A stretch of DNA of 64,000 bases, from assembly GCF_020884795.1 (NCBI RefSeq), contig NZ_BBZF01000012.1:550664-614663 (forward strand), in the 5' to 3' direction. This document shows, one piece after another, positions 1 to 64,000 of this stretch; within the stretch, counting starts at the first letter, position 1, and each line of letters opens with the position of its first letter. The position numbers and the translations under genes are program-made. Origin of the DNA: Micromonospora okii (GTDB taxonomy: Bacteria > Actinomycetota > Actinomycetes > Mycobacteriales > Micromonosporaceae). The notes beneath the pieces were generated by a model. That model was not told where the DNA came from. It did not search any database and saw only the letters and a program-made list of their open reading frames with translations.

Positions 1-239
1 TCGTATCCCGTTGCGTCGCTCTCGCCCCACGCGGCGACCCGGACCGTCGCCGTCGCTGTCGCGCGCTGCCGTACGAAAGTCCCGTCGGCGGCAACCATCA
101 CGTACGGCAGGGCCGGCACGTCGCCCGCCGGGAAATCCTCTAACCGCTTGGTGCCGTAGCTCAGCCCGGGGCGCAGCTCGCGCAGAACGGCCAGGGTCGA
201 GGCGCGGGGGTCGTGAAACCGGATTGGGGCCCTCACCAT
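1..239 (-). CDS. Tail terminator-like protein (partial)
   Basis: This open frame starts with ATG at 239-237 and runs off the window edge, giving 79 residues. The N-terminus contains a helix of the type LAVLRELRPGL followed by SYGTKRLEDFPAGDVPALPYV and a strand-rich stretch. That is the layout of phage tail terminator/completion proteins, which cap the tail tube before head joining. The start overlaps the stop of the upstream connector gene by a few bases, as in the rest of this head-tail operon. The role is inferred from pattern and gene order, not from a full-length match. Confidence 0.6.
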   Translation of the reverse strand, partial: MVRAPIRFHDPRASTLAVLRELRPGLSYGTKRLEDFPAGDVPALPYVMVAADGTFVRQRATATATVRVAAWGESDATGY

Positions 240-604
240 CGAAGGTCCCGGGGGTTTCGCTCACGCTCCCGACGCTCACGGGCACGGTCGGCCTGGGCTA
301 TGCGGGCGTCCGCCTCGGTCGGTGTGGTCACCTCTAGCCCGGTCGCGGTCGCCGCGCGGGTCAGTGCGCCGTACTTCGCCTCGACGCCGATCCCGCCCGC
401 GTGCTCAATTGTCACCTCGGCCGCGGCGCGGTCGGTTTGGTACGGCTCGGCGGTCACCGGCATTTCGTGACGCACGATGGATTGATGGGCCCCGACGACC
501 GCGGCGACCTCGGCCGATTTCGTGGTCATGACCGCGGCAAACTCCGGCGACTTCAGCAGCTCGGCAATACCCTTGTGGTCTAAGCGGATGGATACGCGCG
601 CCAC
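233..604 (-). CDS. HK97 gp10-like head-tail joining protein
   Basis: A 123-residue protein starting at GTG 604-602, preceded by a strong GGAGGTGA ribosome site. It has an N-terminal strand (VSIRLD), a helical part, and a central segment HQSIVRHEMPVTAEPYQTDR characteristic of small tail-component/neck proteins of the HK97 gp10 type. The C-terminal 35 residues are highly charged (RARERRERERNPR). It lies between the connector genes and the tail terminator, the usual position of gp10-like proteins. Assignment is by length, motif style and synteny. Confidence 0.65.
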   Translation of the reverse strand: MARVSIRLDHKGIAELLKSPEFAAVMTTKSAEVAAVVGAHQSIVRHEMPVTAEPYQTDRAAAEVTIEHAGGIGVEAKYGALTRAATATGLEVTTPTEADARIAQADRARERRERERNPRDLRW

Positions 605-608
605 GCGG

Positions 609-881
609 TCACCTCCTGTGCGGACGGACGGCGACCCGGGTCAGCACCTCGCGGCTCGGCGACCGCAGCCGGCGCGGGTCGCCCTCGACGTCGAACGTGT
701 CCGGGCCGATCGTCAGGCGGTCGCCCCGCTGGATGTTTGCGCCGGGGGCGAGGTACACCGCATCGCCGGCCCGGAAGCCGGCGAGCACGGCGACCGGCAC
801 GAACGGGCCGCCCGTGCCTGGGTTGCCGTACTCATCGGCGGCGAGCTGTCGCAGCACGGTCACCGCGTCGGGAAACCTCAC
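609..881 (-). CDS. Head closure (stopper) protein
   Basis: A 90-residue protein starting GTG at 881, overlapping the previous stop (GTGA). The sequence is mostly beta: DAVTVLRQLAADEYGNPG, then a hydrophobic block, AGDAVYLAPGANIQRGDRLTIG and DTFDVEGDPRRLRSP. That is the SPP1 gp16/HK97 gp7-like small beta-barrel arrangement that closes the portal channel after packaging. Its position directly after the gp6-like connector supports this. It could equally be annotated only as a phage head-tail adaptor. Confidence 0.65.
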   Translation of the reverse strand: MRFPDAVTVLRQLAADEYGNPGTGGPFVPVAVLAGFRAGDAVYLAPGANIQRGDRLTIGPDTFDVEGDPRRLRSPSREVLTRVAVRPHRR

Positions 882-1315
882 GCGACCACCGCCGGGGGCA
901 GGCCGGGCGCGGGCGGGCCCTCATACGCCGACGGCGTCCGAATCGAGTAGACGGCCTGCCCGGTGCGGCCGGCGGCCTGCCGGATGATCCGCACTTCGGC
1001 GGGCGTCAGGTAGCCCGACGTCGAATCCCGTGCGTACTGATAGGAGTAGTCGCCGACAGACTCGCCGGAATACCCGTCGGGGTTGCGGTAGGTCCGCAGC
1101 GCCGCGGACACGACCACGGTCACGACCACGGGGGGCGCGGTGACCGTGGTCCCGTCGGCGGCGACCCAGTCGTTACCCGCCTCGGCGCGGACCATCGTCG
1201 AGGCGTCGTCGAGGGCCGCCCCCGCCCGGACCAGGTCCGCGCCGGCCAGCGTGCCGGGGGCGACCCCTAGCCGCCGCTCCATTGCGGCAACCGGGGCGAG
1301 CGGGGGCAGGCTCAC
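878..1315 (-). CDS. Head-tail connector (gp6/gp15-like adaptor)
   Basis: A 145-residue protein. I chose GTG 1315-1313, 11 bases after the capsid stop. An upstream in-frame ATG at 1486 would run through the capsid gene and adds unrelated arginine-rich sequence. The protein has LGVAPGTLAGADLVRAGAALDDAS, an all-helical first half typical of gp6-type adaptors, and a strand-rich tail carrying DGYSGESVGDYSYQY, a pattern common in actinophage connector proteins. It would form the ring that docks on the portal. Confidence 0.75.
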   Translation of the reverse strand: MSLPPLAPVAAMERRLGVAPGTLAGADLVRAGAALDDASTMVRAEAGNDWVAADGTTVTAPPVVVTVVVSAALRTYRNPDGYSGESVGDYSYQYARDSTSGYLTPAEVRIIRQAAGRTGQAVYSIRTPSAYEGPPAPGLPPAVVA

Positions 1316-1326
1316 GCGTTCTCCGT

Positions 1327-2244
1327 TCAGGCCGGGACGGTCGAGGTCTTCACGCGCAGGGCCGGCACGACCTTCGAGGTGGTGCCGTCCTTCGCAAGGC
1401 GCTTGATTTGCATGGCCTGCGCGCCCGCGTAGGTCTGGAAAACGCTCCGGTTCTTCAGAATCGACGAGTCGTAATCCTTGATCCACGTCATAGCGAAACC
1501 GCCATTCGAGGTCGACGCCGCGAAAGCGGCACCGTCCGGCGGGTACGGGGCGCGAATGGCGAGGGTGAACGCATCGCGCGAATACCAGATAATCTCGTCC
1601 TCGTCGATACGGTTGTTCTCGACAACCGTAAAGCCTGACAGCGCGCCGACGGTCGCGTTCCGCAGCGCCGACGTGGTGCCCGCCTGGCTCGCGTCGGACA
1701 GGACCCGCGCGTCGAGAAGCTGTCGGTAAACGTCGGTGCCGACGGCCGCGTACATGCCGTTCGGCGACACGCCGAGGTCGCGCAGCGTCTTTCGGGCGGC
1801 GTTGAACGTCTTATTCGGGGCCGCCGGGTCGAACGCGATACCGACCGACTCGGGCAGCTCTTGCATGGTCTCGGCGACCAGGTTTTCAAGGTCCTCGACC
1901 ATGCCGCGGACCTGGGGAACGGTTACCTGCCGCGTGAAATCGGTGACGTCCATCCGAAGCTGAAGATCGCTGATGTCGGTCGCCGAATAGACGTGCTCGG
2001 TCATGGTGACCGGAATCGTCTCCTCGGTGACCGTGTCGACCACGATCGGGGTACCGTCCTGCGTCATCTTCCGACGCCGGGCCTTCAGCGTCGCCGGCAC
2101 GCGCACGTTAACCACCGTGCCCCGGCCACCGCCGAAACTGTCCTCATAGTCCCGATTCACGGTCGCGGCAAGCGCCAGGTCATCAGTGACCAGCGCGATT
2201 GCCGTCGAAAGGACCTGCTCGGGGATTACGAAATCGTGCGGCAT
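1327..2244 (-). CDS. Major capsid protein (P22 coat-like, HK97 fold)
   Basis: A 305-residue protein following the scaffold gene. Features of the P22 coat-like family are visible: an N-terminal amphipathic region (EQVLSTAIALVTDDLALA), the segment GRGTVVNVRVPATLKARR, SATDISDLQLRMDVTDFTRQV, a central DLENLVAETMQEL helix, and a late FTVVENNRIDEDEI insertion. The protein ends with a basic and beta-rich tail. Length suits a compact HK97-fold subunit. GAGAGG precedes ATG 2244. The neighbouring scaffold, portal and connector genes complete the head module. Confidence 0.9.
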   Translation of the reverse strand: MPHDFVIPEQVLSTAIALVTDDLALAATVNRDYEDSFGGGRGTVVNVRVPATLKARRRKMTQDGTPIVVDTVTEETIPVTMTEHVYSATDISDLQLRMDVTDFTRQVTVPQVRGMVEDLENLVAETMQELPESVGIAFDPAAPNKTFNAARKTLRDLGVSPNGMYAAVGTDVYRQLLDARVLSDASQAGTTSALRNATVGALSGFTVVENNRIDEDEIIWYSRDAFTLAIRAPYPPDGAAFAASTSNGGFAMTWIKDYDSSILKNRSVFQTYAGAQAMQIKRLAKDGTTSKVVPALRVKTSTVPA

Positions 2245-2261
2245 TAACTACCTCTCGGGGG

Positions 2262-2750
2262 TCAGTAACCCCGCGCCGCGCGGGCGGTCGCAACGGGGTC
2301 GAAAGCGGGAGCGGCGTCGGCCGGCGCGCGCCCCGGGGTCGGGGCCGGGCGCGGCATTGCCGGGAGCGGGTCCGCGGGGGTCCGCGTCGCCGCGAAGTCG
2401 GCCGCGACCCGCTCGGCGCTTGCCTTGATCTCCTCGGCGGTCGCGCCGTTGACGTACGCGGCCAGGTGCGCGGGGACGCCCGCCGCGGTGGCGGCCTCGG
2501 CCCGTGCGGCGTCTAGGCGCGTGCGGGTCAGGTCGGCGGTCAGTGCGTCAAGCTGCGACCGCAGCTCGGCAACCTCGGGCGCGGCGCGCTGCGCCTTCAG
2601 CTCGGCCAGCTCGGCACGAAGGTTGGCGATTAGGCGCGTACCGCGCGCCTCGTCGTACGGGCCGTCGAGGGTGACCGGGGCCGGCGCGGGTGCGGGGTCG
2701 GTCGCCGGGGGCGGCGCGGACGGGGCGGGAGCGGGGGTCGGGTCGGACAT
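2262..2750 (-). CDS. Capsid scaffolding protein
   Basis: A 162-residue protein: a Pro/Ala-rich start (residues 1-30), a predicted long coiled coil (about 38-90, with ELAELKAQ and ELRSQLDAL), then AAGVPAHLAAYVNGATAEEIKASAERVAAD. The last part, a short hydrophobic stretch followed by EEIKASA and a Pro-rich tail, is the standard C-terminus of actinophage scaffolds (DUF4355/minor scaffold type). It lies immediately upstream of the capsid gene with 17 bases between them, and is presumably co-translated with it. Confidence 0.85.
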   Translation of the reverse strand: MSDPTPAPAPSAPPPATDPAPAPAPVTLDGPYDEARGTRLIANLRAELAELKAQRAAPEVAELRSQLDALTADLTRTRLDAARAEAATAAGVPAHLAAYVNGATAEEIKASAERVAADFAATRTPADPLPAMPRPAPTPGRAPADAAPAFDPVATARAARGY

Positions 2751-2876
2751 GGGGCGGCCTCCTGTGCCGAATGCGCGGCACCTGTCCGCGCGGGTCTCAG
2801 AACTCCGCTAGGCGACTAGCGCAGAGCGGGTAGGGGATCGGGCCGGGCGACACGCGTCAGCCGCTCTCCGGTCGTC

Positions 2877-3617
2877 TCAGCGGGCGGCGTCGTACGCGCG
2901 CCGGAAGGCGTTGATCGCGGCGCGGCCGGACCTGCCGGCTGTCGCCTCGCGCCAAAGGGCCGCGTAGTCCCGGGCCCCGCCGGGCCACGGGTCCGACCGG
3001 CGGTAGACCGGCGCGGGCACGCACCCGCACCCGTCGTGATACGGGTCGTCGCCGCGGGCGGTCTCTTCGGACTCATAAACCGGGCCACGGCTCGCCAACA
3101 TCGCGCAGAAATAGCAGGGGTCGCCGTCGGTCACCCGGGCGTATCCGAGCGCGAGGCGGTCCCGCCGGGACGTGTCGCGGATCGTGTCTCGCCCGGCGTC
3201 CGTGACGTGGCGAACCGCGGCGCGGGCCGTAGCCGCACGCGCTTGCGTCGCGGCCTGGGCCGGGGGCGTGCCCCGCCCCGTCAGGTACTTGACCCGAACG
3301 GGGCCGGTCACGAGAAGGGACGTCGAGAGCTGGGCCGCCGGGAGCTGCCCGGCGTAAGCGATCGGCGGGACCTCGCCGAGCACCCTCGACGCCTCGCGGT
3401 GGGCAACGTAGAACGCCCCCGCGAGGGTCGCCGCGGTGCGCCGGGCTGCCTCGATGATCTGCGCGACCACCTCGGCATAGACGGGCCACGTCCGGTCGAG
3501 GTCGAGCGGGTCGAGCAGGGTCGAATAGGCGACGGCGACCTGCGCCGCGGCCTCGCCCGACAGCTCGGATTGCAGTCGCCGGTATTCGTCGGCGACCTGA
3601 TTAGCCGTCGGTGCCAC
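2877..3617 (-). CDS. MuF-like minor head protein
   Basis: A 246-residue protein whose start overlaps the portal stop by 17 bases. The C-terminal half has GDPCYFCAMLASRGPVYE and YHDGCGCVPAPVY, the paired Cys/His signature of actinophage MuF-type (SPP1 gp7-like) minor capsid proteins. The N-terminal half is helical and predicted to pack against the portal. Such proteins are carried inside the head with the DNA. A 126-base stretch without a gene follows before the scaffold. Confidence 0.85.
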   Translation of the reverse strand: MAPTANQVADEYRRLQSELSGEAAAQVAVAYSTLLDPLDLDRTWPVYAEVVAQIIEAARRTAATLAGAFYVAHREASRVLGEVPPIAYAGQLPAAQLSTSLLVTGPVRVKYLTGRGTPPAQAATQARAATARAAVRHVTDAGRDTIRDTSRRDRLALGYARVTDGDPCYFCAMLASRGPVYESEETARGDDPYHDGCGCVPAPVYRRSDPWPGGARDYAALWREATAGRSGRAAINAFRRAYDAAR

Positions 3618-4995
3618 CGGCGGCCCCCGGGTCGTCGCCGGACTGCCGGGCGGGCTCGGCCCGGCGCGCCAGCGTCGCCGCGAGCTGCGTCAGGCCGTCG
3701 GACGACCTCGCAAGCTCGCGCCAGCGCTTGACGTCCGTGTCGGTCACGCCCGGAATGCGCTCCCATGCCGCTTCGGCAGGGACCGACAACATCGTGACCA
3801 TTTTGCCGAGCGCGTCGACCGTCGCCGCCATCGAGCGGGCCTCGGTATCGCGCCAGCGCACCTGGGATGCCGTGTCGCCGGCCGAGGCCGTGTCGCCGGC
3901 CGCGAACGCAGCGAGGCGCAACACCTGTTCCCAGCTCTCGCCGAAGATTGTCTCGTACTCGCCGATTTTTCGTTGCGTCGCGGCCTCGGCGGCGGCGAGC
4001 GCGTCGGCGGACAGGTTGACTAGGTCGCCGAGCAGCACATGGGGCGAAAGCTGCGCGATTGCGGCGAGCGTTCGCACGCCGGAACCGTAGGTTTCGAGGT
4101 GCCCGGAAACGTCGGTCTGGTCGAACGAACCAAACTTTGCGTCCGGCGAGTCTGTGACCCACAGGCGATCTACCGCGGCTTGGAACGGCTCGACCGGCTG
4201 ACCGTAAAGCGGACTTTCCTCATCCTCGACGACCGGGATTGCAAGGCCGGTCGCCCAACGCTGTCGAAACGACGCGAATTGCAAGGCGATCAGCAGGGAG
4301 AAAACGGCCTCATTGATTCGGTCCTGTAGGACCAGCAGCGGCGCGACGATGCCGCGATTCTCGCCGTCGAGGCGGTCGCGGAACCGGACCCACGGCACCC
4401 GGCCGAGGTCGTGCGGCGTCGAGGTGACCACATCCAGCGACCCGCCGCGCTCCTGTGCGAGTCGGTGCACGGCCGTACCGTCGTACAGGTCGTAAAGCTG
4501 CGCGCCGTCGCTGGTCCGGCCGAGGATATGAAGGCCGTGAACGGGAAAATCGTCGTCGTCATCTTCGTACCGCGCGTGCGTCTTCAGCGCCGGAAGCGGG
4601 CGAATGCTCGGCTCTGCCGTGGTCCTCAGGACCCGCACATACGCCGCGCCGTATTCGAGCGCGCCGCGGTGGGCGATCGTTTGCCGTGCGTCGAGGCGGT
4701 TAGCCTGCCAGAACGCCCAGGGGCGCGCGTTCTCGGTCGTCTTCTCGGCGCGGTAGCCGTCGACAAACAGGCCCTTGACGTACGTTTCCGAGATCAGGGG
4801 AAGCCAGTTGGTAACCGACTTCCGCGCAAGCGACACATACTCCTCACGCGCACCGCGCGGGGCGTACGGCAAATCGTGATCGCCACGGAGGTACCGCGCG
4901 ACCTTACCGGCCCCGTCGTTGCGGTTGCCGGTTTCCCGTGCGTGCTCGCCTATCAGTTCCTCGGCGAGGCCGGTAATACTGCCGTTAGTCGGCAA
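3601..4995 (-). CDS. Portal protein (SPP1 gp6-like)
   Basis: A 464-residue protein, the usual size for actinophage portals. Recognisable parts are the N-terminal helices followed by NWLPLISETYVKGLFVDGYR, the wing-region strands, GRVPWVRFRDRLDG, the clip/stem part with LLVLQDRINEAVFSLLIALQFASFRQRW, and the C-terminal LSADALAAAEAATQRKIGEYE helix typical of the gp6 family. The tail end is acidic and Gly-rich. The portal forms the dodecameric DNA gate at the capsid vertex and binds the terminase encoded just upstream. Confidence 0.9.
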   Translation of the reverse strand: MPTNGSITGLAEELIGEHARETGNRNDGAGKVARYLRGDHDLPYAPRGAREEYVSLARKSVTNWLPLISETYVKGLFVDGYRAEKTTENARPWAFWQANRLDARQTIAHRGALEYGAAYVRVLRTTAEPSIRPLPALKTHARYEDDDDDFPVHGLHILGRTSDGAQLYDLYDGTAVHRLAQERGGSLDVVTSTPHDLGRVPWVRFRDRLDGENRGIVAPLLVLQDRINEAVFSLLIALQFASFRQRWATGLAIPVVEDEESPLYGQPVEPFQAAVDRLWVTDSPDAKFGSFDQTDVSGHLETYGSGVRTLAAIAQLSPHVLLGDLVNLSADALAAAEAATQRKIGEYETIFGESWEQVLRLAAFAAGDTASAGDTASQVRWRDTEARSMAATVDALGKMVTMLSVPAEAAWERIPGVTDTDVKRWRELARSSDGLTQLAATLARRAEPARQSGDDPGAAGGTDG

Positions 4996-5027
4996 CGGGC
5001 GGGCCCCCTTCCGAGGCGTGTAAGCGG

Positions 5028-6775
5028 TCAGAATCCGTACAGGCGGCCGGTCGGCTTCCGGCGCTTCGCTAGCGCGCCGTCGGCGATCACGCGCTGCCGG
5101 GCCATCACGGCGAGGAGAAGCGCGGCGAGTGCGTCAACCTTTTTCGGCGACTCGCGTGTCTCTTTGCCGAAACTCACGCCGTACTGATTCGGCCGGCGGC
5201 GAGCGTTCAGGACGTGCCGGCGTAGCCGTTGGTCTCCGTCGTGCGGGACCTCGCCGTCGACAAACGCACGGTGAAGCGCCTCAACGGCGCGGACGGTCTC
5301 GGCGCGATGGGCGCGCATGTCCCACCCGACGGCGTGACGGGTCGTCGCCTTCACCAACAGGCGTTCGCCGTGCAGCTCGCGCCAGCGATCCACGTCGGTT
5401 TCCCAATACGCGACATCGGAAAAGAACGCGACTACGTCGAGGGTGGCGAACGCGTAGTCAACCACGCCGCGAACGTCGTCTTGATTGACTTCCCACCCGA
5501 CGCCGGAAGGGCCTTCCGGTTTTTCCCAGAGGCCGAGGAGGAACGCCGCGCCGTCGGACATTCGTACGGCGACAAGGGCCGTGCTGTCGTCCGTCCGTGA
5601 GCCATCAAACCCGAGCGTGACCGTGTCGGCCTCGCGCCACTTACCAGGCTCGGCGCGCTTCAGCGGGGCGAGGTCGTCACGTTCGTTCGCGTCGAATTCG
5701 TGCGGCGCTAGCCAGCTATCGGCGGCGGCTACAATTTGGTTCAAATAGAATCGCCGCGCCTCCTCGGGCGGGGTCGCCGGGTCGTAGACCTCCTCGGCGA
5801 TACGCTCTAGGTCAACCCACAGCGAATCGCCGTAGGCCATTGCTAGGCCGTCCATGAGGGCGTCCCGGTCGGCGAGGTCGATCGTCCCGGGGGCCTCGCG
5901 GGAGTCGTACAGAATGCCGGTCGCGCGGGTGCGCTTTTCGAGCATCGCCAGATAGGCGAGATAGGAAATCTCGGCGACGCTGTCCTGTCCCGGCGCGTGC
6001 GCGTTCGTGGTCTCGATTGCGCGGGCCATGCCGTCGCGGCTCTTAGCGAGGTTGCGCCGGATCACGCGGGCGAGGGCGTACCCGCCGTTAGATTCGGTCC
6101 AATGGTGCGTCTCGTCCATAATGGCGAAGGACGGGCGCGCACCTTCCTGGGTCGAGCTGGACGCGGTAACCGGCATAATCTTCCCGCCCGACGGCGTGAA
6201 GATTCGCGTCTTACCAATGTCAAGGCCCTCGACCTCGACCAACGGTGATTGTTCGACCATTGCGCGAATCGCGGCCATTGTGTTTTCGGTCTGCGTCTCG
6301 CTGACGCCCGCAATCACGATCCACGGCGCGGGGTGCGGCTTGCCGACGGGCTCGAAGTCGCGGCGCGGGTCCTCATTCCGACCCTCGGCGCTCCAATGCG
6401 AAAATCTGACCGGGCCGCACAGCTCGGCCAGCGCTAAAGCGCCGAGGAACGGGCTTTTCCCCAGCCCTTCGCCCTCCTAAGGACGGCGCGGCGGTAGATA
6501 AAGCGCCCGCGGTCGTCGACCGCGTAAAACCATAAGACAAAGTTGAGCTGTTCCCGGGTAAGCCGATATGGCTCGCCGGCCTCGTCGCCATCGGGCTGAA
6601 GCAACCACGCCTCGACCCATTCAACGACCCCCCAGCCAAGCGTTTTCACGCTCCCGTCAAGCGGGAAAAGGGCGAGCGTGGTCAAGGCGTGTGCAGCGAC
6701 GGCCCTGCGCGCTTCGAGCGCGGCGAGGGCGGCGAGGTCTGCTAGTTCGGCTTCCCGGGCGTCCGGCGCGGTCAC
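5028..6775 (-). CDS. terL: Terminase large subunit, split by a -1 frame change
   Basis: Two frames together make a normal packaging ATPase/nuclease. The first (6775-6416, GTG start overlapping the small subunit stop) ends as RRAVLRRAKGWGKARSSAL and then stops at TAG. Switching to the -1 frame at 6455-6461 restores GWGKSPFLGALALAEL, a proper Walker A, and leads into IAGVSETQTENTM, the Walker B FAIMDETHHW, and the nuclease part (VTLGFDGSRTDDSTAL, VAFFSDVAYWETD, KVDALAALLLAVMA). The joined product is 582 residues, normal for the family. Without the frame change the N-terminal piece has no complete ATPase. Either programmed frameshifting or a one-base deletion explains it. Confidence 0.88.
6455..6461 (-). 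promoter_or_regulatory. GGGAAAA slippery heptamer within terminase Walker A
   Basis: On the minus strand the zero-frame codons GGA AAA are preceded by G, making the X XXY YYZ heptamer G GGA AAA. A -1 slip re-reads it as GGG AAA AGC, which encodes exactly the Walker A Gly-Lys-Ser. Eleven bases downstream, GGCGC TTTA GCGCT can form a small hairpin whose loop region contains the zero-frame TAG stop. Frameshifting itself is inferred. Confidence 0.55.
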
Positions 6776-7221
6776 CCGAGGCGGTCGCGCAGCTCGGCGC
6801 GACGCTCGGTCAGGGAGGTGACGCCCGCGGGGAGCGCGTCCGCGGTGTCCGCGTCGGTCTCGACCCGCATTCGTGCGCGCATCCGGTCGACGACCGTCGC
6901 GCCCAACCTCTCCTCGTTCATGCGAATCTCAGACAGCGCCGCGGCGCTCGGGCGACGCCAATACGCATCGAGGATCGGCGCGAGCGTGGCGAGTCGCCGC
7001 CAATCCGTCCGCTCGAAAGCGGCGGCCTGGGGAGCGCGTCGCCAGTCTTCCCACCATGCGGCGACTTCGGGCGCGAACGGACGGCCCGGGAGTAGGTCCG
7101 CCAGCGCAGGGCCGCGAACGGTCCCGTCGTCGGCCGGTAGGACGGTCTCGCCGTGCGTCGGTGCGTTGCGACGGCGTCGCGTCGCGTCGGGCTTAGGGGC
7201 GTGCATGGTGCCGCGGGCCAC
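6772..7221 (-). CDS. terS: Terminase small subunit
   Basis: A 149-residue protein with the actinophage TerS pattern: basic N-terminus, then AWWEDWRRAPQAAAFERTDWRRL, LAPILDAYWRRPS and LSEIRMNEERLGATVVDRMRARM. It would recognise packaging sites and load the large subunit. Its stop overlaps the GTG of the large subunit (GTGA), indicating translational coupling. ATG 7221 is preceded by AGGAGG. A convergent or unrelated plus-strand gene lies 32 bases upstream. Confidence 0.85.
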   Translation of the reverse strand: MARGTMHAPKPDATRRRRNAPTHGETVLPADDGTVRGPALADLLPGRPFAPEVAAWWEDWRRAPQAAAFERTDWRRLATLAPILDAYWRRPSAAALSEIRMNEERLGATVVDRMRARMRVETDADTADALPAGVTSLTERRAELRDRLG

Positions 7222-7253
7222 GGCGGGACCTCCTTTCGGGCTAGCGCGGTGGG

Positions 7254-7889
7254 ATGCGTAAACTCGGGAACGTGAGCAGCGAGGCGCAAACGGCGACGTG
7301 CCGCGAACACGAGAACGAGTCAGGTCATTGGACCCTTACCGGGGCTCGGCTTTACGTCCATGAGCATTCGGGGCACTTTCCGGGCTGTGCGTTCGACCCC
7401 GCACCCCGCGAGTGCTGCGGTATGTGGTGGGTGCCTAACCCGCGCACGCACCGGAGCGACCGTCGATATGCGACCAAACGGGCCGCCCAGGAATCCGCGC
7501 TTGCCAGTGCGGAGCTATATAAGCTGCCAGTTCCACCCGCGCCGTATTTCTGCGAGCCCTGCGACGCCTGGTATGTGGCAGGGGATTTACCCGCATCGTG
7601 CCTTTACCATGGCACGCGCCGTATGTTCGCTAGTCGCGCGGCGGCGGTCGAATCCCTCGCAGCGCGCTTCGGGGGTAGCCCCCGGTCGCTGGCAAGGGCG
7701 GCAAGCCAGTGCCCTAAGTGCGAGCGGTGGTATGTGCCGCGGCGCGGTCCCTGTGCGGTGACCCCCGAGAAACGATGGTACGCAACGCGAGAGCACGCCA
7801 GGGATGCCGCGCGGCACACCCCACCGGGCGTGGCGTTCAGGGTGTACCCCTGCGGCCCATGCGGCGAATTCCACCTGACGTCGAAATAG
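7254..7889 (+). CDS. Cys-rich zinc-ribbon protein, unknown role
   Basis: A 211-residue frame, the only plus-strand gene between the terminase and the regulator region. It contains repeated Cys pairs: PYFCEPCDAWYV, SQCPKCERWYVPR and the terminal YPCGPCGEFHLTSK, plus ECCGMWWVP near residue 54. These look like two or three divergent zinc ribbons. Base composition is less GC-rich than its neighbours and one leucine is a rare TTA codon (GDLPA), which suggests a separate origin. The start is uncertain; the internal GTG (MSSEAQ) at 7272 is an alternative and neither has a strong ribosome site. Function is not recognised. Confidence 0.6.
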   Translation: MRKLGNVSSEAQTATCREHENESGHWTLTGARLYVHEHSGHFPGCAFDPAPRECCGMWWVPNPRTHRSDRRYATKRAAQESALASAELYKLPVPPAPYFCEPCDAWYVAGDLPASCLYHGTRRMFASRAAAVESLAARFGGSPRSLARAASQCPKCERWYVPRRGPCAVTPEKRWYATREHARDAARHTPPGVAFRVYPCGPCGEFHLTSK

Positions 7890-7892
7890 GTG

Positions 7893-8132
7893 CTACCCCG
7901 CCAGCACCCGCGCCCGCACGGCGCAATCCTTGGCTTCGAGCAACTTCCGCAGGCACGCGGTCAGCTCGGGGCCGTCCGGCAGGGCCGCAATCGTGGTGAA
8001 CGCCGTTGCGGCGAGCGGCGCGGCGACCGCGGCGAGGTGCGGCGGGAGGTGCGACGTGTCGAACAGGGGAAGGAAGTGTTCGGTATCCGGGTGGCGCGGC
8101 GTGGGCACCGGGGGCGGGACCAACAGGGGCAT
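7893..8132 (-). CDS. Small two-helix phage protein (Acb2/Tad1-hairpin-like?)
   Basis: A 79-residue protein. After a Pro-rich start (MPLLVPPPVPTPR) it forms two predicted helices: HLAAVAAPLAATAFTTIAAL and ELTACLRKLLEAKDCAVRARVL, joined by PDGP. A GPE-x-LRKLLEAKD-x-x-VRA second helix is common in short actinophage proteins. The layout resembles the helical hairpin of cyclic-nucleotide sponges (Acb2/Tad1), which phages use against CBASS and Thoeris. That comparison is from memory of the family pattern and not proven. The gene is convergent with the zinc-ribbon gene, 3 bases apart. Confidence 0.6.
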   Translation of the reverse strand: MPLLVPPPVPTPRHPDTEHFLPLFDTSHLPPHLAAVAAPLAATAFTTIAALPDGPELTACLRKLLEAKDCAVRARVLAG

Positions 8133-8241
8133 TGATACCTCTCGAAGGGGGTTACGGAATGCAACCGCGGTCGCTTTCCGTCACGACCTCTACGCCCGTA
8201 CAGAGCCCGGGGCGCTATGCCGCTTCGGTTGGGGGCGGGGC

Positions 8242-8279
8242 GGGGGAGGGGGCCTCCCCCCAGGGTCACGCAGCGTGAC
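8242..8279. terminator. Hairpins downstream of HNH gene
   Basis: A GGGGAGG/CCTCCCC hairpin at about 8242-8261 is followed by a perfect GTCACG-CAG-CGTGAC palindrome at 8265-8279. Both lie just after the HNH stop on the minus strand, so terminator function is likely. The second could also bind a regulator. Confidence 0.45.
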
Positions 8280-8299
8280 GGTCAGCGCTTCACACTCGG

Positions 8300-8599
8300 T
8301 CACAGCGCGCCAGGATGGCGCTCGCTCGGTCGCGCACGCGCGGGCCGTGGCCGGCGGGCCTGTGCTGCCTCGCCTGCTGTCTTCCGGGCGTGGCAGTAGG
8401 TACACAGCGCTTGCAGGTTGGCTAGGTCGTGGTCGTCCCCACGTTTGACGTGGTCGACCTCGCCCGCCGGGGCACCACAGCGCGCCCCCGTGCTGAACAC
8501 CGCCCGGCATCGGTAGCCGTCCCGACGCAGCACCCGCACCCGGCGCAGGGCCCAGTCGTGCGGAAGCCGGGCCCTACGATCGGAACCCTCCCACGTCAC
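8300..8599 (-). CDS. HNH endonuclease
   Basis: A 99-residue HNH nuclease using GTG at 8599 (MTWEGSDRRARLP), which matches the usual start of phage HNH proteins. The ATG at 8641 would add 14 atypical residues. Motifs are RDGYRCRAVFSTGARC (first Cys pair), EVDHVKRGDDHDLANLQALC (the DH catalytic pair) and TYCHARKTAGEAA. In HK97-like phages an HNH nuclease next to the terminase takes part in cutting at cos/pac sites. Here small genes separate it from terS. Confidence 0.85.
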   Translation of the reverse strand: MTWEGSDRRARLPHDWALRRVRVLRRDGYRCRAVFSTGARCGAPAGEVDHVKRGDDHDLANLQALCTYCHARKTAGEAAQARRPRPARARPSERHPGAL

Positions 8600-8853
8600 A
8601 GCTACGCCCCCAGGGTTTGAGAACGCCCCCGGGGCGCTCAACGCCGCATCCCGCGCCGTAGCCGCGGGTCAATGATCGCTAGCGAGCGGAGCGCACACCC
8701 GGGGGCGTGAGGGGAACCCGGGCGACGCACCCTCGCGGCCAGGTCCGCTAGGAGCGCACGTCGCCCAGGCGACGAAACCCGCGCACGTCTGCGCCCCGCG
8801 TCGAGCGCGGGCAGTGCCGTGTGCCAGAGCACAGAGGGCCAAAGGGGCGTACG

Positions 8854-8964
8854 TGGAACGGCCGAGAGTCGAACTCGGGTGCGCCGACGGTCCGCGTGCG
8901 GCTGTCGTCGGCGTCGAGACCTTCCCGTCCCGGGTGCATGCGGTCCCACCGCCGAGCCCGTCCC
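8854..8964 (-). tRNA. tRNA-like element with oversized variable region
   Basis: On the minus strand a seven-base acceptor arm (8964-8958 with 8861-8855, one G-T pair) encloses a perfect five-pair T arm around a TTCGACT loop (8880-8862). An eight-pair hairpin CGCCGACG/CGTCGGCG occupies the variable-arm position. The element is 111 bases, longer than a class II tRNA. I could not fit a convincing D or anticodon arm, and no CCA is encoded. It may be a degraded or intron-bearing phage tRNA, or a tRNA mimic. The rest of the 8600-9034 gap has no gene that I recognise. Confidence 0.35.
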
Positions 8965-9025
8965 ATAGGGCTCACGGGTCGTCGGCGGTGGGCATAGCGG
9001 GGTGAGGACGTGCTAGCGAGCCCTC

Positions 9026-9045
9026 ACGTACTGCCTATGCGCCAC
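9026..9045 (-). promoter_or_regulatory. Third, partial copy of the prophage promoter motif
   Basis: GTGGCGCATAGGC on the minus strand matches 12 of 13 bases of the -10 region of the two promoter units at 11586 and 13517. The -35 part is not conserved. It overlaps the end of the 9035 gene and points to the tRNA-like element. Confidence 0.3.
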
Positions 9046-9319
9046 GGGTGGGTGACGCGCGTCGAGCAGCCTGCCGGGCGCTGTCGCACGGCCGGCAACG
9101 GCGCTGCGCCCCGTCCGGGCGCGAGCGATCCGCGGCGAAGTCGAACAGGGGCCGCACCTCGCCGCAGTCGCCGCAGCGCTTCACAGCCTGCCGGCCGCGC
9201 CGGGCCCGCCGGGCGAGCTGGGCCCGCACGCGCGCGGCGAGGTCGGCCGGGTCGAGGCCGTGCGCCTCGGCGAGGTGCGCGGACAGGGTCGCTAGGTCGT
9301 CGGTCATGGTCAGTTGCAA
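9035..9319 (-). CDS. Phage zinc-ribbon protein
   Basis: A 94-residue protein: a helical N-terminus (DDLATLSAHLAEAHGLDP), a basic linker, then CGDCGEVRPLFDFAADRSRPDG and CRPCDSARQAARR. The CxxC, 'PxxDF', 'RPDG', CxxC order is that of small phage zinc ribbons related to the N-terminus of endonuclease VII-type proteins. A catalytic domain is absent, so it is probably a DNA- or RNA-binding accessory. The start may instead be the ATG at 9307, two bases after the lipoprotein stop. Confidence 0.65.
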   Translation of the reverse strand: MQLTMTDDLATLSAHLAEAHGLDPADLAARVRAQLARRARRGRQAVKRCGDCGEVRPLFDFAADRSRPDGAQRRCRPCDSARQAARRASPTRGA

Positions 9320-9612
9320 TCGTCGTCGTCGAGGTCGACGGGCACGATGACCGGCACGACCACGGGGACGCCGTCGCGGTACTCGGTCCGGTAGACGGAC
9401 GGCTTGCTGACCGGCGGGGCGGGGCGGGCCGGCGGGACAGCCGGACGGCCGGCGGGCCGAGGTGCGGGCGGGGCTGGGCGAGGCACGACCGGGCCGGCGC
9501 AGGCCGGCGCAGGGTCACCACACGCGACCAGCGCGGCGAGGCTGGACAGCGCGACAGCCGCCGCGAGCATGGCCGCGCCGAGGCGACGGAGAGCGGAGCG
9601 GGTGCGGGACAC
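9310..9612 (-). CDS. Prophage-encoded lipoprotein
   Basis: A 100-residue protein with a basic n-region (MSRTRSALRRLG), a hydrophobic core (AAMLAAAVALSSLAALV) and a lipobox LVAC with Cys at about 31. The mature part is a Pro/Ala/Arg repeat region and a short YRTEYRDGVPVVVPVIVP tail ending in acidic residues. AAGGAGA precedes GTG 9612. Lipoproteins made by prophages often act in superinfection exclusion. That role is inference, as nothing specific is recognisable. Confidence 0.7.
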   Translation of the reverse strand: MSRTRSALRRLGAAMLAAAVALSSLAALVACGDPAPACAGPVVPRPAPPAPRPAGRPAVPPARPAPPVSKPSVYRTEYRDGVPVVVPVIVPVDLDDDDCN

Positions 9613-9637
9613 AGAATCTCCTTAGTGATGGAAACGG

Positions 9638-9672
9638 GAAAGGCCCGCCCGGCGCGAGGCGGGGCGGGCCTT
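9638..9672. terminator. Intrinsic terminator
   Basis: AAAGGCCCGCCC, loop, GGGGCGGGCCTTT forms a strong stem. It follows the stop of the 66-residue membrane protein gene (9685) on the minus strand and precedes the lipoprotein gene. Confidence 0.8.
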
Positions 9673-9684
9673 TCGAGGAGGCGG

Positions 9685-9885
9685 TTAGTCGGACGCGGAC
9701 GATGAGCCCCGCATGAGCGCGGCGATGACCGTCAACAGGCCGACGACCAGGATCGACGGCCCGTAGCCGATGGTGGGCAGGTCGGGCACCCACTCGGCCC
9801 GGATCACGCCGACCGTGACCATGAATGCCCAGGCGGTCAGCATCAGGTACGCGAACAGGGCCAGAACCGCGGCGATGAGCTTCAC
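9685..9885 (-). CDS. Small two-TM membrane protein
   Basis: A 66-residue protein starting GTG 9885, overlapping the previous gene by GTGA. Two hydrophobic helices are evident: LIAAVLALFAYLMLTAWAFM and GPSILVVGLLTVIAALM, separated by a short loop with RAEWVPDL. It is the last gene before a terminator. Small prophage membrane proteins may be holins, exclusion factors or sensors; here only the topology is supported. Confidence 0.7.
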   Translation of the reverse strand: MKLIAAVLALFAYLMLTAWAFMVTVGVIRAEWVPDLPTIGYGPSILVVGLLTVIAALMRGSSSASD

Positions 9886-10415
9886 GGGGCCTTCCCTTCG
9901 AGCTTGTCGGCGAACGCGTCCCACCACCGGGCCGTGATGTAGTGGTGAGCGGTGCGTGACTCCTCGGCGACCTCCCGCGCGGCACGGACGGCGTCCGGCG
10001 CGGGGGCCGGCGAGGCGTCGTCGAGCGGGGCGAGGTACTTCGGGTCGACGTAGCGATGAGCGTGGGCGATGTGCCCCGCCGAACCGTCGAGGGGCTTCAC
10101 GAACACGTCGCCGTCGTCGTCCGGCGTCGCCCGGGTCAACCGAACGCGGGTCGCGCCCTCCTCGGTCAGCACGGTCCGGCCCCCGTCGGCGTACCGCGAA
10201 TCCGGCAGCAACCGATACTCGCGGCCCTCGACCAACTCGACCGCGGCCGGCGCGGTCGCCGGGGTGTCGCCCAGCAGCCGCGAGAGGTGGTCGCGCAGCT
10301 CGCGCACGTCGCTTCGCCGCAACCAGCGCCACTCGCCGTCGACCTCGAAACGGGCCTCGCCGTCGCGGTCGAGCGTGTCGGACACCTGAACGCCGTTGAA
10401 GTCACTGACCGTCAT
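9882..10415 (-). CDS. Beta-module accessory protein (177 aa)
   Basis: ATG 10415 overlaps the previous stop (ATGA). The N-terminal part (about 1-50) is a strand pair followed by the helix RRSDVRELRDHLSRLLG. Residues 62-131 form the shared beta module with YRLLPDS, GATRVRLTRATPDDDGDVFVK and YVDPKYLAPLDDA. A helical tail (WWDAFADKLEG) follows. The same module occurs in the 274- and 597-residue proteins upstream. I do not recognise a named family; an SH3-like barrel is my guess from the strand pattern. Confidence 0.75.
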   Translation of the reverse strand: MTVSDFNGVQVSDTLDRDGEARFEVDGEWRWLRRSDVRELRDHLSRLLGDTPATAPAAVELVEGREYRLLPDSRYADGGRTVLTEEGATRVRLTRATPDDDGDVFVKPLDGSAGHIAHAHRYVDPKYLAPLDDASPAPAPDAVRAAREVAEESRTAHHYITARWWDAFADKLEGKAP

Positions 10416-10726
10416 CAGAACAGCCCTCCCGTCAAGAAATGCACAGACAGCCAGCACATGAAGGCCAGCAACACGAACCGCCGCGCCCGCGCCCACCCGG
10501 ACGGAGCACGCATACCGCCGGGGTGCGTCGCCGTGCCGAACCACGCCCAGACGTGCTCGGAAAGCGTGTCGCCGGCCCGGCTGTTGAACAGCGCCATGCC
10601 CTCGACCGCGGCGAAGTACAGGAACCACACGACCCAGGCGGCCCACCACACGCCCAGGCCCAGGGACAGGCCCCCGGCGGCCCCGAGGAGGGCACCGCCG
10701 AGGGCGTAGGGGAGCGCGCGCTTCAC
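10415..10726 (-). CDS. Membrane protein, accessory operon
   Basis: A 103-residue protein with ATG 10726, overlapping the neighbouring stop by four bases. Hydrophobic segments are ALGGALLGAAGGLSLGLGVWW, VVWFLYFAAVEGMAL and, near the end, FVLLAFMCWLSVHFLTGGLF, giving three likely membrane spans around a polar middle (GDTLSEHVWAWF). Translational coupling on both sides ties it to the two beta-module proteins, so it may anchor or partner them at the membrane. No family is recognised. Confidence 0.65.
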   Translation of the reverse strand: MKRALPYALGGALLGAAGGLSLGLGVWWAAWVVWFLYFAAVEGMALFNSRAGDTLSEHVWAWFGTATHPGGMRAPSGWARARRFVLLAFMCWLSVHFLTGGLF

Positions 10727-11547
10727 GGCCGGTCACCAATCAGGAACTCGGCCAGCGCCCGCACCTCGAACGACTCGACCTCCTTGTCCGCCAGCAGGGC
10801 GGCGGCCTTCTCCCACGCGGCGACCCGCGCCGGGTCGAGCTGCGGGGCGACGTCGGTCAGCCTCGACGACAGCGCCTCGACGGCGTCGGGCGTGGCGGGC
10901 GTCGCCGGGGCGTCGTCGAGCGGGGCGAGGCCGGACGGGTGAACGCAGTTGCGCGTGCCCACGTACCTACCGTTGAGGCGCTTCACCCACACGTCGCCGT
11001 CGCTGTCCGGTCGCGCGTTGACCACCTCGACGCGGGTCACACCGTGACGCACCATGACCGACGGCGTCCCGCCCGCCAGCGTCGCCGACGGCAGGAGTCG
11101 GTACACACGGCCCGCCTCGACGGTCGTGAGCGGGGCCGGCGCGTCCCGCTCGGCCGGGTCGTGCGGCTTCAGCGCCGCGCGCAGCGTGGTCACGTTCGCC
11201 GGGGTCAGCGTCATGGTCTGTTCGCGGTCAGTCTCGGCGTTGATCGTGACCGACAGCGGCGCGCCCCCCGTCGACCGCGTGTAAACGGTCAGGCTGTCGC
11301 CGGTGGCGTCTTCGATGTCGGCGACCACGGACGGCCGGCGGTCACCCGTCCGGGCCGGACGCGGCGGCGTGAGCGCGTCGCGCAAGTCGGCCGCGGCGGC
11401 GTCGGTCAGGTACACGGCGACCGTCTCACGGGTCCGCGAGTCGTCGGCGACCACGCCGAACGTCGCGCCGTCGCTCCGTCGAGCGGTAAGGCGCTCGACC
11501 ATGATCCGGTCGCCGTCGCGGTCCGTGTGACTGAATACCTCGGGCAT
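10723..11547 (-). CDS. Beta-module accessory protein (274 aa)
   Basis: ATG 11547 follows a strong AGGAGG site and a dedicated promoter. Two copies of the 'strands plus helix' unit (about 5-60 ending in AAAADLRDALTPP, and 70-130 ending in TPANVTTLRAALKP) precede one beta module (140-215; VYRLLPSA, GVTRVEVVNARPDSDGDVWVK, GLAPLDDAP). A helical tail (220-274) follows. The tail resembles that of the 177-residue paralogue (PDAV...). It is the first gene of the operon that ends at the 9638 terminator. Confidence 0.75.
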   Translation of the reverse strand: MPEVFSHTDRDGDRIMVERLTARRSDGATFGVVADDSRTRETVAVYLTDAAAADLRDALTPPRPARTGDRRPSVVADIEDATGDSLTVYTRSTGGAPLSVTINAETDREQTMTLTPANVTTLRAALKPHDPAERDAPAPLTTVEAGRVYRLLPSATLAGGTPSVMVRHGVTRVEVVNARPDSDGDVWVKRLNGRYVGTRNCVHPSGLAPLDDAPATPATPDAVEALSSRLTDVAPQLDPARVAAWEKAAALLADKEVESFEVRALAEFLIGDRP

Positions 11548-11569
11548 GTAGGGCCTCCTCGGGACCTGT

Positions 11570-11614
11570 GTGGTCGGACACCACGCCTATGCGCCAGCGC
11601 GGGCCGGCTGTTCA
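11570..11614 (-). promoter_or_regulatory. Promoter unit A with inverted repeat
   Basis: Minus-strand -35 TGAACA (11614-11609), 17-base spacer ending CTGGCG, -10 CATAGG (11591-11586), then GTGGT-5-ACCAC (11584-11570) at the expected start site. Almost the same arrangement precedes the 597-residue gene. Confidence 0.6.
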
Positions 11615-11640
11615 CCCCAGGGCCCCTGTTTTTGAGCATG

Positions 11641-11676
11641 AAAAAGGCCCGCCCCCGAGGAGGGGACGGGCCTTTT
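11641..11676. terminator. Intrinsic terminator
   Basis: AAAAAGGCCCG and CGGGCCTTTT arms enclose a GC-rich loop region. It directly follows the stop of the 597-residue gene on the minus strand and insulates it from the next transcription unit. Confidence 0.85.
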
Positions 11677-11685
11677 CAGGGGGTG

Positions 11686-13479
11686 TTACGGGCGGCGGAT
11701 GACCCCGGTCGACAGGTACCACCCGCCGGCCAGGCTGAACCGCTCGCCGCGGCCGGAGACGAACTCCGCCCGGATGTTGTCCGAACGGTCGCCGATGCTG
11801 GTCACGCGGACCCGGTCGCCCGCGTAGAGCGAGGCGCAGTGCGGGAAGTCCTCCGTGATGATCGCCTCATCGCCGACGGCCCACGCGGCGGGGGCGGCCT
11901 CCCGGCGGAGTACCACCGCGTAGACCATGCCCGTGTGCCTACCGTCGACCGACGTGGCCCAGTACGCGTGCCGCGCGCTCCCGTCGCGCCGGCCCTTGTC
12001 GATGACCAGGCGCACACGCTCGCCGACCCGGAAGCGGAACCGACCGAACGCGTCGGCGTCGGTGACCACCGCGACGTCGCCGACGGCCCACGGGCGCGAC
12101 TCCTCGCCCGGCGCGGCCTCGGGGTCGCCGAGGAACGCGCGGCCGACGTACTGCGTGCGGTAGGTCCCGCGGCCGAACGCGGTCCCCGCGCCGTCGACGT
12201 TGCACACCCGGTAATCGCCGTCGGGGTCCGGGCCCGCCTCGACCCGGACGCGGGTCACGTCCGACAGGAAGTAGACCTCGTGACCGTGCGACGTCTTCGC
12301 GCGCGGCTTCAGCGCGACGATGTCGCCGGGCTTCAGCGCGGTCGGCGCGACGGGCTCGACCGTCTCCGGGTCGCCGAGGAACGCCCGGCCGACGTACTGC
12401 GTGCCGAACGCCGCGCGCTTGCCGCCGCCGTCGACGCCCGAGCCGTCGACGCTGCGCACGACGAAATCACTGTCGGAAATCGCGCGCACGACCCGTACGC
12501 GGGTCACGTCGGGCCGGAAGTACACGTTCCCGCCGGTCGACGTCTTCGCGCGCGGCTTCAGCGCGACGATGTCGCCCGGCGTCAGCGGGGCCAGCGCGGG
12601 GGCGGGCGAGTCGGTCCGGCGCAGCCTGTCCAGGCGGCTCGCGCACGTCGCGCCGTCGGACAGCCGGCGCACGCCGGCCAGCGTGGAACCGACCGTGTAC
12701 ACCTCGACAACGTCGCCCGCGCGGAACTGCCGGTAGTTGGCCTTGAAATCCTCGGTCACCACGGCACGGTCACCACGCGTCAGCGGGGCCGGCGACGCCT
12801 CGGCGTCCGCCGGGAGCGGGGCGAGGTACTTCGGCAGGATCAGGTACCGACGCTCGGCGCGTCCGACCCCCTCCCCGTCGAGCGGGACCGCCCGGACGGC
12901 CCCCGAATTGGGGTACGGGGTCAGGTCGACGACCTTGACCCTCGTCACGCCGTCCCGGGCGGCCTGCGACCCGATGCCCGGCGCGGTCTCGGCGTTCGGC
13001 AGCAGCCGGTAGACGCCACCCTCGACGATGCGAGGGGCGGGCGCGGTCTCGGTCTTGACCTCGGCCGGCTTCCGTGCCTCGGCGGCCTCAACGACCGCGA
13101 GCGGGACCACGCAGCCCCGGTACACGTAGTGAGTGCCGCCCGCCCGGGGGCCCTCGGTGAACGTGATCCGGTAAGCGCCGTCGCCATCCGGCGCGGCCTC
13201 GACCGTGCCGCGGGTCGCGTCGCGCGCCGGCCACGTCCCGGCCTTGAAACCGACGGGCTCGCCGACCTCGGCCGTCCAGCCGTCGAGGCCGTACCGCTTC
13301 ACCAGGAACGCGCCCAGGCGGGCGGCCTCCTCGGCGGACAGGTGGCCGATGTTGCGCCGACCCGACCGGGTCAGCTCGACGAACGTCCCGCCGTCGACCC
13401 ACGCGGACGGCGCGACGGACAGCCGGCCGACGGTCTCGCCTTCACCGTCGGTGGTCGGAAGGTTGATGTACTCGCTCAC
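11686..13479 (-). CDS. Multi-repeat beta-module protein (597 aa)
   Basis: I chose GTG 13479, placed right after AGGAGGCAGC; the ATG at 13512 lies in the promoter. Residues 1-70 are one 'strands plus helix' unit (LSAEEAARLGAFLVKR). Beta modules follow at roughly 73-127, 152-222, 232-290, 297-371, 380-453, 462-524 and 532-596. Modules four and five are close copies (GDIVALKPRAKTS, DVTRVRV, TQYVGRAFLGDPE). Linkers are Ala/Pro-rich. No enzyme motif, signal peptide or membrane span is seen. The sequence suggests a string of SH3-like barrels; the ligand is unknown. Confidence 0.75.
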   Translation of the reverse strand: MSEYINLPTTDGEGETVGRLSVAPSAWVDGGTFVELTRSGRRNIGHLSAEEAARLGAFLVKRYGLDGWTAEVGEPVGFKAGTWPARDATRGTVEAAPDGDGAYRITFTEGPRAGGTHYVYRGCVVPLAVVEAAEARKPAEVKTETAPAPRIVEGGVYRLLPNAETAPGIGSQAARDGVTRVKVVDLTPYPNSGAVRAVPLDGEGVGRAERRYLILPKYLAPLPADAEASPAPLTRGDRAVVTEDFKANYRQFRAGDVVEVYTVGSTLAGVRRLSDGATCASRLDRLRRTDSPAPALAPLTPGDIVALKPRAKTSTGGNVYFRPDVTRVRVVRAISDSDFVVRSVDGSGVDGGGKRAAFGTQYVGRAFLGDPETVEPVAPTALKPGDIVALKPRAKTSHGHEVYFLSDVTRVRVEAGPDPDGDYRVCNVDGAGTAFGRGTYRTQYVGRAFLGDPEAAPGEESRPWAVGDVAVVTDADAFGRFRFRVGERVRLVIDKGRRDGSARHAYWATSVDGRHTGMVYAVVLRREAAPAAWAVGDEAIITEDFPHCASLYAGDRVRVTSIGDRSDNIRAEFVSGRGERFSLAGGWYLSTGVIRRP

Positions 13480-13491
13480 GCTGCCTCCTAA

Positions 13492-13545
13492 GGCGCTGTG
13501 TTGCTCGGACACAGCGCCTATGCGCCAGGGCTGCGAGATTGTTCA
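13492..13545 (-). promoter_or_regulatory. Promoter unit B with inverted repeat
   Basis: Minus-strand -35 TGAACA (13545-13540), 17-base spacer, -10 CATAGG (13522-13517), overlapped by a perfect ten-pair repeat GGCGCTGTGT/ACACAGCGCC (13492-13518, seven-base loop). The -35, the -10 with its adjacent CTGGCG, and the sequence GTGTCCGA are shared with unit A, pointing to common control. Confidence 0.6.
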
Positions 13546-13627
13546 CCCGGCCCCACACTCTTTTCCGGGGCCCGGACAGAGACCCGCCCCGGGGGCCCCG
13601 GGGGAGGGGGCCGCACCGGGGCGGGGG

Positions 13628-13876
13628 TCAGGGGCGCGGGGCGCGGACCCAGGAAAGAAAGCGGTTGACCATGTCGGCCGGCGGGGTCGCGGGGGTCAGC
13701 TTGGTTAGCTGGTCCTCGGCCTCGGTCATCAGGGCGGCGAGGTAGACCGCGAGACCCACCCGGTTACCGCGGTACTCGGCGAGCAACGCCACCCGCGCGG
13801 CCCCACACGGCCACGGGGCCGCACAGCGCCGGCAGAGCCACAGGGGGCGCACCGGGCTATGTTCCGGGGCGGTCAC
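13628..13876 (-). CDS. Small Cys-containing actinomycete protein
   Basis: An 82-residue protein of a family common beside XRE/DUF397 regulators in actinomycetes. It has RPLWLCRRCAAPWPCGAARVALL, then AEYRGNRVGLAVYLAALMTEAEDQL and a C-terminal FLSWVR. Three or four cysteines in the first third could bind a metal. Genome annotations sometimes mislabel these as flavin reductase. It overlaps the end of the 90-residue gene and is convergent to nothing; a GC-rich stretch with the B promoter follows. Confidence 0.75.
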   Translation of the reverse strand: MTAPEHSPVRPLWLCRRCAAPWPCGAARVALLAEYRGNRVGLAVYLAALMTEAEDQLTKLTPATPPADMVNRFLSWVRAPRP

Positions 13877-14145
13877 CGCGCGGCCACCCGGGCGCGGGCG
13901 GGCGCGGGAGTCGCGCGCAGATATACCAGCCCCGCCCGCCTCACGAACAGCTCTCGCCGCGAGACCGCCTCGCCGCGGGCGTCAAGCTGGTAAACCTCGA
14001 TCCACGTCCAGCCGTAATAGGTGTGCCGGTCGGTCAGCTCGCGGATCACCCGCACGATGATCGGGCGTACGAATTGCACACTCGCGGCGCGGGTCAGATG
14101 CAGCACGTCGCCGGCCTTGATCGGGCGCAGCGTGGGCGCGGTCAC
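13873..14145 (-). CDS. Conserved 90-aa protein of XRE/DUF397 loci
   Basis: GTG 14145 is used, overlapping the preceding stop (GTGA); longer upstream frames are low-complexity. The sequence AGDVLHLTRAASVQFVRPIIVRVIREL, YYGWTWIEVYQLDARGEAV and RRELFVRRAGLVYL is a single small beta domain. I recognise it as a recurring companion of actinomycete XRE/DUF397 clusters, but its function is not known to me. It forms a coupled set with the 63- and 82-residue genes. Confidence 0.75.
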   Translation of the reverse strand: MTAPTLRPIKAGDVLHLTRAASVQFVRPIIVRVIRELTDRHTYYGWTWIEVYQLDARGEAVSRRELFVRRAGLVYLRATPAPARARVAAR

Positions 14146-14333
14146 CAGCGGCCCCCGTTGGCGCGCCATTCCTGCGCCGGGGTCGGCCGCGCGCCATCCT
14201 GCCACCACAGAATCGCCGTCGCGTCGTTCCCGTGCCCCGGGGTCGTGCGCGGGGGCGGGACGTTGCTCGCTGGGGCCGGGGCGGGGCGGTCCCGCCGGTT
14301 GCCGGCCCGGTGTCGACCGCCTCGCCCGCCCAT
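14142..14333 (-). CDS. Small basic protein, first of three-gene set
   Basis: A 63-residue protein with AGGAGG six bases before ATG 14333. It is Arg/Gly/Pro-rich at the start and ends GNDATAILWWQDGARPTPAQEWRANGGRW, a pattern I associate with short proteins preceding the 90-residue family. Its stop overlaps the next start. It diverges from the XRE gene, and the 215-base region between them holds both promoters. Confidence 0.6.
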   Translation of the reverse strand: MGGRGGRHRAGNRRDRPAPAPASNVPPPRTTPGHGNDATAILWWQDGARPTPAQEWRANGGRW

Positions 14334-14548
14334 AGCACGCCTCCTGTCCGGTGGGGATGGTGGAAGGGGGCCGCCCGCTCGGGTGTGGTGCCGTGGAAGG
14401 ACGGGCGGCCCCCGACAACCCCGGGCCCGATCCTGGTAACCCCCGGCCCGGGGCGTCATGGACCTACCCTGGCGGATAGTGACGGGACGCTAACACCGCG
14501 CTAAAGTGGGTCCGCCGGACGTCCAAAGAGTCCCCAGGGGAGGGCCGT

Positions 14549-15316
14549 GTGAACCACGGACTTATTGCCGCAATGGCCGAGGCCGGCGAGACCGCCGACA
14601 GTCTCGCTGGTCAGGTGGGTGTGGACCCGAAAACCGCTCAGCGGTGGGTCAGTCGCGGACGGGTGCCGCGGCCCCGGTACCGCTCGCAGCTCGCAGCGAT
14701 CCTCGGGCGGGACGTAAAGGACCTCTGGCCGGACGTAATCCAGCGTCGCGAACCGGCGTGGTTCCGGCCGTGGGTCGATATCGAGCGCGAGGCGCTGTCG
14801 CTGCGCGCGTTCCACCTCGCGTGGATACCGGGGCTGTTTCAGACAGAGACGTACGCGCGGGCGACGTTCGCCGGCCAGGATCTACCGCCCGCCGAGGTCG
14901 ACGACCTCGTCTCGGCCCGCCTCGCCCGGCAAGCGATCCTGACGCGGGAGCGGCCCCCGTCCGTGGTCGCCGTGATCGACGAACAGGCGATCCGGCGACC
15001 CGCCGCCGGGCCCCGGGGCGTCATGGCGGCCCAGCTCGCGCACCTCGCCGCGTGCGCGGACCTGCCGACTGTCCAAATTCACATTGTGCCCGCGGACGTA
15101 CCGACGTACCCGGGCCTTGACGGACCGTTCACGCTCGCCGCACTCGCCGACGGCGGACGGGCGGCGCATGTCGACAGTCAGGCGCACGCGGTCATCGTTG
15201 ACCAGCCGGCCGAGGTCGCTACGCTAGAACGGCGTTGGGAGCGCATCCGTGGCGAGGCGCTGCCACGGGGGCAGTCCCTAGACCTACTCACGAAAGCGGC
15301 AGAGACATGGACCTGA
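14549..15316 (+). CDS. XRE-type regulator with DUF5753 domain
   Basis: A 255-residue protein, GTG start after GGGGAGGG. The N-terminal HTH (about 5-60) contains SLAGQVGVDPKTAQRWVSRGRVPRP. The rest is the DUF5753 ligand-binding-like domain with IPGLFQTETYARATFAG, RLARQAILTR, VVAVIDEQAIRRP, LPTVQIHIVPADV and YPGLDGPFTLA. Such proteins pair with DUF397 partners in WhiJ/AbaA-type developmental control in Streptomyces. Here the pair sits inside a prophage beside the integrase, in the place of a lysogeny regulator; that role is inference. Confidence 0.9.
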   Translation: MNHGLIAAMAEAGETADSLAGQVGVDPKTAQRWVSRGRVPRPRYRSQLAAILGRDVKDLWPDVIQRREPAWFRPWVDIEREALSLRAFHLAWIPGLFQTETYARATFAGQDLPPAEVDDLVSARLARQAILTRERPPSVVAVIDEQAIRRPAAGPRGVMAAQLAHLAACADLPTVQIHIVPADVPTYPGLDGPFTLAALADGGRAAHVDSQAHAVIVDQPAEVATLERRWERIRGEALPRGQSLDLLTKAAETWT

Positions 15317-15498
15317 CCCGGGCGCGGTGGCGCAAGAGCACGTACAGCGGCGGCAACGGCGGTGACTGCGTCGAGGTCGCCGACAACCTTCCCGGCGTGG
15401 TCGCCGTGCGGGACTCGAAGGACCCGAGCGGGCCGGCGCTGGCTTTCAGCCCGGCCGCGTGGGCGGGGTTCGTGGGCATGGCGCGTACGTCGCGCTAA
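15307..15498 (+). CDS. DUF397 protein, partner of the XRE regulator
   Basis: A 63-residue protein overlapping the regulator by 10 bases. It has the full DUF397 pattern: ARWRKSTYSGGNGGDCVEVAD, VVAVRDSKDPSGPALAFSPAAWAGFV. DUF397 proteins are thought to bind and neutralise their cognate XRE/DUF5753 regulator, working much like an antitoxin/anti-regulator. Translational coupling implies fixed stoichiometry. A strong terminator follows 13 bases downstream. Confidence 0.92.
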   Translation: MDLTRARWRKSTYSGGNGGDCVEVADNLPGVVAVRDSKDPSGPALAFSPAAWAGFVGMARTSR

Positions 15499-15510
15499 CC
15501 GGCGCAACGG

Positions 15511-15542
15511 AAAGGCCCCCGGGGTTAGCCCTGGGGGCCTTT
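15511..15542. terminator. Intrinsic terminator after DUF397 gene
   Basis: AAAGGCCCCC and GGGGGCCTTT arms around a short loop, immediately after the plus-strand regulator operon. Confidence 0.85.
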
Positions 15543-15556
15543 CTCTGTGGGCGGGA

Positions 15557-15663
15557 GTGACGGAGTGCTCCCCGTAGCTACACTTCCCTATTCTCTCTCT
15601 AGAGACGACGACGACGACTAGAGAGAGAATAGGGGAGTGTAGCTACTGGGGTCACTCCGTCAC
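15557..15663. repeat. Long near-perfect palindrome with (GAC)n loop
   Basis: An outer 11-base perfect repeat (GTGACGGAGTG, 15557-15567, with 15653-15663) encloses a six-base asymmetric internal loop. Inside it are 29-base arms (15574-15602 with 15618-15646) that differ at one position, which is a U-G pair in plus-strand RNA. The apical loop of 15 bases is a GAC repeat. The arms include the AT-rich stretch CCTATTCTCTCTCTAG, unlike the surrounding DNA. It lies between the convergent DUF397 and integrase genes, after an ordinary terminator. Confidence 0.9.
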
Positions 15664-15684
15664 CCCCGCGTCCGTCTCCCGGCG

Positions 15685-17214
15685 CTAATCCTCGGGGTCG
15701 TGCTCACCTTCGGCGGGAATCGCGGTCAGCCGCGCCGGGTCGAATCCTCGCCGCCCGCGCTTGCCGGGGCCGAGGCGTAGCAATTCGTACGCGTCGGCGA
15801 GTAGTTCGCGGCGACCCTCGACGTCGCGGGCGTGCCATTCCTCGGCCATCGTCCGCCCCGTCGCTACCCGGGTCACGACGGGCGTGCGGGGCGCAGACGC
15901 GAGGAGGTCCCGGTCACCCTGTAGCGATTGCAGCCGCGCGACGGCCTCGGGCGTGACGGCCTGGGCGAGTTGGGCCAGCGTCGCCGAAATCATCTCCTCG
16001 ACCTCGGCTAGCTTGCCGTCGTCGGCGACGACTACTCGTTTCTCCACCATCGGCAGACGTCCGAAATCAGCGAGGAACATCGATTCTAGGTGTGCCTCGA
16101 AGGGGAGCGCCGACACGACCACGGGCGCGTCGCAGAGACCGCCCCCGGCCCGTCGCTGGCACCTGTAGGCGATTAGGTCTGACCGCCCGCGGCGACCGGC
16201 CGCGATCTCGGTTGCAGTGTGCGAGGCGGTGCGTCGGACGACGAATAGATACGCCCCGCACCCGCCACACTCGACCAGCCGCGAGGCGAGGCGGGCCGGC
16301 TTCCGTCCGCCCCGCTTCCGGGGGTCGGGGGACGGCGCGAGGGCCTTTCGCAGCTCGGTCACCGTGGGTAGGTCGAGCACAGCGGGGAACGGCGTCAGCG
16401 CCCGGCCGTCGGCGTCGCGCTGGACAACGTTGCCGACGGTTACGCGGCCTAGAATGTGGTCGCCGGTCAGGGATTGCCCGAGCGTGATCCGCGACCATTC
16501 GGGGGCGCGGCGCGGTTTCGGGCCGTGCCGGTTCATCCATCGGACCGTCCGGGCGAGTGGATCGCCGGCCAGGATGCGCGAGGCGCAGTCGCGCAGCGCG
16601 GCGGCCTCCTCCTCGGCCTCGGCCAGCGTCTTACCCTTGCCGTCGGGCGCGGGCACGATTCGGTATCCGTAGGGGACCTCGCCCCCGGGCCAGCGCCCGG
16701 CTAGGCGTAGCCGGGTGGCGCGGCCGGCGACCCGTTCGCGGGCACGCTCGCGCTCCTCGCGGGCCGCCTCTGCCTTGATCAGGAACATGAGGCGGAACGC
16801 CACCCCGCCGTTAGAGTCAACGCCCTTTGTGTCCATGAGGCGGACGGGCGGGCGAATGACTCGCCCGGTCGCCGGGTCTTTGCCTTCCTGAACGTCGAGA
16901 ATCATCGCAGCGACGTTTAAACCCTCGCGGGTCATGCGGTCGACGTGATGCGCGACCAACACGTCACAGCGCCCATACCGGGCGTCATTGAGCCAGGCGA
17001 CGAACTTGGGGCGGTCGCGCACCCCGCCCGAGATTCCGTCGTCAATGTGTAACGCGGCCTCCTCGAAGTCTTCCCGGGCGAGCAGGGCCCGGCATTCGGC
17101 GATCATGTTTTCAAGCGACGTGTTCGACTCGTCCGCCTGGTGCGACAGGCGGACGTAGATACTCGCGCGGGGTCGCCGTCGGCCGGCGACGGGCCCGGTT
17201 AGCGGAAGGGGCAT
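15685..17214 (-). CDS. int: Large serine integrase
   Basis: A 509-residue recombinase. I use ATG 17214 (MPLPLTG); the open frame continues upstream through the att junction without another start. The resolvase domain has YVRLS with the nucleophile at Ser24, DDGISGGVRDRP, and VLVAHHVDRMTREG. The recombinase domain follows (WPGGEVPYGYRIVP, ILGRVTVGNVVQRDADG). The zinc ribbon is CGGCGAYLF with a later YRCQRRAGGGLCDAPVV. A helical region (EVEEMISATLAQL) and a basic tail complete it. It catalyses attP x attB integration; no obvious recombination directionality factor is nearby. Confidence 0.95.
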   Translation of the reverse strand: MPLPLTGPVAGRRRPRASIYVRLSHQADESNTSLENMIAECRALLAREDFEEAALHIDDGISGGVRDRPKFVAWLNDARYGRCDVLVAHHVDRMTREGLNVAAMILDVQEGKDPATGRVIRPPVRLMDTKGVDSNGGVAFRLMFLIKAEAAREERERARERVAGRATRLRLAGRWPGGEVPYGYRIVPAPDGKGKTLAEAEEEAAALRDCASRILAGDPLARTVRWMNRHGPKPRRAPEWSRITLGQSLTGDHILGRVTVGNVVQRDADGRALTPFPAVLDLPTVTELRKALAPSPDPRKRGGRKPARLASRLVECGGCGAYLFVVRRTASHTATEIAAGRRGRSDLIAYRCQRRAGGGLCDAPVVVSALPFEAHLESMFLADFGRLPMVEKRVVVADDGKLAEVEEMISATLAQLAQAVTPEAVARLQSLQGDRDLLASAPRTPVVTRVATGRTMAEEWHARDVEGRRELLADAYELLRLGPGKRGRRGFDPARLTAIPAEGEHDPED

Positions 17215-17216
17215 GG

Positions 17217-17267
17217 CGTCTAGCGTACAACGCTCGACGTCTAGCGCGAAGCGCTGCCCGTCTAGCG
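17217..17267. repeat. Three CGTCTAGCG repeats at exact 21-bp spacing
   Basis: CGTCTAGCG occurs at 17217, 17238 and 17259, with a degenerate copy CGTCTAGAG at 17288. The first two copies continue as small inverted repeats (AGCG-TACAA-CGCT, AGCGC-GAA-GCGCT). They lie between the integrase start codon and the att junction. The two-turn spacing suggests cooperative protein binding on one face of the helix. Confidence 0.75.
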
Positions 17268-17298
17268 TTTCGCCGTCGTGTGATGTGCGTCTAGAGGC

Positions 17299-17335
17299 AT
17301 CCCCGTGCCGGCCGTCATCCACTGGGTGTCGCCGT
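17299..17335. other. Attachment-site junction inside pirin
   Basis: The pirin reading frame is normal through QWMTAG and then departs from the family (expected G-x-x-H), reading TGMPLDAHHTTAKR. The crossover therefore falls near 17300-17320. Sequence to the left (integrase side) is attP-derived and to the right is chromosomal. The core dinucleotide cannot be fixed without the other junction. Confidence 0.75.
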
Positions 17336-17423
17336 CGGTGATGGTGCCGCCGCCGCCCTGCGAGTCCTGGTGGTCCATGATCCCGTCGATCATGTAGGTC
17401 ACCGTCTCGAAGCCCCGGTGCGG

Positions 17424-17457
17424 GTGCCACGAGGTGCCCCTGGGCTCGCCGGGCGCG
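17424..17457. other. phiC31-type attB-like sequence, unoccupied
   Basis: This stretch of the pirin gene matches the minimal phiC31 attB, recalled from the literature, at 29 of 34 positions, including GTGCCC and TGGGCTC flanking the core. The central triplet is CTG rather than TTG. It is intact because the resident prophage used a site about 110 bases further 3' in the gene. Confidence 0.7.
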
Positions 17458-17676
17458 TAGTCCACCTCGCCCATCTGGTCCAGGTGCAGGAACGGGTCCA
17501 GCTCGTGCGTGGGCACCCCGGCGAAGGCGCGGCGGACCGGGAAGCCCTCGCCCTCGTACCCGCTGGGGGCGGTGGTCAGCCGGCGGACCGGCCGGTAGCC
17601 GGTGGTCTCGTCGAGCCGGGGCAGGCGGGGCAGGACGAGGACGTCGTCGACGGTGATGGCGGGCATCCCGAACTCC

Positions 17677-18156
17677 TTATTCGCTGGGGGTGGCCGAGGC
17701 GTCGCGGTCGGCGCGCAGGCGTCGGCCGAGCCGCTCGAAGACCCGGGTCAGGCAGGCGATCTCGGCGTCGTCGAGGTCGTCCATCAGGTGGTGACGCGCG
17801 GAGCGCAGGTGGTGCGGCGCGGCCTCGCGCAGCGCCAGCAGCCCGGCGGCGGTGAGCACCGCCTCGCTGCCCCGCCCGTCCTCGGCGCAGGGCTGCTTGG
17901 CCACCAGGCCGCGCTTGCCCATCGAGGTGATCTGGTACGTCAGGCGGCTGGGCGAGAAGACCAGCCGGCCGGCCAGCTCACCCATCCGCAGCCGTTGCCC
18001 CGGCGCCTCGGAGAGCAGCACGAGCACGTGGTAGTCGGCGAAGCTCAGCTCGCTGTCGGCCCGCAGGTCGTCCTCGAGCTGGGTGAACAGCCGCTGGCTC
18101 GACTCGATGTAGGCGCGCCAGCAGGCCATCCGCTCGCTGTCCAGGCTCTCCGTCAT
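17677..18156 (-). CDS. MarR family regulator
   Basis: A 159-residue winged-helix protein: LSFADYHVLVLLSEAPGQRLRMGELAGRL, then the recognition part SPSRLTYQITSMGKRGLV and the wing with EDGRGSEAVLTAAG. The C-terminal dimer helices follow (DLDDAEIACLTRVFERLGRRL). It is upstream of and 10 bases from the pirin gene, a common pairing for redox- or phenolic-responsive control. Loss of pirin leaves the regulator intact. Confidence 0.88.
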   Translation of the reverse strand: MTESLDSERMACWRAYIESSQRLFTQLEDDLRADSELSFADYHVLVLLSEAPGQRLRMGELAGRLVFSPSRLTYQITSMGKRGLVAKQPCAEDGRGSEAVLTAAGLLALREAAPHHLRSARHHLMDDLDDAEIACLTRVFERLGRRLRADRDASATPSE

Positions 18157-18407
18157 GCCGCAACACTAGCACTAGTTCAAAATTTAACAACATGCACCGG
18201 GGCTGGTTGATCGGTCGAGTGGGGCAGGTTCGGCCATAGATGATTCGAATGTGAAGAGGATGGCGTGAAAAACTGGGCGGGCGGGCCCGGCGGCGTGCCA
18301 GAATGCCCCGTGCAACACGCTGCGCGAGTCGTACCGCTACGGCGACGGCCGCCGGCACGACGAGCACCTGCACGCCCGCCTCGCGACCGACGGTTGACCG
18401 GCACGGC
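18157..18407. promoter_or_regulatory. AT-rich promoter region and a gene remnant
   Basis: Upstream of MarR, CTAGCACTAG and TTCAAAATTTAAC (18167-18189) form an AT-rich patch. On the minus strand it gives TTGAAC and a CTAG-containing dyad, a likely promoter/autoregulatory operator. Further on, about 18300-18386 on the plus strand encodes NTLRESYRYGDGRRHDEHLHARLATDG without a usable start, so it looks like the 3' end of a decayed gene. Confidence 0.4.
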
Positions 18408-18439
18408 GGACGGCCCCGGGGGCATCCCCGGGGCCGTCC
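18408..18439. terminator. Perfect 14-bp hairpin terminator
   Basis: GGACGGCCCCGGGG, GCAT loop, and the exact complement. It separates the plus-strand remnant from the convergent minus-strand gene ending at 18491. Confidence 0.8.
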
Positions 18440-18490
18440 GTCACTGCGATCACCGGGCCGCCGGCCCGGCCTCGGTGACCGGTGGGCGCA

Positions 18491-19075
18491 TCAGCCGGGC
18501 GTCGCGCCGGCGGGCGTCAGGTGCAGCCGCCCCAGCAACTGCCGGGCCTGCTCGGCCACGTCGGCGTCGACGGTGACCGCGTACTGGCCGGCGCGCAGCG
18601 AGCTGGCGGAGGTGAAGTCCCGCTGTCCGCCGGTCATCGCGTGCGCCACCGCGCCGAACACCGCGCCCCAGATCGCACCGACGACCAGGCCCACGAGGAT
18701 CACCGCCACCCAGTTCCCGGCGGTGAAGATCCCGAACAGCAGCCCGATGAACAGGCCGAACCAGGCGCCGGTGCCCGCGCCGACCAGCGCCGCCCGGCCC
18801 GTGGTCATCCGCCCCAGCACGGTCTCGACCAGGGTGAGGTTCGTCCCCACGATCGCGGTGCGCTCCACCGGGAACCGGTTGTCGGCCAGGTGGTCCACCA
18901 CCCGCTGCGCCGACGGGTAGTCCGGATACGACCCGATCGTCACGGTCGGCGGCCCGGCCTGCGGGCCGTGCCCGTCGCCGCTGGGCGGGGCGGGGCGGCC
19001 CGCCGGACCGGGCGGGAGGTCGCCGCCCGGTCCGGCGGGGTGCCGGGCGAGGTTCGGTGTCGAAGGTCTGGTCAT
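18491..19075 (-). CDS. General stress protein 17M-like membrane protein
   Basis: A 194-residue protein. A Pro/Gly-rich start (1-45) leads to VTIGSYPDYPSAQRVVDHLADNRFPVERTAIVG, the domain of general stress protein 17M. Then come two glycine-rich membrane helices (TGAWFGLFIGLLFGIFTAG and VAVILVGLVVGAIWGAVFGAV), and a second soluble half with RAGQYAVTVDADVAEQARQLL. Related proteins are stress-induced and of unclear mechanism. It is monocistronic. Confidence 0.8.
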   Translation of the reverse strand: MTRPSTPNLARHPAGPGGDLPPGPAGRPAPPSGDGHGPQAGPPTVTIGSYPDYPSAQRVVDHLADNRFPVERTAIVGTNLTLVETVLGRMTTGRAALVGAGTGAWFGLFIGLLFGIFTAGNWVAVILVGLVVGAIWGAVFGAVAHAMTGGQRDFTSASSLRAGQYAVTVDADVAEQARQLLGRLHLTPAGATPG

Positions 19076-19150
19076 GAGCCTCCTCCTTCGTCAACCGCCC
19101 GCGTTCCCGCGGTCGCCCGGCCGTAACGCCCCGCCCGCTCCCGTGGGGGA

Positions 19151-20533
<1,383 letters not shown>

Positions 20534-20554
20534 TCACGGATAGACGGATGTGCG

Positions 20555-20568
20555 TGGAAGCGCTCCCA
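20555..20568. promoter_or_regulatory. CebR-type operator
   Basis: TGGAAGCGCTCCCA differs by one base from the 14-base palindrome TGGGAGCGCTCCCA bound by CebR repressors before actinomycete cellulase genes. It sits about 30 bases upstream of the GH6 start. Confidence 0.85.
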
Positions 20569-20671
20569 CGCGGATGTTTCCGTCAAGGTACGCGCCCATT
20601 GCGCCCGTGTGAAGACCCCGCCTCGCCCGCCCCGCCCGGCGCGGCGGCCCCCGGCCCACCAGAATGGCGGT

Positions 20672-21172
20672 ATGCGCCTCGTCGTCACGGCCGACACCCA
20701 CGTGCCGAAGCGGGCCCGCGACCTGCCGGAACAGCTCTGGGCGGCGATCGACGCCGCCGACGTCGTGCTGCACGCGGGCGACTGGGTCGACGTGGCGCTG
20801 CTCGACGCCGTCGAGGCCCGCGCGCGCCGCCTCGTCGGCGTGTACGGCAACAACGACGGGCCGGAGCTGCGGGCCCGGCTGCCCGAGGTGGCTCGGGTGG
20901 AGCTCGACGGGCTGCGGGTCGCCGTGGTGCACGAGACCGGCCCGCGCGCCCGCCGCGAGGAGCGCTGCGCCGCCGCGTACGGCGACGTCGACCTGCTCGT
21001 CTTCGGCCACTCCCACATCCCGTGGGACACCGTCGCCCCGGGCGGGCCGCGCCTGCTCAACCCCGGCTCGCCCACCGACCGGCGGCGCGAACCGTACGCG
21101 ACCTACGTCACCGCGCAGGTGGCGGCGGGGCGGCTCGACCGGGTCGAGCCGCCCCGCCTGCCCCGCCGCTGA
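20672..21172 (+). CDS. YfcE/MJ0936-type metallophosphoesterase
   Basis: A 166-residue protein starting ATG 20672. It carries the calcineurin-like metal-binding series in order: ADTHVPKRA, HAGDWVD, YGNNDGPEL, VVHETG and FGHSHIP, then LLNPGSPTDRR. It is predicted to hydrolyse phosphodiesters; the physiological substrate is unknown. It diverges from the cellulase gene, so the CebR box could affect it only indirectly. Confidence 0.88.
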   Translation: MRLVVTADTHVPKRARDLPEQLWAAIDAADVVLHAGDWVDVALLDAVEARARRLVGVYGNNDGPELRARLPEVARVELDGLRVAVVHETGPRARREERCAAAYGDVDLLVFGHSHIPWDTVAPGGPRLLNPGSPTDRRREPYATYVTAQVAAGRLDRVEPPRLPRR

Positions 21173-21252
21173 GCCGCCCGGCTCACCGGCCCGGCGGTCC
21201 CCGGCGCGCGCGGCGGGACGGGTCGGAGCCGGGCGGGGCCTACCATCACCCG

Positions 21253-22215
21253 ATGGGAGCGGACCGGGCACGGGTCGTGGTGGTCGGGGCGGGCATCGCC
21301 GGAGTGGCGTGCGGCGCGGAGCTGGCCCGCGCGGGCGTCCCCGTGCGGATCTACGAGCGGGCCCGGGTGGCGGGCGGCCGGATGGCCAGCAAGCGGTTCG
21401 ACGGCCGCCCCGCCGACCTCGGGGCGGCGTACTTCACCGTCAGCGACCCGGACTTCGCCCGGGTGGTACGCGGCTGGGAGGCCGCCGGGCTGGCCCGGGA
21501 GTGGACCGACACCTTCGTGGCGTACTCGGCCGACGGCCGGCGCGAGGCCCCCGGCCCGGTGCGCTGGGCCGCCCCGCGCGGGCTGCGCTCGCTGGTCGAG
21601 CACCTGGCCGCCGACCTGCCCGTGGCGGTCGACCGGCTGGTGCTCGGCGTCGAGCCCGGCCCGCACGTCGACGGGGAGCGCTGCGCCGCCGTGGCGCTCG
21701 CCCTGCCCGGGCCCCAGGCGGCGCTGCTGCTGGACCCGGCGCTCGCGGCGGCCACCGCCGCCGTCGCCGCGCAGCGCTGGTCGTCGACGCTGAGCGGGGT
21801 GCTGCGCTTCCCGGCCCGCTCCTGGCCCGCCTTCCGGGGGGCGTTCGTCAACGACCACCCGTTGCTGCGCCTGGTCTGCGACGACGGCGACCGGCGCGGC
21901 GACGGCGCGCCGGTGCTCGTCGCGCACACCACGCCCGGGTTCGCCGCCGGCCACCTCGCCCAGCCCACCGGCGCGGCCCCGGCCGTGGAGCAGGCCGTGC
22001 GCGACCTGCTCGCCCTGCCCGAGCGCGCCGCGCACGTGCACGTGCACCGCTGGACGTACGCCATGCCGGCCGCCCCCGCCGGCGACGCCACCTACCACCT
22101 CGACGCCGACGGGATCGGGCTGGCCGGCGACGCCTTCGGCGCGCCCCGCGTGCAGACCGCCTGGCGCTCCGGCCGCGACCTGGGCCGCGACCTGGCCGCC
22201 CGCCTGCGCCCCTGA
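21253..22215 (+). CDS. FAD-dependent amine-oxidase-like oxidoreductase
   Basis: A 320-residue protein with the N-terminal dinucleotide fold VVVVGAGIAGVACGAELARAG, then YERARVAGGRMASKRFDG and DLGAAYFTVSD. The C-terminal flavin contact is DGIGLAGDAFGAPRVQTAWRSG. This is the compact renalase/MAO-like class found in many actinomycetes; substrate unknown. It follows the phosphoesterase by 80 bases and is convergent with the antiporter gene. Confidence 0.85.
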   Translation: MGADRARVVVVGAGIAGVACGAELARAGVPVRIYERARVAGGRMASKRFDGRPADLGAAYFTVSDPDFARVVRGWEAAGLAREWTDTFVAYSADGRREAPGPVRWAAPRGLRSLVEHLAADLPVAVDRLVLGVEPGPHVDGERCAAVALALPGPQAALLLDPALAAATAAVAAQRWSSTLSGVLRFPARSWPAFRGAFVNDHPLLRLVCDDGDRRGDGAPVLVAHTTPGFAAGHLAQPTGAAPAVEQAVRDLLALPERAAHVHVHRWTYAMPAAPAGDATYHLDADGIGLAGDAFGAPRVQTAWRSGRDLGRDLAARLRP

Positions 22216-22233
22216 CCGGCGCCGGCCGCCCGG

Positions 22234-23511
22234 TCAGGCGCTCGCCGTGGCCGCCTCCCGCTCGGAGGGGTCCTGGCTGCGCTCGCCCTCCCGGTCGAGC
22301 AACTGCATCACCGGCGTGGCGGCCACCCCGTGCACCACCACCGAGACGACCACCACCAGCCCGACCGTCGCCCAGACCAGGTCGGCCTGCGGGAAGTCGG
22401 CCTTCGTCGTGGCGTACGCCAGGTAGTAGAACGAGCCGACCCCCCGGATGCCGAACAGCGAGATAACCCAGTGCTCGGCGCGCCGCCCCGGCGCGCCGCG
22501 CAGCGACACCCAGCCGACCAGCGGCCGGACCACGAACAGCAGCGCCAGCCCGACCAGCGCCGCCGGCCAGGTCAGCGGGGCGAGCAGGCCGCCGACCACC
22601 GCGCCGCCGAAGAGCAGCAGCAGCAGTACGGTGAGCAGCCGCTCGACCTGCTCGGCGAAGTCGTGCAGCACCGAGTGGAACTCGTTGGTGCGCTCGGCCG
22701 ACCGGATCGCCCGCGCCGCCACGAACACGGCCAGGAAGCCGTAGCCGCCGATCACCTCGACCAGCCCGTACGCCAGGAACGTGGCGGCCAGGGCCAGGAA
22801 GCCCTCGGCGTGCCGGGCCAGCCGCAGCCGGCTCGGGGCGCGGAAGAACAGCTTGCCGAGCAGCCACCCGACCAGCAGCCCGCCGCCCACGCCGGCGGCC
22901 AGCTTGTAGAGCACGTCGACCGTGAACCAGTCGGCGAACCACCCGCCCGGGGCGAGGCCCGTGGTGGCGATCGCGATGGCCGCGTACACGAAGGGGAAGG
23001 CCAAACCGTCGTTGAGCCCCGCCTCCGAGGTCAGCGCGAAGCGCACCTCGTCCTCGGAGTCCTCCGCGTCGGTCGGCTCGCCGACCTGCACGTCGGAGGC
23101 GAGCACCGGGTCGGTCGGGGCGAGCGCCGCGCCGAGCAGCAGCGCGGCGGCCGGCACCAGCCCCGCCCACCACCAGCCGAGCAGCGCCACCGCCGCGATG
23201 CACACCGGCATCGCGATCGCCAGCAGCCGCCAGGTCGACGACCACTTAGCCCAGCTCAGCGGCCGGTCGATCTTCAGGCCCGCGCCCATCAGCGCGACGA
23301 TCACGCCGATCTCGGTGAGGTGCGTGGCGATCTCGGGGTAGCGCAGCGGGTCCGGCTTGGGCAGGCCGGTCGGCAGCAGGAACACCAGCACGCCCAGGCC
23401 GAGGAACGCGATCGGCATGGACAGGGGCCGGTGCTCCAGCACCCGGGGGAGGATCCCGGCGAGCAGGGCGCCCAGCCCCACCACCGCGAACGCGACGTCT
23501 ACCGGCTCCAC
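22234..23511 (-). CDS. CPA1-type cation/proton antiporter
   Basis: A 425-residue membrane protein with about 12 hydrophobic segments. Family motifs are LAPTDPVLASDVQVG and ALTSEAGLNDGLAFPFVY, where the Asn-Asp pair is the ion-binding site. A cytoplasmic acidic insert (EPTDAEDSEDE) lies between them. The polar tail is short. It would exchange Na+ or K+ for H+ across the cell membrane. The gene stands alone and is followed by a 215-base gap without features. Confidence 0.88.
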   Translation of the reverse strand: MEPVDVAFAVVGLGALLAGILPRVLEHRPLSMPIAFLGLGVLVFLLPTGLPKPDPLRYPEIATHLTEIGVIVALMGAGLKIDRPLSWAKWSSTWRLLAIAMPVCIAAVALLGWWWAGLVPAAALLLGAALAPTDPVLASDVQVGEPTDAEDSEDEVRFALTSEAGLNDGLAFPFVYAAIAIATTGLAPGGWFADWFTVDVLYKLAAGVGGGLLVGWLLGKLFFRAPSRLRLARHAEGFLALAATFLAYGLVEVIGGYGFLAVFVAARAIRSAERTNEFHSVLHDFAEQVERLLTVLLLLLFGGAVVGGLLAPLTWPAALVGLALLFVVRPLVGWVSLRGAPGRRAEHWVISLFGIRGVGSFYYLAYATTKADFPQADLVWATVGLVVVVSVVVHGVAATPVMQLLDREGERSQDPSEREAATASA

Positions 23512-23726
23512 GGCATCACCCTTCCGCCCGGCCCGCGCGGCGCGGGCAGGCGGTGACGGACCTTGCCCAGTGAACGACCGCCGTATGCGCGCTGTCCCAA
23601 AGCGATCCCGTGCCGCATCCGGCGGCGGTGTCGCCGAGCGCCCCTGCCGTGCGTACGAACCGGCCCCTGCAGGGGCCGCGTGGTCCCGACCCGGGTTGGG
23701 TCAGGGACCGGCCGCCGTGGCGACCG

Positions 23727-24404
23727 TCAGCCCAGCCTGGCGATCGGCGAGGTGGACAGGGACTTCAGCAGGTCGGCCGGGTCGTCGTAGACGGCGACCG
23801 CGCCCGCGCCGGCCAGCTCGCCCCGGCTGGTGCCGCCGCAGGTCAGGCCCACGCAGGGGATGTCCAGCTTGCCGGCGGCGGCGACGTCCCAGACCGAGTC
23901 GCCGACGAAGACCACCCGGGACGCCTCCAAACCCGCCTGCTCCAGCGCGGCGACCAGGATGTCGGGCGCGGGCTTGGTCTCCTCCGCGTCCGCCGCGCAG
24001 GTGACCGCCTCGATCACGTCGTCGGCTGCCAGCGCCCGGCGCAGCGCCCCGACCTCGTGCTCGGCGGCCGAGGTGGCGAGCACGACCCGCAGGCCCCGGT
24101 CGGCGCAGGCGCGCAGCAGGTCGGCGGCGCGGGGCAGCGGGGTCAGCCGCTCCCAGTACTCGCCGTAGAGGGTGCTGTGGGCCTCGCGCAGCTTGCCGTC
24201 GGCGCCGCGGTCCCGTTCGGGGCCGAGCAGGTGGTCGAGGAGCTTGTCGGCGCCCATGCCGATCGAGCGGTGGATGGTCGCCATCGGCACCGGCCGGTCG
24301 TGCTGCCGCAGCGCCTCCCACCAGCTCACCGTGTGCAGGTAGGTGGTGTCGACCAGGGTGCCGTCGACGTCGAGGAGGACGCCGCGAGGATTGTCGGTGG
24401 CCAT
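23727..24404 (-). CDS. HAD family phosphatase
   Basis: A 225-residue hydrolase: motif I LLDVDGTLVDTTY, cap helices with DRPVPMATIHRSIGMGADKLLDHLLG, motif II VVLATSA, the Lys of motif III in AEETKPAPDIL, and motif IV FVGDSVWDVAAAG. The arrangement matches beta-phosphoglucomutase/phosphoglycolate-type HADs. It lies 9 bases after the SpoIIE-type gene, so the two may be cotranscribed. Confidence 0.88.
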   Translation of the reverse strand: MATDNPRGVLLDVDGTLVDTTYLHTVSWWEALRQHDRPVPMATIHRSIGMGADKLLDHLLGPERDRGADGKLREAHSTLYGEYWERLTPLPRAADLLRACADRGLRVVLATSAAEHEVGALRRALAADDVIEAVTCAADAEETKPAPDILVAALEQAGLEASRVVFVGDSVWDVAAAGKLDIPCVGLTCGGTSRGELAGAGAVAVYDDPADLLKSLSTSPIARLG

Positions 24405-24413
24405 GCGCCCCTC

Positions 24414-26567
24414 CTACCCGGCCGGCGGCGTGCCGACGCGTGGCGGCTCGGCCGGAATGAGGATCTCGAACCACACCGTCGAGCCGCGCACCGTCGGGTC
24501 GGTGCCCCACGCGTCGCTGAGCTGCTCGATCAGGCCGAGCCCCCGGCCCCGGCTGCTCAACGTGTCGGTGCGGGCCCGGGTCACGGTGCCCCGGGTGCCG
24601 GAGTCGGCCACCGACACCAGCAGCCGCTCCGGGCTGAGGTCGATCTCGACCCGGGCGGCGGTGCCGGCGTGCAGCAGCGCGTTCGTGGTCAGCTCGCTGG
24701 TGCAGAGCACGGCGGCGCCGACCACACCCTCCGGCACCTGCCAGTCGGTGAGCTGGGCGGTCATCCAGTGCCGCACCCGGCTCGGCGCGGTGGGCTCCGC
24801 CGGCACCTCCATGCTCGCCGAGCGGCTGGGGATCAGCGCGTGCTCTACCGCCAGCACCGCGACGTCGTCCTCCGTGGCTCCCGCGACGGCGGCGGTCGCC
24901 ACCGCGCACAGCGCCCGGGGGTCGCCGCTGGCCGCGCCGGCCACGGCCACGGCCAGGTCGTCCAGCCCGGCGGCGAGGCTGCGCCGCCGCCGCTCGATCA
25001 CCCCGTCGCTGAACAGCAGCAGCGTGTCCCCGGGCGCGAACGGGACGGTGGTGGTGCGCGGGGTGCAGCCGAGCCCGAGCGGCGCGCCGGGCGGCACGTC
25101 CAGGTACGCCGCGACGGGCTCTCCGTCGGCCCCCGCACGCCGCACCAGCGGCGCGGGATGCCCGGCGCTGGCCAGCGTGAGCCGCTCCCGGTGGGCGTCG
25201 ACGACGCCGAAGACCACGGTCACGAAGAGCTCCTGGCTGCCGGTCTCGGTGCCGAGGCTGGCCACGAGGCGGTCCAGCCCGGCGAGCACCGCGTCCGGCC
25301 GGGGGTCGGCGAGCGCCAGCGCGCGCAGCGCCGCCCGGACCTGCCCCATCCGGGCCGCGGCCTGCACGTCGTGCCCCGCCACGTCGCCGAGGACGACGCC
25401 CAGCTCCCCGGTGGGCAGCAGGAACGCGTCGTAGAAGTCGCCGCCGGCCGCGTTGCCGTCGACGCCGGGGTCGTAGCGGGCGGCGATCCGCAGCCGGGGC
25501 AGGTCCGGCAGGTGCTCCGGCAACATGCTGCGTTGCAGCAGTTGGGCGGTGCCGTGCTGGGTCTCGAAGCGGCGGGCCCGCTCGGCGGCCTGGCCGATCA
25601 GCTCGGCCGAGGCGGCCAGCAGGGCCCGCTCGGCGGCCGACCAGGGGCGCGCCGCGTGGTAGCCGACGGTCAGGCCGCCGCGCAGGGCCGAGGTCCGCAA
25701 CGGCTGGGCCGCGAGCGCCCGTACCTTCTGGTCGTGCCGGTCGACGGCGATGTCCCGCAGCGGCTGCCCGTCGCCGACGAACTGGGGCACCCCGGTGCGC
25801 GCGGCGACGATCAGCGGGCCGGGGGAGTCGGCGGGGGAGCGGCGCCACAGCGGGGGCAGCCGCTCGTCGGCCTCGTCGAGCAACTCGCCGCGCACCCGCC
25901 GGACCGTGCGCCAGCCGGCGCCGTCGTCCACGCCGAAGGTGACCCGGTCGGCGTCGAACGCGGTGAGCAGGTAGCGCAGGGCGACGCGGGCGACGTCGTC
26001 GAGGGTGAGCGTGCCGGCGAGGGCGGCGGCGACGTCGCTGAGGCTCTGTAACTGCTCGGTGACGTGGCTGGTCTCGGCGGCGACGGTGAGCACCCCGACG
26101 ACCCGCCCCGCGCTGTCGCGCACCGGGGAGTGCCCCCGGGTGAACACGGCCTGCTCGCGGGCACCCGGCCGGGCCCGGTCGAAGGGGAGGACGACCTCCT
26201 TCTCCAGGAACGACTCGCCCCGCCGGTAGGCGCGGGTGACCACGTCGCCGACGCCCGGCTCGCCCCAGACGTCGGCGAACACCTCGGCGGCCGGCCGCCC
26301 GACCGCGCCCGGGTGCCGGTCGCCGATCAGCGCCGCGTACCCGTCGTTGTAGAGCATCAGCAGGTCGTCGCCGTAGGCGAGCATCATCGGCACGGGCGAG
26401 GCGAGGACGAGGTCGACCACCCCGCGCACCGCCGGGTCCCACTGCTGGGGCGGACCGAGCGGCGTGGCGGCCCAGGGGTGGCCGAGGACGACGCCCGCCG
26501 CGTCGGCGGTCGCCGCCGTCGCGGCGGGCGTTGCTGGCGTGGGGACTCGCCCGACCGTGCCTGGCAT
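24414..26567 (-). CDS. PAS-GAF-SpoIIE phosphatase with HATPase domain
   Basis: A 717-residue signalling protein. PAS (about 40-165; MLAYGDDLLMLYNDGYAALIG), GAF (about 185-330; ADRVTFGVDDGAGWRTVRR), SpoIIE/PP2C phosphatase (about 345-570; AGGDFYDAFLL and GDVAGHDVQAAARMGQ carry the metal-binding Asp residues) and an anti-sigma-type ATPase (about 590-700; TSELTTNALLHAG, VADSGTRG, GRGLGLIEQLSDAWG). Such proteins usually dephosphorylate anti-anti-sigma factors in stress pathways. No partner gene is adjacent. Confidence 0.92.
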   Translation of the reverse strand: MPGTVGRVPTPATPAATAATADAAGVVLGHPWAATPLGPPQQWDPAVRGVVDLVLASPVPMMLAYGDDLLMLYNDGYAALIGDRHPGAVGRPAAEVFADVWGEPGVGDVVTRAYRRGESFLEKEVVLPFDRARPGAREQAVFTRGHSPVRDSAGRVVGVLTVAAETSHVTEQLQSLSDVAAALAGTLTLDDVARVALRYLLTAFDADRVTFGVDDGAGWRTVRRVRGELLDEADERLPPLWRRSPADSPGPLIVAARTGVPQFVGDGQPLRDIAVDRHDQKVRALAAQPLRTSALRGGLTVGYHAARPWSAAERALLAASAELIGQAAERARRFETQHGTAQLLQRSMLPEHLPDLPRLRIAARYDPGVDGNAAGGDFYDAFLLPTGELGVVLGDVAGHDVQAAARMGQVRAALRALALADPRPDAVLAGLDRLVASLGTETGSQELFVTVVFGVVDAHRERLTLASAGHPAPLVRRAGADGEPVAAYLDVPPGAPLGLGCTPRTTTVPFAPGDTLLLFSDGVIERRRRSLAAGLDDLAVAVAGAASGDPRALCAVATAAVAGATEDDVAVLAVEHALIPSRSASMEVPAEPTAPSRVRHWMTAQLTDWQVPEGVVGAAVLCTSELTTNALLHAGTAARVEIDLSPERLLVSVADSGTRGTVTRARTDTLSSRGRGLGLIEQLSDAWGTDPTVRGSTVWFEILIPAEPPRVGTPPAG

Positions 26568-26779
26568 GTCCGCAGCCTAACCGGAACGGGTCCGCGCCCG
26601 GCCCGGCCGTCGGGCCGGGCGGCGACGCGGACCCCGCGACCGGGTGGGGCCGCTGTCCATCCGTGCAGGCCAGCGCCCCTCTGGGAGGAGATGTCGGGAA
26701 ATTCGGTACGGGTCGCGCGGCGTGCCGCCGGACGGGACGGGTATGCGCGCGCCGAAGTCCATGCGACAGGAGGGACACC

Positions 26780-27664
26780 ATGCAGAGAACCCTCGCGGTC
26801 GGGCAGGTCGACATCGGTGATGCCCTGACCGATATGTGGAGGTCGGTGCTGCTCTTCATCCCGAGGGCGATCGCGTTCGTCGCGATCCTCGTGGTGGGGT
26901 GGCTCGTCGCCCGAGCGGTCCTCAAGATCGTGGACACGGTACTGGAACGGGTGGGGTTCGACCGCGCGGTCGAACGGGGCGGGATCCGACGTGCGCTGGA
27001 ACGCACCAAGTACGACGCCAGCGACATCCTGGCGAAGCTGGCCTACTACGCCGTCCTGCTGTTCACCCTGCAGTTCGCCTTCGGGGTGTGGGGGCCGAAC
27101 GCGATCAGCGACCTGATCCGGGGCGTGGTCGCCTGGCTGCCCCGGGCGTTCGTCGCGATCGTCATCGTCGTCGTGGCCGCTGCCATCGCCAACGCGGTGC
27201 GCGACCTGGTCACCGGCTTCCTGGGCGGGCTGTCGTACGGCCGGGTGCTGGCCGACGTGACGGCGATCTTCATCCTGGCGCTCGGCGTGATCGCCGCGCT
27301 GAACCAGGTGGGTATCGCCACCACGGTGACCACGCCGGTGCTGATCGCGGTGCTCGCCACGGTGGCCGGCATCCTGATCATCGGCGTCGGCGGCGGCCTG
27401 GTGCGGCCGATGCAGAACCGCTGGGAGGGCTGGCTGAGCCGGGCCGCCGAGGAGTCCCGCGCGCTGCGGGAGCACCGCCAGGCCCAGGCCACCGGGCGGG
27501 GCGACGTGGATCGGCAGATGGCCGACCGGGCCGGCGCCGAGCGCACCGGGCCCAGGCCGATGACCCAGGAGTCGATGTCCGGCGCCCGGGGCGGGCAGGG
27601 CACGTACCGCTCCGGCAACGCGCCGGGGGACGAGACCCAGCAGTTCGGTCGCCCGGGTAGCTGA
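26780..27664 (+). CDS. Mechanosensitive-channel-like membrane protein
   Basis: A 294-residue protein, ATG after AGGAGGG. Four or five membrane helices are visible (IPRAIAFVAILVVGWLVARAVL; LAYYAVLLFTLQFAFGVWG; LPRAFVAIVIVVVAAAIANAV; VTAIFILALGVIAALNQV; TPVLIAVLATVAGILIIGVGGG), with the pore-type GGGLVRPMQNRW after the last. The C-terminal 70 residues are polar. It matches the CmpX/TM-helix-repeat class of MscS-related proteins. A strong terminator follows. Confidence 0.82.
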   Translation: MQRTLAVGQVDIGDALTDMWRSVLLFIPRAIAFVAILVVGWLVARAVLKIVDTVLERVGFDRAVERGGIRRALERTKYDASDILAKLAYYAVLLFTLQFAFGVWGPNAISDLIRGVVAWLPRAFVAIVIVVVAAAIANAVRDLVTGFLGGLSYGRVLADVTAIFILALGVIAALNQVGIATTVTTPVLIAVLATVAGILIIGVGGGLVRPMQNRWEGWLSRAAEESRALREHRQAQATGRGDVDRQMADRAGAERTGPRPMTQESMSGARGGQGTYRSGNAPGDETQQFGRPGS

Positions 27665-27678
27665 CGGGACGGCAGGCG

Positions 27679-27709
27679 ACGGAGGGGGCCCGCGCGGGCC
27701 CCCTCCGTC
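27679..27709. terminator. Intrinsic terminator
   Basis: GGAGGGGGCCCGCGCGGGCCCCCTCC is a near-complete palindrome just after the channel gene stop, before the convergent gene at 27794. Confidence 0.8.
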
Positions 27710-27793
27710 GCGCGGACGCGGGCCAGGGTGTCACGGGCGCGCCGACGCGGGTCGGGGTCGGCTGCGTCGCACGGACGGACGCGGGCCGGGGCC

Positions 27794-28168
27794 CTACGGC
27801 GTGGGCAGCGGACCCGGGCGGGTGTCCAGGGAACGGGCCAGCGCGCAGACCGCGAGCAGGCGGGTGAGCAGCCAGTCCGGCTCCGACCAGTCCGCCGAGC
27901 GGGCGGGCGGCTGCCAACCGTGCTCGCGCGCCGCGTCCCGGACGCCCTCGGCGTACCCGGCGAGCGCCGACGCCGTCAGCGGCCGGCGGTCCCCGCCGAG
28001 GCTGTCCCGTACGGCGGCGGCGTGCTGGTCGACCTCCGCGAGCAGCCCGGGGCGGGCCGCGGCGGCGGAGAGCCCGGCCGTGCCGAGCGAGACGGTCAGC
28101 ACGGCGAGGGCGGAGCTGGCGGAGTCCACGGCGGAGCGGCTCGGCGCCCGGTTCGACGGCACACGCAT
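27794..28168 (-). CDS. Conserved actinomycete protein (DUF6401-like)
   Basis: A 124-residue helical protein starting ATG 28168. Features: SRSAVDSASSALAVLTVSLG, LLAEVDQHAAAVRDSLGG, LAGYAEGVRDAAREHGWQPP and WLLTRLLAVCALARSLD. The pattern matches what I recall of DUF6401 proteins of Micromonosporaceae, sometimes linked with natural product loci. No catalytic motif is seen. Upstream frames in the same register run through unrelated sequence and are discarded. Confidence 0.65.
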   Translation of the reverse strand: MRVPSNRAPSRSAVDSASSALAVLTVSLGTAGLSAAAARPGLLAEVDQHAAAVRDSLGGDRRPLTASALAGYAEGVRDAAREHGWQPPARSADWSEPDWLLTRLLAVCALARSLDTRPGPLPTP

Positions 28169-28333
28169 GAGGACCGAGGTTAACGGCCCGGTAACCGTCG
28201 CGACCTCGCCCGCTCGGTCGGTTACGAATCCCCCACCCATCGCCTGACCCCGGCCGACAGGATTGACCCGGCCGCGACGGGGCAGAAGGGGAACGAGGTC
28301 GACACCGGCGCGGCCGGCACCGTGGAGGAACAC

Positions 28334-28780
28334 ATGGGACAGCAGGACGGGCCCGACGAGCGGCACCGCCGCCCGGCCGGGGTGAGCGACGCCACCGTCG
28401 AGGCGCTGGGCAAGCTCAGCGAGGCGCTGGAGACCGTCGAGCGGGTGCGCGGGCACCTCTACTCGCTGCACCAGCTCGTCGGCCACGCCGACCTGATGCT
28501 GGACGACGCGGTGGAGAAGTTCCGCGCGGCGGGTCACGACGCCGTCGCCGACCGGATCGCCACCGACCTGGTCGGCCGCAACGTCATCGCCGGCCGGTGG
28601 ACGTTCCAGATCGTCGAGGACTTCGACGACGGCTACTACGCCCTCTTCCGCGACCTGGACCGGCAGGCCCGCGACGAGCTGGCCGACGGCCGCCGACACC
28701 TGTACGAGGCGGAGATGAAGGAGCGGCGGCGTACCCGGGGCCGCCCGGGGCACGAGGCGCTGCCGGCGAGCGGGAGCTGA
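28334..28780 (+). CDS. Conserved hypothetical protein, helical
   Basis: A 148-residue protein. GGAGGA lies four bases before ATG 28334, better placed than the GTG at 28322. It is mostly helical and charged: VEALGKLSEALETVERVRGHLYSLHQLVGHADLMLDDAVEKF, then IATDLVGRNVIAGRWTFQIVEDFDDGYYALFRDLDR. Related proteins are widespread in Micromonosporaceae and have no assigned role. It is convergent with the small membrane protein gene. Confidence 0.75.
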   Translation: MGQQDGPDERHRRPAGVSDATVEALGKLSEALETVERVRGHLYSLHQLVGHADLMLDDAVEKFRAAGHDAVADRIATDLVGRNVIAGRWTFQIVEDFDDGYYALFRDLDRQARDELADGRRHLYEAEMKERRRTRGRPGHEALPASGS

Positions 28781-28799
28781 CCGGCCGGCCCCCGGGCCG

Positions 28800-29012
28800 C
28801 TAGTCGGAGGAGGGAGCGCCCGCCGGGCGGCGGCGACTGGCGTCGTCGGCGATGATCACCGTGGCGACCATCAGGGCGACGCAGACGGCGAACAGCCACG
28901 AGTCGTCGGCGGCGAACCTGGCCGAGACCGGAGCCTGGACGGCGGCGAGCAGGAAGCCGAGCCAGGCGAGGCGGCGCTGACGAACGGTGAGGAACCCGGA
29001 GCCCTGTTGCAT
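28800..29012 (-). CDS. Small two-TM membrane protein
   Basis: A 70-residue protein: LAWLGFLLAAVQAPVSARF and WLFAVCVALMVATVII form two membrane helices, with a basic tail SRRRPAGAP. No family is recognised. The start ATG 29012 lacks a strong ribosome site. Confidence 0.6.
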   Translation of the reverse strand: MQQGSGFLTVRQRRLAWLGFLLAAVQAPVSARFAADDSWLFAVCVALMVATVIIADDASRRRPAGAPSSD

Positions 29013-29156
29013 TCCGAAAGTCTTGCGCGATGTCGCCCGATCGCCGTCACCCGATCGGCCGATTCTGGATGACCTGACCGCTTTACCAACCTTACGTACC
29101 GGACATCTCGCCGGTTCGGGGGAAGCGGGCAGGGCGCTCCGCTGTTAGCGCCGCCA

Positions 29157-29184
29157 CCGGCGGGCGCTCGGTGGCGCCCGCCGG
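29157..29184. terminator. 11-bp perfect hairpin
   Basis: CCGGCGGGCGC, TCGGTG loop, GCGCCCGCCGG. It follows the stop of the 29208 gene on the minus strand. Confidence 0.7.
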
Positions 29185-29207
29185 CGGCGGCGGGGCGGGG
29201 AGGGCTC

Positions 29208-29471
29208 TCACATCGAGTCCGGGCCGGTCCGTCCCGTGGTCGACGGCCGGTACGCCCGATCGGCGTCGGTGCGCTCGCGCTCCCGCCCGGCGGGTGCCGC
29301 GCCCCGGTCCACCGCCTCCGGGCCGTGCCCGAACTCGGCCTCCTCGCCCGCGTCGTTGCCGGTCACGTCGTCGGCCTGCCCGTCGAGCGTCGAGCGGGCG
29401 ATCGCCCGGTCCAGTTCGTGCAGGGGGACCCGTTCCTCGTCACGCCACACGTGGCTGTCGTTGTCCGTCAT
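29208..29471 (-). CDS. Small hydrophilic conserved protein
   Basis: An 87-residue acidic, probably disordered protein: WRDEERVPLHELDRAIARSTLDGQADDVTGNDAGEEAEFGHGPEAVDRG and an Arg-rich end. I use ATG 29471; a longer start at 29504 has a poorer context. It sits in a run of small stress-type genes (SRPBCC, DUF2795) with the same orientation. No function is recognised. Confidence 0.6.
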   Translation of the reverse strand: MTDNDSHVWRDEERVPLHELDRAIARSTLDGQADDVTGNDAGEEAEFGHGPEAVDRGAAPAGRERERTDADRAYRPSTTGRTGPDSM

Positions 29472-29579
29472 GCCTGTCGCGGTACCCGGGGCCCGTGATC
29501 GCAAACGGCCGGCACGGACGCGACGATGGCCGCCGGGGTCCGGCGGCCATCGGATGGATCGTGCGGGTGCCCGGGGGGA

Positions 29580-30041
29580 TCAGGGCTGCGGGCGGTCGAC
29601 CTTGCCCCGCCAGGCGCCGGTCTCCTGACCGCGCCGCTCGATGAACTGCTTGAACCGCTCCAGGTCGCCCTTGGCGCGGCGGTCGACGACGCCCAGCTTG
29701 TCGCCGGCCTGCTCCACCACGCCGTGCGGCTCGAACTCCAACTGGAGGGTGACCCGGGTCTTGGCCTCGTCGAGGCGGTGGAACGTCACCACGCCGGACT
29801 GCTGGGTGCCACCGGTGGACCGCCACGCCACCCGCTCGTCCGGAAGCTGCTCGGTGATCGCGGCGTCGAACTCCCGCTTCACCCCGGCGATCTCCACCGT
29901 CCAGTGGGTCATCGTGTCGGTGAGCTGCCGGACCTCCTGCACCCCCTCCATGAAGTGCGGGAACTCCTCGAACTGGGTCCACTGGTCGTACGCGGTGCGG
30001 ATCGGGACGTCCACGTCGACGTGCTCGGTAACGCCGCTCAT
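29580..30041 (-). CDS. SRPBCC family protein (cyclase/dehydrase type)
   Basis: A 153-residue START-like protein, ATG 30041 eight bases after GAGGAGG. Motifs: VDVDVPIRTAYDQWTQFEEFPHFMEGV, then WTVEIAGVKREFDAAITEQ, VAWRSTGGTQQSGVVTFH and VTLQLEFEPHG, ending with a long helix. This is the polyketide-cyclase/COQ10 class that binds hydrophobic ligands in a helix-grip fold. In actinomycetes such genes often accompany DUF2795 genes, as here. Confidence 0.85.
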   Translation of the reverse strand: MSGVTEHVDVDVPIRTAYDQWTQFEEFPHFMEGVQEVRQLTDTMTHWTVEIAGVKREFDAAITEQLPDERVAWRSTGGTQQSGVVTFHRLDEAKTRVTLQLEFEPHGVVEQAGDKLGVVDRRAKGDLERFKQFIERRGQETGAWRGKVDRPQP

Positions 30042-30096
30042 CAGCAAATCCTCCTCAGTGCGCCGGTGCGGGGTCCGGATCGTGGGCCGATCCGGG

Positions 30097-30513
30097 TCAC
30101 CAGCGCGTCGTCTCGTTCTTGTTCCCGAGCGCGGCCCACACCTCGGAAACCGTCTGGTAACGGGTGCCCGGCGGCAGGCCCTCCAGGGCGGCGACGATGT
30201 CGTCCGGCGCGTCGTTGTCGCGCGCGTTGGCGACCAGCGTCTCCCGGTCGCCCGGCAGGGCCGTCATCGTGATGTAGCGCCCGAGCCGGCTGCGCTCGGC
30301 CACGTCGGTGGAGCTCATGCCCTTCGGGGCCCCGGTGCGCAGCTCGCCCGCCGGCGCCGTGGTCGCCTCCGGCTGGTCCTCGCCCGCGGGCTCGGGCTGC
30401 CGGAACTCGTCGACGCGCGAGCCGCCGGTGCCGGGGCCCTGGACCAGGCCGCTGACCTCCTGGCTCATCTGCTCGTCGACCCTCGGGCTGTGCTTGCTGC
30501 TGCCACGTTCCAT
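30097..30513 (-). CDS. DUF2795 protein
   Basis: A 138-residue protein starting ATG 30513. The N-terminal 70 residues are polar. The C-terminal 60 form the DUF2795 domain: YITMTALPGDRETLVANARDNDAPDDIVAALEGLPPGTRY and VSEVWAALG. DUF2795 is a small helical domain of unknown function, frequent in actinomycetes. It lies 55 bases upstream of the SRPBCC gene in the same direction. Confidence 0.82.
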   Translation of the reverse strand: MERGSSKHSPRVDEQMSQEVSGLVQGPGTGGSRVDEFRQPEPAGEDQPEATTAPAGELRTGAPKGMSSTDVAERSRLGRYITMTALPGDRETLVANARDNDAPDDIVAALEGLPPGTRYQTVSEVWAALGNKNETTRW

Positions 30514-30578
30514 GCCTTCTGCGCTACCCGGCGGGGCCGCCGGTAAACCGAAGGAGGGGCCAGAAAAGCCGCAAGCGG

Positions 30579-31580
30579 TCACGAAACGGCAGGCTCGGGC
30601 TCACCGTCGGCCGGGGCCCGGGGCGGCAGCACCGGCTCGCTCGGGTCCGGGTCGCCCGCCTGGATCGCCCGTCCGCGCTGCAACTCCGCGTTGATCTGCA
30701 CGCCGAGCATCAGCGCCGAGTTGGACAGGTAGAGCCAGACCAGGAACGCGATCACCGCCCCGAGGCTGCCGTACGTGACGTCGTACGAGCCGAAGTTCGC
30801 CACGTACAGGCCGAAGCCGAACGACACGAGCGCCCAGGCGAACAGGGCCACCGCCCCGCCCGGGGTGAGCCAGCGGAACCGGGGCTGGCGCACGTTCGGG
30901 GCGATCCAGAACAGCAGCGACAGCAGCACCATCATCACCAGCGCCAGCACCGGCCACTTCGCGACGCTCCACACCGTCCGGGCCAGCCCGCCCGCGTTGA
31001 CCAGGTCGCCCACGGCGTCGGTGACCGGGCCGCTGACGATCAGCCCGGTGGCCACCACCGCGAGCAGCACCAGCGTCACGGCGGCCAGGCCGATCTGCAA
31101 CGGGCGCAGCTTCCACACCGGCCGCCCCTCCCGCACCCCGTAGATCGCGTTCGAGGCCCGGGTGAACGCCCCGATGAAACCGGAGGCGGACCAGAGCGCG
31201 CCGAGCAGACCGAAACTGAGCAGCACCTTCGCCCCGCTCTGCTGCTCCACCACACCCCGGACCACGCCCACGAAGGCGTCGTTGCCGACCACCGCCCCGG
31301 CGCCGACCTCCCGGGCCAGGTCGATCACGGTGTCCACCGTGCGCTCCCCGTCGGAGACCAGCCCGACCAGGGCGACCACCACGATCGTGGACGGGAAGAG
31401 CGCGAGCACCCCGTAGTAGGTGAGCGCGGCGGCCCAGTCCGAGCAGTTGTCCTCGACGAAGTTCCGCCCGCTGCGCACCAGCACCCCGCGCCAGGTGCGC
31501 CAGCTCAACTGGCGAACCCGCCGGGGTAGCCGCGCCGGCCGGCCGGTCGGCGCACTGCCCGCTTCCGTCGTCGCCGCCAT
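30579..31580 (-). CDS. YihY/BrkB family membrane protein
   Basis: A 333-residue protein, ATG 31580. The signature is NCSDWAAALTYYGVLALFPSTIVVVALVG, followed by LGALWSASGFIGAFTRASNAIYGV, two central hydrophobic segments, FRWLTPGGAVALFAWALVSFGFGLYVANFGSYDVTYGSLGAVIAFLVWLYLSN and MLGVQINAEL. Six membrane helices are expected. The family has been called virulence factor BrkB or ribonuclease BN, neither well supported. It likely acts in the cell envelope. Confidence 0.9.
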   Translation of the reverse strand: MAATTEAGSAPTGRPARLPRRVRQLSWRTWRGVLVRSGRNFVEDNCSDWAAALTYYGVLALFPSTIVVVALVGLVSDGERTVDTVIDLAREVGAGAVVGNDAFVGVVRGVVEQQSGAKVLLSFGLLGALWSASGFIGAFTRASNAIYGVREGRPVWKLRPLQIGLAAVTLVLLAVVATGLIVSGPVTDAVGDLVNAGGLARTVWSVAKWPVLALVMMVLLSLLFWIAPNVRQPRFRWLTPGGAVALFAWALVSFGFGLYVANFGSYDVTYGSLGAVIAFLVWLYLSNSALMLGVQINAELQRGRAIQAGDPDPSEPVLPPRAPADGEPEPAVS

Positions 31581-32201
31581 GCCCGCTCCCTGCGCCCGCG
31601 CCCCGGGTGCCCGGCCACCCGACGCTCGCCGCCCGCCGGTACCCGCCCCCGAAAATCGACAAACCCCACCGGCCCCGCCCCGCCCCGCCTCACGGGCTGG
31701 GCACGCTGCCCGGGCCGGCGGCGGCTGCCGCTCAGGCGCAGACCGCCGATCCCGCCGGTCGCGTCCCGGCTGGCGCTCCCGTTGCCCGTTACCTTTTTTG
31801 ATCAGCCCCCTGCCGGGACCCCGATCGCCCGGCCAGTCACCTTCTCGGCTCCTTTGGAGCTGAGTCGTCCGTGACATCGGGGCACAGTCGTCCGCGCAGT
31901 CGTCCGCACAGTTCGCCCACGCCGCCGTGGGACACGATCCGTCCACGACATCAGCTCCAAAGGGGCCGAGCGAACCCCACCGGGCCCGCTCCCGGCCGCC
32001 GCGTCACCTCGACCGCCGCAAGCCGGACGCGCGGGCGCGCCCGGGCGCGCCCGGTAGGGCGGGCGCAACGGGTGGAGCCGGTGGGCCGCCTGGTGGAGGT
32101 GGGGCGGGACGGGCCGGGGGTGAGGGTGGGAGGGGGCGGTTTCGGGGGGTGGGGCGGGGGAACCGTGATGGGTAGAGGAACCGACGCGGAGGAGGAGTCA
32201 C
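31581..32201. repeat. Gene-free region with long-range inverted repeat
   Basis: Arms at 31844-31863 (CTCGGCTCCTTTGGAGCTGA) and 31951-31970 are reverse complements with one mismatch. Between them are short tandem copies of CAGTCGTCCG. The left arm alone is also partly self-complementary (GCTCCTTTGGAGC). I find no credible gene here. The GAGGAGGAG site just before 32202 belongs to the next gene. Confidence 0.7.
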
Positions 32202-32609
32202 ATGCCCGGGCGCGAGGTACTGCCCAGCACGCTGCGGCGTTCCCCGGACAAGGCGCAGCGCACGTGGGAGAAGACGCACGACTCGGCGGTGGAGACGTAC
32301 GGCGAGGGGGAGCGGGCGCACCGCACCGCCTTCGCCGCCGTGAAGCACGAGTTCGAGAAGGTGGGCGACCACTGGGAGCCGAAGGGCCGCAAGGGCCCCA
32401 GCGACCGGCAGGCGGCCGGCGGCGGGCCGGAGCGGCGGGCGCCCACGGCCGGCGGCGTGGACGCCAACGCCACCAAGGAGCACCTGATGGGGGTGGCCCG
32501 CAAGCTCGACGTTCGCGGCCGGTCCAGGATGACGAAGCCCGAACTGGTCAAGGCCATCGAGAAGGCCAACGACCGCAGCACCCGCAAGGCGCGCGACGAG
32601 CGACGGTGA
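32202..32609 (+). CDS. ChaB-domain protein with SAP/Rho-N-like tail
   Basis: A 135-residue basic protein after GAGGAGGAG. The N-terminal half is ChaB-like: LPSTLRRSPDKAQRTWEKTHDSAVETYGEGERAHRTAFAAVKHEFEKVGDHWEPKG. The C-terminal 45 residues, ATKEHLMGVARKLDVRGRSRMTKPELVKAIEKAN, look like a Rho N-terminal or SAP-type nucleic-acid-binding helix pair. Combination proteins of this kind are common in actinomycetes; the role is unknown, possibly stress-related DNA binding. Confidence 0.85.
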   Translation: MPGREVLPSTLRRSPDKAQRTWEKTHDSAVETYGEGERAHRTAFAAVKHEFEKVGDHWEPKGRKGPSDRQAAGGGPERRAPTAGGVDANATKEHLMGVARKLDVRGRSRMTKPELVKAIEKANDRSTRKARDERR

Positions 32610-32614
32610 GGACC

Positions 32615-32656
32615 GAGAGGGGGTACGGCGGCGCTCGACGCGGCCGTACCCCTCTC
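32615..32656. terminator. Bidirectional terminator
   Basis: GAGAGGGGGTACGGC pairs with GCCGTACCCCTCTC (one bulge) between the convergent ChaB and aldehyde dehydrogenase genes. Confidence 0.8.
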
Positions 32657-32672
32657 CGTGCCACGCGCACCC

Positions 32673-34106
32673 CTACCAGTGGCCGCCGCCCGGGGCCTCG
32701 ATGTGTACGACCTTCGTGGCGGTGAACTCGTCCAGCAGTTCCGGGCCGTACCCGTAGCCCTGGCCGCTGCCCCGGCGCGGGTGGGCCGCGCCGCCCGGTG
32801 CGCCGCCGAAGACCGCGTTGACCTTGACGGTGCCGACGGGCAGTTCCCGGCAGGCGCGCTGGGCGTGGCTCATCGAGCCGGTGAGCACCGTGGCGGCCAG
32901 CCCGTACGGCGAGTCGGCGGCGCACCGCAGCGCCTCGCTGAACGAGTCGACCACGACCACCGGGGCGACCGGCCCGAACGTCTCCTGGCGTACGAGGGCC
33001 ATCTCGTGCCGGCAGTCGGTGACCACCGTCGCCGGGTAGAACGCCCCCGGACTGTCCGGCAGCGTGCCCCCGGTGCGCAGCCGCGCCCCCTCCGCCACCG
33101 CCGCCGTCACCTGCCCGTGGACGTGGTCGCGGTGCCGCCGGTCGACCAGCGGCCCCAGCTCCGTGGCCGGGTCCCGTCCCGCGCCGACCCGCAGCGCCTC
33201 GGCCCGCCCCACCAGGGCGTCGGCGAAGTCCTCGGCGACGTCCCGGTGCGCGTAGATCCGCTCCACCGCCACGCAGATCTGCCCCGCGTTGGCGAACGCC
33301 CCCAGCGCCGCCTGCCCGGCCGCCCAGACCGGGTCGACGTCGGCGTCGACCACGAGGGGATCGCTGCCGCCGTTCTCCAGCAGCGCCTTCGCCCCGCTGC
33401 GGGCCGCCGCCGCGGCGACGGCCCGGCCGGTGGCGCTGGAGCCGACGTGGGCCACCACGTCCACGTCGCTCGCGGCCAGCGCCGCGCCGACCTCGCCGCC
33501 GCCGGTGAGCAGCGACAGCACCCCGGCCGGCAGCGCGCCGTCGAGCGCCCGCGCCAGCAGCCACCCGGTCGCCGGGGCCCGCTCGCTCGGCTTGTGCAGC
33601 ACCACGTTGCCGGTCACCAGGGCCGCGCCGAGCAGCCCGCAGGAGATCGCCACCGGATCGTTCCACGGGGTGATCGCGGCGACCACGCCGCGCGGCTGCG
33701 GCGTCATGAAGTCGATGGTGTGGCCGCCCCCGAGCAGGGTGCGTCCGCCGCGCACCGGGGCCAGCTCGGCGTACTGTCGCAGGGTGCCGATGCCCGCCTC
33801 GACGCCGCCGCGGGCGTCCGCGAGAGGCTTGCCCATCTCGGCGGTCACCGCCGCCGCCAGCTCCTCCGCCACGGCCTCGACCGCGTCCGCGGCCCGGTGC
33901 AGCGCGGCGGCCCGCTCTGCCGGGGCCGTCGCCGCCCACCCGTCCGCCACGCCCCGCGCGGCCTCCACCGCCTTGCCGACCTCGTCGGCCGTCGCCACCG
34001 GCACCGTGCTGACCGGTGACCCGTCGGCCGGGTCGCGCACGACCAGCTCCCCGCCCTGGCCGCCCGCCCCCCACACGCCACCGATGAGCTGCGCAACCGT
34101 GTACAT
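32673..34106 (-). CDS. Aldehyde dehydrogenase family protein
   Basis: A 477-residue NAD(P)-dependent aldehyde dehydrogenase. ATG 34106 (MYTVAQLIGG) fits the family start; ATGs at 34118 and 34139 are alternatives. Motifs: GVVAAITPWNDPVAISC, the nucleotide site GSSATGRAVAAAAA, the catalytic Glu in LLENGGSDPLVV, the catalytic Cys in FANAGQICVAVERIY, and QETFGPVAPVVVV. Substrate cannot be inferred. It diverges from the oxidoreductase at 34179. Confidence 0.9.
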   Translation of the reverse strand: MYTVAQLIGGVWGAGGQGGELVVRDPADGSPVSTVPVATADEVGKAVEAARGVADGWAATAPAERAAALHRAADAVEAVAEELAAAVTAEMGKPLADARGGVEAGIGTLRQYAELAPVRGGRTLLGGGHTIDFMTPQPRGVVAAITPWNDPVAISCGLLGAALVTGNVVLHKPSERAPATGWLLARALDGALPAGVLSLLTGGGEVGAALAASDVDVVAHVGSSATGRAVAAAAARSGAKALLENGGSDPLVVDADVDPVWAAGQAALGAFANAGQICVAVERIYAHRDVAEDFADALVGRAEALRVGAGRDPATELGPLVDRRHRDHVHGQVTAAVAEGARLRTGGTLPDSPGAFYPATVVTDCRHEMALVRQETFGPVAPVVVVDSFSEALRCAADSPYGLAATVLTGSMSHAQRACRELPVGTVKVNAVFGGAPGGAAHPRRGSGQGYGYGPELLDEFTATKVVHIEAPGGGHW

Positions 34107-34178
34107 GCGGCGGTGCATCCCCCGGCCCCGGCGGGGCAAACGCGTTTCGCCCCGTCAGGGGCCGGGTAGGCGGATCGG

Positions 34179-35795
34179 ATGATCGCCACCGGCACCCCCA
34201 GCGGCGCGGAGAGCGCCGACGCCGTCGTCGTCGGCGCGGGCCACAACGGCCTCGTCGCCGCCAACCTGCTGGCCGACGCCGGCTGGGACGTCCTGGTGCT
34301 GGAGGCCACCGGCGCGCCCGGCGGGGCGGTGCGCTCCGCCGAGGTGACCGCCCCCGGCTACCTCAGCGACCTCTACAGCTCCTTCTACCCCCTCGGGTAC
34401 GCCTCGCCGGTCCTGGTCGACCTCGGCCTCGAGCGGCACGGCCTGAGCTGGACCCACGCCCCCGACGTGCTGGCCCACCTGCTGCCCGACGGGCGGGCCG
34501 CCGTGCTCAACCGCGATCTCGACGTCACGGCCGCCTCGATGGCGACGTTCGCGCCGGGCGACGACGAGCGCTGGCGGCACGCCTACGCCGACTGGCGGGA
34601 CGTGTCCGGCCCGATGCTGGAGACCATCACCACGCCCTTCCCGCCGGTGCGCGGCGGGCTCGGCCTGCTGCGCCGGCTGCGGGTCGGCGGGGCGCTGCGG
34701 CTGGCCCGCCGCCTCGTCGTGCCGGTGCGCAAGCTCGGCGCCGAGCTGTTCGACGGCGAGGGCGCCACGCTGCTGCTGGCCGGCTGCGCCCTGCACACCG
34801 ACCTCGCGCCGGAGGAGGCCGGCTCCGGCGTGTACGGCTGGCTGCTGGCCATGCTCGGCCAGCAGGTCGGCTGGCCGGTGCCGGTGGGCGGGGCGCAGCG
34901 GATCACCGACGCGCTGGTCGACCGGCTCACCGAGCGGGGCGGCCGGATCGTCTACGGCGCGCGGGTCGACCGGGTGCTCACCGCCCGGGGCCGGGCGATG
35001 GGCGTGCGCACCGTCGGCGGCGCGGCGTGGCGGGCCCGCCGGGCGGTGCTGGCCGACGTCCCGGCCCCCGCGCTCTACCTGGACCTCGTCGGCCCGGCCG
35101 CGCTGCCGCCCCGCCTCGTCGAGGACCTGGCCCACTTCCGTTGGGACGGCTCCACGCTGAAGGTCGACTGGGCGCTGTCCGGGCCGGTGCCGTGGGCCAA
35201 CCCGGCGGTGGCCGGCGCCGGCACCGTGCACCTCGGCGCGGACCTGGACGGCCTGACCACGTACGCCGCCGAGCTGGCCCGGGGCGAGATCCCGAAGGAC
35301 CCGTTCCTGCTGCTCGGGCAGATGAGCGTCGCCGACTCCAGCCACTCGCCGCCCGGCACGGAGTCGCTGTGGGCGTACACCCACCTGCCGTTCCGCCGTG
35401 ACTGGCGGGCCGAGGACGTGGCCGCGCACGTCGAGCGGATGGAGGAGGTGTTGGAGGCCGCCGCTCCCGGCTTCCGCGCCCGCGTCGTCGGCCGGCACGT
35501 CGCCGGCCCGGCCGACCTGGAGCGGGGCGACCCGAGCCTGGTCGGCGGGGCGCTGGGCGGCGGTACCGCCGCGGCGTACCAGCAGCTCTTCCTGCGGCCG
35601 ATCCCCGGCCTGGGCCGCGCGGACACCCCCGTGGACCGGCTCTACCTGGCCAGCGCCTCGGCCCATCCCGGCGGCGGGGTGCACGGCGCGCCCGGCGCGA
35701 ACGCGGCGCGGGCGGCGCTGGCCCGCGACCGGGCCGTCACCGGCGGCCTCTACGCGGGTGTCGTCGGCGCGGCCCACCGGGCGATCTACCGCTGA
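34179..35795 (+). CDS. Phytoene-desaturase-like FAD oxidoreductase
   Basis: A 538-residue protein: N-terminal FAD fold ADAVVVGAGHNGLVAANLLADAG, VLEATGAPGGAVRSAEVTAPGY, a substrate region with SWTHAPDVLAHLLPDGR, QVGWPVPVGGAQRITDALVDRL, and the C-terminal LYLASASAHPGGGVHGAPGANAARAAL. This is the COG1233 class (CrtI-like/PYROXD2-like). No other carotenoid genes are adjacent, so it need not act on carotenoids. Confidence 0.88.
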   Translation: MIATGTPSGAESADAVVVGAGHNGLVAANLLADAGWDVLVLEATGAPGGAVRSAEVTAPGYLSDLYSSFYPLGYASPVLVDLGLERHGLSWTHAPDVLAHLLPDGRAAVLNRDLDVTAASMATFAPGDDERWRHAYADWRDVSGPMLETITTPFPPVRGGLGLLRRLRVGGALRLARRLVVPVRKLGAELFDGEGATLLLAGCALHTDLAPEEAGSGVYGWLLAMLGQQVGWPVPVGGAQRITDALVDRLTERGGRIVYGARVDRVLTARGRAMGVRTVGGAAWRARRAVLADVPAPALYLDLVGPAALPPRLVEDLAHFRWDGSTLKVDWALSGPVPWANPAVAGAGTVHLGADLDGLTTYAAELARGEIPKDPFLLLGQMSVADSSHSPPGTESLWAYTHLPFRRDWRAEDVAAHVERMEEVLEAAAPGFRARVVGRHVAGPADLERGDPSLVGGALGGGTAAAYQQLFLRPIPGLGRADTPVDRLYLASASAHPGGGVHGAPGANAARAALARDRAVTGGLYAGVVGAAHRAIYR

Positions 35796-35856
35796 CCGGC
35801 GGGCCGGGGGCGGGGCGCCGCCGGCCGCTCGCGGTCGGGCGGCCGGTCGCCCCGGG

Positions 35857-36624
35857 TCAGCGCTCGATGTTGCGGTGCCGGGTGCGCAGCTTGAACGGCA
35901 TCAGCGCGCTCTCGATCTTGGTGGCGGTGGTCATCTTCGACGCGCCCTCGCGGCGCTCCTCGAAGCGGATCGGCACCTCCAGGATGGTGTGCCCCAGCTT
36001 CGTGGCCAGGTAGTGCATCTCCACCTGGAAGCTGTACCCGTTCGACTGCACCCGCTCCAGCCCGATGTCGCGCAGCGCGTCGGCCCGCCAGATCTTGAAG
36101 CCGGCCGTCAGGTCCCGGATGCGCACCCGCAGCAGGGTGTGCACGTACAGGTTGGCCCAGCCGCTGAGCGCGCGGCGGTAGAGCGGCCACGCCTCGTCGA
36201 GCTGGCCGCCCGGCACGTAGCGGGAGCCGATGACCACGCCCGCCTGGGTGGAGAGCAGCGCGCCGAGCATCCCGGGCAGCGCCTCCGGCGGGTGGGACAG
36301 GTCGGCGTCCATCTGCGCCACGTACTCCGCGCCGTCGTCGAGGGCGCGGCTGATGCCGTCGACGTACGCCCGGCCCAGCCCCTCCTTGCCGGCCCGGTGC
36401 AGCACCGTGATCCGGTCGGGGTGCTCGATGGCCAGCTTGTCGGCCACCTCGCCCGTCCCGTCGGGGGAGTTGTCGTCGGCGACCAGCACCCGCAGGCCCG
36501 GCAGCGGCAGGGCGAGGAGCCGTTCGACCAGGACCGGGAGGTTCCCCGCCTCGTTGTAGGTGGGAACCACGACGGTCAGGCGTGCGTCCCGCCAGGGGGC
36601 GGGCAACTCCACGGGTTTGATCAT
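35857..36624 (-). CDS. Polyprenol monophosphomannose synthase
   Basis: A 255-residue GT2 enzyme using ATG 36624. Motifs: LTVVVPTYNEAGNLPVLVERL, VADDNSPDGTGEVAD, EGLGRAYVDGISRAL, YVAQMDADLSHPPEALP, VVIGSRYVPGG, LSGWANLYVHTLLRVRIRDLTAGFKIWR and the final FEERREGASKMT. It makes polyprenyl-phosphate mannose from GDP-mannose for lipoglycan and protein mannosylation. The acyltransferase partner found fused in mycobacteria is absent here. Confidence 0.9.
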   Translation of the reverse strand: MIKPVELPAPWRDARLTVVVPTYNEAGNLPVLVERLLALPLPGLRVLVADDNSPDGTGEVADKLAIEHPDRITVLHRAGKEGLGRAYVDGISRALDDGAEYVAQMDADLSHPPEALPGMLGALLSTQAGVVIGSRYVPGGQLDEAWPLYRRALSGWANLYVHTLLRVRIRDLTAGFKIWRADALRDIGLERVQSNGYSFQVEMHYLATKLGHTILEVPIRFEERREGASKMTTATKIESALMPFKLRTRHRNIER

Positions 36625-36728
36625 GACGGACACCCTCGGTCTGCGGACACGTTCACTGAGAGGGTAGCCACTTGCCCGTTCCATGTCGTAATGGCTCCCC
36701 GTCCCGCACGCGTGACGGGCCGTGCAGC

Positions 36729-36819
36729 GGGACGAAAACCGGGCGAGCGGTGGGACGGAAGCCGGGCGAGCAGTGGGACGACAACCGGGCGAGCAGTGGT
36801 ACGAAGCCGGGCGCGGCGG
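36729..36819. repeat. Four tandem 23-bp repeats
   Basis: The unit GGGACGAAAACCGGGCGAGC plus three bases is repeated at 36729, 36752, 36775 and, truncated and diverged, 36798. It lies between the mannosyltransferase start and the end of the SDR gene, with no gene inside. Confidence 0.85.
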
Positions 36820-36839
36820 GGGAGGGGACGGGCGCGGCC

Positions 36840-37840
36840 TCAGCGGAGACGGCGGGCCAGGCCGGTGGCGGCGAGGGCGACGGTGAGCAGGCCGGCCGCC
36901 GACAGGGCCGGCTTGTGGGCGCTCACCCAGAGGGCCGCCGACCGGGATCGGGCCCGGTCGGTGAAGACCCCCTCGGCCCCGTGGTCGGTCTCGTCGTCCC
37001 TCGGTCGGTCCACGTTGTCCCGCCAGGCCGACGGGTCGATCGGCGTGCCGGTCTGCTGGCTGTCGTAGCCGTCGCGGGCCAGCATGCGGTCCAGCAGACC
37101 GGGGAGGAGGACGTTGCCGAGCCGGGCCCGCCAGGTCGGCCCGCCGACGTTCAGCTCGCGCGGGCCGTGGTCGGCGGCCCAGAGGATCGCCCGCGCCGCG
37201 ACCTCCGGCGCGAAGATCGGCGGCACGGGCTGCGGGTGCCGGGGCAGGCGGGTCCGCACCCAGGAGAACTGCGGCGTGTTGACGGCCGGGAGCTGCACCA
37301 TCGACAGCGCCACCCCCGGGTCGTCGCGCAGCAGCTCCGCGCGCAGCGAGTCGTTGAAGCCCTGGACGGCGTGCTTGCTCGCGCAGTACGCCGACTGCAA
37401 CGGAATGCCCCGGTAGGCCAGCGCCGAGCCGACCTGCACGATCGCCCGCGCCCGCGCGGGCGCATGTGGTGCAGCGCGGCGAGCGTGCCGTGCACGGTGC
37501 CGAGGTAGTTGACCTCGGTGACCCGCCGGAACTCGGCGGCGGTGATCTCCCAGACCGGGGCGAAGACCGACACCATCGCGTCGTTGACCCAGACGTCCAG
37601 CCCGCCCGCGTGGTGCGCCAGGTCGTCGGCGGCCTGCTGCACCGCGCCGGCGTCGGCCACGTCCACCCGGTACGTCCGCACGTCGGCCGCGCCCCGCTCC
37701 CGGCACTCCCGCTCGGCGGCGGCCAGCCCGGCCGCGCCCCGGGCGAGCAGCCCGAGCCGGGCGCCCCGCTCGGCGTACGCGCGGGCCACCGCCCGCCCGA
37801 CGCCCGCGCTGGCCCCGGTGATCATCACCGTCTGCGTCAT
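36840..37840 (-). pseudogene. SDR family oxidoreductase, one-base frameshift
   Basis: The start MTQTVMITGASAGVGRAVARAYAERG gives a standard SDR fold up to LAALHHMRPRGRG, then the frame derails. In the other frame the gene resumes as IVQVGSALAYRGIPLQSAYCASKHAVQGF, with the YxxxK site, and continues to a C-terminal RTRLPRHPQPVPPIFAPEVAARAIL and a membrane helix. The total of 1001 bases is one short of 333 codons. The lesion is near 37443, in a GC-repeat (GGGCGCGGGCG), so either a true deletion or a sequencing slip is possible. Confidence 0.82.
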
Positions 37841-37880
37841 CGCCCCGCCCTCCGTGGCGCCGCCCGACCGCCGCGCCGCC

Positions 37881-38324
37881 TCACCGTTCCACCTTCCGCT
37901 TGGCGATGTCGGCGAGCCGGCGCAGCGTCTCCTTGTTGCGCTGGTGCAGCACCAGGTCGTTGACCTTGTTGCGGACCCAGCGCAGCGGCCCGGCGGCGAA
38001 GTCCTCGCCGAGGCGCACGCGGGTCGAGCCGGTCCCGACCGGCTCCAGGCTGAAGGACACGATCGCCTCGCCCGCCGGCCACAGCCCGGCCCGGATCACC
38101 AGCCGGTGCGGCGGCTCGCAGAGCAGCACCGTGGAGCTGTCCTGGAGCGAGAACGGCCACGGCCCGGCCTTGTGGTGCAGTTGCGCGCCGACGCGGGGCC
38201 ACGCCTCGTCGACGTCGCGCACGTGCACCGTGCCCACCACCCAGTCGCTGTACGTCCACCCGTCGGCCAGCACGTCGAAGACCTGCTGCGGGTCCGCCTC
38301 GATCACTTTCTCCACAATCGCCAC
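37881..38324 (-). CDS. SRPBCC family protein
   Basis: A 147-residue START-like protein: EKVIEADPQQVFDVLADGWTYSDWVVGTVHVRDVD, GAQLHHKAGPWPFSLQDSSTVLL, PAGEAIVSFSLEPVGTGSTRVRLGED and a C-terminal amphipathic helix with RNKVNDLVLHQRNKETLRRL. It is 40 bases upstream of the SDR start and probably in the same transcript. Ligand unknown. Confidence 0.85.
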   Translation of the reverse strand: MAIVEKVIEADPQQVFDVLADGWTYSDWVVGTVHVRDVDEAWPRVGAQLHHKAGPWPFSLQDSSTVLLCEPPHRLVIRAGLWPAGEAIVSFSLEPVGTGSTRVRLGEDFAAGPLRWVRNKVNDLVLHQRNKETLRRLADIAKRKVER

Positions 38325-38519
38325 ATCGCCCCCGTACCCTGGCGGGCGTCCGGGCTAACGACCCGCGCGGGTTAGCTTCTCCGCGGCGGCGGGTATCGCC
38401 GCACCGCGGACACGCGCGCTCCGCCACGCCGTCGGGGCCCCTCGCCGGCCGGGTCGGCGCGGCGGCCCGGCGCCGGGGCGGCGACGTTTACTCCCCGGGG
38501 CGCAGGGAACGCGCCGCCC
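38325..38519. promoter_or_regulatory. Upstream region of the heptose operon
   Basis: Contains the dyad GCTAAC-GACCCGCGCGG-GTTAGC (about 38354-38376) between the divergent SRPBCC gene and the heptose operon, with a self-complementary CCCGCGCGGG centre. It may be an operator or divergent promoter element; no clear -10/-35 is recognisable. Confidence 0.35.
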
Positions 38520-40220
38520 GTGCGACGGGACCAGAGGGAGCCGCAGCGGCGCGGGTCAGCCCGGGGCGACCCGGGCGCCCGCGGGCCTGTCCCGTTCGAC
38601 GCGGTGCTGCTGGACCGCGACGGGACGCTGGTCGAGGACGTGCCGTACAACGGGGACCCGGAGAAGGTGCGGCCGTTGCCGGGGGCGCGGGAGGCGCTGG
38701 ACCGGCTGCGGGCGGCCGGGCTGCGGCTGGGCGTGGTGACGAACCAGTCGGGCCTGGCCCGGGGATACTTCACGGCCGCGCAACTGGCCCGGGTGCACGC
38801 CCGGGTCGAGGAGCTGCTCGGCCCGTTCGACACGTGGCGGGTCTGCCCGCACGACGACGACGCCGGCTGCGGGTGCCGCAAGCCGGCCCCGGGCCTGGTC
38901 CGCGCCGCCGCCGCCGACCTGGGCACCACGCCGCAGCGGTGCGCGGTGGTGGGCGACATCGGGCGGGACATGACGGCGGCCCTGGCGGCGGGGGCGACCG
39001 GGGTGCTGGTGCCCACGCCGGTGACCCGGCCGGAGGAGGTCGCCGCCGCCCCGCACGTCGCGCCGACGCTGGGCGCGGCGGCGGAGGAGATCCTGCGCCG
39101 GCAGCGCGCGCTGACCCCGGCCGCGCCGCGTACGGGCGGGACGGTGCTGGTGGCGCGGTCGGACTCGGCCGGCGACGTGCTGGTGACCGGGCCGGGCATC
39201 CGGGCCGTGGCGGCGCACGCCGGGCGGGTGGTGCTGCTGTGCGGGCCGCGCGGCCGGGCGGCGGCGGACCTGCTACCCGGCGTCGACGAGGTCGTGGAGT
39301 GGCCCCTGGAGTGGATCGACCCGCGCCCCCGCCCGGTCGACCCGGCGCGCACCCGCGCGCTGGTGGAGCGGCTGGCGGCGGTGGGGGCCGACGAGGCCGT
39401 GCTCTTCACCAGCTTCCACCAGTCGCCGCTGCCCCTGGCCCTGCTGCTGCGCCTGGCCGGCGTGCCCCGCGTCGCCGCGATCAGCGACGACTACCCGGGC
39501 AGCCTGCTGGACGTGCGGCACCGGGTGCCGGTGGGGGTGCCGGAGCCGGAGCGCGCCCTCTCCCTGGCCGCCGCCGCCGGCTACGCCCTGCCCGCCGGCG
39601 ACGAGCCCCGGCTGCGCCTGCGGCCCGACGCGGTGCCGGGGCCGCCGCCGGGCCTCGACCGCCCCGGGTACGTGGTGCTCCACCCCGGCTCGGCGTCCTC
39701 GGCCCGGGCCTGCCCGCCCGAGCTGGCCGCCCGGATCGCCGGCGCGCTCACCGGGGCGGGGCACCGGGTGGTGGTCACCGGCGCGCCCGGCGAACGGGAG
39801 CTGACCGCCCGCGTCGCCGCCGCCGGGCGCGCCACCGACCTCGGCGGGCGCACCGACCTCGCCGGGCTGGCCGGCGTCCTCGCCGGCGCCGCCGCCCTCG
39901 TGGCCGGCAACACCGGCCCCGCCCACCTCGCCGCCGCCCTCGGCGTGCCGGTGGTCAGCCTCTTCGCCCCCACCGTCCCCTTCGGGCAGTGGGGGCCGTA
40001 CCGGGTGCCCACCGTCCGCCTCGGCGACGCCGACGCGCCCTGCCGCGACACCCGCGCCGCCACCTGCCCCGTCCCCGGCCACCCCTGCCTCAGCCGGCTG
40101 GACCCCGACGCGGCCCTCGACGCGCTACGCATCCTCGGCGTGCCCGGCGGCGGGGCGCGGGGCGGGACCGCCGGCCGGACCACCCGGGCCGCGACGACCG
40201 CCGGCGGGAGCGGCCGATGA
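38520..40220 (+). CDS. GmhB-like HAD phosphatase fused to GT9 glycosyltransferase
   Basis: A 566-residue fusion. Residues about 22-185 are a HAD-IIIA phosphatase: AVLLDRDGTLVEDVPYN, GVVTNQSGLARGYF, the zinc loop CPHDDDAGCGCRKPAPG and VVGDIGRDM, as in D-glycero-manno-heptose 1,7-bisphosphate phosphatase. Residues about 205-540 are a heptosyltransferase-type GT9 enzyme: VARSDSAGDVLVTGPGIRA, VVLHPGSASSARACPPE, GRTDLAGLAGVLAGAAALVAGNTGPAHLAAALGVPVVSLFAP. The two steps bracket heptose activation. GTG 38520 is the only in-frame start near the domain. Confidence 0.9.
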   Translation: MRRDQREPQRRGSARGDPGARGPVPFDAVLLDRDGTLVEDVPYNGDPEKVRPLPGAREALDRLRAAGLRLGVVTNQSGLARGYFTAAQLARVHARVEELLGPFDTWRVCPHDDDAGCGCRKPAPGLVRAAAADLGTTPQRCAVVGDIGRDMTAALAAGATGVLVPTPVTRPEEVAAAPHVAPTLGAAAEEILRRQRALTPAAPRTGGTVLVARSDSAGDVLVTGPGIRAVAAHAGRVVLLCGPRGRAAADLLPGVDEVVEWPLEWIDPRPRPVDPARTRALVERLAAVGADEAVLFTSFHQSPLPLALLLRLAGVPRVAAISDDYPGSLLDVRHRVPVGVPEPERALSLAAAAGYALPAGDEPRLRLRPDAVPGPPPGLDRPGYVVLHPGSASSARACPPELAARIAGALTGAGHRVVVTGAPGERELTARVAAAGRATDLGGRTDLAGLAGVLAGAAALVAGNTGPAHLAAALGVPVVSLFAPTVPFGQWGPYRVPTVRLGDADAPCRDTRAATCPVPGHPCLSRLDPDAALDALRILGVPGGGARGGTAGRTTRAATTAGGSGR

Positions 40221-41191
40221 ACGTCCTCGTGTGGCACGTCCACGGTTCGTGGACCACGTCGTTCGTCCACGGCAAGCACCGCTACCTGGTGCCGGTCACC
40301 CCCGACCGGGGCCCCTACGGCCTCGGCCGGGCCCGCACCTACCCGTGGCCCGACGACGCCGTCGAGGTCGCCCCCGCCGAGCTGCGCCACGCCGACGTCG
40401 ACGCGGTGATCCTCCAGCGCCCCGAGGAGTTCGACCTGGCCTGCGACTGGCTGGGCCGGCGGGTCGGCCGGGACGTGCCGGCGGTCTACGTGGAGCACAA
40501 CACCCCCAAGGGCGACGTGCCGAACACCCGCCACCCGATGGCCGACCGCGACGACCTGCTGCTGGTGCACGTCACGCACTTCAACGCGCTGTTCTGGGAC
40601 AGCGGCGTCACCCGCACCGCCGTCGTCGAGCACGGCGTCGTGCCCCCGGCCGTCGGCTGGACCGGCGAGCTGGACCGGCTCGCCGTCGTCGTCAACGAGC
40701 CGGTCCGCCGCTGGCGGGTCACCGGCACCGACCTGCTGCCCCGCTTCGCTGAGCTGGCCCCGCTGGACGTCTTCGGCATGGGGGTGTCCGGGCTCGCCGA
40801 GCGGCTGGGGCTGCCCGCCGACCGGATCGCCGTCCACGACGACGTGCCGCAGGACCGGATGCACGCCGAGCTGGCCCGGCGGCGGGCGTACCTGCACCTG
40901 TGCCGGTGGACCTCCCTGGGGCTCAGCCTCGTCGAGGCGATGACCCTGGGCATGCCCGTCGTCGCGCTCGCCGCCACCGAGGCGGTGGCGGCGGTGCCGC
41001 CCTCGGCCGGGGCGCTCTCCACCCGGGTCGACGACCTGCTGGAGGCCGCCCGCCGGTTCCTCGACGACCGGGACGCCGCCGCCCGGGCGGGCGCGGCGGC
41101 CCGCACGGCCGCCCGGGACCGCTACGGCCTGGAGCGTTTCCTCGCCGACTGGGACCGGCTGCTGGAGGAGGAAGTATGCGCATCGCGATGA
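40217..41191 (+). CDS. Glycosyltransferase, GT4-like
   Basis: A 324-residue protein overlapping the previous stop by four bases (ATGA). It begins MNVLVWHVHGSWTTSFVHGKHRYLVPV and has a C-terminal nucleotide-sugar region with DDVPQDRMHAELARRRAYLHLCRWTSLGLSLVEAMTLGMPVVAL, the GT4-type E-x7-E pattern in simplified form. Acceptor and donor are unknown; operon position suggests transfer of heptose or assembly of a heptose-containing glycan. It overlaps the next gene by 16 bases. Confidence 0.82.
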   Translation: MNVLVWHVHGSWTTSFVHGKHRYLVPVTPDRGPYGLGRARTYPWPDDAVEVAPAELRHADVDAVILQRPEEFDLACDWLGRRVGRDVPAVYVEHNTPKGDVPNTRHPMADRDDLLLVHVTHFNALFWDSGVTRTAVVEHGVVPPAVGWTGELDRLAVVVNEPVRRWRVTGTDLLPRFAELAPLDVFGMGVSGLAERLGLPADRIAVHDDVPQDRMHAELARRRAYLHLCRWTSLGLSLVEAMTLGMPVVALAATEAVAAVPPSAGALSTRVDDLLEAARRFLDDRDAAARAGAAARTAARDRYGLERFLADWDRLLEEEVCASR

Positions 41192-42393
41192 TCTCGGAGC
41201 ACGCCAGCCCGCTCGCCGTGCTCGGCGGCGAGGACGCCGGCGGCCAGAACACGCACGTCGCGGAGCTCTCCGCCGCGCTTTCCGCCGCCGGCCACGACGT
41301 GCGGGTCTACACCCGCCGGGACGCGGTGGACCTGCCGCCCACGGTGCGCGGCCCCGGCGGCTACGACGTGGTGCACGTGCCGGCCGGCCCCGCCGAGCCG
41401 GTGGCCAAGGACGCGTTGCTGCCGCACATGCCGGCGTTCGGCCGGTGGCTGGCGCAGCGGTGGCGCGGCGGGGAGTGGACGCCCGAGGTGGTCCACGCGC
41501 ACTTCTGGATGAGCGGCCTGGCGGCGCTGGCCGCCGGCCGGCGGACCGGGGTGCCGGTGGTGCAGACGTACCACGCCCTCGGCACGGTGAAGCGCCGCCA
41601 CCAGGGCGCCCAGGACACCAGCCCCGCCGGCCGGATCGACCACGAGCGGGAGCTGGGGCGTGGCGTGGACCGGGTGATCGCCCAGTGCCGGGACGAGGTC
41701 GGCGAGCTGGTCCGCCTCGGGGTGCCCCGGTCGCGGATCACCGTGGTGCCGTCCGGGGTCAACCTGGCCACGTTCGCGCCGCTGGGCCCGGCCGCCGAGC
41801 GGACGCCCGGCCGCGCCCGCGTGCTGACCGTCGGCCGGCTGGTGGAGCGCAAGGGGTTCCAGGACGTGATCCGGGCGATGCCGCTGGTCCCCGACGCCGA
41901 GTGCGTGGTGGTCGGCGGCCCGCCCGAGGGGCTGCTGGAGACCGACCCGCACGCCCGCCGGCTGCGGGCCCTGGCCCGCTCGTGCGGGGTCGCCGACCGG
42001 GTGACCCTCGTCGGGGCGGTGCCCCGCGAGGAGATGGGCCGCTGGTACCGCTCCGCCGACGTGCTGGTCGCCGCCCCCTGGTACGAGCCGTTCGGCCTCA
42101 CCCCGCTGGAGGCGATGGCCTGCGGGGTGCCCGTGGTCGGCACGGCCGTCGGCGGGCTCATCGACACCGTCCGCGACGGGGTGACCGGCGACCTGGTCCC
42201 GGCCCGGTCCCCCCGGGCGCTCGGCGTCGCGGTCCACCGGCTGCTCGACGACCGCATCCGCCGGTTCGCGTACGCGACGGCGGCCCGCGACCGGGCCCGG
42301 AGCAGCTACTCCTGGGCGACGGCGGCCGACCGGCTGGCCGAGGTGTACGGCGAGGTGGCGGCGGTGCGCCGACCCACCCGGGTGGTCGCCTGA
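41176..42393 (+). CDS. GT4 family glycosyltransferase
   Basis: A 405-residue retaining glycosyltransferase after GGAGGAGG. N-terminal domain: MISEHASPLAVLGGEDAGGQNTHVAELSAALSAAGHDVRVYTRRD, VVHAHFWMSGLAAL. C-terminal: VPSGVNLATFAPLG, VLTVGRLVERKGFQDVIRAM, and the donor-binding APWYEPFGLTPLEAMACGVPVVGTAVGGLIDTV. It resembles the MshA/sucrose-synthase-like subgroup. It is coupled on both sides within the heptose operon. Confidence 0.9.
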   Translation: MRIAMISEHASPLAVLGGEDAGGQNTHVAELSAALSAAGHDVRVYTRRDAVDLPPTVRGPGGYDVVHVPAGPAEPVAKDALLPHMPAFGRWLAQRWRGGEWTPEVVHAHFWMSGLAALAAGRRTGVPVVQTYHALGTVKRRHQGAQDTSPAGRIDHERELGRGVDRVIAQCRDEVGELVRLGVPRSRITVVPSGVNLATFAPLGPAAERTPGRARVLTVGRLVERKGFQDVIRAMPLVPDAECVVVGGPPEGLLETDPHARRLRALARSCGVADRVTLVGAVPREEMGRWYRSADVLVAAPWYEPFGLTPLEAMACGVPVVGTAVGGLIDTVRDGVTGDLVPARSPRALGVAVHRLLDDRIRRFAYATAARDRARSSYSWATAADRLAEVYGEVAAVRRPTRVVA

Positions 42394-43205
42394 TGGCCGC
42401 CGCCCCCCGCGCCACCGGCTCCCGCGCCACCGGCTCCCGCGCGGCCGACCCCAGCGCGGCCGACTCCCGTGCCGTAGGCGCTCCTGCCACCGGCGCTCCT
42501 GCCGTCGCGCCGTCGGTGCTGGACGCGCACCTGGCCGACCTGGCGGCGGCGCTGGTGCCGTACCGGGGTTGCGAGGAGCTGCTGGCCCGCTGGGGCGGGG
42601 AGCTGGCGCACCGCCTGGCGGCCGGCGGCCGACTGCTGGTGGCCGGCAACGGCGGCAGCGCCGCCGAGGCCCAGCACCTCACCGCCGAACTCGTCGGCAA
42701 GCTCCGCGACGACCGCGAGCCGCTCTCCGCCATCGCCCTGCACGCCGAGACCAGCGCCCTGACCGCCATCGGCAACGACTACGGCTACGACGAGGTCTTC
42801 GCCCGGCAGGTCCGCGCCCACGGCCGCGCCGACGACATCCTCCTGCTCATGTCCACCAGTGGCGCCAGCGCGAACCTCCTCGCCGCCGCCTCCGCCGGGC
42901 GCGACGTTGGCCTGCGCTGCTGGGCCTTCACCGGCCCCGACCCGAACCCCCTCGCCGACGCCTGCCACGAGGCCCTCACCATCGCCTCCCCCCACAGCCA
43001 GGTGGTCCAGGAGCTGCACCTGGTCTCCACCCATGTGCTCTGCGAGTACGTCGACCGGGTGCTGCCCGCCGCGCTGGCGGCGGCGGGCCGGCCGGCGCGG
43101 GCCCCGGCCGACCCCGGGTCGGGGCCAGCCGGTGGCCGGCCGGTGCACGCGGGGGTCGAGGTGGTGCTGGACGACGGGGTGGCCCGAGACCCCGGGACGG
43201 GATGA
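42393..43205 (+). CDS. gmhA: Phosphoheptose isomerase (SIS domain)
   Basis: A 270-residue protein. The first 45 residues are an Ala/Thr/Gly/Ser/Arg repeat with no counterpart in E. coli GmhA. The enzyme proper follows: AGNGGSAAEAQHLTAELVGKL, ETSALTAIGNDYGYDEVF, LLLMSTSGASANLLAAA, and the catalytic end SPHSQVVQELHLVSTHVLCEYVD. It converts sedoheptulose 7-phosphate to D-glycero-D-manno-heptose 7-phosphate in the cytoplasm. The start codon shares one base with the previous stop. A 40-residue Pro/Gly-rich tail is also extra. Confidence 0.92.
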   Translation: MAAAPRATGSRATGSRAADPSAADSRAVGAPATGAPAVAPSVLDAHLADLAAALVPYRGCEELLARWGGELAHRLAAGGRLLVAGNGGSAAEAQHLTAELVGKLRDDREPLSAIALHAETSALTAIGNDYGYDEVFARQVRAHGRADDILLLMSTSGASANLLAAASAGRDVGLRCWAFTGPDPNPLADACHEALTIASPHSQVVQELHLVSTHVLCEYVDRVLPAALAAAGRPARAPADPGSGPAGGRPVHAGVEVVLDDGVARDPGTG

Positions 43206-43218
43206 GGGAGGCGAGCTG

Positions 43219-44688
43219 ATGGCGGGACCGGTGGTGGTGGTCGGTGACATCCTGCTCGACCGGGACGTCGAGGGGGTGGTGAACCGGCTCTGCCCGGACT
43301 CCCCGGTGCCGGTCCTCGACGAGTCCACGGCCGTCGACCGGCCCGGCGGCGCGGGCCTCGCGGCGGTCTTCGCCGCCGCCGGCGACGCCGAGGTGGCCCT
43401 GGTGACCGCGCTCGCCGACGACGAGGGCGGGGCCCGGCTGAGCACGCTGCTCGCCGCCGCCGGGGTGGGCGTGTACGCGCTGCCGCTGCGCGGCGCCACC
43501 CCCGAGAAGATCCGGCTGCACGCCCGGGGCCGGGTGCTGCTGCGGCACGACCGGGGCGGCCCGCTGGGGGAGCCCGGCGAGCCGGCCGACGCCGTGCTGC
43601 GGCTGCTGGCCTCCGCCTCGGCCGTGCTGGTCAGCGACTACGGGCGGGGCGTGGCCCGGCAGCCGGCCCTGCGGGCGGCCCTCGCGGCGACCCGCGCCCC
43701 CGTGGTGTGGGACCCGCACCCGCGCGGCCCGGCCGCCGTGCCGGGGGTGCACCTGGCCACCCCGAACGAGTCGGAGGTGCGCGACCTGGTGCCGGCCCCG
43801 CCGGGGGCGTCCCGGCTGGCCACCGCGTCCCTGGGCGCGCAGGCGCTGCGCCGCCGCTGGCGGGCCGGCGCGGTCGCGGTGACCCTGGGCCCCGACGGGG
43901 CCCTGCTCTGCCACGCCGGGTCGACCCCGCTGGTGGTGCCCACGCCGGGCGGTGCCGAGGGGGACACCTGCGGCGCGGGCGACCGGTTCGCCGCCACCGC
44001 CACCCTCGCCCTGTCCCGGGGCGCGCTGGTCTCCGAGGCGGTGCAGGCGGCCGTGGCCGAGGCGTCGGCGTACGTCGCCGCCGGGGGAGTGGCCGCCGCC
44101 CTCCCGCCGCCGCCCCGGGCGGTGCCCCCGACGCCGTCCCGGCCCGGCGGCCCCCGGGTCGGCGCGGTCGCCGCCGCCGAGGTGGTCTCCCGGGTACGCG
44201 CCGCCGGCGGCACGGTCGTCGCCACCGGCGGCTGCTTCGACCTGCTGCACGCGGGGCACGTGGCCACCCTGGAGGCGGCCCGGCAGCTCGGCGACTGCCT
44301 CGTGGTCTGCCTCAACTCCGACGCCAGCGTGGCCGGGCTGAAGGGGCCGGGCCGGCCGGTGGTGCCGCACGGCGACCGCAGCCGGGTGCTGGCCGCGCTG
44401 GGCTGCGTCGACGCCGTGCTGGTCTTCGACGAGCCCACCCCGGAGGCGGCCCTGACCTGGCTGCGCCCGGACGTCTGGGTCAAGGGCGGCGACTACGCGC
44501 CCGACGGCGGCGGGCCGGCGCTGCCCGAGGCGGAGGTGCTGCGCCGCTGGGGCGGGCACACGGTCGTCGTGCCGTACCTCGACGGGCGCTCCACCACCGA
44601 CATGATCGCCGCCGCCCGCGCCGACGGCGGGCCGTTTGGGCGCGCCGCGCCCGTGGCGGGCGCGACGACGACGAGGGGGGCACGATGA
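43219..44688 (+). CDS. hldE: HldE-like heptose kinase/nucleotidyltransferase
   Basis: A 489-residue bifunctional enzyme. PfkB-type kinase (about 1-300): VVVVGDILLDRDVEGVVNRLCPDSPVPVL, DRPGGAGLAAVFAAAG, and the anion-hole/catalytic GAEGDTCGAGDRFAATATLAL. Cytidylyltransferase-like domain (about 320-470): VVATGGCFDLLHAGHVATLEAARQLGD, VCLNSDASVAGLKGPGRPVV, PDVWVKGGDY. It should phosphorylate heptose 7-phosphate at C1 and then form NDP-heptose, ADP in the known enzymes. The usual GGAAN substrate motif reads GGAGL here, so kinase specificity deserves checking. Confidence 0.9.
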   Translation: MAGPVVVVGDILLDRDVEGVVNRLCPDSPVPVLDESTAVDRPGGAGLAAVFAAAGDAEVALVTALADDEGGARLSTLLAAAGVGVYALPLRGATPEKIRLHARGRVLLRHDRGGPLGEPGEPADAVLRLLASASAVLVSDYGRGVARQPALRAALAATRAPVVWDPHPRGPAAVPGVHLATPNESEVRDLVPAPPGASRLATASLGAQALRRRWRAGAVAVTLGPDGALLCHAGSTPLVVPTPGGAEGDTCGAGDRFAATATLALSRGALVSEAVQAAVAEASAYVAAGGVAAALPPPPRAVPPTPSRPGGPRVGAVAAAEVVSRVRAAGGTVVATGGCFDLLHAGHVATLEAARQLGDCLVVCLNSDASVAGLKGPGRPVVPHGDRSRVLAALGCVDAVLVFDEPTPEAALTWLRPDVWVKGGDYAPDGGGPALPEAEVLRRWGGHTVVVPYLDGRSTTDMIAAARADGGPFGRAAPVAGATTTRGAR

Positions 44689-45386
44689 CCGGCGACGTAC
44701 CGGGAGCGGGGCCGACCGTGCTGGTCACGGGCGGGTCGAGCGGGCTGGGCGCGGCCGTGGTGGCGGCGGTGGCGAAGGCCGGGGGCCGGCCGCTGGTGCT
44801 GGACCGGCGGCCCCCGGCCGACGGGGTGCCCTGGATCGAGTGCGACCTGGCCGACACCCGGGCCGCCGAGGAGGCCACCCGGCGGCTCGCCGAGCGCTCC
44901 GGCGGCCTCGACGCCGTGGTCACCGCCGCCGGCGTCGACGTGCCGGGCCGCCTCGCCGACGTCCCCGGCGAGACCTGGGAGCGGATCGTGGCGGTGGACC
45001 TGCTGGCCACCGCCGCCGTCATCCGGGCCGCCCTGCCCTGGCTGGAGGCGGCCCGGGGCAACGTCGTCACCGTCGCCTCCACCCTCGGCGTCAAGGCCGT
45101 CGGCGACGCCACGGCCTACTGCGCCGCGAAGTTCGGAGTGGTCGGCTTCACCCGCGCCCTCGCCGCCGAACTGGCCGGGGCCGTCGGCGTCACCCTGCTG
45201 ATCCCGGGCGGGATGAGCACCGCCTTCTTCGACGAGCGGGACGCCCGCTACCGGCCGGGCCCGGACGCCGCCCTCAACGACCCCGCCCACGCCGCCGCCG
45301 CCGTCCTGTTCGCCCTCTCCCAGCCGCCCGGCTGCGCCGTACGGGAGATGGTCGTCTGCGCCGAGCGGGAAACCTCGTACCCGTGA
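44685..45386 (+). CDS. SDR family oxidoreductase
   Basis: A 233-residue classical SDR: VLVTGGSSGLGAAVVAAVAKAG, VVTAAGVDVPGRLADV, GNVVTVASTLGVKAV and YCAAKFGVVGFTRALAAEL (YxxxK). It is coupled to hldE (ATGA overlap). It is not an extended SDR like the HldD epimerase, so a different redox change of the heptose or of an intermediate is more likely. The operon therefore lacks a recognisable 6-epimerase. Confidence 0.88.
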   Translation: MTGDVPGAGPTVLVTGGSSGLGAAVVAAVAKAGGRPLVLDRRPPADGVPWIECDLADTRAAEEATRRLAERSGGLDAVVTAAGVDVPGRLADVPGETWERIVAVDLLATAAVIRAALPWLEAARGNVVTVASTLGVKAVGDATAYCAAKFGVVGFTRALAAELAGAVGVTLLIPGGMSTAFFDERDARYRPGPDAALNDPAHAAAAVLFALSQPPGCAVREMVVCAERETSYP

Positions 45387-46462
45387 TCCTCGTCCTGCGC
45401 GCGCTCGGCGTCGGTGACCTCGCCACCGCCGTCCCGGCGCTGCGCGGCCTGCGCGCCGCGCACCCCGGCCGGGAGCTGGCGCTGGCCGCCCCCGCCTGGC
45501 TGGCCCCCCTCGTCGACCTGGTCGGCGGCGTCGACCGGCTCGTCCCCGCCGACGGCCTCGACGCCCTACGCGTGCCCGGCCTGCCCCCCGACCCCGCCGC
45601 GCCCCGCGTGGCCGGCTCGCCGCCCGGCCCCGCCGACGGGCCCGCCGCGCCGCGCGTGCCCGGCCCGCCCCCCGACCTCGCCGTCAACCTGCACGGGCGC
45701 GGCCCGCAGTCGCACCGGGCGCTCGCCGCGACCCGGCCGGCCCGGCTGCTCGCCTTCGCCAACCCCGACGCCGGGCACCTCGACGGGCCCGACTGGCGCG
45801 ACGACGAGCACGAGGTCGACCGCTGGTGCCGCCTGCTCGCCTGGTACGGCATCCCCGCCGACCGCGCCGACCTGGCCCTGCGCCGCCCCGCGCCCGGCCG
45901 GACGCCGCCCGGGGTGACCGTCGTCCACCCGGGCAGCAAGGTCGCCGTGAAGCGCTGGCCCGCGCGGCGCTTCGCGGCGGTCGCCCGGGAGCTGGCCGGG
46001 CGGGGGCACCGGGTGGTGGTCACCGGCTCGGCGGACGAGCGCGCCCTCGCTCGGTCGGTGGCGTCGGCGGCGAACCTGGCCCCGGGCGCGGTGCTCGCCG
46101 GCCGCACCGACCTCGGCGACCTCGCCGCCGTCGTGGCGTACGCCCGGCTGGTGGTCAGCGGCGACACCGGCGTGGCCCACCTCGCCACCGGCTACGGCAC
46201 CCCCTCGGTGGTCCTGTTCGGCCCGGTCCCGCCCGCCCGGTGGGGGCCGCCGCCGGACCGGCCGTGGCACCGCGCGCTCTGGGCCGGCGCGCGGCCCGCC
46301 GACCCGGGCCCCGCCGCCGGTGGTCCCGCCCCGGCGGGGGTTCGGCCCGGGACGGACGGGGTACGAACGGACCCGATGGCGGCTCTCGGCGTCGAGGAGG
46401 TGCTGGCGGCCGTGGACGAGGCGGAACGGGCGGTGCGGATCTCCGGTGCGGTTACGGCGTAG
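45383..46462 (+). CDS. GT9 family glycosyltransferase (heptosyltransferase type)
   Basis: A 359-residue protein, GTG start in a GTGA overlap. VILVLRALGVGDLATAVPALRGLRAAHPGRELAL begins the fold. A low-complexity Pro/Ala insertion lies at about 70-95. Then LAVNLHGRGPQSHRALAA, VTVVHPGSKVAVKRWPARRFAAVARELAGRGHRVVVTG, and GRTDLGDLAAVVAYARLVVSGDTGVAHLATGYGTPSVVLFGP. This is the second GT9 enzyme of the operon, paralogous to the C-terminal half of the GmhB fusion. Confidence 0.9.
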   Translation: MILVLRALGVGDLATAVPALRGLRAAHPGRELALAAPAWLAPLVDLVGGVDRLVPADGLDALRVPGLPPDPAAPRVAGSPPGPADGPAAPRVPGPPPDLAVNLHGRGPQSHRALAATRPARLLAFANPDAGHLDGPDWRDDEHEVDRWCRLLAWYGIPADRADLALRRPAPGRTPPGVTVVHPGSKVAVKRWPARRFAAVARELAGRGHRVVVTGSADERALARSVASAANLAPGAVLAGRTDLGDLAAVVAYARLVVSGDTGVAHLATGYGTPSVVLFGPVPPARWGPPPDRPWHRALWAGARPADPGPAAGGPAPAGVRPGTDGVRTDPMAALGVEEVLAAVDEAERAVRISGAVTA

Positions 46463-47432
46463 CGACCCGGGCAGGCCGGGTTACACCCGCCGCCGGCGTG
46501 GCCGGGGATGGCTCTTCCTCGACCCGGCCGGCGAGCCGGTGCGCGACCCCGCCGAGCTGGCCCGGCTGCGGGACCTGGTGATCCCGCCGGCCTGGCGGGA
46601 CGTGTGGATCTCGCCCCACCCCAACGGGCACATCCAGGCCACCGGCATCGACGCCGCCGGCCGCAAGCAGTACCTCTACCACCCGCAGTGGCGGCGCAAG
46701 CGGGACGAGGCGAAGTTCGACCACGTGCTCAAGGTCGCCCACCGACTCCCGACGCTGCGCGAGCGGGTGGACCGCGACCTCGCCGGCCGGGGGCTGGGCC
46801 GCGAAAGGGTGCTCGCCACGGTCGCCGGCCTGCTCGACATGGGCATGTTCCGGGTCGGCAGCGACCAGTACGCCGTCGGCGACGACGCCACCTTCGGCGT
46901 CGCCACGCTGCGACCGGAGCACGCCCGCACCCGGGGCGGCTGCGTGGTCTTCGAGTTTCCCGCCAAGGGCGGCATCGAGCAGGTGCGCAGGATCGACGAC
47001 CCGGAGCTGTGCGGGGTGCTGACCAACCTGCGCCGCCGGCGTCGCCGGGCCGAGCGGCTGTTCGGTTACTGGGACGGCCGGCAGTGGCGCGACGTGCACA
47101 GCGACGAAATCAACGAGTATCTGCGCGAGGCCAGCGGCGGAGAGATGACCGCGAAGGACTTCCGCACCTGGCACGCGACCGTGCTGGCCGCCACCGAGCT
47201 GGCCGCGCGGGGCCCGGCCCGTTCCGCCACCGCCCGGAAGAGGGCCGTGGCCGGGGTGATGCGCGAGGTCGCCGAGCTGCTGGGCAACACGCCGACCGTG
47301 GCCCGCAACTCGTACGTCGACCCCCGGGTGGTGGACCTGTACCACGACGGCGTGGTCGCCCCGGTGGACGGGGACACGCCCCGGCGGGAGGCCGAGCGGC
47401 GGGTGCTGGAGCTGCTGGAGGAGGAGGGCTGA
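46446..47432 (+). CDS. DNA topoisomerase IB
   Basis: A 328-residue poxvirus-type enzyme. GTG 46446 gives MRLRRSDPGRPGYTRRRRGRGW, the family start, and overlaps the GT9 gene by 17 bases; the third codon is a rare TTA. Motifs: IPPAWRDVWISPHPNGHIQATGIDAAGRKQYLYHPQWRRKRD, LLDMGMFRVGSDQYA, the core FEFPAKGG, DFRTWHATVLAA and the active-site Tyr in LLGNTPTVARNSYVDPRVVDLY. It relaxes supercoils through a 3'-phosphotyrosine. It has no functional link to the heptose genes that I can see. Confidence 0.92.
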   Translation: MRLRRSDPGRPGYTRRRRGRGWLFLDPAGEPVRDPAELARLRDLVIPPAWRDVWISPHPNGHIQATGIDAAGRKQYLYHPQWRRKRDEAKFDHVLKVAHRLPTLRERVDRDLAGRGLGRERVLATVAGLLDMGMFRVGSDQYAVGDDATFGVATLRPEHARTRGGCVVFEFPAKGGIEQVRRIDDPELCGVLTNLRRRRRRAERLFGYWDGRQWRDVHSDEINEYLREASGGEMTAKDFRTWHATVLAATELAARGPARSATARKRAVAGVMREVAELLGNTPTVARNSYVDPRVVDLYHDGVVAPVDGDTPRREAERRVLELLEEEG

Positions 47433-47855
47433 GGCAACCGGCCCGACACCGGGCGGTCGCTGCGGGTGGGACCCCTGCGCCCGTGATCGACTCCGTGCCG
47501 GCGACATGGGGTGTTCGAGGGCGTCCTGATCGCGCGATGTCGCCGACATCGAGTCGAGATCAGGCCCGACACCGGGCGGTCGCCCGCGAACGCGCGCTCG
47601 CGGGCGCTCGCCACGGTCCCCCGATACTTGCGGGCCGTCGCGCCGGTCGCCCGGCACCCGGCCCGGGGACCAGTATCCGGCGGGACCGGCCGGGGGAGTT
47701 GACGATCAACGCCGGACGGTTGACGATCCGTGCCCGTCGCCGTTCCTCTGGTAGGCCGGATCGCAGGCAGGCCCATGATCGACTCAATGTCGGCGACAGC
47801 GCGCCTTCGCCGGCCCCGGGAACACCCCACGTCGCCGACCCGGTGTCGATCCCGC
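47433..47855. repeat. Block of REP-like inverted repeats
   Basis: Four copies of a unit close to GATCGACTC-N-ATGTCGGCGACATGGGGTGTT lie at 47485-47515 (+), 47536-47561 (-), 47777-47798 (+) and 47821-47851 (-). They form two head-to-head pairs that can fold as hairpins. A 20-base direct repeat (GCCCGACACCGGGCGGTCGC) is at 47441 and 47564. No gene is present. The region lies between the convergent topoisomerase and AraC genes. Confidence 0.8.
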
Positions 47856-48893
47856 TCAGCGCGGGGGCGGGGCGGCCGGGGCGTCCCGGGTGGCCGGGGA
47901 GGTGGCCCCGGGCCGCTGCCCCTCCCGCCAGGCCCGGGGGCTCACCCCGAACGCCGCCCGGAAGGCGCGGCTGAAGTGGGCCTTGTCGTGGAAGCCCCAG
48001 CGGGCGGCGACGGCCTGCACGGGCCGGTCGCCCAGCAGCGGGTCGGCCAGGTCGCGCCGGCAGCGTTCGAGCCGGCGGCGGCGGATGGTTCCGGCGACCG
48101 AGTCGTCCTGGTCGGCGAAGAGCCGGTGCAGGGTGCGCAGGCCGACGTGGTGGGCGTCGGCGACGGAGCGGGGGGACAGCTCGGGGTCGTCGAGGTGCCG
48201 CTCGATGAAGTCGCGGACCTGGGCGAACAGCGCCTGCTGGCGCACCTCGGCCGGGAGCCGGTTCTCGGCGTCGAGGTGCCGGGCGAGCAGCAGGGAGATC
48301 AGGGTCAGGGTGACGTCGGCCAGGTGCGGGGCGTCCTCGGCCCGGAACTGCCGGGGGCGGCGGGTGATCTGGTCGAGGTGCCGGGCCAGCAGCGCGGCGG
48401 GCCCCTCCCCGCCCGGAATCCGCCTCGTGGCGAGCCGGGCGACGCGGTCCGGGGGCAGGGGCAGCCGGGAGCGGGGGAACAGGGCGGTGACGGCGCGGAC
48501 CTGCCCCCGCCCGCCGCCCTGGCCGAGGTGCAGCAGCTCGTGCGGCCGTCCCCAGTCGAGCAGGGTGAGGTCGCCCACCGGGATGGCGTTCGCGGGTTGG
48601 CGGGCGCCGATGGCGCTGGTGCCCGAGAGGACGAGGGCGATCTGGTACGCCTCCGGGTCGGCCTGGCGGATGAGCCGTGGCGTGCGCCGGGCGATGAGCG
48701 ACTGGTAGCGGAACCGGCTCAGCTCGACGCCGTCCAGCCCGATGATGTCGGCGCGGGCGCGGAAATCGGCCGTGTGCTCGCTGTCCATGGCCATCGGGGC
48801 GGAGGCACGAGAGGTGATCTCCGCGAAGTACGACCAGCGCTGCGCGGGTGGCAGCAGCGTCGTGTCCATCCGCTCGGCGTGCAGCCCGCCCAT
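47856..48893 (-). CDS. AraC family regulator
   Basis: A 345-residue protein using ATG 48893, six bases after GGGGAGG. The N-terminal AraC-binding-like domain spans about 15-185 (QRWSYFAEITSRASAPMAM, IGLDGVELSRFRYQSLIARRTPRLIRQADPEAYQIALVLSG). The C-terminal double HTH (about 235-325) has SPRSVADAHHVGLRTLHRLFADQ and VQAVAARWGFHDKAHFSRAFRAAFGVSPRAWRE. The effector is unknown, and no adjacent metabolic gene suggests a target. Confidence 0.9.
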   Translation of the reverse strand: MGGLHAERMDTTLLPPAQRWSYFAEITSRASAPMAMDSEHTADFRARADIIGLDGVELSRFRYQSLIARRTPRLIRQADPEAYQIALVLSGTSAIGARQPANAIPVGDLTLLDWGRPHELLHLGQGGGRGQVRAVTALFPRSRLPLPPDRVARLATRRIPGGEGPAALLARHLDQITRRPRQFRAEDAPHLADVTLTLISLLLARHLDAENRLPAEVRQQALFAQVRDFIERHLDDPELSPRSVADAHHVGLRTLHRLFADQDDSVAGTIRRRRLERCRRDLADPLLGDRPVQAVAARWGFHDKAHFSRAFRAAFGVSPRAWREGQRPGATSPATRDAPAAPPPR

Positions 48894-48945
48894 CACCGAC
48901 CTCCCCGGCGTGTCGCCCGCGCCGACCCACGACGCGGCCTGACGA

Positions 48946-49209
48946 TCAATCATCACCGGCCGGCAGGTGCCGTGCCCATCTCCTCGCCTGTGGCAAATAT
49001 CCATTTTCGACAGTCGTCGTCCTCGGCCCCGGATGCGGCGGGCGGACGGCCGCGAGCAGGCCCCGCGCGGCGGCCACCGCCGGGCAGCGCGGCACCCGGC
49101 ACACCCGGCAGCGCCCGTCCGGGCCGGGCCGGTGGACGCGCAGGGCCATCCGGGCCACGAGGACGAGCCGGTTGCGGATCTGGGCGGGGGAGAGGAACGG
49201 CGCGGTCAC
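48946..49209 (-). CDS. Small Cys-containing protein, XRE operon
   Basis: An 87-residue protein beginning GTG 49209 in a GTGA overlap with the regulator stop. Sequence: MTAPFLSPAQIRNRLVLVARMALRVHRPGPDGRCRVCRVPRCPAVAAARGLL, with four Cys/His-type positions suggesting a metal site, then a basic tail. It is a typical third gene of actinomycete XRE small-protein operons. Longer upstream reading is low-complexity. Confidence 0.65.
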   Translation of the reverse strand: MTAPFLSPAQIRNRLVLVARMALRVHRPGPDGRCRVCRVPRCPAVAAARGLLAAVRPPHPGPRTTTVENGYLPQARRWARHLPAGDD

Positions 49210-50411
49210 CGGGTCAGGCCGACCCCGTCGGCCAGGCACGCCACGTCGGCCGGCACCGGCCCGCCGCGCACCACCTCGGCGATCACCGTACGCGCCACCG
49301 GCCGGCACCGGATCTCCGCCGGCGCGGCGCGGTGGGCCTCGACCAGCGCGCGGCCCGCCCGCATCAGGTCACCCATTTGGAGGTACGCCCGCGCGGCGTC
49401 CACGAGGTGCGCGGCCCGATGCTCGACGGGCAGGCGCGCCCACCCGCCGCCCCCGGTCGCCTTCTCGTGCCAGGCCACCGCCGTGCCGCCGTCGCCCAGC
49501 TCGACCGCCGCCACCACCCGGGCCGCCTCGACCGCCGTGGGCCCGAAACTCGCCCCGTGGCGCTGTTCCCCGCCCCTGCCGACCCGCTCGGCAATCTCGG
49601 CAGCCTGCTCGACCAGCTCCTCCACGCCGTGCCCGTCACCGCACACGGCGGCGGCGAGCGCCGCCTCCACCAGCAGCGTCCCGCACAGCGCCAGCTCCTC
49701 CGGCGGCCCCTCGTGCGGCACGCTCGGCGCGATCCGGTGCGCGGCGCTGATCGTCACGCCCATCGCCAGCCGGCCCCGCCCCGCCGCCCGCAGCGCCTGC
49801 CCCAGCGGCACCGCCGCGCCCGCCTCCCGCAGCGGGTCGGCGGCGGCCACCGCCATCGCCCGGTCGGCGGCCAGCCACGCCACGTCCGGCTCCCCGAGCT
49901 TCACCAGCGTCGACGCCACGATCCGGTACGCCTGCACCAGCAGCCCCGCCGCCTCGCCCGTCGGGTCGGCGGCGTGGGCGTGGGCCTGCTGGGCGTCGCC
50001 GAGCAGCTCCGGCAGCGCCCGCACCAACTGCGGGTAGTGCGCGTGCTCGTACGACAGCCAGGCGTGCGCGACCCGCCGGCCCAGCTCGCCGACCGGCGGC
50101 ATCGGGCGGGCATCCGGCGCGGCCGGGAGGCGGGTGGAGTAGCGGGCCAGCGCGGCCCGGAGCGCGTCGACGCCCGCGACGGCGGTCGAGGGTGGGGCGG
50201 CCCCGACCATCAGGATCGACGGGTCCACGCGAAGGACCTCGGCGACGTCCAGGATGACCGAGAAGCGGTCCAGGGAGCGGACGCCGCGCTCGACCTTGTC
50301 GACCCAGCTCTTCGACTTGCCGAGCCGGTCGGCCAACATCTGCTGCGTCAACCTGCGCCGGCTGCGCCAGTGCGCGACGCGGCGGCCTATCGGCAGCTCG
50401 TCACCGCCCAC
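49206..50411 (-). CDS. XRE family regulator with TPR-like domain
   Basis: A 401-residue protein. GTG 50411 gives MGGDELPIGRRVAHWRSRRRLTQQMLADRLGKSKSWVDKVERGVRSLDRFSVILDVAEVL, the standard HTH of this actinomycete group. The remainder is helical repeats (LVRALPELLGDAQQAHAHA, LVQAYRIVASTLVKLGEPDVAWLAADRAM, VEHRAAHLVDAARAYLQMGDLMRAGRALVEAHR). Such proteins may sense a peptide or small molecule. The start overlaps the upstream gene by 11 bases. Confidence 0.9.
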   Translation of the reverse strand: MGGDELPIGRRVAHWRSRRRLTQQMLADRLGKSKSWVDKVERGVRSLDRFSVILDVAEVLRVDPSILMVGAAPPSTAVAGVDALRAALARYSTRLPAAPDARPMPPVGELGRRVAHAWLSYEHAHYPQLVRALPELLGDAQQAHAHAADPTGEAAGLLVQAYRIVASTLVKLGEPDVAWLAADRAMAVAAADPLREAGAAVPLGQALRAAGRGRLAMGVTISAAHRIAPSVPHEGPPEELALCGTLLVEAALAAAVCGDGHGVEELVEQAAEIAERVGRGGEQRHGASFGPTAVEAARVVAAVELGDGGTAVAWHEKATGGGGWARLPVEHRAAHLVDAARAYLQMGDLMRAGRALVEAHRAAPAEIRCRPVARTVIAEVVRGGPVPADVACLADGVGLTR

Positions 50412-50859
50412 GACGCCACCGCCGGTCCGGGATCGCCCGGGTGGTCTCCTCGGCCGGAATCCGCTCGGCCTCGGCGAGCGCGAGGATGCGCTGGCGCGCG
50501 GCCTCCCGCTCGGCCTCCTGGATCTGCTCACCACGACTGGGCGTCGACTCGTCATTGCTGGCCTTCATGCTGTCATTCCCGCTCTCCGAATAGGGTGCGG
50601 CGGCGTGATCGTGGAGGGCCGAGCCCGCCTCGCTCGGCCAGTGACCGCGATCGACCGGGATGCGGTGCCGGATGCGGCAGGGGAGGTCGGAGCCGCATCG
50701 GCAGATCCGCCGCCACTCCCGCCAGGACCAGACGGGCTGATGCCGGCGGGCGAGGTTGAGGCCAACCGCCAGGACGTACTCGTCGTAGGAGACGAGCCTG
50801 ATCGGCTCGTTGCTGCCAGTTGGGCCAGCGGTCTTCCGATCGGCCCTGAAAGAGAACAT
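50401..50859 (-). CDS. Conserved protein upstream of XRE regulator
   Basis: A 152-residue protein with AAGGAGG five bases before ATG 50859. The first 80 residues, MFSFRADRK then PIRLVSYDEYVLAVGLNLARRHQPVWSWREWRRICRCGSDLPCRIRHRIPVDRGHW, are a recurring actinomycete domain with paired Cys. The tail is charged and helical (EQIQEAEREAARQRILALAEAERIP). It heads a three-gene operon with the XRE regulator and diverges from the GntR gene. Function unknown. An internal ATG at 50568 could give a shorter product. Confidence 0.7.
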   Translation of the reverse strand: MFSFRADRKTAGPTGSNEPIRLVSYDEYVLAVGLNLARRHQPVWSWREWRRICRCGSDLPCRIRHRIPVDRGHWPSEAGSALHDHAAAPYSESGNDSMKASNDESTPSRGEQIQEAEREAARQRILALAEAERIPAEETTRAIPDRRWRRGR

Positions 50860-51053
50860 GGCTTCCTCCTTGTGCCAGGGGAAGACGTGGGTGCCCGGAC
50901 GCGGGAAGTTCGCCCGGGCACCCACGCTGGTGAGGGCGGTCCGACAGTGCCAACCGAGGGAATCGCCTCCTCTGCAACCTCCCACAGGTACCGTTGGGTA
51001 GTCAAGGGGCGACGTAGGTGGTCTACTCGGGTTGCCAACCGAGGAGAAGCGCC

Positions 51054-51269
51054 GTGCCACCGCGTTACCGCTACGAGCAGATTGCCGACGATCTCGCCGC
51101 CCGCATCGCGTCGGGGGAGTTCCCGCCCGGCTCCAAGCTGCCCAGCCGTCGAGAGTTGATCGAGCAATACGAAGTCACCGAGCCGGTGATCGATCGTGCC
51201 ATGCAGGTGCTCCGCATCAAGGGGATGACCGAGACGCTGCCGGGCGTCGGCGTCTTCGTCGCCGAGTAA
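51054..51269 (+). CDS. Minimal GntR-type winged-helix regulator
   Basis: A 71-residue protein: GTG 51054 after GAGGAGAA. PPRYRYEQIADDLAARIASGEFPPGSKLPSRRELIEQYEVTEPVIDRAMQVLRIKGMTETLPGVGVFV covers just the GntR DNA-binding domain, with no effector domain. It is divergent from the XRE operon. TGCCAACCGAGG occurs twice in the 195-base gap (50945 and 51033), possible binding sites for one of the two regulators. Confidence 0.88.
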   Translation: MPPRYRYEQIADDLAARIASGEFPPGSKLPSRRELIEQYEVTEPVIDRAMQVLRIKGMTETLPGVGVFVAE

Positions 51270-51426
51270 CTCCGCGCGGGACGATTGGCTGCGTAGCTAC
51301 CGCTAAGCCAATTCTCATCACAGGAACGTCAGACTGAAGCGGTGCCGAAAACTGACAAACATTTGAGCGGTGGCCGCTTCCACCAGGCGCTCGGCGCATT
51401 TCGCTGTCGCCCACTCACGGGGTAGG

Positions 51427-51969
51427 TCAGTGTCCGCGTACGGCGGAGAAGACCACGGCGTCAGCGCGTCGGCCAGGAAAGGCCAGGAAGCTGCGCAGCA
51501 CGCCCTCCTGCTCGAAGGCGGCGGCGGTGAGCACCCGCTGCGAGGCCAGATTGTCCGGCTCAACCCACGCCTCCACCCGTACGATGCCCGCGAGGTTCAA
51601 CGCCCACGACAAGACCAGTCTCGCCGCGCGAGTGGCGAGCCCTCGTCCCCGCGCCGAGGGGATGAGCCAGTAGCCGAGACCAGCCACACCCGGCTGCGGC
51701 CGCAGCATGAGCGTGACCGAACCCAGCGCCTGATCTGTCACCGCATCGGCGATCGCAAGGGAGAGCCCCTCACCACTGTCGGCTCTACGCCACTGTCGAC
51801 GGAGGAATGCGCGACCCGCGTCTACCGAGAAAGGCGCTGGAACCGTGGTGGCCTCGGGAATGCGCGGATCCTGGGCGGCGGCTCGGACGCAATCCAGATC
51901 ATCGTTCCGCCACCGACGGAGAAGAACAGTGCCGTCGGTGAGGTCAACATCAGGATAGGCAAGCGCCAC
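51427..51969 (-). CDS. GNAT family N-acetyltransferase (RimJ/RimL type)
   Basis: A 180-residue acetyltransferase: LTDGTVLLRRWRNDDLDCVRAAAQDP, LSLAIADAVTDQALGSVTLM, the acetyl-CoA loop LGYWLIPSARGRGLATRAARLVLSWAL, and VEAWVEPDNLASQRVLTAAAFEQEGVLR. It would acetylate a protein N-terminus or small amine. It ends 10 bases before the HxlR gene stop region begins and has the same orientation as it. Confidence 0.88.
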   Translation of the reverse strand: MALAYPDVDLTDGTVLLRRWRNDDLDCVRAAAQDPRIPEATTVPAPFSVDAGRAFLRRQWRRADSGEGLSLAIADAVTDQALGSVTLMLRPQPGVAGLGYWLIPSARGRGLATRAARLVLSWALNLAGIVRVEAWVEPDNLASQRVLTAAAFEQEGVLRSFLAFPGRRADAVVFSAVRGH

Positions 51970-51979
51970 CGGACCAACG

Positions 51980-52447
51980 CTACGCCACGGGCCGTCGAGC
52001 CGGGTTCGCGGCGTGATCGTCGTACGTCGCGCGGTTGGCGAGCACGTCGTCCATGTGTGCCTGGGCCCAGGCCTTCACGCCGCGCATCGTCCGGTGCAGG
52101 GAGAGGCCGAGGTCGGTCAGCTCGTAGGTGACCGTGACGGGCACGGTCGGCACCACCGTCCGCGTGATCAGGCCGTCGCGTTCGAGGGAGCGCAGCGTCT
52201 GGGTGAGCATCTTCTGGCTGACCCCGGCCAGCATGCGCGACAGTTCCGAGTACCGCATCGGCCGGGGCTCACCCGCGCAGTCCGCGCCGAACCGGTGTGA
52301 GCCGTCGCTGCCCAGCGCGGACAGCACCAGCGTGACCCACTTGTCCGCGATGCGGTCGAGCAGTTGCCGGCTCGGACACTGCGCCAGGAAGGCGTCGTAC
52401 TCGACCTTCGCCTGTGCCCTCTTCTGCGCTGCCGTCGTCGTCGCCAT
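51980..52447 (-). CDS. HxlR family regulator
   Basis: A 155-residue protein. CPSRQLLDRIADKWVTLVLSALGSDGSHRF begins the winged helix, followed by MRYSELSRMLAGVSQKMLTQTLRSLERDGLITRTVVPTVPVTVTYELTDLGLSL. The Cys in QCPSR near the N-terminus is a candidate redox or electrophile sensor, as in related HxlR proteins. It diverges from an aldo/keto reductase, its probable target. Confidence 0.9.
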   Translation of the reverse strand: MATTTAAQKRAQAKVEYDAFLAQCPSRQLLDRIADKWVTLVLSALGSDGSHRFGADCAGEPRPMRYSELSRMLAGVSQKMLTQTLRSLERDGLITRTVVPTVPVTVTYELTDLGLSLHRTMRGVKAWAQAHMDDVLANRATYDDHAANPARRPVA

Positions 52448-52472
52448 CGAGCCGCCCCTCCCACCGTTGGTG

Positions 52473-52516
52473 AGTTACGCACCTTCAGGTGCCTACTTCC
52501 GGTCAGGAAGTTACGC
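52473..52516. promoter_or_regulatory. Palindromes in HxlR/AKR divergent region
   Basis: GCACCT-TC-AGGTGC (52479-52492) is followed three bases later by ACTTCC-GGTCA-GGAAGT (52495-52511), both perfect. GTTACGC occurs on both flanks (52474 and 52510). This is a likely HxlR operator controlling both genes. Confidence 0.6.
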
Positions 52517-52587
52517 CCTCAGAGTGGTGCAGGCATCCGCGATGCACCAGAGCAGATCAGCGTCGAACGAAAGCCAGAGGTAGAGCA

Positions 52588-53454
52588 ATGCCCTCCACTT
52601 CCCTTCCCGGCGGCACCTGGACGCTGGGGGACCTGACCGTCACCCGGTTCGGCTACGGCGCCATGCAGCTCGCCGGCCCCTGGGTCATGGGCCCGCCGGT
52701 CGACCGCGAGGGCGCGCTCGCCGTCCTCCGCGAGGCCGTCGAGCGCGGCATCACCCACATCGACACCGCCGACGCGTACGGGCCGCACGTCACCAACCGG
52801 CTGATCCGGGAGGCCCTGCATCCGTACCCCGAATCGCTGCACATCGTGACCAAGGTCGGCGCGAACCGCGACCAGCAGGGCGGCTGGCCCCCGGCCCGTG
52901 ACCCGGAGAGCCTGCGCCGGTCCGTGCGCGACAACCTCGACAATCTTGGTCTGGACGCGCTCGACGTGGTCAACCTTCGGCTCGGCGACGCCAAGGGGCC
53001 CCGGCCGGGCTCGGTCGCCGAGGCGTTCGGGACGCTGGTCGAGCTTCAGCAGCAGGGCCTGATCCGGCACCTCGGGGTCAGCAACGCGACCCCGGAACAG
53101 GTCGCCGAGGCGCAGGTCATCGCGCCGATCGTGTGCGTGCAGAACATGTACAACCTGGCGCACCGCCAGGACGACGAGCTGATCGACGCGCTCGCCGAGC
53201 AGGGCATCGCGTACGTGCCGTTCTTCCCGCTCGGCGGCTTCACTCCGTTGCAGTCGGCGGCGCTGGAGGCGGTGGCCGCCCGGCTGGGGGCGGCACCGAT
53301 GTCCGTCGCCCTGGCCTGGCTGTTGCAGCGGTCGCCGAACATCCTGCTGATCCCGGGCACCTCGTCCACGGCGCACCTGCGCGAGAACATCCAGGGCGCG
53401 GGCCTCATCCTCTCCGACGAAGACCTCGCCGAGCTGGACAAGGTCGGCCGCTAG
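52588..53454 (+). CDS. Aldo/keto reductase
   Basis: A 288-residue NADPH-dependent reductase: VTRFGYGAMQLAG, the catalytic Asp and Tyr in HIDTADAYGPHVTNRLIREAL, the Lys in LHIVTKVGANRD, LDALDVVNLRLGD, HLGVSNATPEQV, and the cofactor end LLIPGTSSTAHLRENI. Such enzymes detoxify reactive carbonyls, in line with control by an HxlR regulator. ATG 52588 is chosen; the longer frame lacks the family pattern. Confidence 0.9.
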   Translation: MPSTSLPGGTWTLGDLTVTRFGYGAMQLAGPWVMGPPVDREGALAVLREAVERGITHIDTADAYGPHVTNRLIREALHPYPESLHIVTKVGANRDQQGGWPPARDPESLRRSVRDNLDNLGLDALDVVNLRLGDAKGPRPGSVAEAFGTLVELQQQGLIRHLGVSNATPEQVAEAQVIAPIVCVQNMYNLAHRQDDELIDALAEQGIAYVPFFPLGGFTPLQSAALEAVAARLGAAPMSVALAWLLQRSPNILLIPGTSSTAHLRENIQGAGLILSDEDLAELDKVGR

Positions 53455-53776
53455 CTTCCGCGTTCGGTCTCGTCACACTTCGACTGTCTTGATCGTCTGC
53501 TGATTTGTGAGACGACACGCCGGTGGAGTTCTCCATGACCGACAGACGATCATGGGGGCTGCCGTACCACCAGCAGTTGGCACGGCAGTCAACGGTGCAC
53601 GTATCGGCGGAGGGAGAGTGGCCGGCCCTCGATGTGTGCGGATTCGCCGTCGTGGGACCGCCGCGAGTTACCTGACCGATAGCGCCGTTTCAGCGGGCTA
53701 CTCACGCCCCTGTTGGTGAGCGACCCAGTTCCCGCCTTCGCCAGCTCGTTGTATTACGACGTGTTACGGTCGGAAG
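53455..53776. other. Gene-poor region before toxin-antitoxin pair
   Basis: A 46-codon frame at 53535-53675 (+), MTDRRSWGLPYHQQLARQS onward, has no ribosome site and no recognised family, so I do not call it. Just before the next gene, GTATTAC and GTGTTAC are directly repeated (53751-53767) in an AT-richer patch that probably holds the promoter and operator of the toxin-antitoxin operon. Confidence 0.4.
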
Positions 53777-54061
53777 GTGGGACCGGAACGCGAGTACGTG
53801 TGGACCGACGAGGGCCTGGACAACGCTCGCCGCAACGGTGTCGGGGTGGACGAGACGACCCAGGCGCTGTACTCCCCGCCCGGCCTGCGCTACGAGCGTG
53901 CCCTCGGGGACCTGCTGCTCATCGTCATGGGCATGGCCGACAGCGGTCGGGTCATCGCCGCGCTGTGCGACCGGATCGGCGCCACCCGGACATACAAGAT
54001 CATAGGGGTCCGTGCCCTACGCGGCGCAGACTTCGACGAGTGGAGGAGGCGAGTCCTGTGA
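53777..54061 (+). CDS. BrnT-like toxin candidate
   Basis: A 94-residue protein, GTG 53777. YVWTDEGLDNARRNGVGVDETTQALYSPPGLRYERALGDLLLIVMGMADSGRVIAALCDRI ends in FDEWRRRVL. The order of an N-terminal WT-x-G-LD-NARRNGV segment, a central strand pair and a terminal basic helix resembles BrnT-type RelE-fold RNases. Similarity is of layout only. Overlap (GTGA) with a ribbon-helix-helix gene supports a toxin-antitoxin operon with the toxin first, as in BrnTA. Confidence 0.6.
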   Translation: MGPEREYVWTDEGLDNARRNGVGVDETTQALYSPPGLRYERALGDLLLIVMGMADSGRVIAALCDRIGATRTYKIIGVRALRGADFDEWRRRVL

Positions 54062-54414
54062 CCGAGCCGGACTTCGACCGGATGACCAAGAACGAGGTCG
54101 TTGCGTGGTTTCAGAACACGGACAGCCTGGCACCGGTCATCAAGTCCATGACCGCAGCCCCAGCGCCCGGCGGCGCACCCGGAACACCCATGATGCTGGT
54201 CAGCATCCGGCTGCCGGTCTCGCTCGTCGAACAACTCGACCACCTCGCCGACCAGGCCGCTACCCGCAGATCCGACATCGTCCGCGACGCCCTGACCAGT
54301 TACGTCGCTGACCAGATCGCACCCGTCAGCCAGGACGAAGCCGAACACGCCCTCGACGTGCTCCGCCGCATCGTCACCACGCGCACCACGCAGGGCCGCG
54401 CCGACGCGGCATAG
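54058..54414 (+). CDS. Ribbon-helix-helix antitoxin
   Basis: A 118-residue protein. The N-terminal MTEPDFDRMTKNEVVAWFQNTDSLAPVIKSM may bind the toxin. The RHH domain (about 45-80) is MLVSIRLPVSLVEQLDHLADQAATRRSDIVRDALTSYV. The tail is helical (EAEHALDVLRRIVTTR). It would repress the operon through the direct repeats upstream and neutralise the partner protein. Confidence 0.82.
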   Translation: MTEPDFDRMTKNEVVAWFQNTDSLAPVIKSMTAAPAPGGAPGTPMMLVSIRLPVSLVEQLDHLADQAATRRSDIVRDALTSYVADQIAPVSQDEAEHALDVLRRIVTTRTTQGRADAA

Positions 54415-54446
54415 GAGTAGCGGCTCCAGCGTTCCGAACGGCCCTC

Positions 54447-54863
54447 TCAGGTGTCAGCGCCGGCGGCAAGGAGCAGCTCCGCTGTCTGCGAGTGGCCGCC
54501 GCGCAGCGCCCACTCCAGCGGCGAGTAGCCGGTTCCGCCGTCCTCGCGGAGGTTCGGGTCCGCGCCGTGGGCGAGGAGTTCCCGTACGACGTCGGTGTGT
54601 CCCCAGGCCGCGGCGGCGCACAGGGGTGTTCCCTCCCGGCCGTGCCCGCTCTCGGTGTCGGGCGCAGCGCCGGCGGCGAGAAGGAGCTGCACGAGGTCGA
54701 CCGCGCCGTGCACCGACGCCTGGTACAGCGGGGTCGTGCCCTCGCGGTCGGCCGCGTCAGGGTCCGCCCCGGCGCGCAGGAGGCCCCGGACGACGGCGGC
54801 GTCCTCGCGCAGCACCGCCTCCACCAGACGCGTGGCGCGCTTCTTCCGCTGTCGCCTGTTCAC
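54447..54863 (-). CDS. Ankyrin repeat protein
   Basis: A 138-residue protein, GTG 54863, with about four ankyrin repeats: LVEAVLREDAAVVRGLLRAGADPDAADREGTTPLYQASVHGAVDLVQLLLAAGAAPD, EGTPLCAAAAWGHTDVVRELLAHGADPNLRED and SPLEWALRGGHSQTAELLLAAGAD. It is a cytoplasmic protein-binding scaffold with unknown partner. The N-terminus is a basic stretch (NRRQRKKRATR). Confidence 0.9.
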   Translation of the reverse strand: MNRRQRKKRATRLVEAVLREDAAVVRGLLRAGADPDAADREGTTPLYQASVHGAVDLVQLLLAAGAAPDTESGHGREGTPLCAAAAWGHTDVVRELLAHGADPNLREDGGTGYSPLEWALRGGHSQTAELLLAAGADT

Positions 54864-54895
54864 GGCTCTCAGCGTAGGTGGGGGGTCGCGAGTGA

Positions 54896-54941
54896 ATCTT
54901 GGTACGAAACGGCCCCCGGAGGGGCCGTTTCGTACCAAGAT
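54896..54941. terminator. Perfect 21-bp hairpin
   Basis: ATCTTGGTACGAAACGGCCC plus C pairs exactly with its complement across a CGGA loop. It follows the stop of the 54969 gene on the minus strand and lies before the ankyrin gene. The stem is longer than a terminator needs. Confidence 0.8.
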
Positions 54942-54968
54942 CTCGGGCGGGTGAGCGCGCGGGGCGGG

Positions 54969-55496
54969 TCAGTCGTGGAGGACCTCGGAGAGGCGGTCGC
55001 GGAAGCGGCGCTCCGAGTCGCTGACCTGGTCGCCCCCGAGGCCCAGGATGCCCCCGCTGGGTGCCGCCGTCACCACCTGCTCGGCGATCTCCACGAGCCA
55101 GTGCTTGTACGCGCCCGCCTCGCCCTCGTCGACCTTCTCGGCCAGCAGCCGCGCCGCCGAGACGGCCCGGTTCAGCACGTCCTCGATGACCGCGCGCGGG
55201 TCGGCGGGCGCGATCACCGGCAGCTCCTCGCCGGCCTCCGGGTCGCCCACTCGCGAGACGATCTCGCCGGCCACGGCCGCGACGAGGGGGCTGGCCGAGC
55301 CCCGGCCCGCCGCGATGGTCTCCAGCCCGGCGGCGTTCTCGGCCATGGTGCGGCGGGCGCCGTCGTGCTCGGCGGCGCTCGCCGCCGTCAGCACCGACTG
55401 CGGCAGGCCCACCAGCAGCCCCCACTCCTCGTCGGAGAAACCGAACCCGGTGTACGCCGGCTGCTCGATCACGGACGCGCTCCTCTCGTCTGTCAC
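54969..55496 (-). CDS. Conserved helical protein, unknown
   Basis: A 175-residue protein starting GTG 55496. AYTGFGFSDEEWGLLVGLPQSVLTAASAAEHDGARRTMAENAAGLETIAAG, RAVIEDVLNRAVSAARLLAEKVDEGEAGAYKHWLVEIAEQVVTAAPSGGILGLGGDQVSDSERRF. The pattern of helices with a conserved KHWL..IAE..A.A and a final VS..E is widespread in bacteria without known function. It lies just downstream of recQ in the same direction. Confidence 0.75.
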   Translation of the reverse strand: MTDERSASVIEQPAYTGFGFSDEEWGLLVGLPQSVLTAASAAEHDGARRTMAENAAGLETIAAGRGSASPLVAAVAGEIVSRVGDPEAGEELPVIAPADPRAVIEDVLNRAVSAARLLAEKVDEGEAGAYKHWLVEIAEQVVTAAPSGGILGLGGDQVSDSERRFRDRLSEVLHD

Positions 55497-55528
55497 TGCG
55501 ATGCCGTGGCACGGTGGCCCGGCTCAGG

Positions 55529-57160
55529 CTAGTCGAGGCTCAACAGCCCCTGCTCGGACACCACGGGCACCGACAGCGTCTTGTAACCGACCTCGTCGAA
55601 GAGGACGGTCATCCGGTCGTCCTCGTAGCTGAGCACCATGCCGGGCCCCCACTCCGGGTGGCGCACCTGGCTGTGCACCGGGAACGGCCCGCTGGCCCCG
55701 TCGTCGGCGACGCTGGTGCCGGCCAGGCAGTTGTCGCAGTGCCCGCAGACGTCGGTCATCTGCTCGCCGAAGTACGCCAGCAGCGCCTGCCCCCGGCAGC
55801 CGGTCGTCTCGGCGAAGGCCCGCATCATGTCGGTGCGCGACCGGCTGACGGTCTGCTGGCGCTCGGCCTCGGCCAGCGCGGCCTCGGCCGCCTCGACGGG
55901 CTCGGGAGAGTACCGGGGCGCGCCGATGCGCTGCTTCGCCCGGGGCTCGGCCGCGCCGACCTGCTCCAGCAGGGCGAGGTACTGTCCGAGCTTGCGCGGC
56001 CCCAGGCCGGTCACCTCCCGCAGTTGCTTCCTCGTGGCGGGCTTGCGGCGCAGCAGGGCGGCCAGGTCGCGCAGCTCGGTGTCGTTCGGCAGGCCGCCGC
56101 TGAAGAAGCGTTGCAGCCCGACGTCCTCGGCCTGCCACAGCAGCAGCACCCGGGCCGGCTGGCCGTCGCGCCCGGCCCGGCCGATCTCCTGGAAGTAGCT
56201 GTCGGGCGAGTCGGGCAGGGCCATGTGCACCACCCAGGCGATGTTGGGCTTGTCGATGCCCATGCCGAACGCCGAGGTGGCCACCATGATCGGCACCCGG
56301 TCGGCGAGGAACGCCTCGTGCAGCTCGGCGCGCGCCCCGGCCGCCATGCCGCCGTGGTAGAACTCCGCCGGGAAGCCGGCGTCGGTGAGCCGGGCGGCCA
56401 GCTCCTCGGCGGCGCGCCGGGTCGGCACGTAGATGATCCCGGGGCGCTCGTCCTCGCGCAGCAGGGCGAGCAGCCGACGCCACCGGTAGTCCTCGGTGGG
56501 GCAGTGGCCCACCTCCAGGAAGAGGTTCGGCCGGTCCAGCCCGGAGACCACCACCTCGGCGTCGCGCAGCCGCAGCCGGTCCAGGATGTCCTCGCGTACG
56601 GGCGGGGAGGCGGTGGCGGTCAGGGCGACCACCGGGGGTCGGCCGATGCCCTCGATGAGGTGCCCGAGCGCCAGGTAGTCGGGGCGGAAGTCGTGCCCCC
56701 ACGCCGAGATGCAGTGCGCCTCGTCGATCGCGACGAGGGCCGGCTTGAGCGCTCTCACCTCGGCCATCCGGTCGGGGTTGGTGAGCTGCTCCGGCGTGAT
56801 GAAGAGGAACTCCGCCCGGCCCTCGCGGATCTCGGCGATCGCCTCCGCCTGCTGGGCCGGGCTCTCGTTCGAGCTGATCCGCACCGCCCGCAGCTCCGGG
56901 CGCTGCCGCTCGTTGAGCGCCGCGATCTGGTCCTGCTGGAGGGCCAGCAGGGGGGAGATCACCACGGTCGGGCCGGGGATGAGGCTGGCCGGGATCTGGT
57001 AGATCGCCGACTTGCCCGCGCCGGTGGGGAGCACCACGAGGGCGTCGCGCCGCTTCATCACCGCCCGCATGGCGGCGAGCTGGTGGGGCCGCAGCTGTTC
57101 CCAGCCGAAGAGGCTGCGCGCCGCGCGGCGCAACGTCGTGGAGTGCGTGGACGTCTTCAT
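55529..57160 (-). CDS. recQ: RecQ-family ATP-dependent DNA helicase
   Basis: A 543-residue protein: ARSLFGWEQLRPHQLAAM, Walker A LPTGAGKSAIYQIPA, VVISPLLALQQDQ, Walker B IDEAHCISAWGHDFRPDY, ALTATASPPVRED, then the second RecA domain (YVPTRRAAEELAARL, YHGGMAAGARAEL, ATSAFGMGIDKPNI, GRAGRDGQ) and the zinc motif CRGQALLAYFGEQMTDVCGHCDNC. It ends with a small beta region and no HRDC domain, typical of shorter actinomycete RecQ proteins in recombination repair. Confidence 0.93.
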   Translation of the reverse strand: MKTSTHSTTLRRAARSLFGWEQLRPHQLAAMRAVMKRRDALVVLPTGAGKSAIYQIPASLIPGPTVVISPLLALQQDQIAALNERQRPELRAVRISSNESPAQQAEAIAEIREGRAEFLFITPEQLTNPDRMAEVRALKPALVAIDEAHCISAWGHDFRPDYLALGHLIEGIGRPPVVALTATASPPVREDILDRLRLRDAEVVVSGLDRPNLFLEVGHCPTEDYRWRRLLALLREDERPGIIYVPTRRAAEELAARLTDAGFPAEFYHGGMAAGARAELHEAFLADRVPIMVATSAFGMGIDKPNIAWVVHMALPDSPDSYFQEIGRAGRDGQPARVLLLWQAEDVGLQRFFSGGLPNDTELRDLAALLRRKPATRKQLREVTGLGPRKLGQYLALLEQVGAAEPRAKQRIGAPRYSPEPVEAAEAALAEAERQQTVSRSRTDMMRAFAETTGCRGQALLAYFGEQMTDVCGHCDNCLAGTSVADDGASGPFPVHSQVRHPEWGPGMVLSYEDDRMTVLFDEVGYKTLSVPVVSEQGLLSLD

Positions 57161-57267
57161 CGAGGGGCAGAGGTACCCGGGGCGTTCTCGGCCGAAACCG
57201 CAGGCCAGGGCCGGCGGCTCCGGCCGGGACGGTCAGGCCGGGGGCCGGCGGCTCCGGCCGGGACGGT

Positions 57268-58218
57268 TCAGCGCAGCCGGGGGAGGACCTGGGTGCGGTA
57301 GAGCTCGAACAGGCCCTCGTGGTGCGGGCCGGTGTTGGCCACGTACACCTCGTCGAAGCCGGCCTGGGCGTACCGGTCGATCATCTCCAGGTGCGCGTCG
57401 GCGCTGTTGCCGCAGACGAAGGCGTCCTTCATCATCTCCGGCCGGACGAGCTGCGCGGCCTGCTCGAAGTGCCGGGGGGAGGGGAGCACCTGGGACAGCT
57501 CGCCGGGCACGCCGGCGTTGGGCCACTTCTCGTACGCGATCCGCGCGCCCGCGTCCTCGCTCTCCGCGTACGCGGCCTTGAAGCCGGCCTGGCACGGCTT
57601 GTCGCCGCCGCCGCCCGACCGGAACCGGCGCACCAGGTCGGCGTCGGGCATCGTGCTGACGTACCCGTCGCCGATGCGGGCGGCCAGGTCGACGGCCTTC
57701 GGCCCGAAACCGGAGACGTAGACCGGCGGGGGAGTCTCCGGCAGGGTGTAGATCCGGGCGTGCTCGACCGTGTAGTGCTTGCCGTGGTGGTTGACGAACC
57801 CGCCCCGCCACAGCTCGCGCATCACCTCCACGGCCTCCTCCAGCATCTCCAGCCGCACGTCGGTCTGCGGCCAGGCGTCGCCGAGGATGTGCTCGTTGAG
57901 CGCCTCCCCGGAGCCGACGCCGAGCACGAACCGGCCGGAGTGCAGCACCGCGCTGGTCGCCGCCGCCTGGGCGAGCACCGCCGGATGGATGCGGACGGTC
58001 GGGCAGGTCACCGCGGTGGTGACCGGCAGCGAGCAGACCTGGCTGAGCGCGCCGATCATCGACCAGACGAACGGGCTCTGGCCCTGGGCGTCGGTCCACG
58101 GGTGGTAGTGGTCGGAGATCCACAGCGCCTCGAAGCCGGCCCGTTCGGCGGCCCGCGCCTGCGCCAGCAGCTCGGTCGGCGTCAGTTCCTCGCTCGACAG
58201 AAAGTAGCCGATCTTCAT
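57268..58218 (-). CDS. F420-dependent LLM-class oxidoreductase (FGD-like)
   Basis: A 316-residue TIM-barrel enzyme, ATG 58218. MKIGYFLSSEELTPTELLAQARAAERAGFEALWISDHYHPWTD, then VTTAVTCPTVRIHPAVLAQAAATSAVL, LGVGSGEALNEHILG, VYVSGFGPKAVDLAARIGDG. The GSGEALNEH motif is that of the F420-dependent glucose-6-phosphate dehydrogenase-related group. The exact substrate is not determinable. A tandem duplication of GCCGGCGGCTCCGGCCGGGA lies just beyond its 3' end. Confidence 0.88.
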   Translation of the reverse strand: MKIGYFLSSEELTPTELLAQARAAERAGFEALWISDHYHPWTDAQGQSPFVWSMIGALSQVCSLPVTTAVTCPTVRIHPAVLAQAAATSAVLHSGRFVLGVGSGEALNEHILGDAWPQTDVRLEMLEEAVEVMRELWRGGFVNHHGKHYTVEHARIYTLPETPPPVYVSGFGPKAVDLAARIGDGYVSTMPDADLVRRFRSGGGGDKPCQAGFKAAYAESEDAGARIAYEKWPNAGVPGELSQVLPSPRHFEQAAQLVRPEMMKDAFVCGNSADAHLEMIDRYAQAGFDEVYVANTGPHHEGLFELYRTQVLPRLR

Positions 58219-58343
58219 GTGTTCCTCGCCTCGCCTCGTGCCGGTGCCCGGCGCACCGACCGCACAGGGCAGCGGTACCCCGAGGGGCACGGGATGAACG
58301 GCGTCGTGCGGCCGGGCGCGGGCGGCCTCGGGCCCCGGTCGGG

Positions 58344-58469
58344 TCAGCGCCGGCCGAACATCGCCCTGATCGCGGCGAGCAGGAGCAGGCCACCGACCAC
58401 CAGGCCGAGCAGCCGCACCCCGGGAATGTCGGCCGCGTTGGTGGCGTCGGCGAGCGACGGGACAGACAT
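58344..58469 (-). CDS. 41-aa single-TM protein
   Basis: ATG 58469 preceded by GGGAGAG. Sequence MSVPSLADATNAADIPG is followed by one membrane helix, VRLLGLVVGGLLLLAAIRAM, and FGRR. It is divergent from the GH3 gene with an AT-rich promoter region between. Function unknown. Confidence 0.6.
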   Translation of the reverse strand: MSVPSLADATNAADIPGVRLLGLVVGGLLLLAAIRAMFGRR

Positions 58470-58620
58470 GTGGGAACTCTCCCATGAAGGGCCTGTTCGC
58501 GCCATAGAACAACAGTAAGGTTTATTGACTATTAGTAAGCAGTGGTGTGAACATGGCAGCACCGCCGTGTCCACAGGGCGGGGCCATATAGACGGATCAA
58601 GACGGGGGTACGGCAGCCGC
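58470..58620. promoter_or_regulatory. AT-rich divergent promoter region
   Basis: Contains AGTAAGGTTTATTGACTATT and a second AGTAAG at 58535. TTGACT (58525-58530) could be a -35 box for the GH3 gene. The directly repeated AGTAAG, 21 bases apart, may be a regulator site. Confidence 0.4.
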
Positions 58621-60156
58621 ATGAGCAGCGCACGGACGGGAAATCTGGCGAGCCTGGCGGCCGCCGTCCTGCAACCCGGATTCGTCGGCACCACACCGCC
58701 CCCGTGGGTGTGCCGATGGCTCGGTGACGGGCTCGGCGGGGTGGTGCTCTTCGCCCGCAACATCGTCACCCTCGACCAGGTCGCCGCGCTCACCGCCACG
58801 CTGCGGGCCGAACGCCCCGACGTGATCGTCGCCATCGACGAGGAGGCCGGCGACGTCACGCGCATCGAGTCCGGCCGGGGCAGCTCCCGGCCCGGCAACT
58901 TCGCCCTCGGCGTCGTCGACGACCCCGAGCTGACCAGCGAGGTGGCCCGCGACCTGGGCCGGGAGCTCGCCTCGGTGGGCGTCACCCTCGACTACGCGCC
59001 GAGCGCCGACGTGAACTCCAACCCGAACAACCCGGTGATCGGGGTGCGGGCCTTCGGCGACGACCCGGCCGTGGTCGCCCGGCACACCGCCGCGTGGGTG
59101 CAGGGGATCCAGTCCGGCGGCGTGGCGGCGTGCGCCAAGCACTTCCCCGGCCACGGTGACACCCGCGTCGACTCGCACCTCGCCCTGCCCAGCATCGGCG
59201 GCACCCGGGCCCAGCTCGACGCCGCCGAGCTGGTGCCGTTCCGCGCCGCGGTGGCCGCCGGGGTGCAGGCCGTGATGACCGGCCACCTGCTCGTACCGGC
59301 GCTGGACCCGGAGCTGCCGGCCACCCTCAGCTCGCGCATCATCGGCGGCCTGCTCCGCGAGGAGCTGGGCTTCACCGGGCTGGTGGTCACCGACGCGATC
59401 GAGATGCGGGCGGTCTCCGACCGGTACGGCTTCGCCGGCGCGGCGGTCCGCGCCCTCGCCGCCGGGGTGGACGCGGTCTGCGTGGGCGGCGAGCGGGACG
59501 ACGAGGAGGCCGCCCGCGAGCTGCGCGACGCGATCGTCGCCGCGGTGGTCGCCGGCGAGCTGCCCGAGGAGCGCCTCGCCGAGGCGGCCGAGCGGGTCGG
59601 CCGGCTCGCCGCCTGGAGCGTGGCCGCCCGCGCCGGCGTGCCGACCCGTCCCGACGCCGACCAGGACGGCTCCCCGGTCGGGCTGGCCGCCGCCCGTCGG
59701 GCCGTGCGGGTGACCGCGTCCGGCGACGCCGGCACGGCGCTGCCCCTGGCCGCCGCCCCGCACGTGGTGGAGTTCGCGCCGCCGCGCAACATCGCGATCG
59801 GCGCGGAGACCCCCTGGGGCGTCGCCGCCCCGCTCGCCGACCTGCTCCCGGGCACCACCGCCGTCCGGATCGGCGCGGGCGACCCGGCGACCGACTCGAT
59901 CGCCAGTGCCGCCGGTCGGCCGCTGGTGCTCGTGGTGCGCGACCTGCACCGGCACGACTGGATGCGCGCCGCCGTGGAGCAGGCCCTCGCCGCCCGCCCC
60001 GACGGGGTGGTCGTCGAGCTGGGCGTGCCCGCCCTGGTCACCGGCCGGGTGCACGTGGCCACCCACGGCGCGACCCGGTCCAGCGCGCGTGCCGCCGCCG
60101 AGCTGCTCGCCGGCCTGGAGCGCGCCTCGGCGCCGCTGCTCGCCGGTCTCGGTTAG
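58621..60156 (+). CDS. nagZ: GH3 beta-N-acetylhexosaminidase (NagZ-like)
   Basis: A 511-residue enzyme: GVVLFARNIVTLDQVAALTATLR, VAIDEEAGDVTRI, DYAPSADVNSNPNNPVIGVRAFG, the catalytic dyad loop KHFPGHGDTRVDSHLALP and the nucleophile in GLVVTDAIEMRAVS, followed by a C-terminal second domain (about 340-511). No signal peptide is seen. NagZ-type enzymes remove GlcNAc from muropeptides in wall recycling. In Gram-positives some are exported, which is not supported here. Confidence 0.92.
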   Translation: MSSARTGNLASLAAAVLQPGFVGTTPPPWVCRWLGDGLGGVVLFARNIVTLDQVAALTATLRAERPDVIVAIDEEAGDVTRIESGRGSSRPGNFALGVVDDPELTSEVARDLGRELASVGVTLDYAPSADVNSNPNNPVIGVRAFGDDPAVVARHTAAWVQGIQSGGVAACAKHFPGHGDTRVDSHLALPSIGGTRAQLDAAELVPFRAAVAAGVQAVMTGHLLVPALDPELPATLSSRIIGGLLREELGFTGLVVTDAIEMRAVSDRYGFAGAAVRALAAGVDAVCVGGERDDEEAARELRDAIVAAVVAGELPEERLAEAAERVGRLAAWSVAARAGVPTRPDADQDGSPVGLAAARRAVRVTASGDAGTALPLAAAPHVVEFAPPRNIAIGAETPWGVAAPLADLLPGTTAVRIGAGDPATDSIASAAGRPLVLVVRDLHRHDWMRAAVEQALAARPDGVVVELGVPALVTGRVHVATHGATRSSARAAAELLAGLERASAPLLAGLG

Positions 60157-60163
60157 GGCCGTC

Positions 60164-60198
60164 GCCGGCTGACCCGCGCACCGCGCGGGTCAGCCGGC
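60164..60198. terminator. 16-bp perfect hairpin between convergent genes
   Basis: GCCGGCTGACCCGCGC, ACC loop, and the exact complement. Its right arm overlaps the last codons of the GNAT gene (stop at 60190-60192), so the terminator is partly coding. Confidence 0.8.
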
Positions 60199-60474
60199 CG
60201 CCACCAGGTCCGCGTACTCGGGATGGCGGCCGATGAAGGCCGCCATGAACGGGCATTTCGGCACCACCTGCCCGCCGCGTTCGCGGACCTGGTCCAGCGT
60301 GCCCCGGATCAGCGCCGAGCCGACCCCCATGCCCCGGAACCGCTCGTCGACGTCGGTGTGGGTGAAGACCAGCGCCTCGCCCCGGGGCCGGTACGCGGTG
60401 AACCCGGCGAACGCGTCGTCGACCAGGATCTCGAAGCGGCGCCGGGCGGGATCGTCCTCGACCAGGAAGCTCAC
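60190..60474 (-). CDS. Small GNAT (YjdJ/COG2388-type) acetyltransferase
   Basis: A 94-residue protein starting GTG 60474, overlapping the upstream stop. VSFLVEDDPARRRFEILVDDAFAGFTAYRPRGEALVFTHTDVDERFRGMGVGSALIRGTLDQVRERGGQVVPKCPFMAAFIGRHPEY is the complete compact GNAT family, with a CoA-binding RGMGVGSALI loop and a catalytic-type Cys in PKCPF. Partner substrate unknown; coupled to the aminotransferase-like gene. Confidence 0.88.
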   Translation of the reverse strand: MSFLVEDDPARRRFEILVDDAFAGFTAYRPRGEALVFTHTDVDERFRGMGVGSALIRGTLDQVRERGGQVVPKCPFMAAFIGRHPEYADLVAAG

Positions 60475-61697
60475 CCGGTCATTCTGTCGCGGTCCGCGCC
60501 CAGCTCGTCCAGTTCCGCCAGCAATCGGTCCACCTCGTCGACCGTGTTGTAGTGGTACACGCTGGCGCGGACCGCGCCGCCGTCGTCGCGCAGCCCCATC
60601 GCCCGGAAGTACTCGTAGGCGTAGTAGTCGCCCGAGGAGAGGCAGACGCCCCGCTCGCCCAGCGCCGCCGCCGTCTCGGCTGGGCTCCACCCGGCCACCC
60701 GGAACGACACGGTGGGGCAGCGCCGGGCCGCCGAGCCGTACACGGTGATCCCGGGGCGGGCGGCGAGGCCGGCGAGCAGCCGGCCGAAGACGGCCTCCTC
60801 GTGCGCCCGCGCGGCGGCGAGCCCGGCGCGCACCCGCCCCCGCCGGTCGCCGGTGGCGTCCGGGTCCAGGCCGGCCAGGTGGTCCACGGCGGCGGCGACG
60901 CCGGCCAGCAGCGGGAAGCTCGGCGTGCCGTACTCGAACCGCTCCGGCACCGCGTCGGAGGAGGGCCGCAGCTTCGCCGGGCGCAGGCCCGCCCAGACAG
61001 CGGGGTCGGCGACCATCGCGGCCAGGTGCGGCCCCGACCACTTGTACGCGCTGGTGACCAGGAAGTCCGCGCCGAGCGCGGCGAGGTCGGTGGGGCCGTG
61101 CGGCACGGAGTGCACGCCGTCGACGCAGACCAGCGCCCCGGCCGCGTGCGCCGCCTTGGCGATCGCCGCCACGTCCGGCACGGTGCCGATGGCGTTGCTG
61201 CCGGCGGTCACCGCGACCAGCCGGGTCCGCTCGCCCACCAGGTCGGCGTACTGCTCCGCCGGCAGCTCCCCGGTGGCCCGGTCGAACTCCGCCCAGCGCA
61301 CGGTGACGCCGGCCGCCTCGGCCGCCTGCGCCCACGGCCGCACGTTCGCGTCGTGGTCCAGGCGGGAGAGCACTACCTCGTCGCCCGGCCGCCAGCCCGC
61401 CCCGAGGGTACGCGCGAGGGTGTACGTCAGCGCGGTCGCGCTCGGCCCGAGCACCACGCCCTCGGGGCGCGCCCCGAGCAGGTCCGCGACCGCCGAGCGG
61501 GCGGCGGCCACCAGCTCCAGCGACCGGCGGCCGGGGACGAAGGCGGCGCTGCGGTTGCCCACGGCGGCCCGCATGGCGGCGGCGACCGCGTCGACGACCG
61601 GCGCGGCGGTCTGGGTGCCCCCGGCCCCGTCGAGGTGGACGAAGCCCTCGGCCAGGGCGGGGTACGCGGCCCGGGTACGGGCGATGTCGAACGGCAT
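60471..61697 (-). CDS. Cysteine desulfurase-like PLP enzyme
   Basis: A 408-residue class V aminotransferase-fold protein: FVHLDGAGGTQTAAPVVDAV, EGVVLGPSATALTYTLAR, LSRLDHDANVRPW, VAVTAGSNAIGTVPDVAAI, the PLP Lys in TSAYKWSGPHLA, and GVCLSSGDYYAYEYFRAMGL near the end. The catalytic Cys loop of IscS is not evident; this matches the cysteine-desulfurase-like (VC1184-type) subfamily, so the name should not be taken as activity. Confidence 0.88.
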   Translation of the reverse strand: MPFDIARTRAAYPALAEGFVHLDGAGGTQTAAPVVDAVAAAMRAAVGNRSAAFVPGRRSLELVAAARSAVADLLGARPEGVVLGPSATALTYTLARTLGAGWRPGDEVVLSRLDHDANVRPWAQAAEAAGVTVRWAEFDRATGELPAEQYADLVGERTRLVAVTAGSNAIGTVPDVAAIAKAAHAAGALVCVDGVHSVPHGPTDLAALGADFLVTSAYKWSGPHLAAMVADPAVWAGLRPAKLRPSSDAVPERFEYGTPSFPLLAGVAAAVDHLAGLDPDATGDRRGRVRAGLAAARAHEEAVFGRLLAGLAARPGITVYGSAARRCPTVSFRVAGWSPAETAAALGERGVCLSSGDYYAYEYFRAMGLRDDGGAVRASVYHYNTVDEVDRLLAELDELGADRDRMTG

Positions 61698-61838
61698 CCC
61701 CGGACCCTAGCCCCTGGCACGAAGCGCCCCGCGTGCGTCCGGCGAGGTGAGCGGGGTACCCCGCTCCACCGCAGGCGTCGAGAAGGTGCCCTTCCTTGCG
61801 TCGGGGCGGGGTCGACCGGATCTCGTACCCTTGATCGG

Positions 61839-62204
61839 GTGACGAACCGACCCGGTATCCCCCCGTCCACCCCCGTCCGCCGGGCCGCCGGTCTGCTGGC
61901 CGGCCTGGCCCTCGGCGCCGCGCTGCTCGCGGGTTGCAGCTCCGAGGGCGCCTCCACCGACTGCGGCCTGGACGCCTGCACGGTCACCTTCGACCGGGGC
62001 GTCGAGGCCAGCGCCACCATCCTCGGCGTCGAGGCCAAGCTGGTCGGCGCGCAGGGTGACCAGGTGACCGTCGAGGTCGCCGGGGAGCAGCTCTCGCTGA
62101 CCGTGGGCCAGCAGGCCACCGAGGTCGGCGGCTTCGCCGTCACGCTGGACAGCGTCACCGACCAGGAGGTCAAGATCCGCGTCTCGCGCAATCCCAGCAG
62201 CTAG
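61839..62204 (+). CDS. Secreted lipoprotein
   Basis: A 121-residue protein, GTG 61839. Signal region RRAAGLLAGLALGAALLAGCSSEG has the lipobox LLAGC with the modified Cys at about 33. The mature part is a small beta domain: ACTVTFDRGVEASATILGVEAKLVGAQGDQVTVEVAGEQLSLTVGQQATEVGGFAVTLDSVTDQEVKIRVS. Similar short actinomycete lipoproteins have no assigned role. It stands alone and faces the MarR gene. Confidence 0.85.
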   Translation: MTNRPGIPPSTPVRRAAGLLAGLALGAALLAGCSSEGASTDCGLDACTVTFDRGVEASATILGVEAKLVGAQGDQVTVEVAGEQLSLTVGQQATEVGGFAVTLDSVTDQEVKIRVSRNPSS

Positions 62205-62251
62205 CCGGTTGCTGAGACCCTGACGGCGACGGGCCCGGTGCGCGCGGGAAC

Positions 62252-62313
62252 GGGCTCAGTCGGCGTCGGCGGGCCCGGTACGCGGGGAAGGGCTCAGTCG
62301 GCGTCGGCGGGCC
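62252..62313. repeat. Duplicated MarR 3' end
   Basis: GGGCTCAGTCGGCGTCGGCG plus five bases occurs at 62252 and again at 62289, the second copy containing the last codons and stop of the MarR gene. It is a small tandem duplication of a gene end. Confidence 0.75.
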
Positions 62314-62725
62314 CCAGGAGGGGTTCGAGCAGCCCGACGAGCTGTTCGCGCTGCTCGGGCCGCAGCCGGCCCAACGTGGGCGCGAGGGCGCGCCGGATCT
62401 CGACGTCCAGCCGCTGCGTGAGTTCGCGGCCGGCCGGGGTCAGGAACACGTCGACGGCCCGGCCGTCGTGCGGGTTCCTGTCCCGGGCCAGCAGCCCCCG
62501 GCGCTCGGCGCGGTCGACCAGGCCGGACATCGTCGACTTGTCCAGCCCCAGATGGGCGGCCAGTTCGGTCACGCGGGGGCGGCGGTCGCGCAGGATGCCG
62601 AGCACCCGTAGCTGCGTGAGGGACAGGTCGTTCTCGGCGCCGATACGGGTGAGCACGCTGGTCACCTGGAAGGTGCTGCGGACGAGCGCGTCGATGAGCG
62701 CGTCCAGGGAGTCCTCGGAGGTCAT
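62294..62725 (-). CDS. MarR family regulator
   Basis: A 143-residue protein: STFQVTSVLTRIGAENDLSLTQLRVLGILRDRRPRVTELAAHLGLDKSTMSGLVDRAERRGLLARDRNPHDGRAVDVFLTPAGRELTQRL, the full winged helix with the basic wing RNPHDGR. It diverges from a quinone-oxidoreductase-like gene and almost certainly binds the large palindrome between them. Confidence 0.92.
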   Translation of the reverse strand: MTSEDSLDALIDALVRSTFQVTSVLTRIGAENDLSLTQLRVLGILRDRRPRVTELAAHLGLDKSTMSGLVDRAERRGLLARDRNPHDGRAVDVFLTPAGRELTQRLDVEIRRALAPTLGRLRPEQREQLVGLLEPLLGPADAD

Positions 62726-62743
62726 ACCGGAAGGCTAGTTGAC

Positions 62744-62792
62744 ATGGTTCGTATTACCAACCATCCTGAGGGTGGTTGGTAATACGAACCAT
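62744..62792. promoter_or_regulatory. Double MarR operator, 20-bp perfect arms
   Basis: ATGGTTCGTATTACCAACCA is repeated exactly in inverted form at 62773-62792. Each arm is itself a partial dyad (GGTT...AACC), so the region can be read as two operator copies. A TTGACA box (62739-62744) touches the left arm. Confidence 0.88.
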
Positions 62793-62809
62793 CTCTTCCG
62801 GAGGTCCCC

Positions 62810-63736
62810 ATGCGCGCCGCAGTCCTGTCCACGTTCGACGCCCCGCCGGTCTACCGCGATCATCCGGAGCCGGTCGCGACGGACGACAACGAGCTGGTCG
62901 TGGAGGTGCTCGCGGCCGGCCTGCACCACCTGACCAGGGCGAAGGCCGACGGCTCGCACTACAGCGGCACCGGCGCGTTCCCGCTGGTGCCCGGCGTCGA
63001 CGGCGTCGTGCGCGACCCGTCCGGGCAGCTTCGCTACGTGGTCCTCGACGACACGAGCTTCGGGACGTTCGCCGAGCGCACCGTGATCGACGCCCGACGC
63101 AGCGTGGTGCTGCCGGAGGGCGTGGACCCGGTGCGCATCGCCGCCGCGATGAACCCCGGAATGTCCTCCTGGGTCGCGTTGCGCCGCCGCGTCGGGTTCG
63201 CCCCGGGGCAGCGCGTCCTGGTCGTCGGCGCCACGGGCAACGCCGGCCGCATGGCGGTGCAGGTCGCGAAGCTGTTCGGGGCGGCGCACGTGATCGCCGC
63301 CGGGCGGGACGCGGCACGCCTGGCCGCGCTGTCCGCGCTCGGCGCCGACGAGACGTGCACGTTCGACCGGATCGGCCGTGCGGCCGACGTCGACGTCGTC
63401 CTCGACTACGTCTGGGGCGAGCCCGCCGCCGACGCCATGATCCCGATGCTCGCCGCCCGCGCCGACCGCACCGCGCCGCTGACCTGGATCCAGATCGGGT
63501 CGATGGCCGGCGAGACCGCGCCGGTCCCGTCGGTCGCGCTGCGTTCGGCCCGGCTGCACATCGTCGGCAGCGGTATCGGCTCCGTCCCCGCCCGCGACTT
63601 CATCGCGGAACTGCCGGCGCTCGCCGCGGCGGTGACCGAGGGCGCGATCGACGTGCGGGCCCGGGCGGTGCCGCTCGCCGACGTCGCCCGGGCGTGGACC
63701 GCCGACACGGACGACCGCATCGTCCTCGTGCCGTAG
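62810..63736 (+). CDS. Zinc-less alcohol dehydrogenase/quinone oxidoreductase
   Basis: A 308-residue MDR-superfamily protein after GGAGG. MRAAVLSTFDAPPVYRDHPEPVATDDNELVVEVLAAGLHHLTRAKADGSHY, FPLVPGVDGVVRD, ERTVIDARRSVVLPEGVD, then the Rossmann site VLVVGATGNAGRMAVQVAKLFGAAHVIAAGRD and a C-terminal GSGIGSVPARDFIAELPAL. Zinc ligands are missing, as in quinone oxidoreductases. It is probably repressed by the divergent MarR protein. Confidence 0.9.
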   Translation: MRAAVLSTFDAPPVYRDHPEPVATDDNELVVEVLAAGLHHLTRAKADGSHYSGTGAFPLVPGVDGVVRDPSGQLRYVVLDDTSFGTFAERTVIDARRSVVLPEGVDPVRIAAAMNPGMSSWVALRRRVGFAPGQRVLVVGATGNAGRMAVQVAKLFGAAHVIAAGRDAARLAALSALGADETCTFDRIGRAADVDVVLDYVWGEPAADAMIPMLAARADRTAPLTWIQIGSMAGETAPVPSVALRSARLHIVGSGIGSVPARDFIAELPALAAAVTEGAIDVRARAVPLADVARAWTADTDDRIVLVP

Positions 63737-63764
63737 CCGAGACCCGGACAGAAGGGCACACGCA

Positions 63765-64000
63765 TGAACGTTCCGCTGCTCACCGCACATCTGACGACCA
63801 CGCCGGAGGGCGCCGTTCCCGCCGTCGACGTCGTCGCGGACCTGGCCTGCAAGCCGCGCTACACGCTCAACTCGTGGTTCGTGATCGGCCACTTCGAGGC
63901 CGACGGGCACACGCTCGACTACCTGGTCCACATGATGGCCCTCAGCATCAGGGGAGTCGTCATCGGAGTGGACGCCGCGGCCAGTGTCACCGACGAGACC
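63765..64000 (+). CDS. Lipocalin-like/AttH-type protein (partial)
   Basis: A 78-residue N-terminal fragment cut by the window edge. MNVPLLTAHLTTTPEGAVPAVDVVADLACKPRYTLNSWFVIGHFEADGHTLDYLVHMM suggests the beginning of an AttH/CrtC-like lipocalin fold (SW-x-V-x-GH followed by LxxLVHMM). It starts 28 bases after the oxidoreductase stop and is likely in the same MarR-controlled operon. Confidence 0.55.

Follow-up and report, generated by a model that had tools for sequence, protein, structure and literature searches.

Recurring modules with a predicted SH3-like fold in three neighbouring proteins of a Micromonospora okii prophage, and their tentative assignment to early lytic functions

The window analysed here is a stretch of 64,000 nucleotides of Micromonospora okii (contig NZ_BBZF01000012.1, positions 550,664 to 614,663). 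Genes A, B and C, their small neighbours and short leader elements (Table 1) lie in an element of about 49 kb, a complete virus genome, inserted in a pirin-like gene. The host gene was split into pieces at C12:518128-518919 and at window positions 17262-17666; we take it to be pirin, which would presumably parallel the insertion site of phiC31-type phages. Integrase, tape measure, primase and exonuclease genes were matched by PHROGs profiles, and TerL was identified by homology, with a candidate slippery site noted for it in passing. With integrase, tail, replication and terminase genes all inside the split host gene, the element is a temperate siphovirus prophage; the earlier note had likewise spoken of a prophage. 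An Rfam scan of window positions 1-20000 gave zero matches.

Table 1. Features of the A/B/C cluster (window positions)
Feature	Position	Strand	Description
Leader element ahead of A, TGAACA-N12-TGGCGCATAGGC	13516..13545	-	11-bp-stem hairpin next
Gene A	11686..13479	-	597 aa; one unit at the N-terminus followed by seven modules: types I and II, three copies each, and a divergent copy
Leader element TGAACA-N12-TGGCGCATAGGC, upstream of B	11585..11614	-	Pattern match
Gene B	10723..11547	-	274 aa; a pair of strand-helix units at the N-terminus, a single type I module (predicted SH3-like) and helices at the C-terminus
Membrane protein encoded between B and C, PHROG 3555 (phiC31 gp29 family)	10415..10726	-	Profile match
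Gene C	9882..10415	-	177 aa; a unit with an LRDHL helix at the N-terminus, a single type I module and a tail
Small membrane protein	9685..9885	-	By eye; homologues in L036 and L044
Putative lipoprotein adjoining cluster	9310..9612	-	Lipobox by eye; BLAST homologues in L036 and L039
Small CxxC...CxxC protein ahead of HNH-TerS-TerL	9035..9319	-	Present in 7/7 loci
TGGCGCATAGGC half-element, HNH-terminase side	9033..9044	-	Lacks the TGAACA arm

The three proteins were borne out as real minus-strand genes, with the lengths and positions first read from the sequence. An alternative start of A at 13512 is possible, and 13479 was favoured by a GGAGG ribosome site. The G+C contents of the three codon positions were 0.73/0.55/0.94 in A, 0.73/0.55/0.92 in B, and 0.75/0.51/0.92 in C. 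Conserved homologues are better proof of coding than these values, because some antisense frames were likewise rich in G and C at third positions. The gene between B and C encodes a membrane protein of PHROG 3555 (E 6.6e-28, residues 25-103). Four-base start/stop overlaps were confirmed between B and this membrane gene and between C and the small membrane gene, but the membrane gene and C overlap by 1 base only.

The modules of A, B and C were compared by Smith–Waterman alignment against 300 shuffles. The z values were 30 for B/C, 15 for A2/B, and 18 for A2/C, where A2 is the second copy in A; the near-identical copies A4 and A5 gave 36. For each of these pairs, 0/300 shuffles reached the real score. 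The claim of a beta module shared by the three proteins, with two copies in A nearly identical, was thus upheld (z 15-36). The estimate of about seven modules in A was right in number, but the copies are not of one kind: A2, A4 and A5 form a sequence type I, A3, A6 and A7 a type II, and the first copy is divergent (i-E 0.0016). A strand-plus-helix unit was also present in each protein (one in A, one in C and two in B), and the two units of B were alike (z=4.7). The units of A, B and C gave no significant match when compared with one another, the best E of 0.047 covering the helix only, so a common origin of this second building block was unsupported. Furthermore, a profile made from the five type I modules of the window alone recovered six other loci at E<=2.7e-14; against reversed frames it gave nothing at E<=0.01 (best 0.23). 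The profiles labelled A6, A9, A10, A11 and A12 are circular, being constructed from loci that they match; independently of them, the window-only profile reached G731 at 2.3e-15 and G671 at 3.4e-15.

Searches of Pfam, PHROGs, NCBIfam and PADLOC yielded no family that covers A, B or C, and the statement that the set has no named family therefore holds across these four collections. Only sub-threshold matches were returned: PF16450 (0.004), DUF7457 (0.005), DUF6907 (0.07), and phrog_20471 (0.0024 for A and 7.7e-5 for the A homologue in L044). The PF16450 match on A, the sole OB-named one, spanned 22 residues with 17.4 bits against a cut-off of 23. By sequence, no Pfam KOW match was obtained at E<=10 for A, B and C or at E<=1 for the modules, and no Tudor, PC4 or PUR family was matched. 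The Pfam families PC4 and DUF3276 had no match in the genome of the prophage, and one control genome was positive for each. Among 50,697 phage records, tblastn found no match for A or B (E<=0.01) or for the L044 A protein (E<=1); C matched one phage, Sbash, with an E of 4 (E<=10). IMG/VR scans with the single proteins A and B gave none that was confirmed. Moreover, A was not found in the 100 other relatives searched, nor C in 393 other genomes of the class, nor the module in 395 other genomes of the phylum at E<=1e-5. Profile searches against PDB sequences gave short, unconvincing hits to Scone-E (E 4e-4 over 15 positions) and MEK5 (E 0.0035 over 22), and nitrile hydratase (E 0.12) was equally unconvincing.

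The fold was predicted with AlphaFold from alignments of 6 and 3 rows. The type I module was modelled as a five-stranded SH3-like barrel with a pLDDT of 81-87. Its nearest solved structures were the KOW domains of Ube2O, Spt5/DSIF and kin17, together with Mib and Tudor, with Z of 5.8-6.7, and values below 8 may reflect a mere common arrangement. The matches, mostly to KOW, Tudor and Mib domains, spanned residues 137-212 with an rmsd of 2.3-3.6. The type I module is accordingly assigned as a predicted SH3-like beta-barrel at the level of fold only, given the moderate Z. The model of A was weaker (mean pLDDT 57.8); its residues 460-597 matched SH3 and NusG/Spt5 KOW domains with Z of 7-8, and the type II module looks similar to the type I barrel in this model. 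Confidence was low for the N-terminal units, most of their block means being 31-55. PURA, Why2, SP_0782, YdbC and EF_3132 were in the Foldseek top 50 for this low-confidence part (E 0.04-1.6), and Pfam gave no PC4, PUR or Whirly match for the unit.

B and C occurred together in 7/7 related prophage loci, and A in 3, so the conserved association that the earlier note had made a test of its reading does exist. The seven loci represent six sources, since G743 and G744 bear one IMG/VR genome number. The metagenome contig L047 was excluded from them, its match to the C unit being of 22 residues only, and no comparable cluster was found among its listed frames. The phiC31 gp29-like membrane gene lay between B and C in 6/7 loci. 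The position differs from that in phiC31, where gp29 lies between a tRNA and an HNH gene, and from that in Camvirus phiScoe45, where the PHROG 3555 gene lies between HNH and a small gene ahead of TerS. Downstream of the cluster, BLAST found the CxxC protein in 7/7 loci, HNH in 6/7 (one weak, E 1e-4) and TerS in 4/7, with the KC213 contig stopping ahead of TerS. This gene order would suit accessories of packaging, virion assembly or lysis timing, with B and C flanking a holin-like membrane gene just ahead of HNH and terminase, and the half leader element also lies on that side. In one phiC31 record, the gp29 family is annotated as a putative lysis gene of the holin family, but this label is unproven. 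Such a role is unlikely: the full leader pattern had no exact match in C12:540173-562253, which holds the tail and terminase genes, and in phages MaGuCo and Liebe the relatives are part of the replication cassette at about 29-30 kb, a long way from the terminase genes, which are at about 1 kb.

The same neighbours could instead form an island of lysogenic conversion or superinfection exclusion, in which the lipoprotein and membrane proteins would act at the envelope with A, B and C as cytoplasmic partners. The putative lipoprotein and two membrane proteins do lie in or beside the gene string, and B and C are coupled to the membrane genes by overlaps. However, PADLOC matched 0/10 proteins at E<=1 (six of the window and four homologues), and the leader element also stands ahead of exonuclease and RNA-ligase genes. 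In addition, PHROG 3555 has members in 180 phage records that carry the name Streptomyces or Lomovskayavirus, none of which was matched by A, B or C in tblastn; the membrane protein therefore need not act with them. Such an island is thus improbable.

Relatives of the type I module were found in Arthrobacter phages MaGuCo, Liebe, Maureen and Emotion, all in hypothetical proteins. With the window-only profile against 2875 frames, MaGuCo gp38, Liebe gp40 and Emotion gp43 had E values of 3.2e-10, 3.5e-9 and 1.6e-7, respectively, and the reversed frames gave 0 at E<=0.01. Maureen gp40 was 99.6% identical to Liebe gp40. BaileyBlu gp39 was reached via MaGuCo gp38 only (E 2e-4). Primase adjacency was read in the maps of MaGuCo, Emotion, Liebe and BaileyBlu: the first three relatives begin about 9-10 bases past a DNA primase/helicase gene, DNA polymerase I follows after one or two small genes, and BaileyBlu gp39 lies directly 3' of its primase. 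Unlike A, B and C, the Arthrobacter proteins did not match the N-terminal unit profiles, and the stretches fetched from MaGuCo, Emotion and Liebe were without a gp29-like neighbour. Their C-terminal tails resemble that of B by eye, a likeness that was not significant (best E 0.42).

The leader pattern had 14 matches genome-wide, 7 of them inside the prophage and all on the coding strand, compared with 0 for the reversed control. The frames next after the prophage leaders were A, B, RNA ligase (PHROG 548), exonuclease (PHROG 298), a PHROG 9220 gene, a 75-aa frame and primase, the last with its element 177 bases upstream. The element is asymmetric, and we infer that it may be a promoter. In a scan of positions 9000-14000, sigma-70-like promoter pairs numbered 0.

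Charge differed among the three proteins. The pI of B and C was about 5; the six B proteins were acidic (pI 4.5-5.1, net charge -9 to -26), with the five other homologues at 4.5-4.8. The values of the A proteins were 8.7 for A, 7.9 for L044 A and 6.22 for that of KC213. The acidity of B and C argues against simple DNA binding. It would agree with anti-defence or nucleic-acid mimicry, in which the two proteins would occupy nucleases or silencers of the host at an early stage of infection, and the restricted distribution would suit such a role. We consider this role quite unlikely, since the A proteins are not acidic like B and the TerL and primase of the same prophage are acidic as well (pI 5.4-5.7).

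Shared modules, conserved gene order, a predicted SH3-like fold of type I, and a leader common with replication and recombination genes were all found by computation. Our tentative preference is that A, B and C are early lytic accessory proteins, possibly serving host takeover or the DNA metabolism of the phage as multivalent adaptors of SH3-like type. This role is favoured because the leader is shared with exonuclease, RNA-ligase and primase-side sites and because the Arthrobacter relatives are primase-adjacent. Counting against it, A, B and C adjoin the HNH and terminase genes, outside the primase operon, and the half-element is there too. The acidity of B and C, the moderate Z values, the low-confidence models of the N-terminal units, the lack of sequence matches to KOW, Tudor, PC4 or PUR families and the empty scan for sigma-70-like pairs weigh against it as well. 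The proteins would be cytoplasmic accessories of a temperate actinophage, assembled by shuffling of three sorts of building block: a strand-helix unit at the N-terminus, SH3-like barrels, either single or several, and a helical tail at the C-terminus, the last in B and probably also in C. They would be transcribed early upon lytic induction, and the barrels may bind partners, either proteins or nucleic acids, that take part in phage replication, transcription or takeover. A, with its basic pI, could itself touch nucleic acid, and the acidic B and C would more likely bind proteins. Among the roles that the earlier note held possible, host takeover has gained from the leader and the primase-adjacent relatives, which equally favour a part in DNA metabolism; defence and exclusion have lost from the empty PADLOC search, and the acidity of B and C makes DNA binding less likely for these two.

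A precedent for takeover may be T4 MotB, described in PMC7827196 as an early phage protein that binds DNA and has a predicted KOW (SH3-like) domain and a predicted OB fold. Compared by that description, MotB has one predicted KOW domain and a predicted OB fold (PMC7827196), whereas up to seven modules occur here and B and C are acidic. Spt5/NusG proteins are among the structural neighbours of both module types and likewise carry several barrels per chain, but A, B and C lack a KOW sequence match and no NGN domain was seen. Either likeness may lie in the working mode, and no membership is claimed. A bolder and quite improbable extension is that ssDNA-binding-like N-terminal units (PUR/Whirly/PC4-type) and KOW-like barrel arrays make up a new class of early effector, a phage counterpart of Spt5 or MotB that would engage host RNA polymerase or the nucleoid. 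A lineage-specific promoter code would then switch it on, with every phage using its own dialect of an asymmetric element, unlike sigma-70 promoters, that a factor encoded by the phage recognises.

In actinophages, many early genes lack a known function, and the module makes one such anonymous gene group testable. Its recurrence spans prophages of Micromonosporaceae and phages of Arthrobacter, and it comes with a predicted fold, conserved neighbouring genes and a shared candidate control element. Related prophages bear their own versions of the leader. In G742 and G743, the element stands ahead of a gene whose first residues match those of the exonuclease by eye. The phage-specific dialects of the leader could allow early regulons to be mapped from sequence alone. 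In G671, the pattern had 18 genome-wide matches against 6 in the control, which is not far above it; contig C56 of this genome carried three, one ahead of B. In phiC31, Camvirus and Arthrobacter phages, a looser pattern gave 0-3 matches per strand, not clearly above controls of 0-3. A conserved hairpin after the leader was rejected as a general feature, since only 5/23 sites reached p<=0.05 and 9/23 p<=0.2 against shuffles; the hairpin ahead of A is strong. The scan of 9000-14000 for intrinsic terminators returned 0. By eye, GC hairpins with short T runs could be made out behind both A and the small membrane gene, but these are not counted as terminators.

The evidence supported a reading of the three module proteins A, B and C as early-lytic accessory proteins composed of SH3-like barrels. 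Their genes were located on the minus strand of a prophage in the 6.44 Mb draft genome, at the positions reported in an earlier note, and all three read as coding. The PHROGs matches in the prophage comprised an integrase, a tape measure, minor tail proteins, a primase, an exonuclease, an RNA ligase and a dNMP kinase, and the terminase genes were assigned by homology. The integrase, tail, replication and terminase genes lay within a split host gene, in agreement with the prophage claimed in that note, and the position of the gene halves at both prophage ends (the C-part in the frame C12:518128-518919) gave a length of about 49 kb. From its motifs, we take the interrupted gene to be pirin-like. 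A pirin-like gene is the integration site of phiC31 as well, and the split gene suggests a phiC31-like attachment site.

Features in and around the module gene cluster (window positions unless prefixed with the contig name, C12)
Feature	Position	Strand	Remark
Window	C12:550664-614663
A	11686-13479	minus	597 aa
B	10723-11547	minus	274 aa
C	9882-10415	minus	177 aa
Leader element	13516-13545
Leader element	11585-11614
Leader sites of the prophage	C12:533008-564208		span
Short leader match	9033-9044		no TGAACA arm; HNH-terminase side
Small protein	13873-14418		between integrase side and A
Small protein	13628-13876		between integrase side and A
Putative lipoprotein	9310-9612
TerL	5028-6775	minus	two frames
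TerL junction	6455-6478
Regulator and second protein	14549-15498	plus	opposite to prophage genes
Host gene, N-part	17262-17666
Host gene, C-part	C12:518128-518919

The similarity among the beta modules was far above chance. About seven modules had been proposed for A; seven copies were found and could be refined to three of type I, three of type II and one divergent copy, and the pair described as nearly identical corresponded to A4 and A5 (84% over 110 nt). B and C each carried one type I module. Of the two building blocks said to be common to the three proteins, the beta module stood; the strand-helix units of A and C had no significant sequence match to those of B, which were two strand-helix repeats.

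A profile built from the window modules only was searched against 300 family genomes and detected two more loci, G731 (2.3e-15) and G671 (3.4e-15); the next match (0.0018) was at chance level. Four further prophage contigs (G741, G742, G743 and G744) came from IMG/VR scans, giving seven loci with our own and with KC213, the G731 locus, whose contig stops about 116 bases upstream of A; G743 and G744 share one genome number. The association of the genes was conserved for B and C, the units of which occurred together in all seven loci, and the A unit was present in three. The membrane gene of PHROG 3555 lay between B and C in 6/7 loci, and its overlap with B (GTGA or TGATG) was kept in the five inspected. 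Downstream, the CxxC protein was found in 7/7 loci, HNH in 6/7 (one weak) and TerS in 4/7. The number of type I modules in B varied freely among loci (1, 2 or 3) and type II was present or absent; with the constant gene order, this looks like domain shuffling. The two small proteins upstream of A had homologues in the loci L039 and L044.

An asymmetric leader preceded early genes. The sequence TGGCGCATAGGC occurred five times genome-wide, always on the prophage coding strand (control 0), one copy being the short match. The pattern TGAACA-N11-15-TGGCSSA had 14 matches in the genome; seven of them lay in the prophage, where they shared a single strand, and the control gave 0. The next frames after these seven were A, B, the RNA ligase, the exonuclease, the PHROG 9220 gene, a 75-aa frame and the primase (177 bases away), which ties A and B to early genes. 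G742 and G743 had seven and six matches, respectively, on a single strand in each (control 0). The bases after TGGC were phage-specific: GCATA here (7/7), CGACT in G742 (7/7) and CCACT in G743 (6/6), the dialects of the leader being clear in these three prophages. Weaker evidence came from three sites in the G671 prophage contig and, with a looser pattern, from four TGAACAC...CCGGC sites in G741 and three TGCACACCT...TGGC sites in G744. Because the element is asymmetric and lies upstream of ribosome sites, and no sigma-70-like pair was found within 9000-14000, a phage-specific promoter would be the simplest reading.

The SH3-like fold is already known. No family in Pfam, PHROGs, NCBIfam or PADLOC covered A, B or C, as the earlier note had supposed, and their homologues and modules matched no family in the libraries each was run against, apart from weak PHROGs matches of A and its homologues to the unnamed phrog_20471 (best 7.7e-5). 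When the three proteins and two homologues were queried against 50,697 phage records, credible module relatives were obtained only in four Arthrobacter phages: MaGuCo (E = 2e-5), Emotion (4e-3), Maureen (8e-3) and Liebe (3e-2). The window-only profile, run on 2,875 frames, recovered MaGuCo (3.2e-10), Liebe (3.5e-9) and Emotion (1.6e-7), and reversed frames gave nothing at E ≤ 0.01 (best 0.23). BaileyBlu gp39 was linked only through MaGuCo gp38 as the query (E = 2e-4). In all four maps opened (MaGuCo, Emotion, Liebe and BaileyBlu), the relative starts about 9-11 bases after the DNA primase; the next large gene was DNA polymerase I in the first three and an unnamed gene in BaileyBlu. No account of the cluster appeared among the open-licence papers listed on KOW/SH3-like phage domains, Arthrobacter phage Liebe, Micromonospora prophages and phiC31 early promoters, including passages of the cluster AZ paper (PMC8758107).

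In the model of B, predicted from a six-row alignment, the pLDDT was 81-87 for the type I module, 82-87 for the last helices and mostly 31-55 for the N-terminal units. The structural neighbours of the type I module were KOW domains (Spt5/DSIF, kin17 and NusG), Ube2O, ribosomal chains, Mib and Tudor, with a best Z of 6.7. Residues 460-597 of A, its last two type II modules, resembled SH3 and NusG/Spt5 KOW domains (Z 7-8) in a three-row model that was poor overall (57.8). Foldseek with B listed PURA, Why2, SP_0782, YdbC and EF_3132 at E 0.04-1.6; these presumably share a bbbba nucleic-acid-binding fold, and such a likeness of B is a lead only.

Tandem SH3-like barrels often bind proteins or nucleic acids in a multivalent manner. 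The pI was about 5 for B and C, 4.5-4.8 for five B homologues and 8.7 for A. The low values of B, C and the homologues speak against direct DNA binding, so it is favoured that B and C would serve as protein adaptors, and A may contact nucleic acid. Among early phage proteins, one that bears a KOW domain has a precedent in T4 MotB, which binds DNA and on overexpression alters H-NS-dependent repression (PMC7827196). Roles in exclusion, packaging or lysis, or anti-defence are possible alternatives to accessory proteins of the early-lytic stage.

Some neighbouring genes were also observed. The TerL gene was broken at KGWGKS, which we take to be a Walker A-like motif. At the junction, G GGA AAA forms a -1 slippery heptamer, and a Shine-Dalgarno-like AGGAGG (AGG AGG arginine codons) lies 11 bases upstream of it. 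The -1 frame after the junction read on as conserved TerL, making it a candidate for a programmed -1 frameshift; no report of one in a terminase appeared among the papers listed in a search. The motif was seen in 21 of the 22 loci scanned, some being near-duplicates; the break with AGGAGG occurred in two only, our own and the G742 prophage (L100 and L039, one contig), which had the same arrangement, and the other 19 continued in one frame, with L085 having GGGAAAG and neither AGGAGG nor a break. The break could also stem from shared decay or from the loss of a base. On the plus strand, a regulator with a presumably DUF5753-like C-terminus was followed by a second, presumably DUF397-like protein, and a similar regulator frame was present in L039. 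The putative lipoprotein had a C-terminus (YRTxxRDGxPVVVP...DD...DC) similar to those in L036, L039 and L044 (the last by eye), and could be an exclusion lipoprotein.
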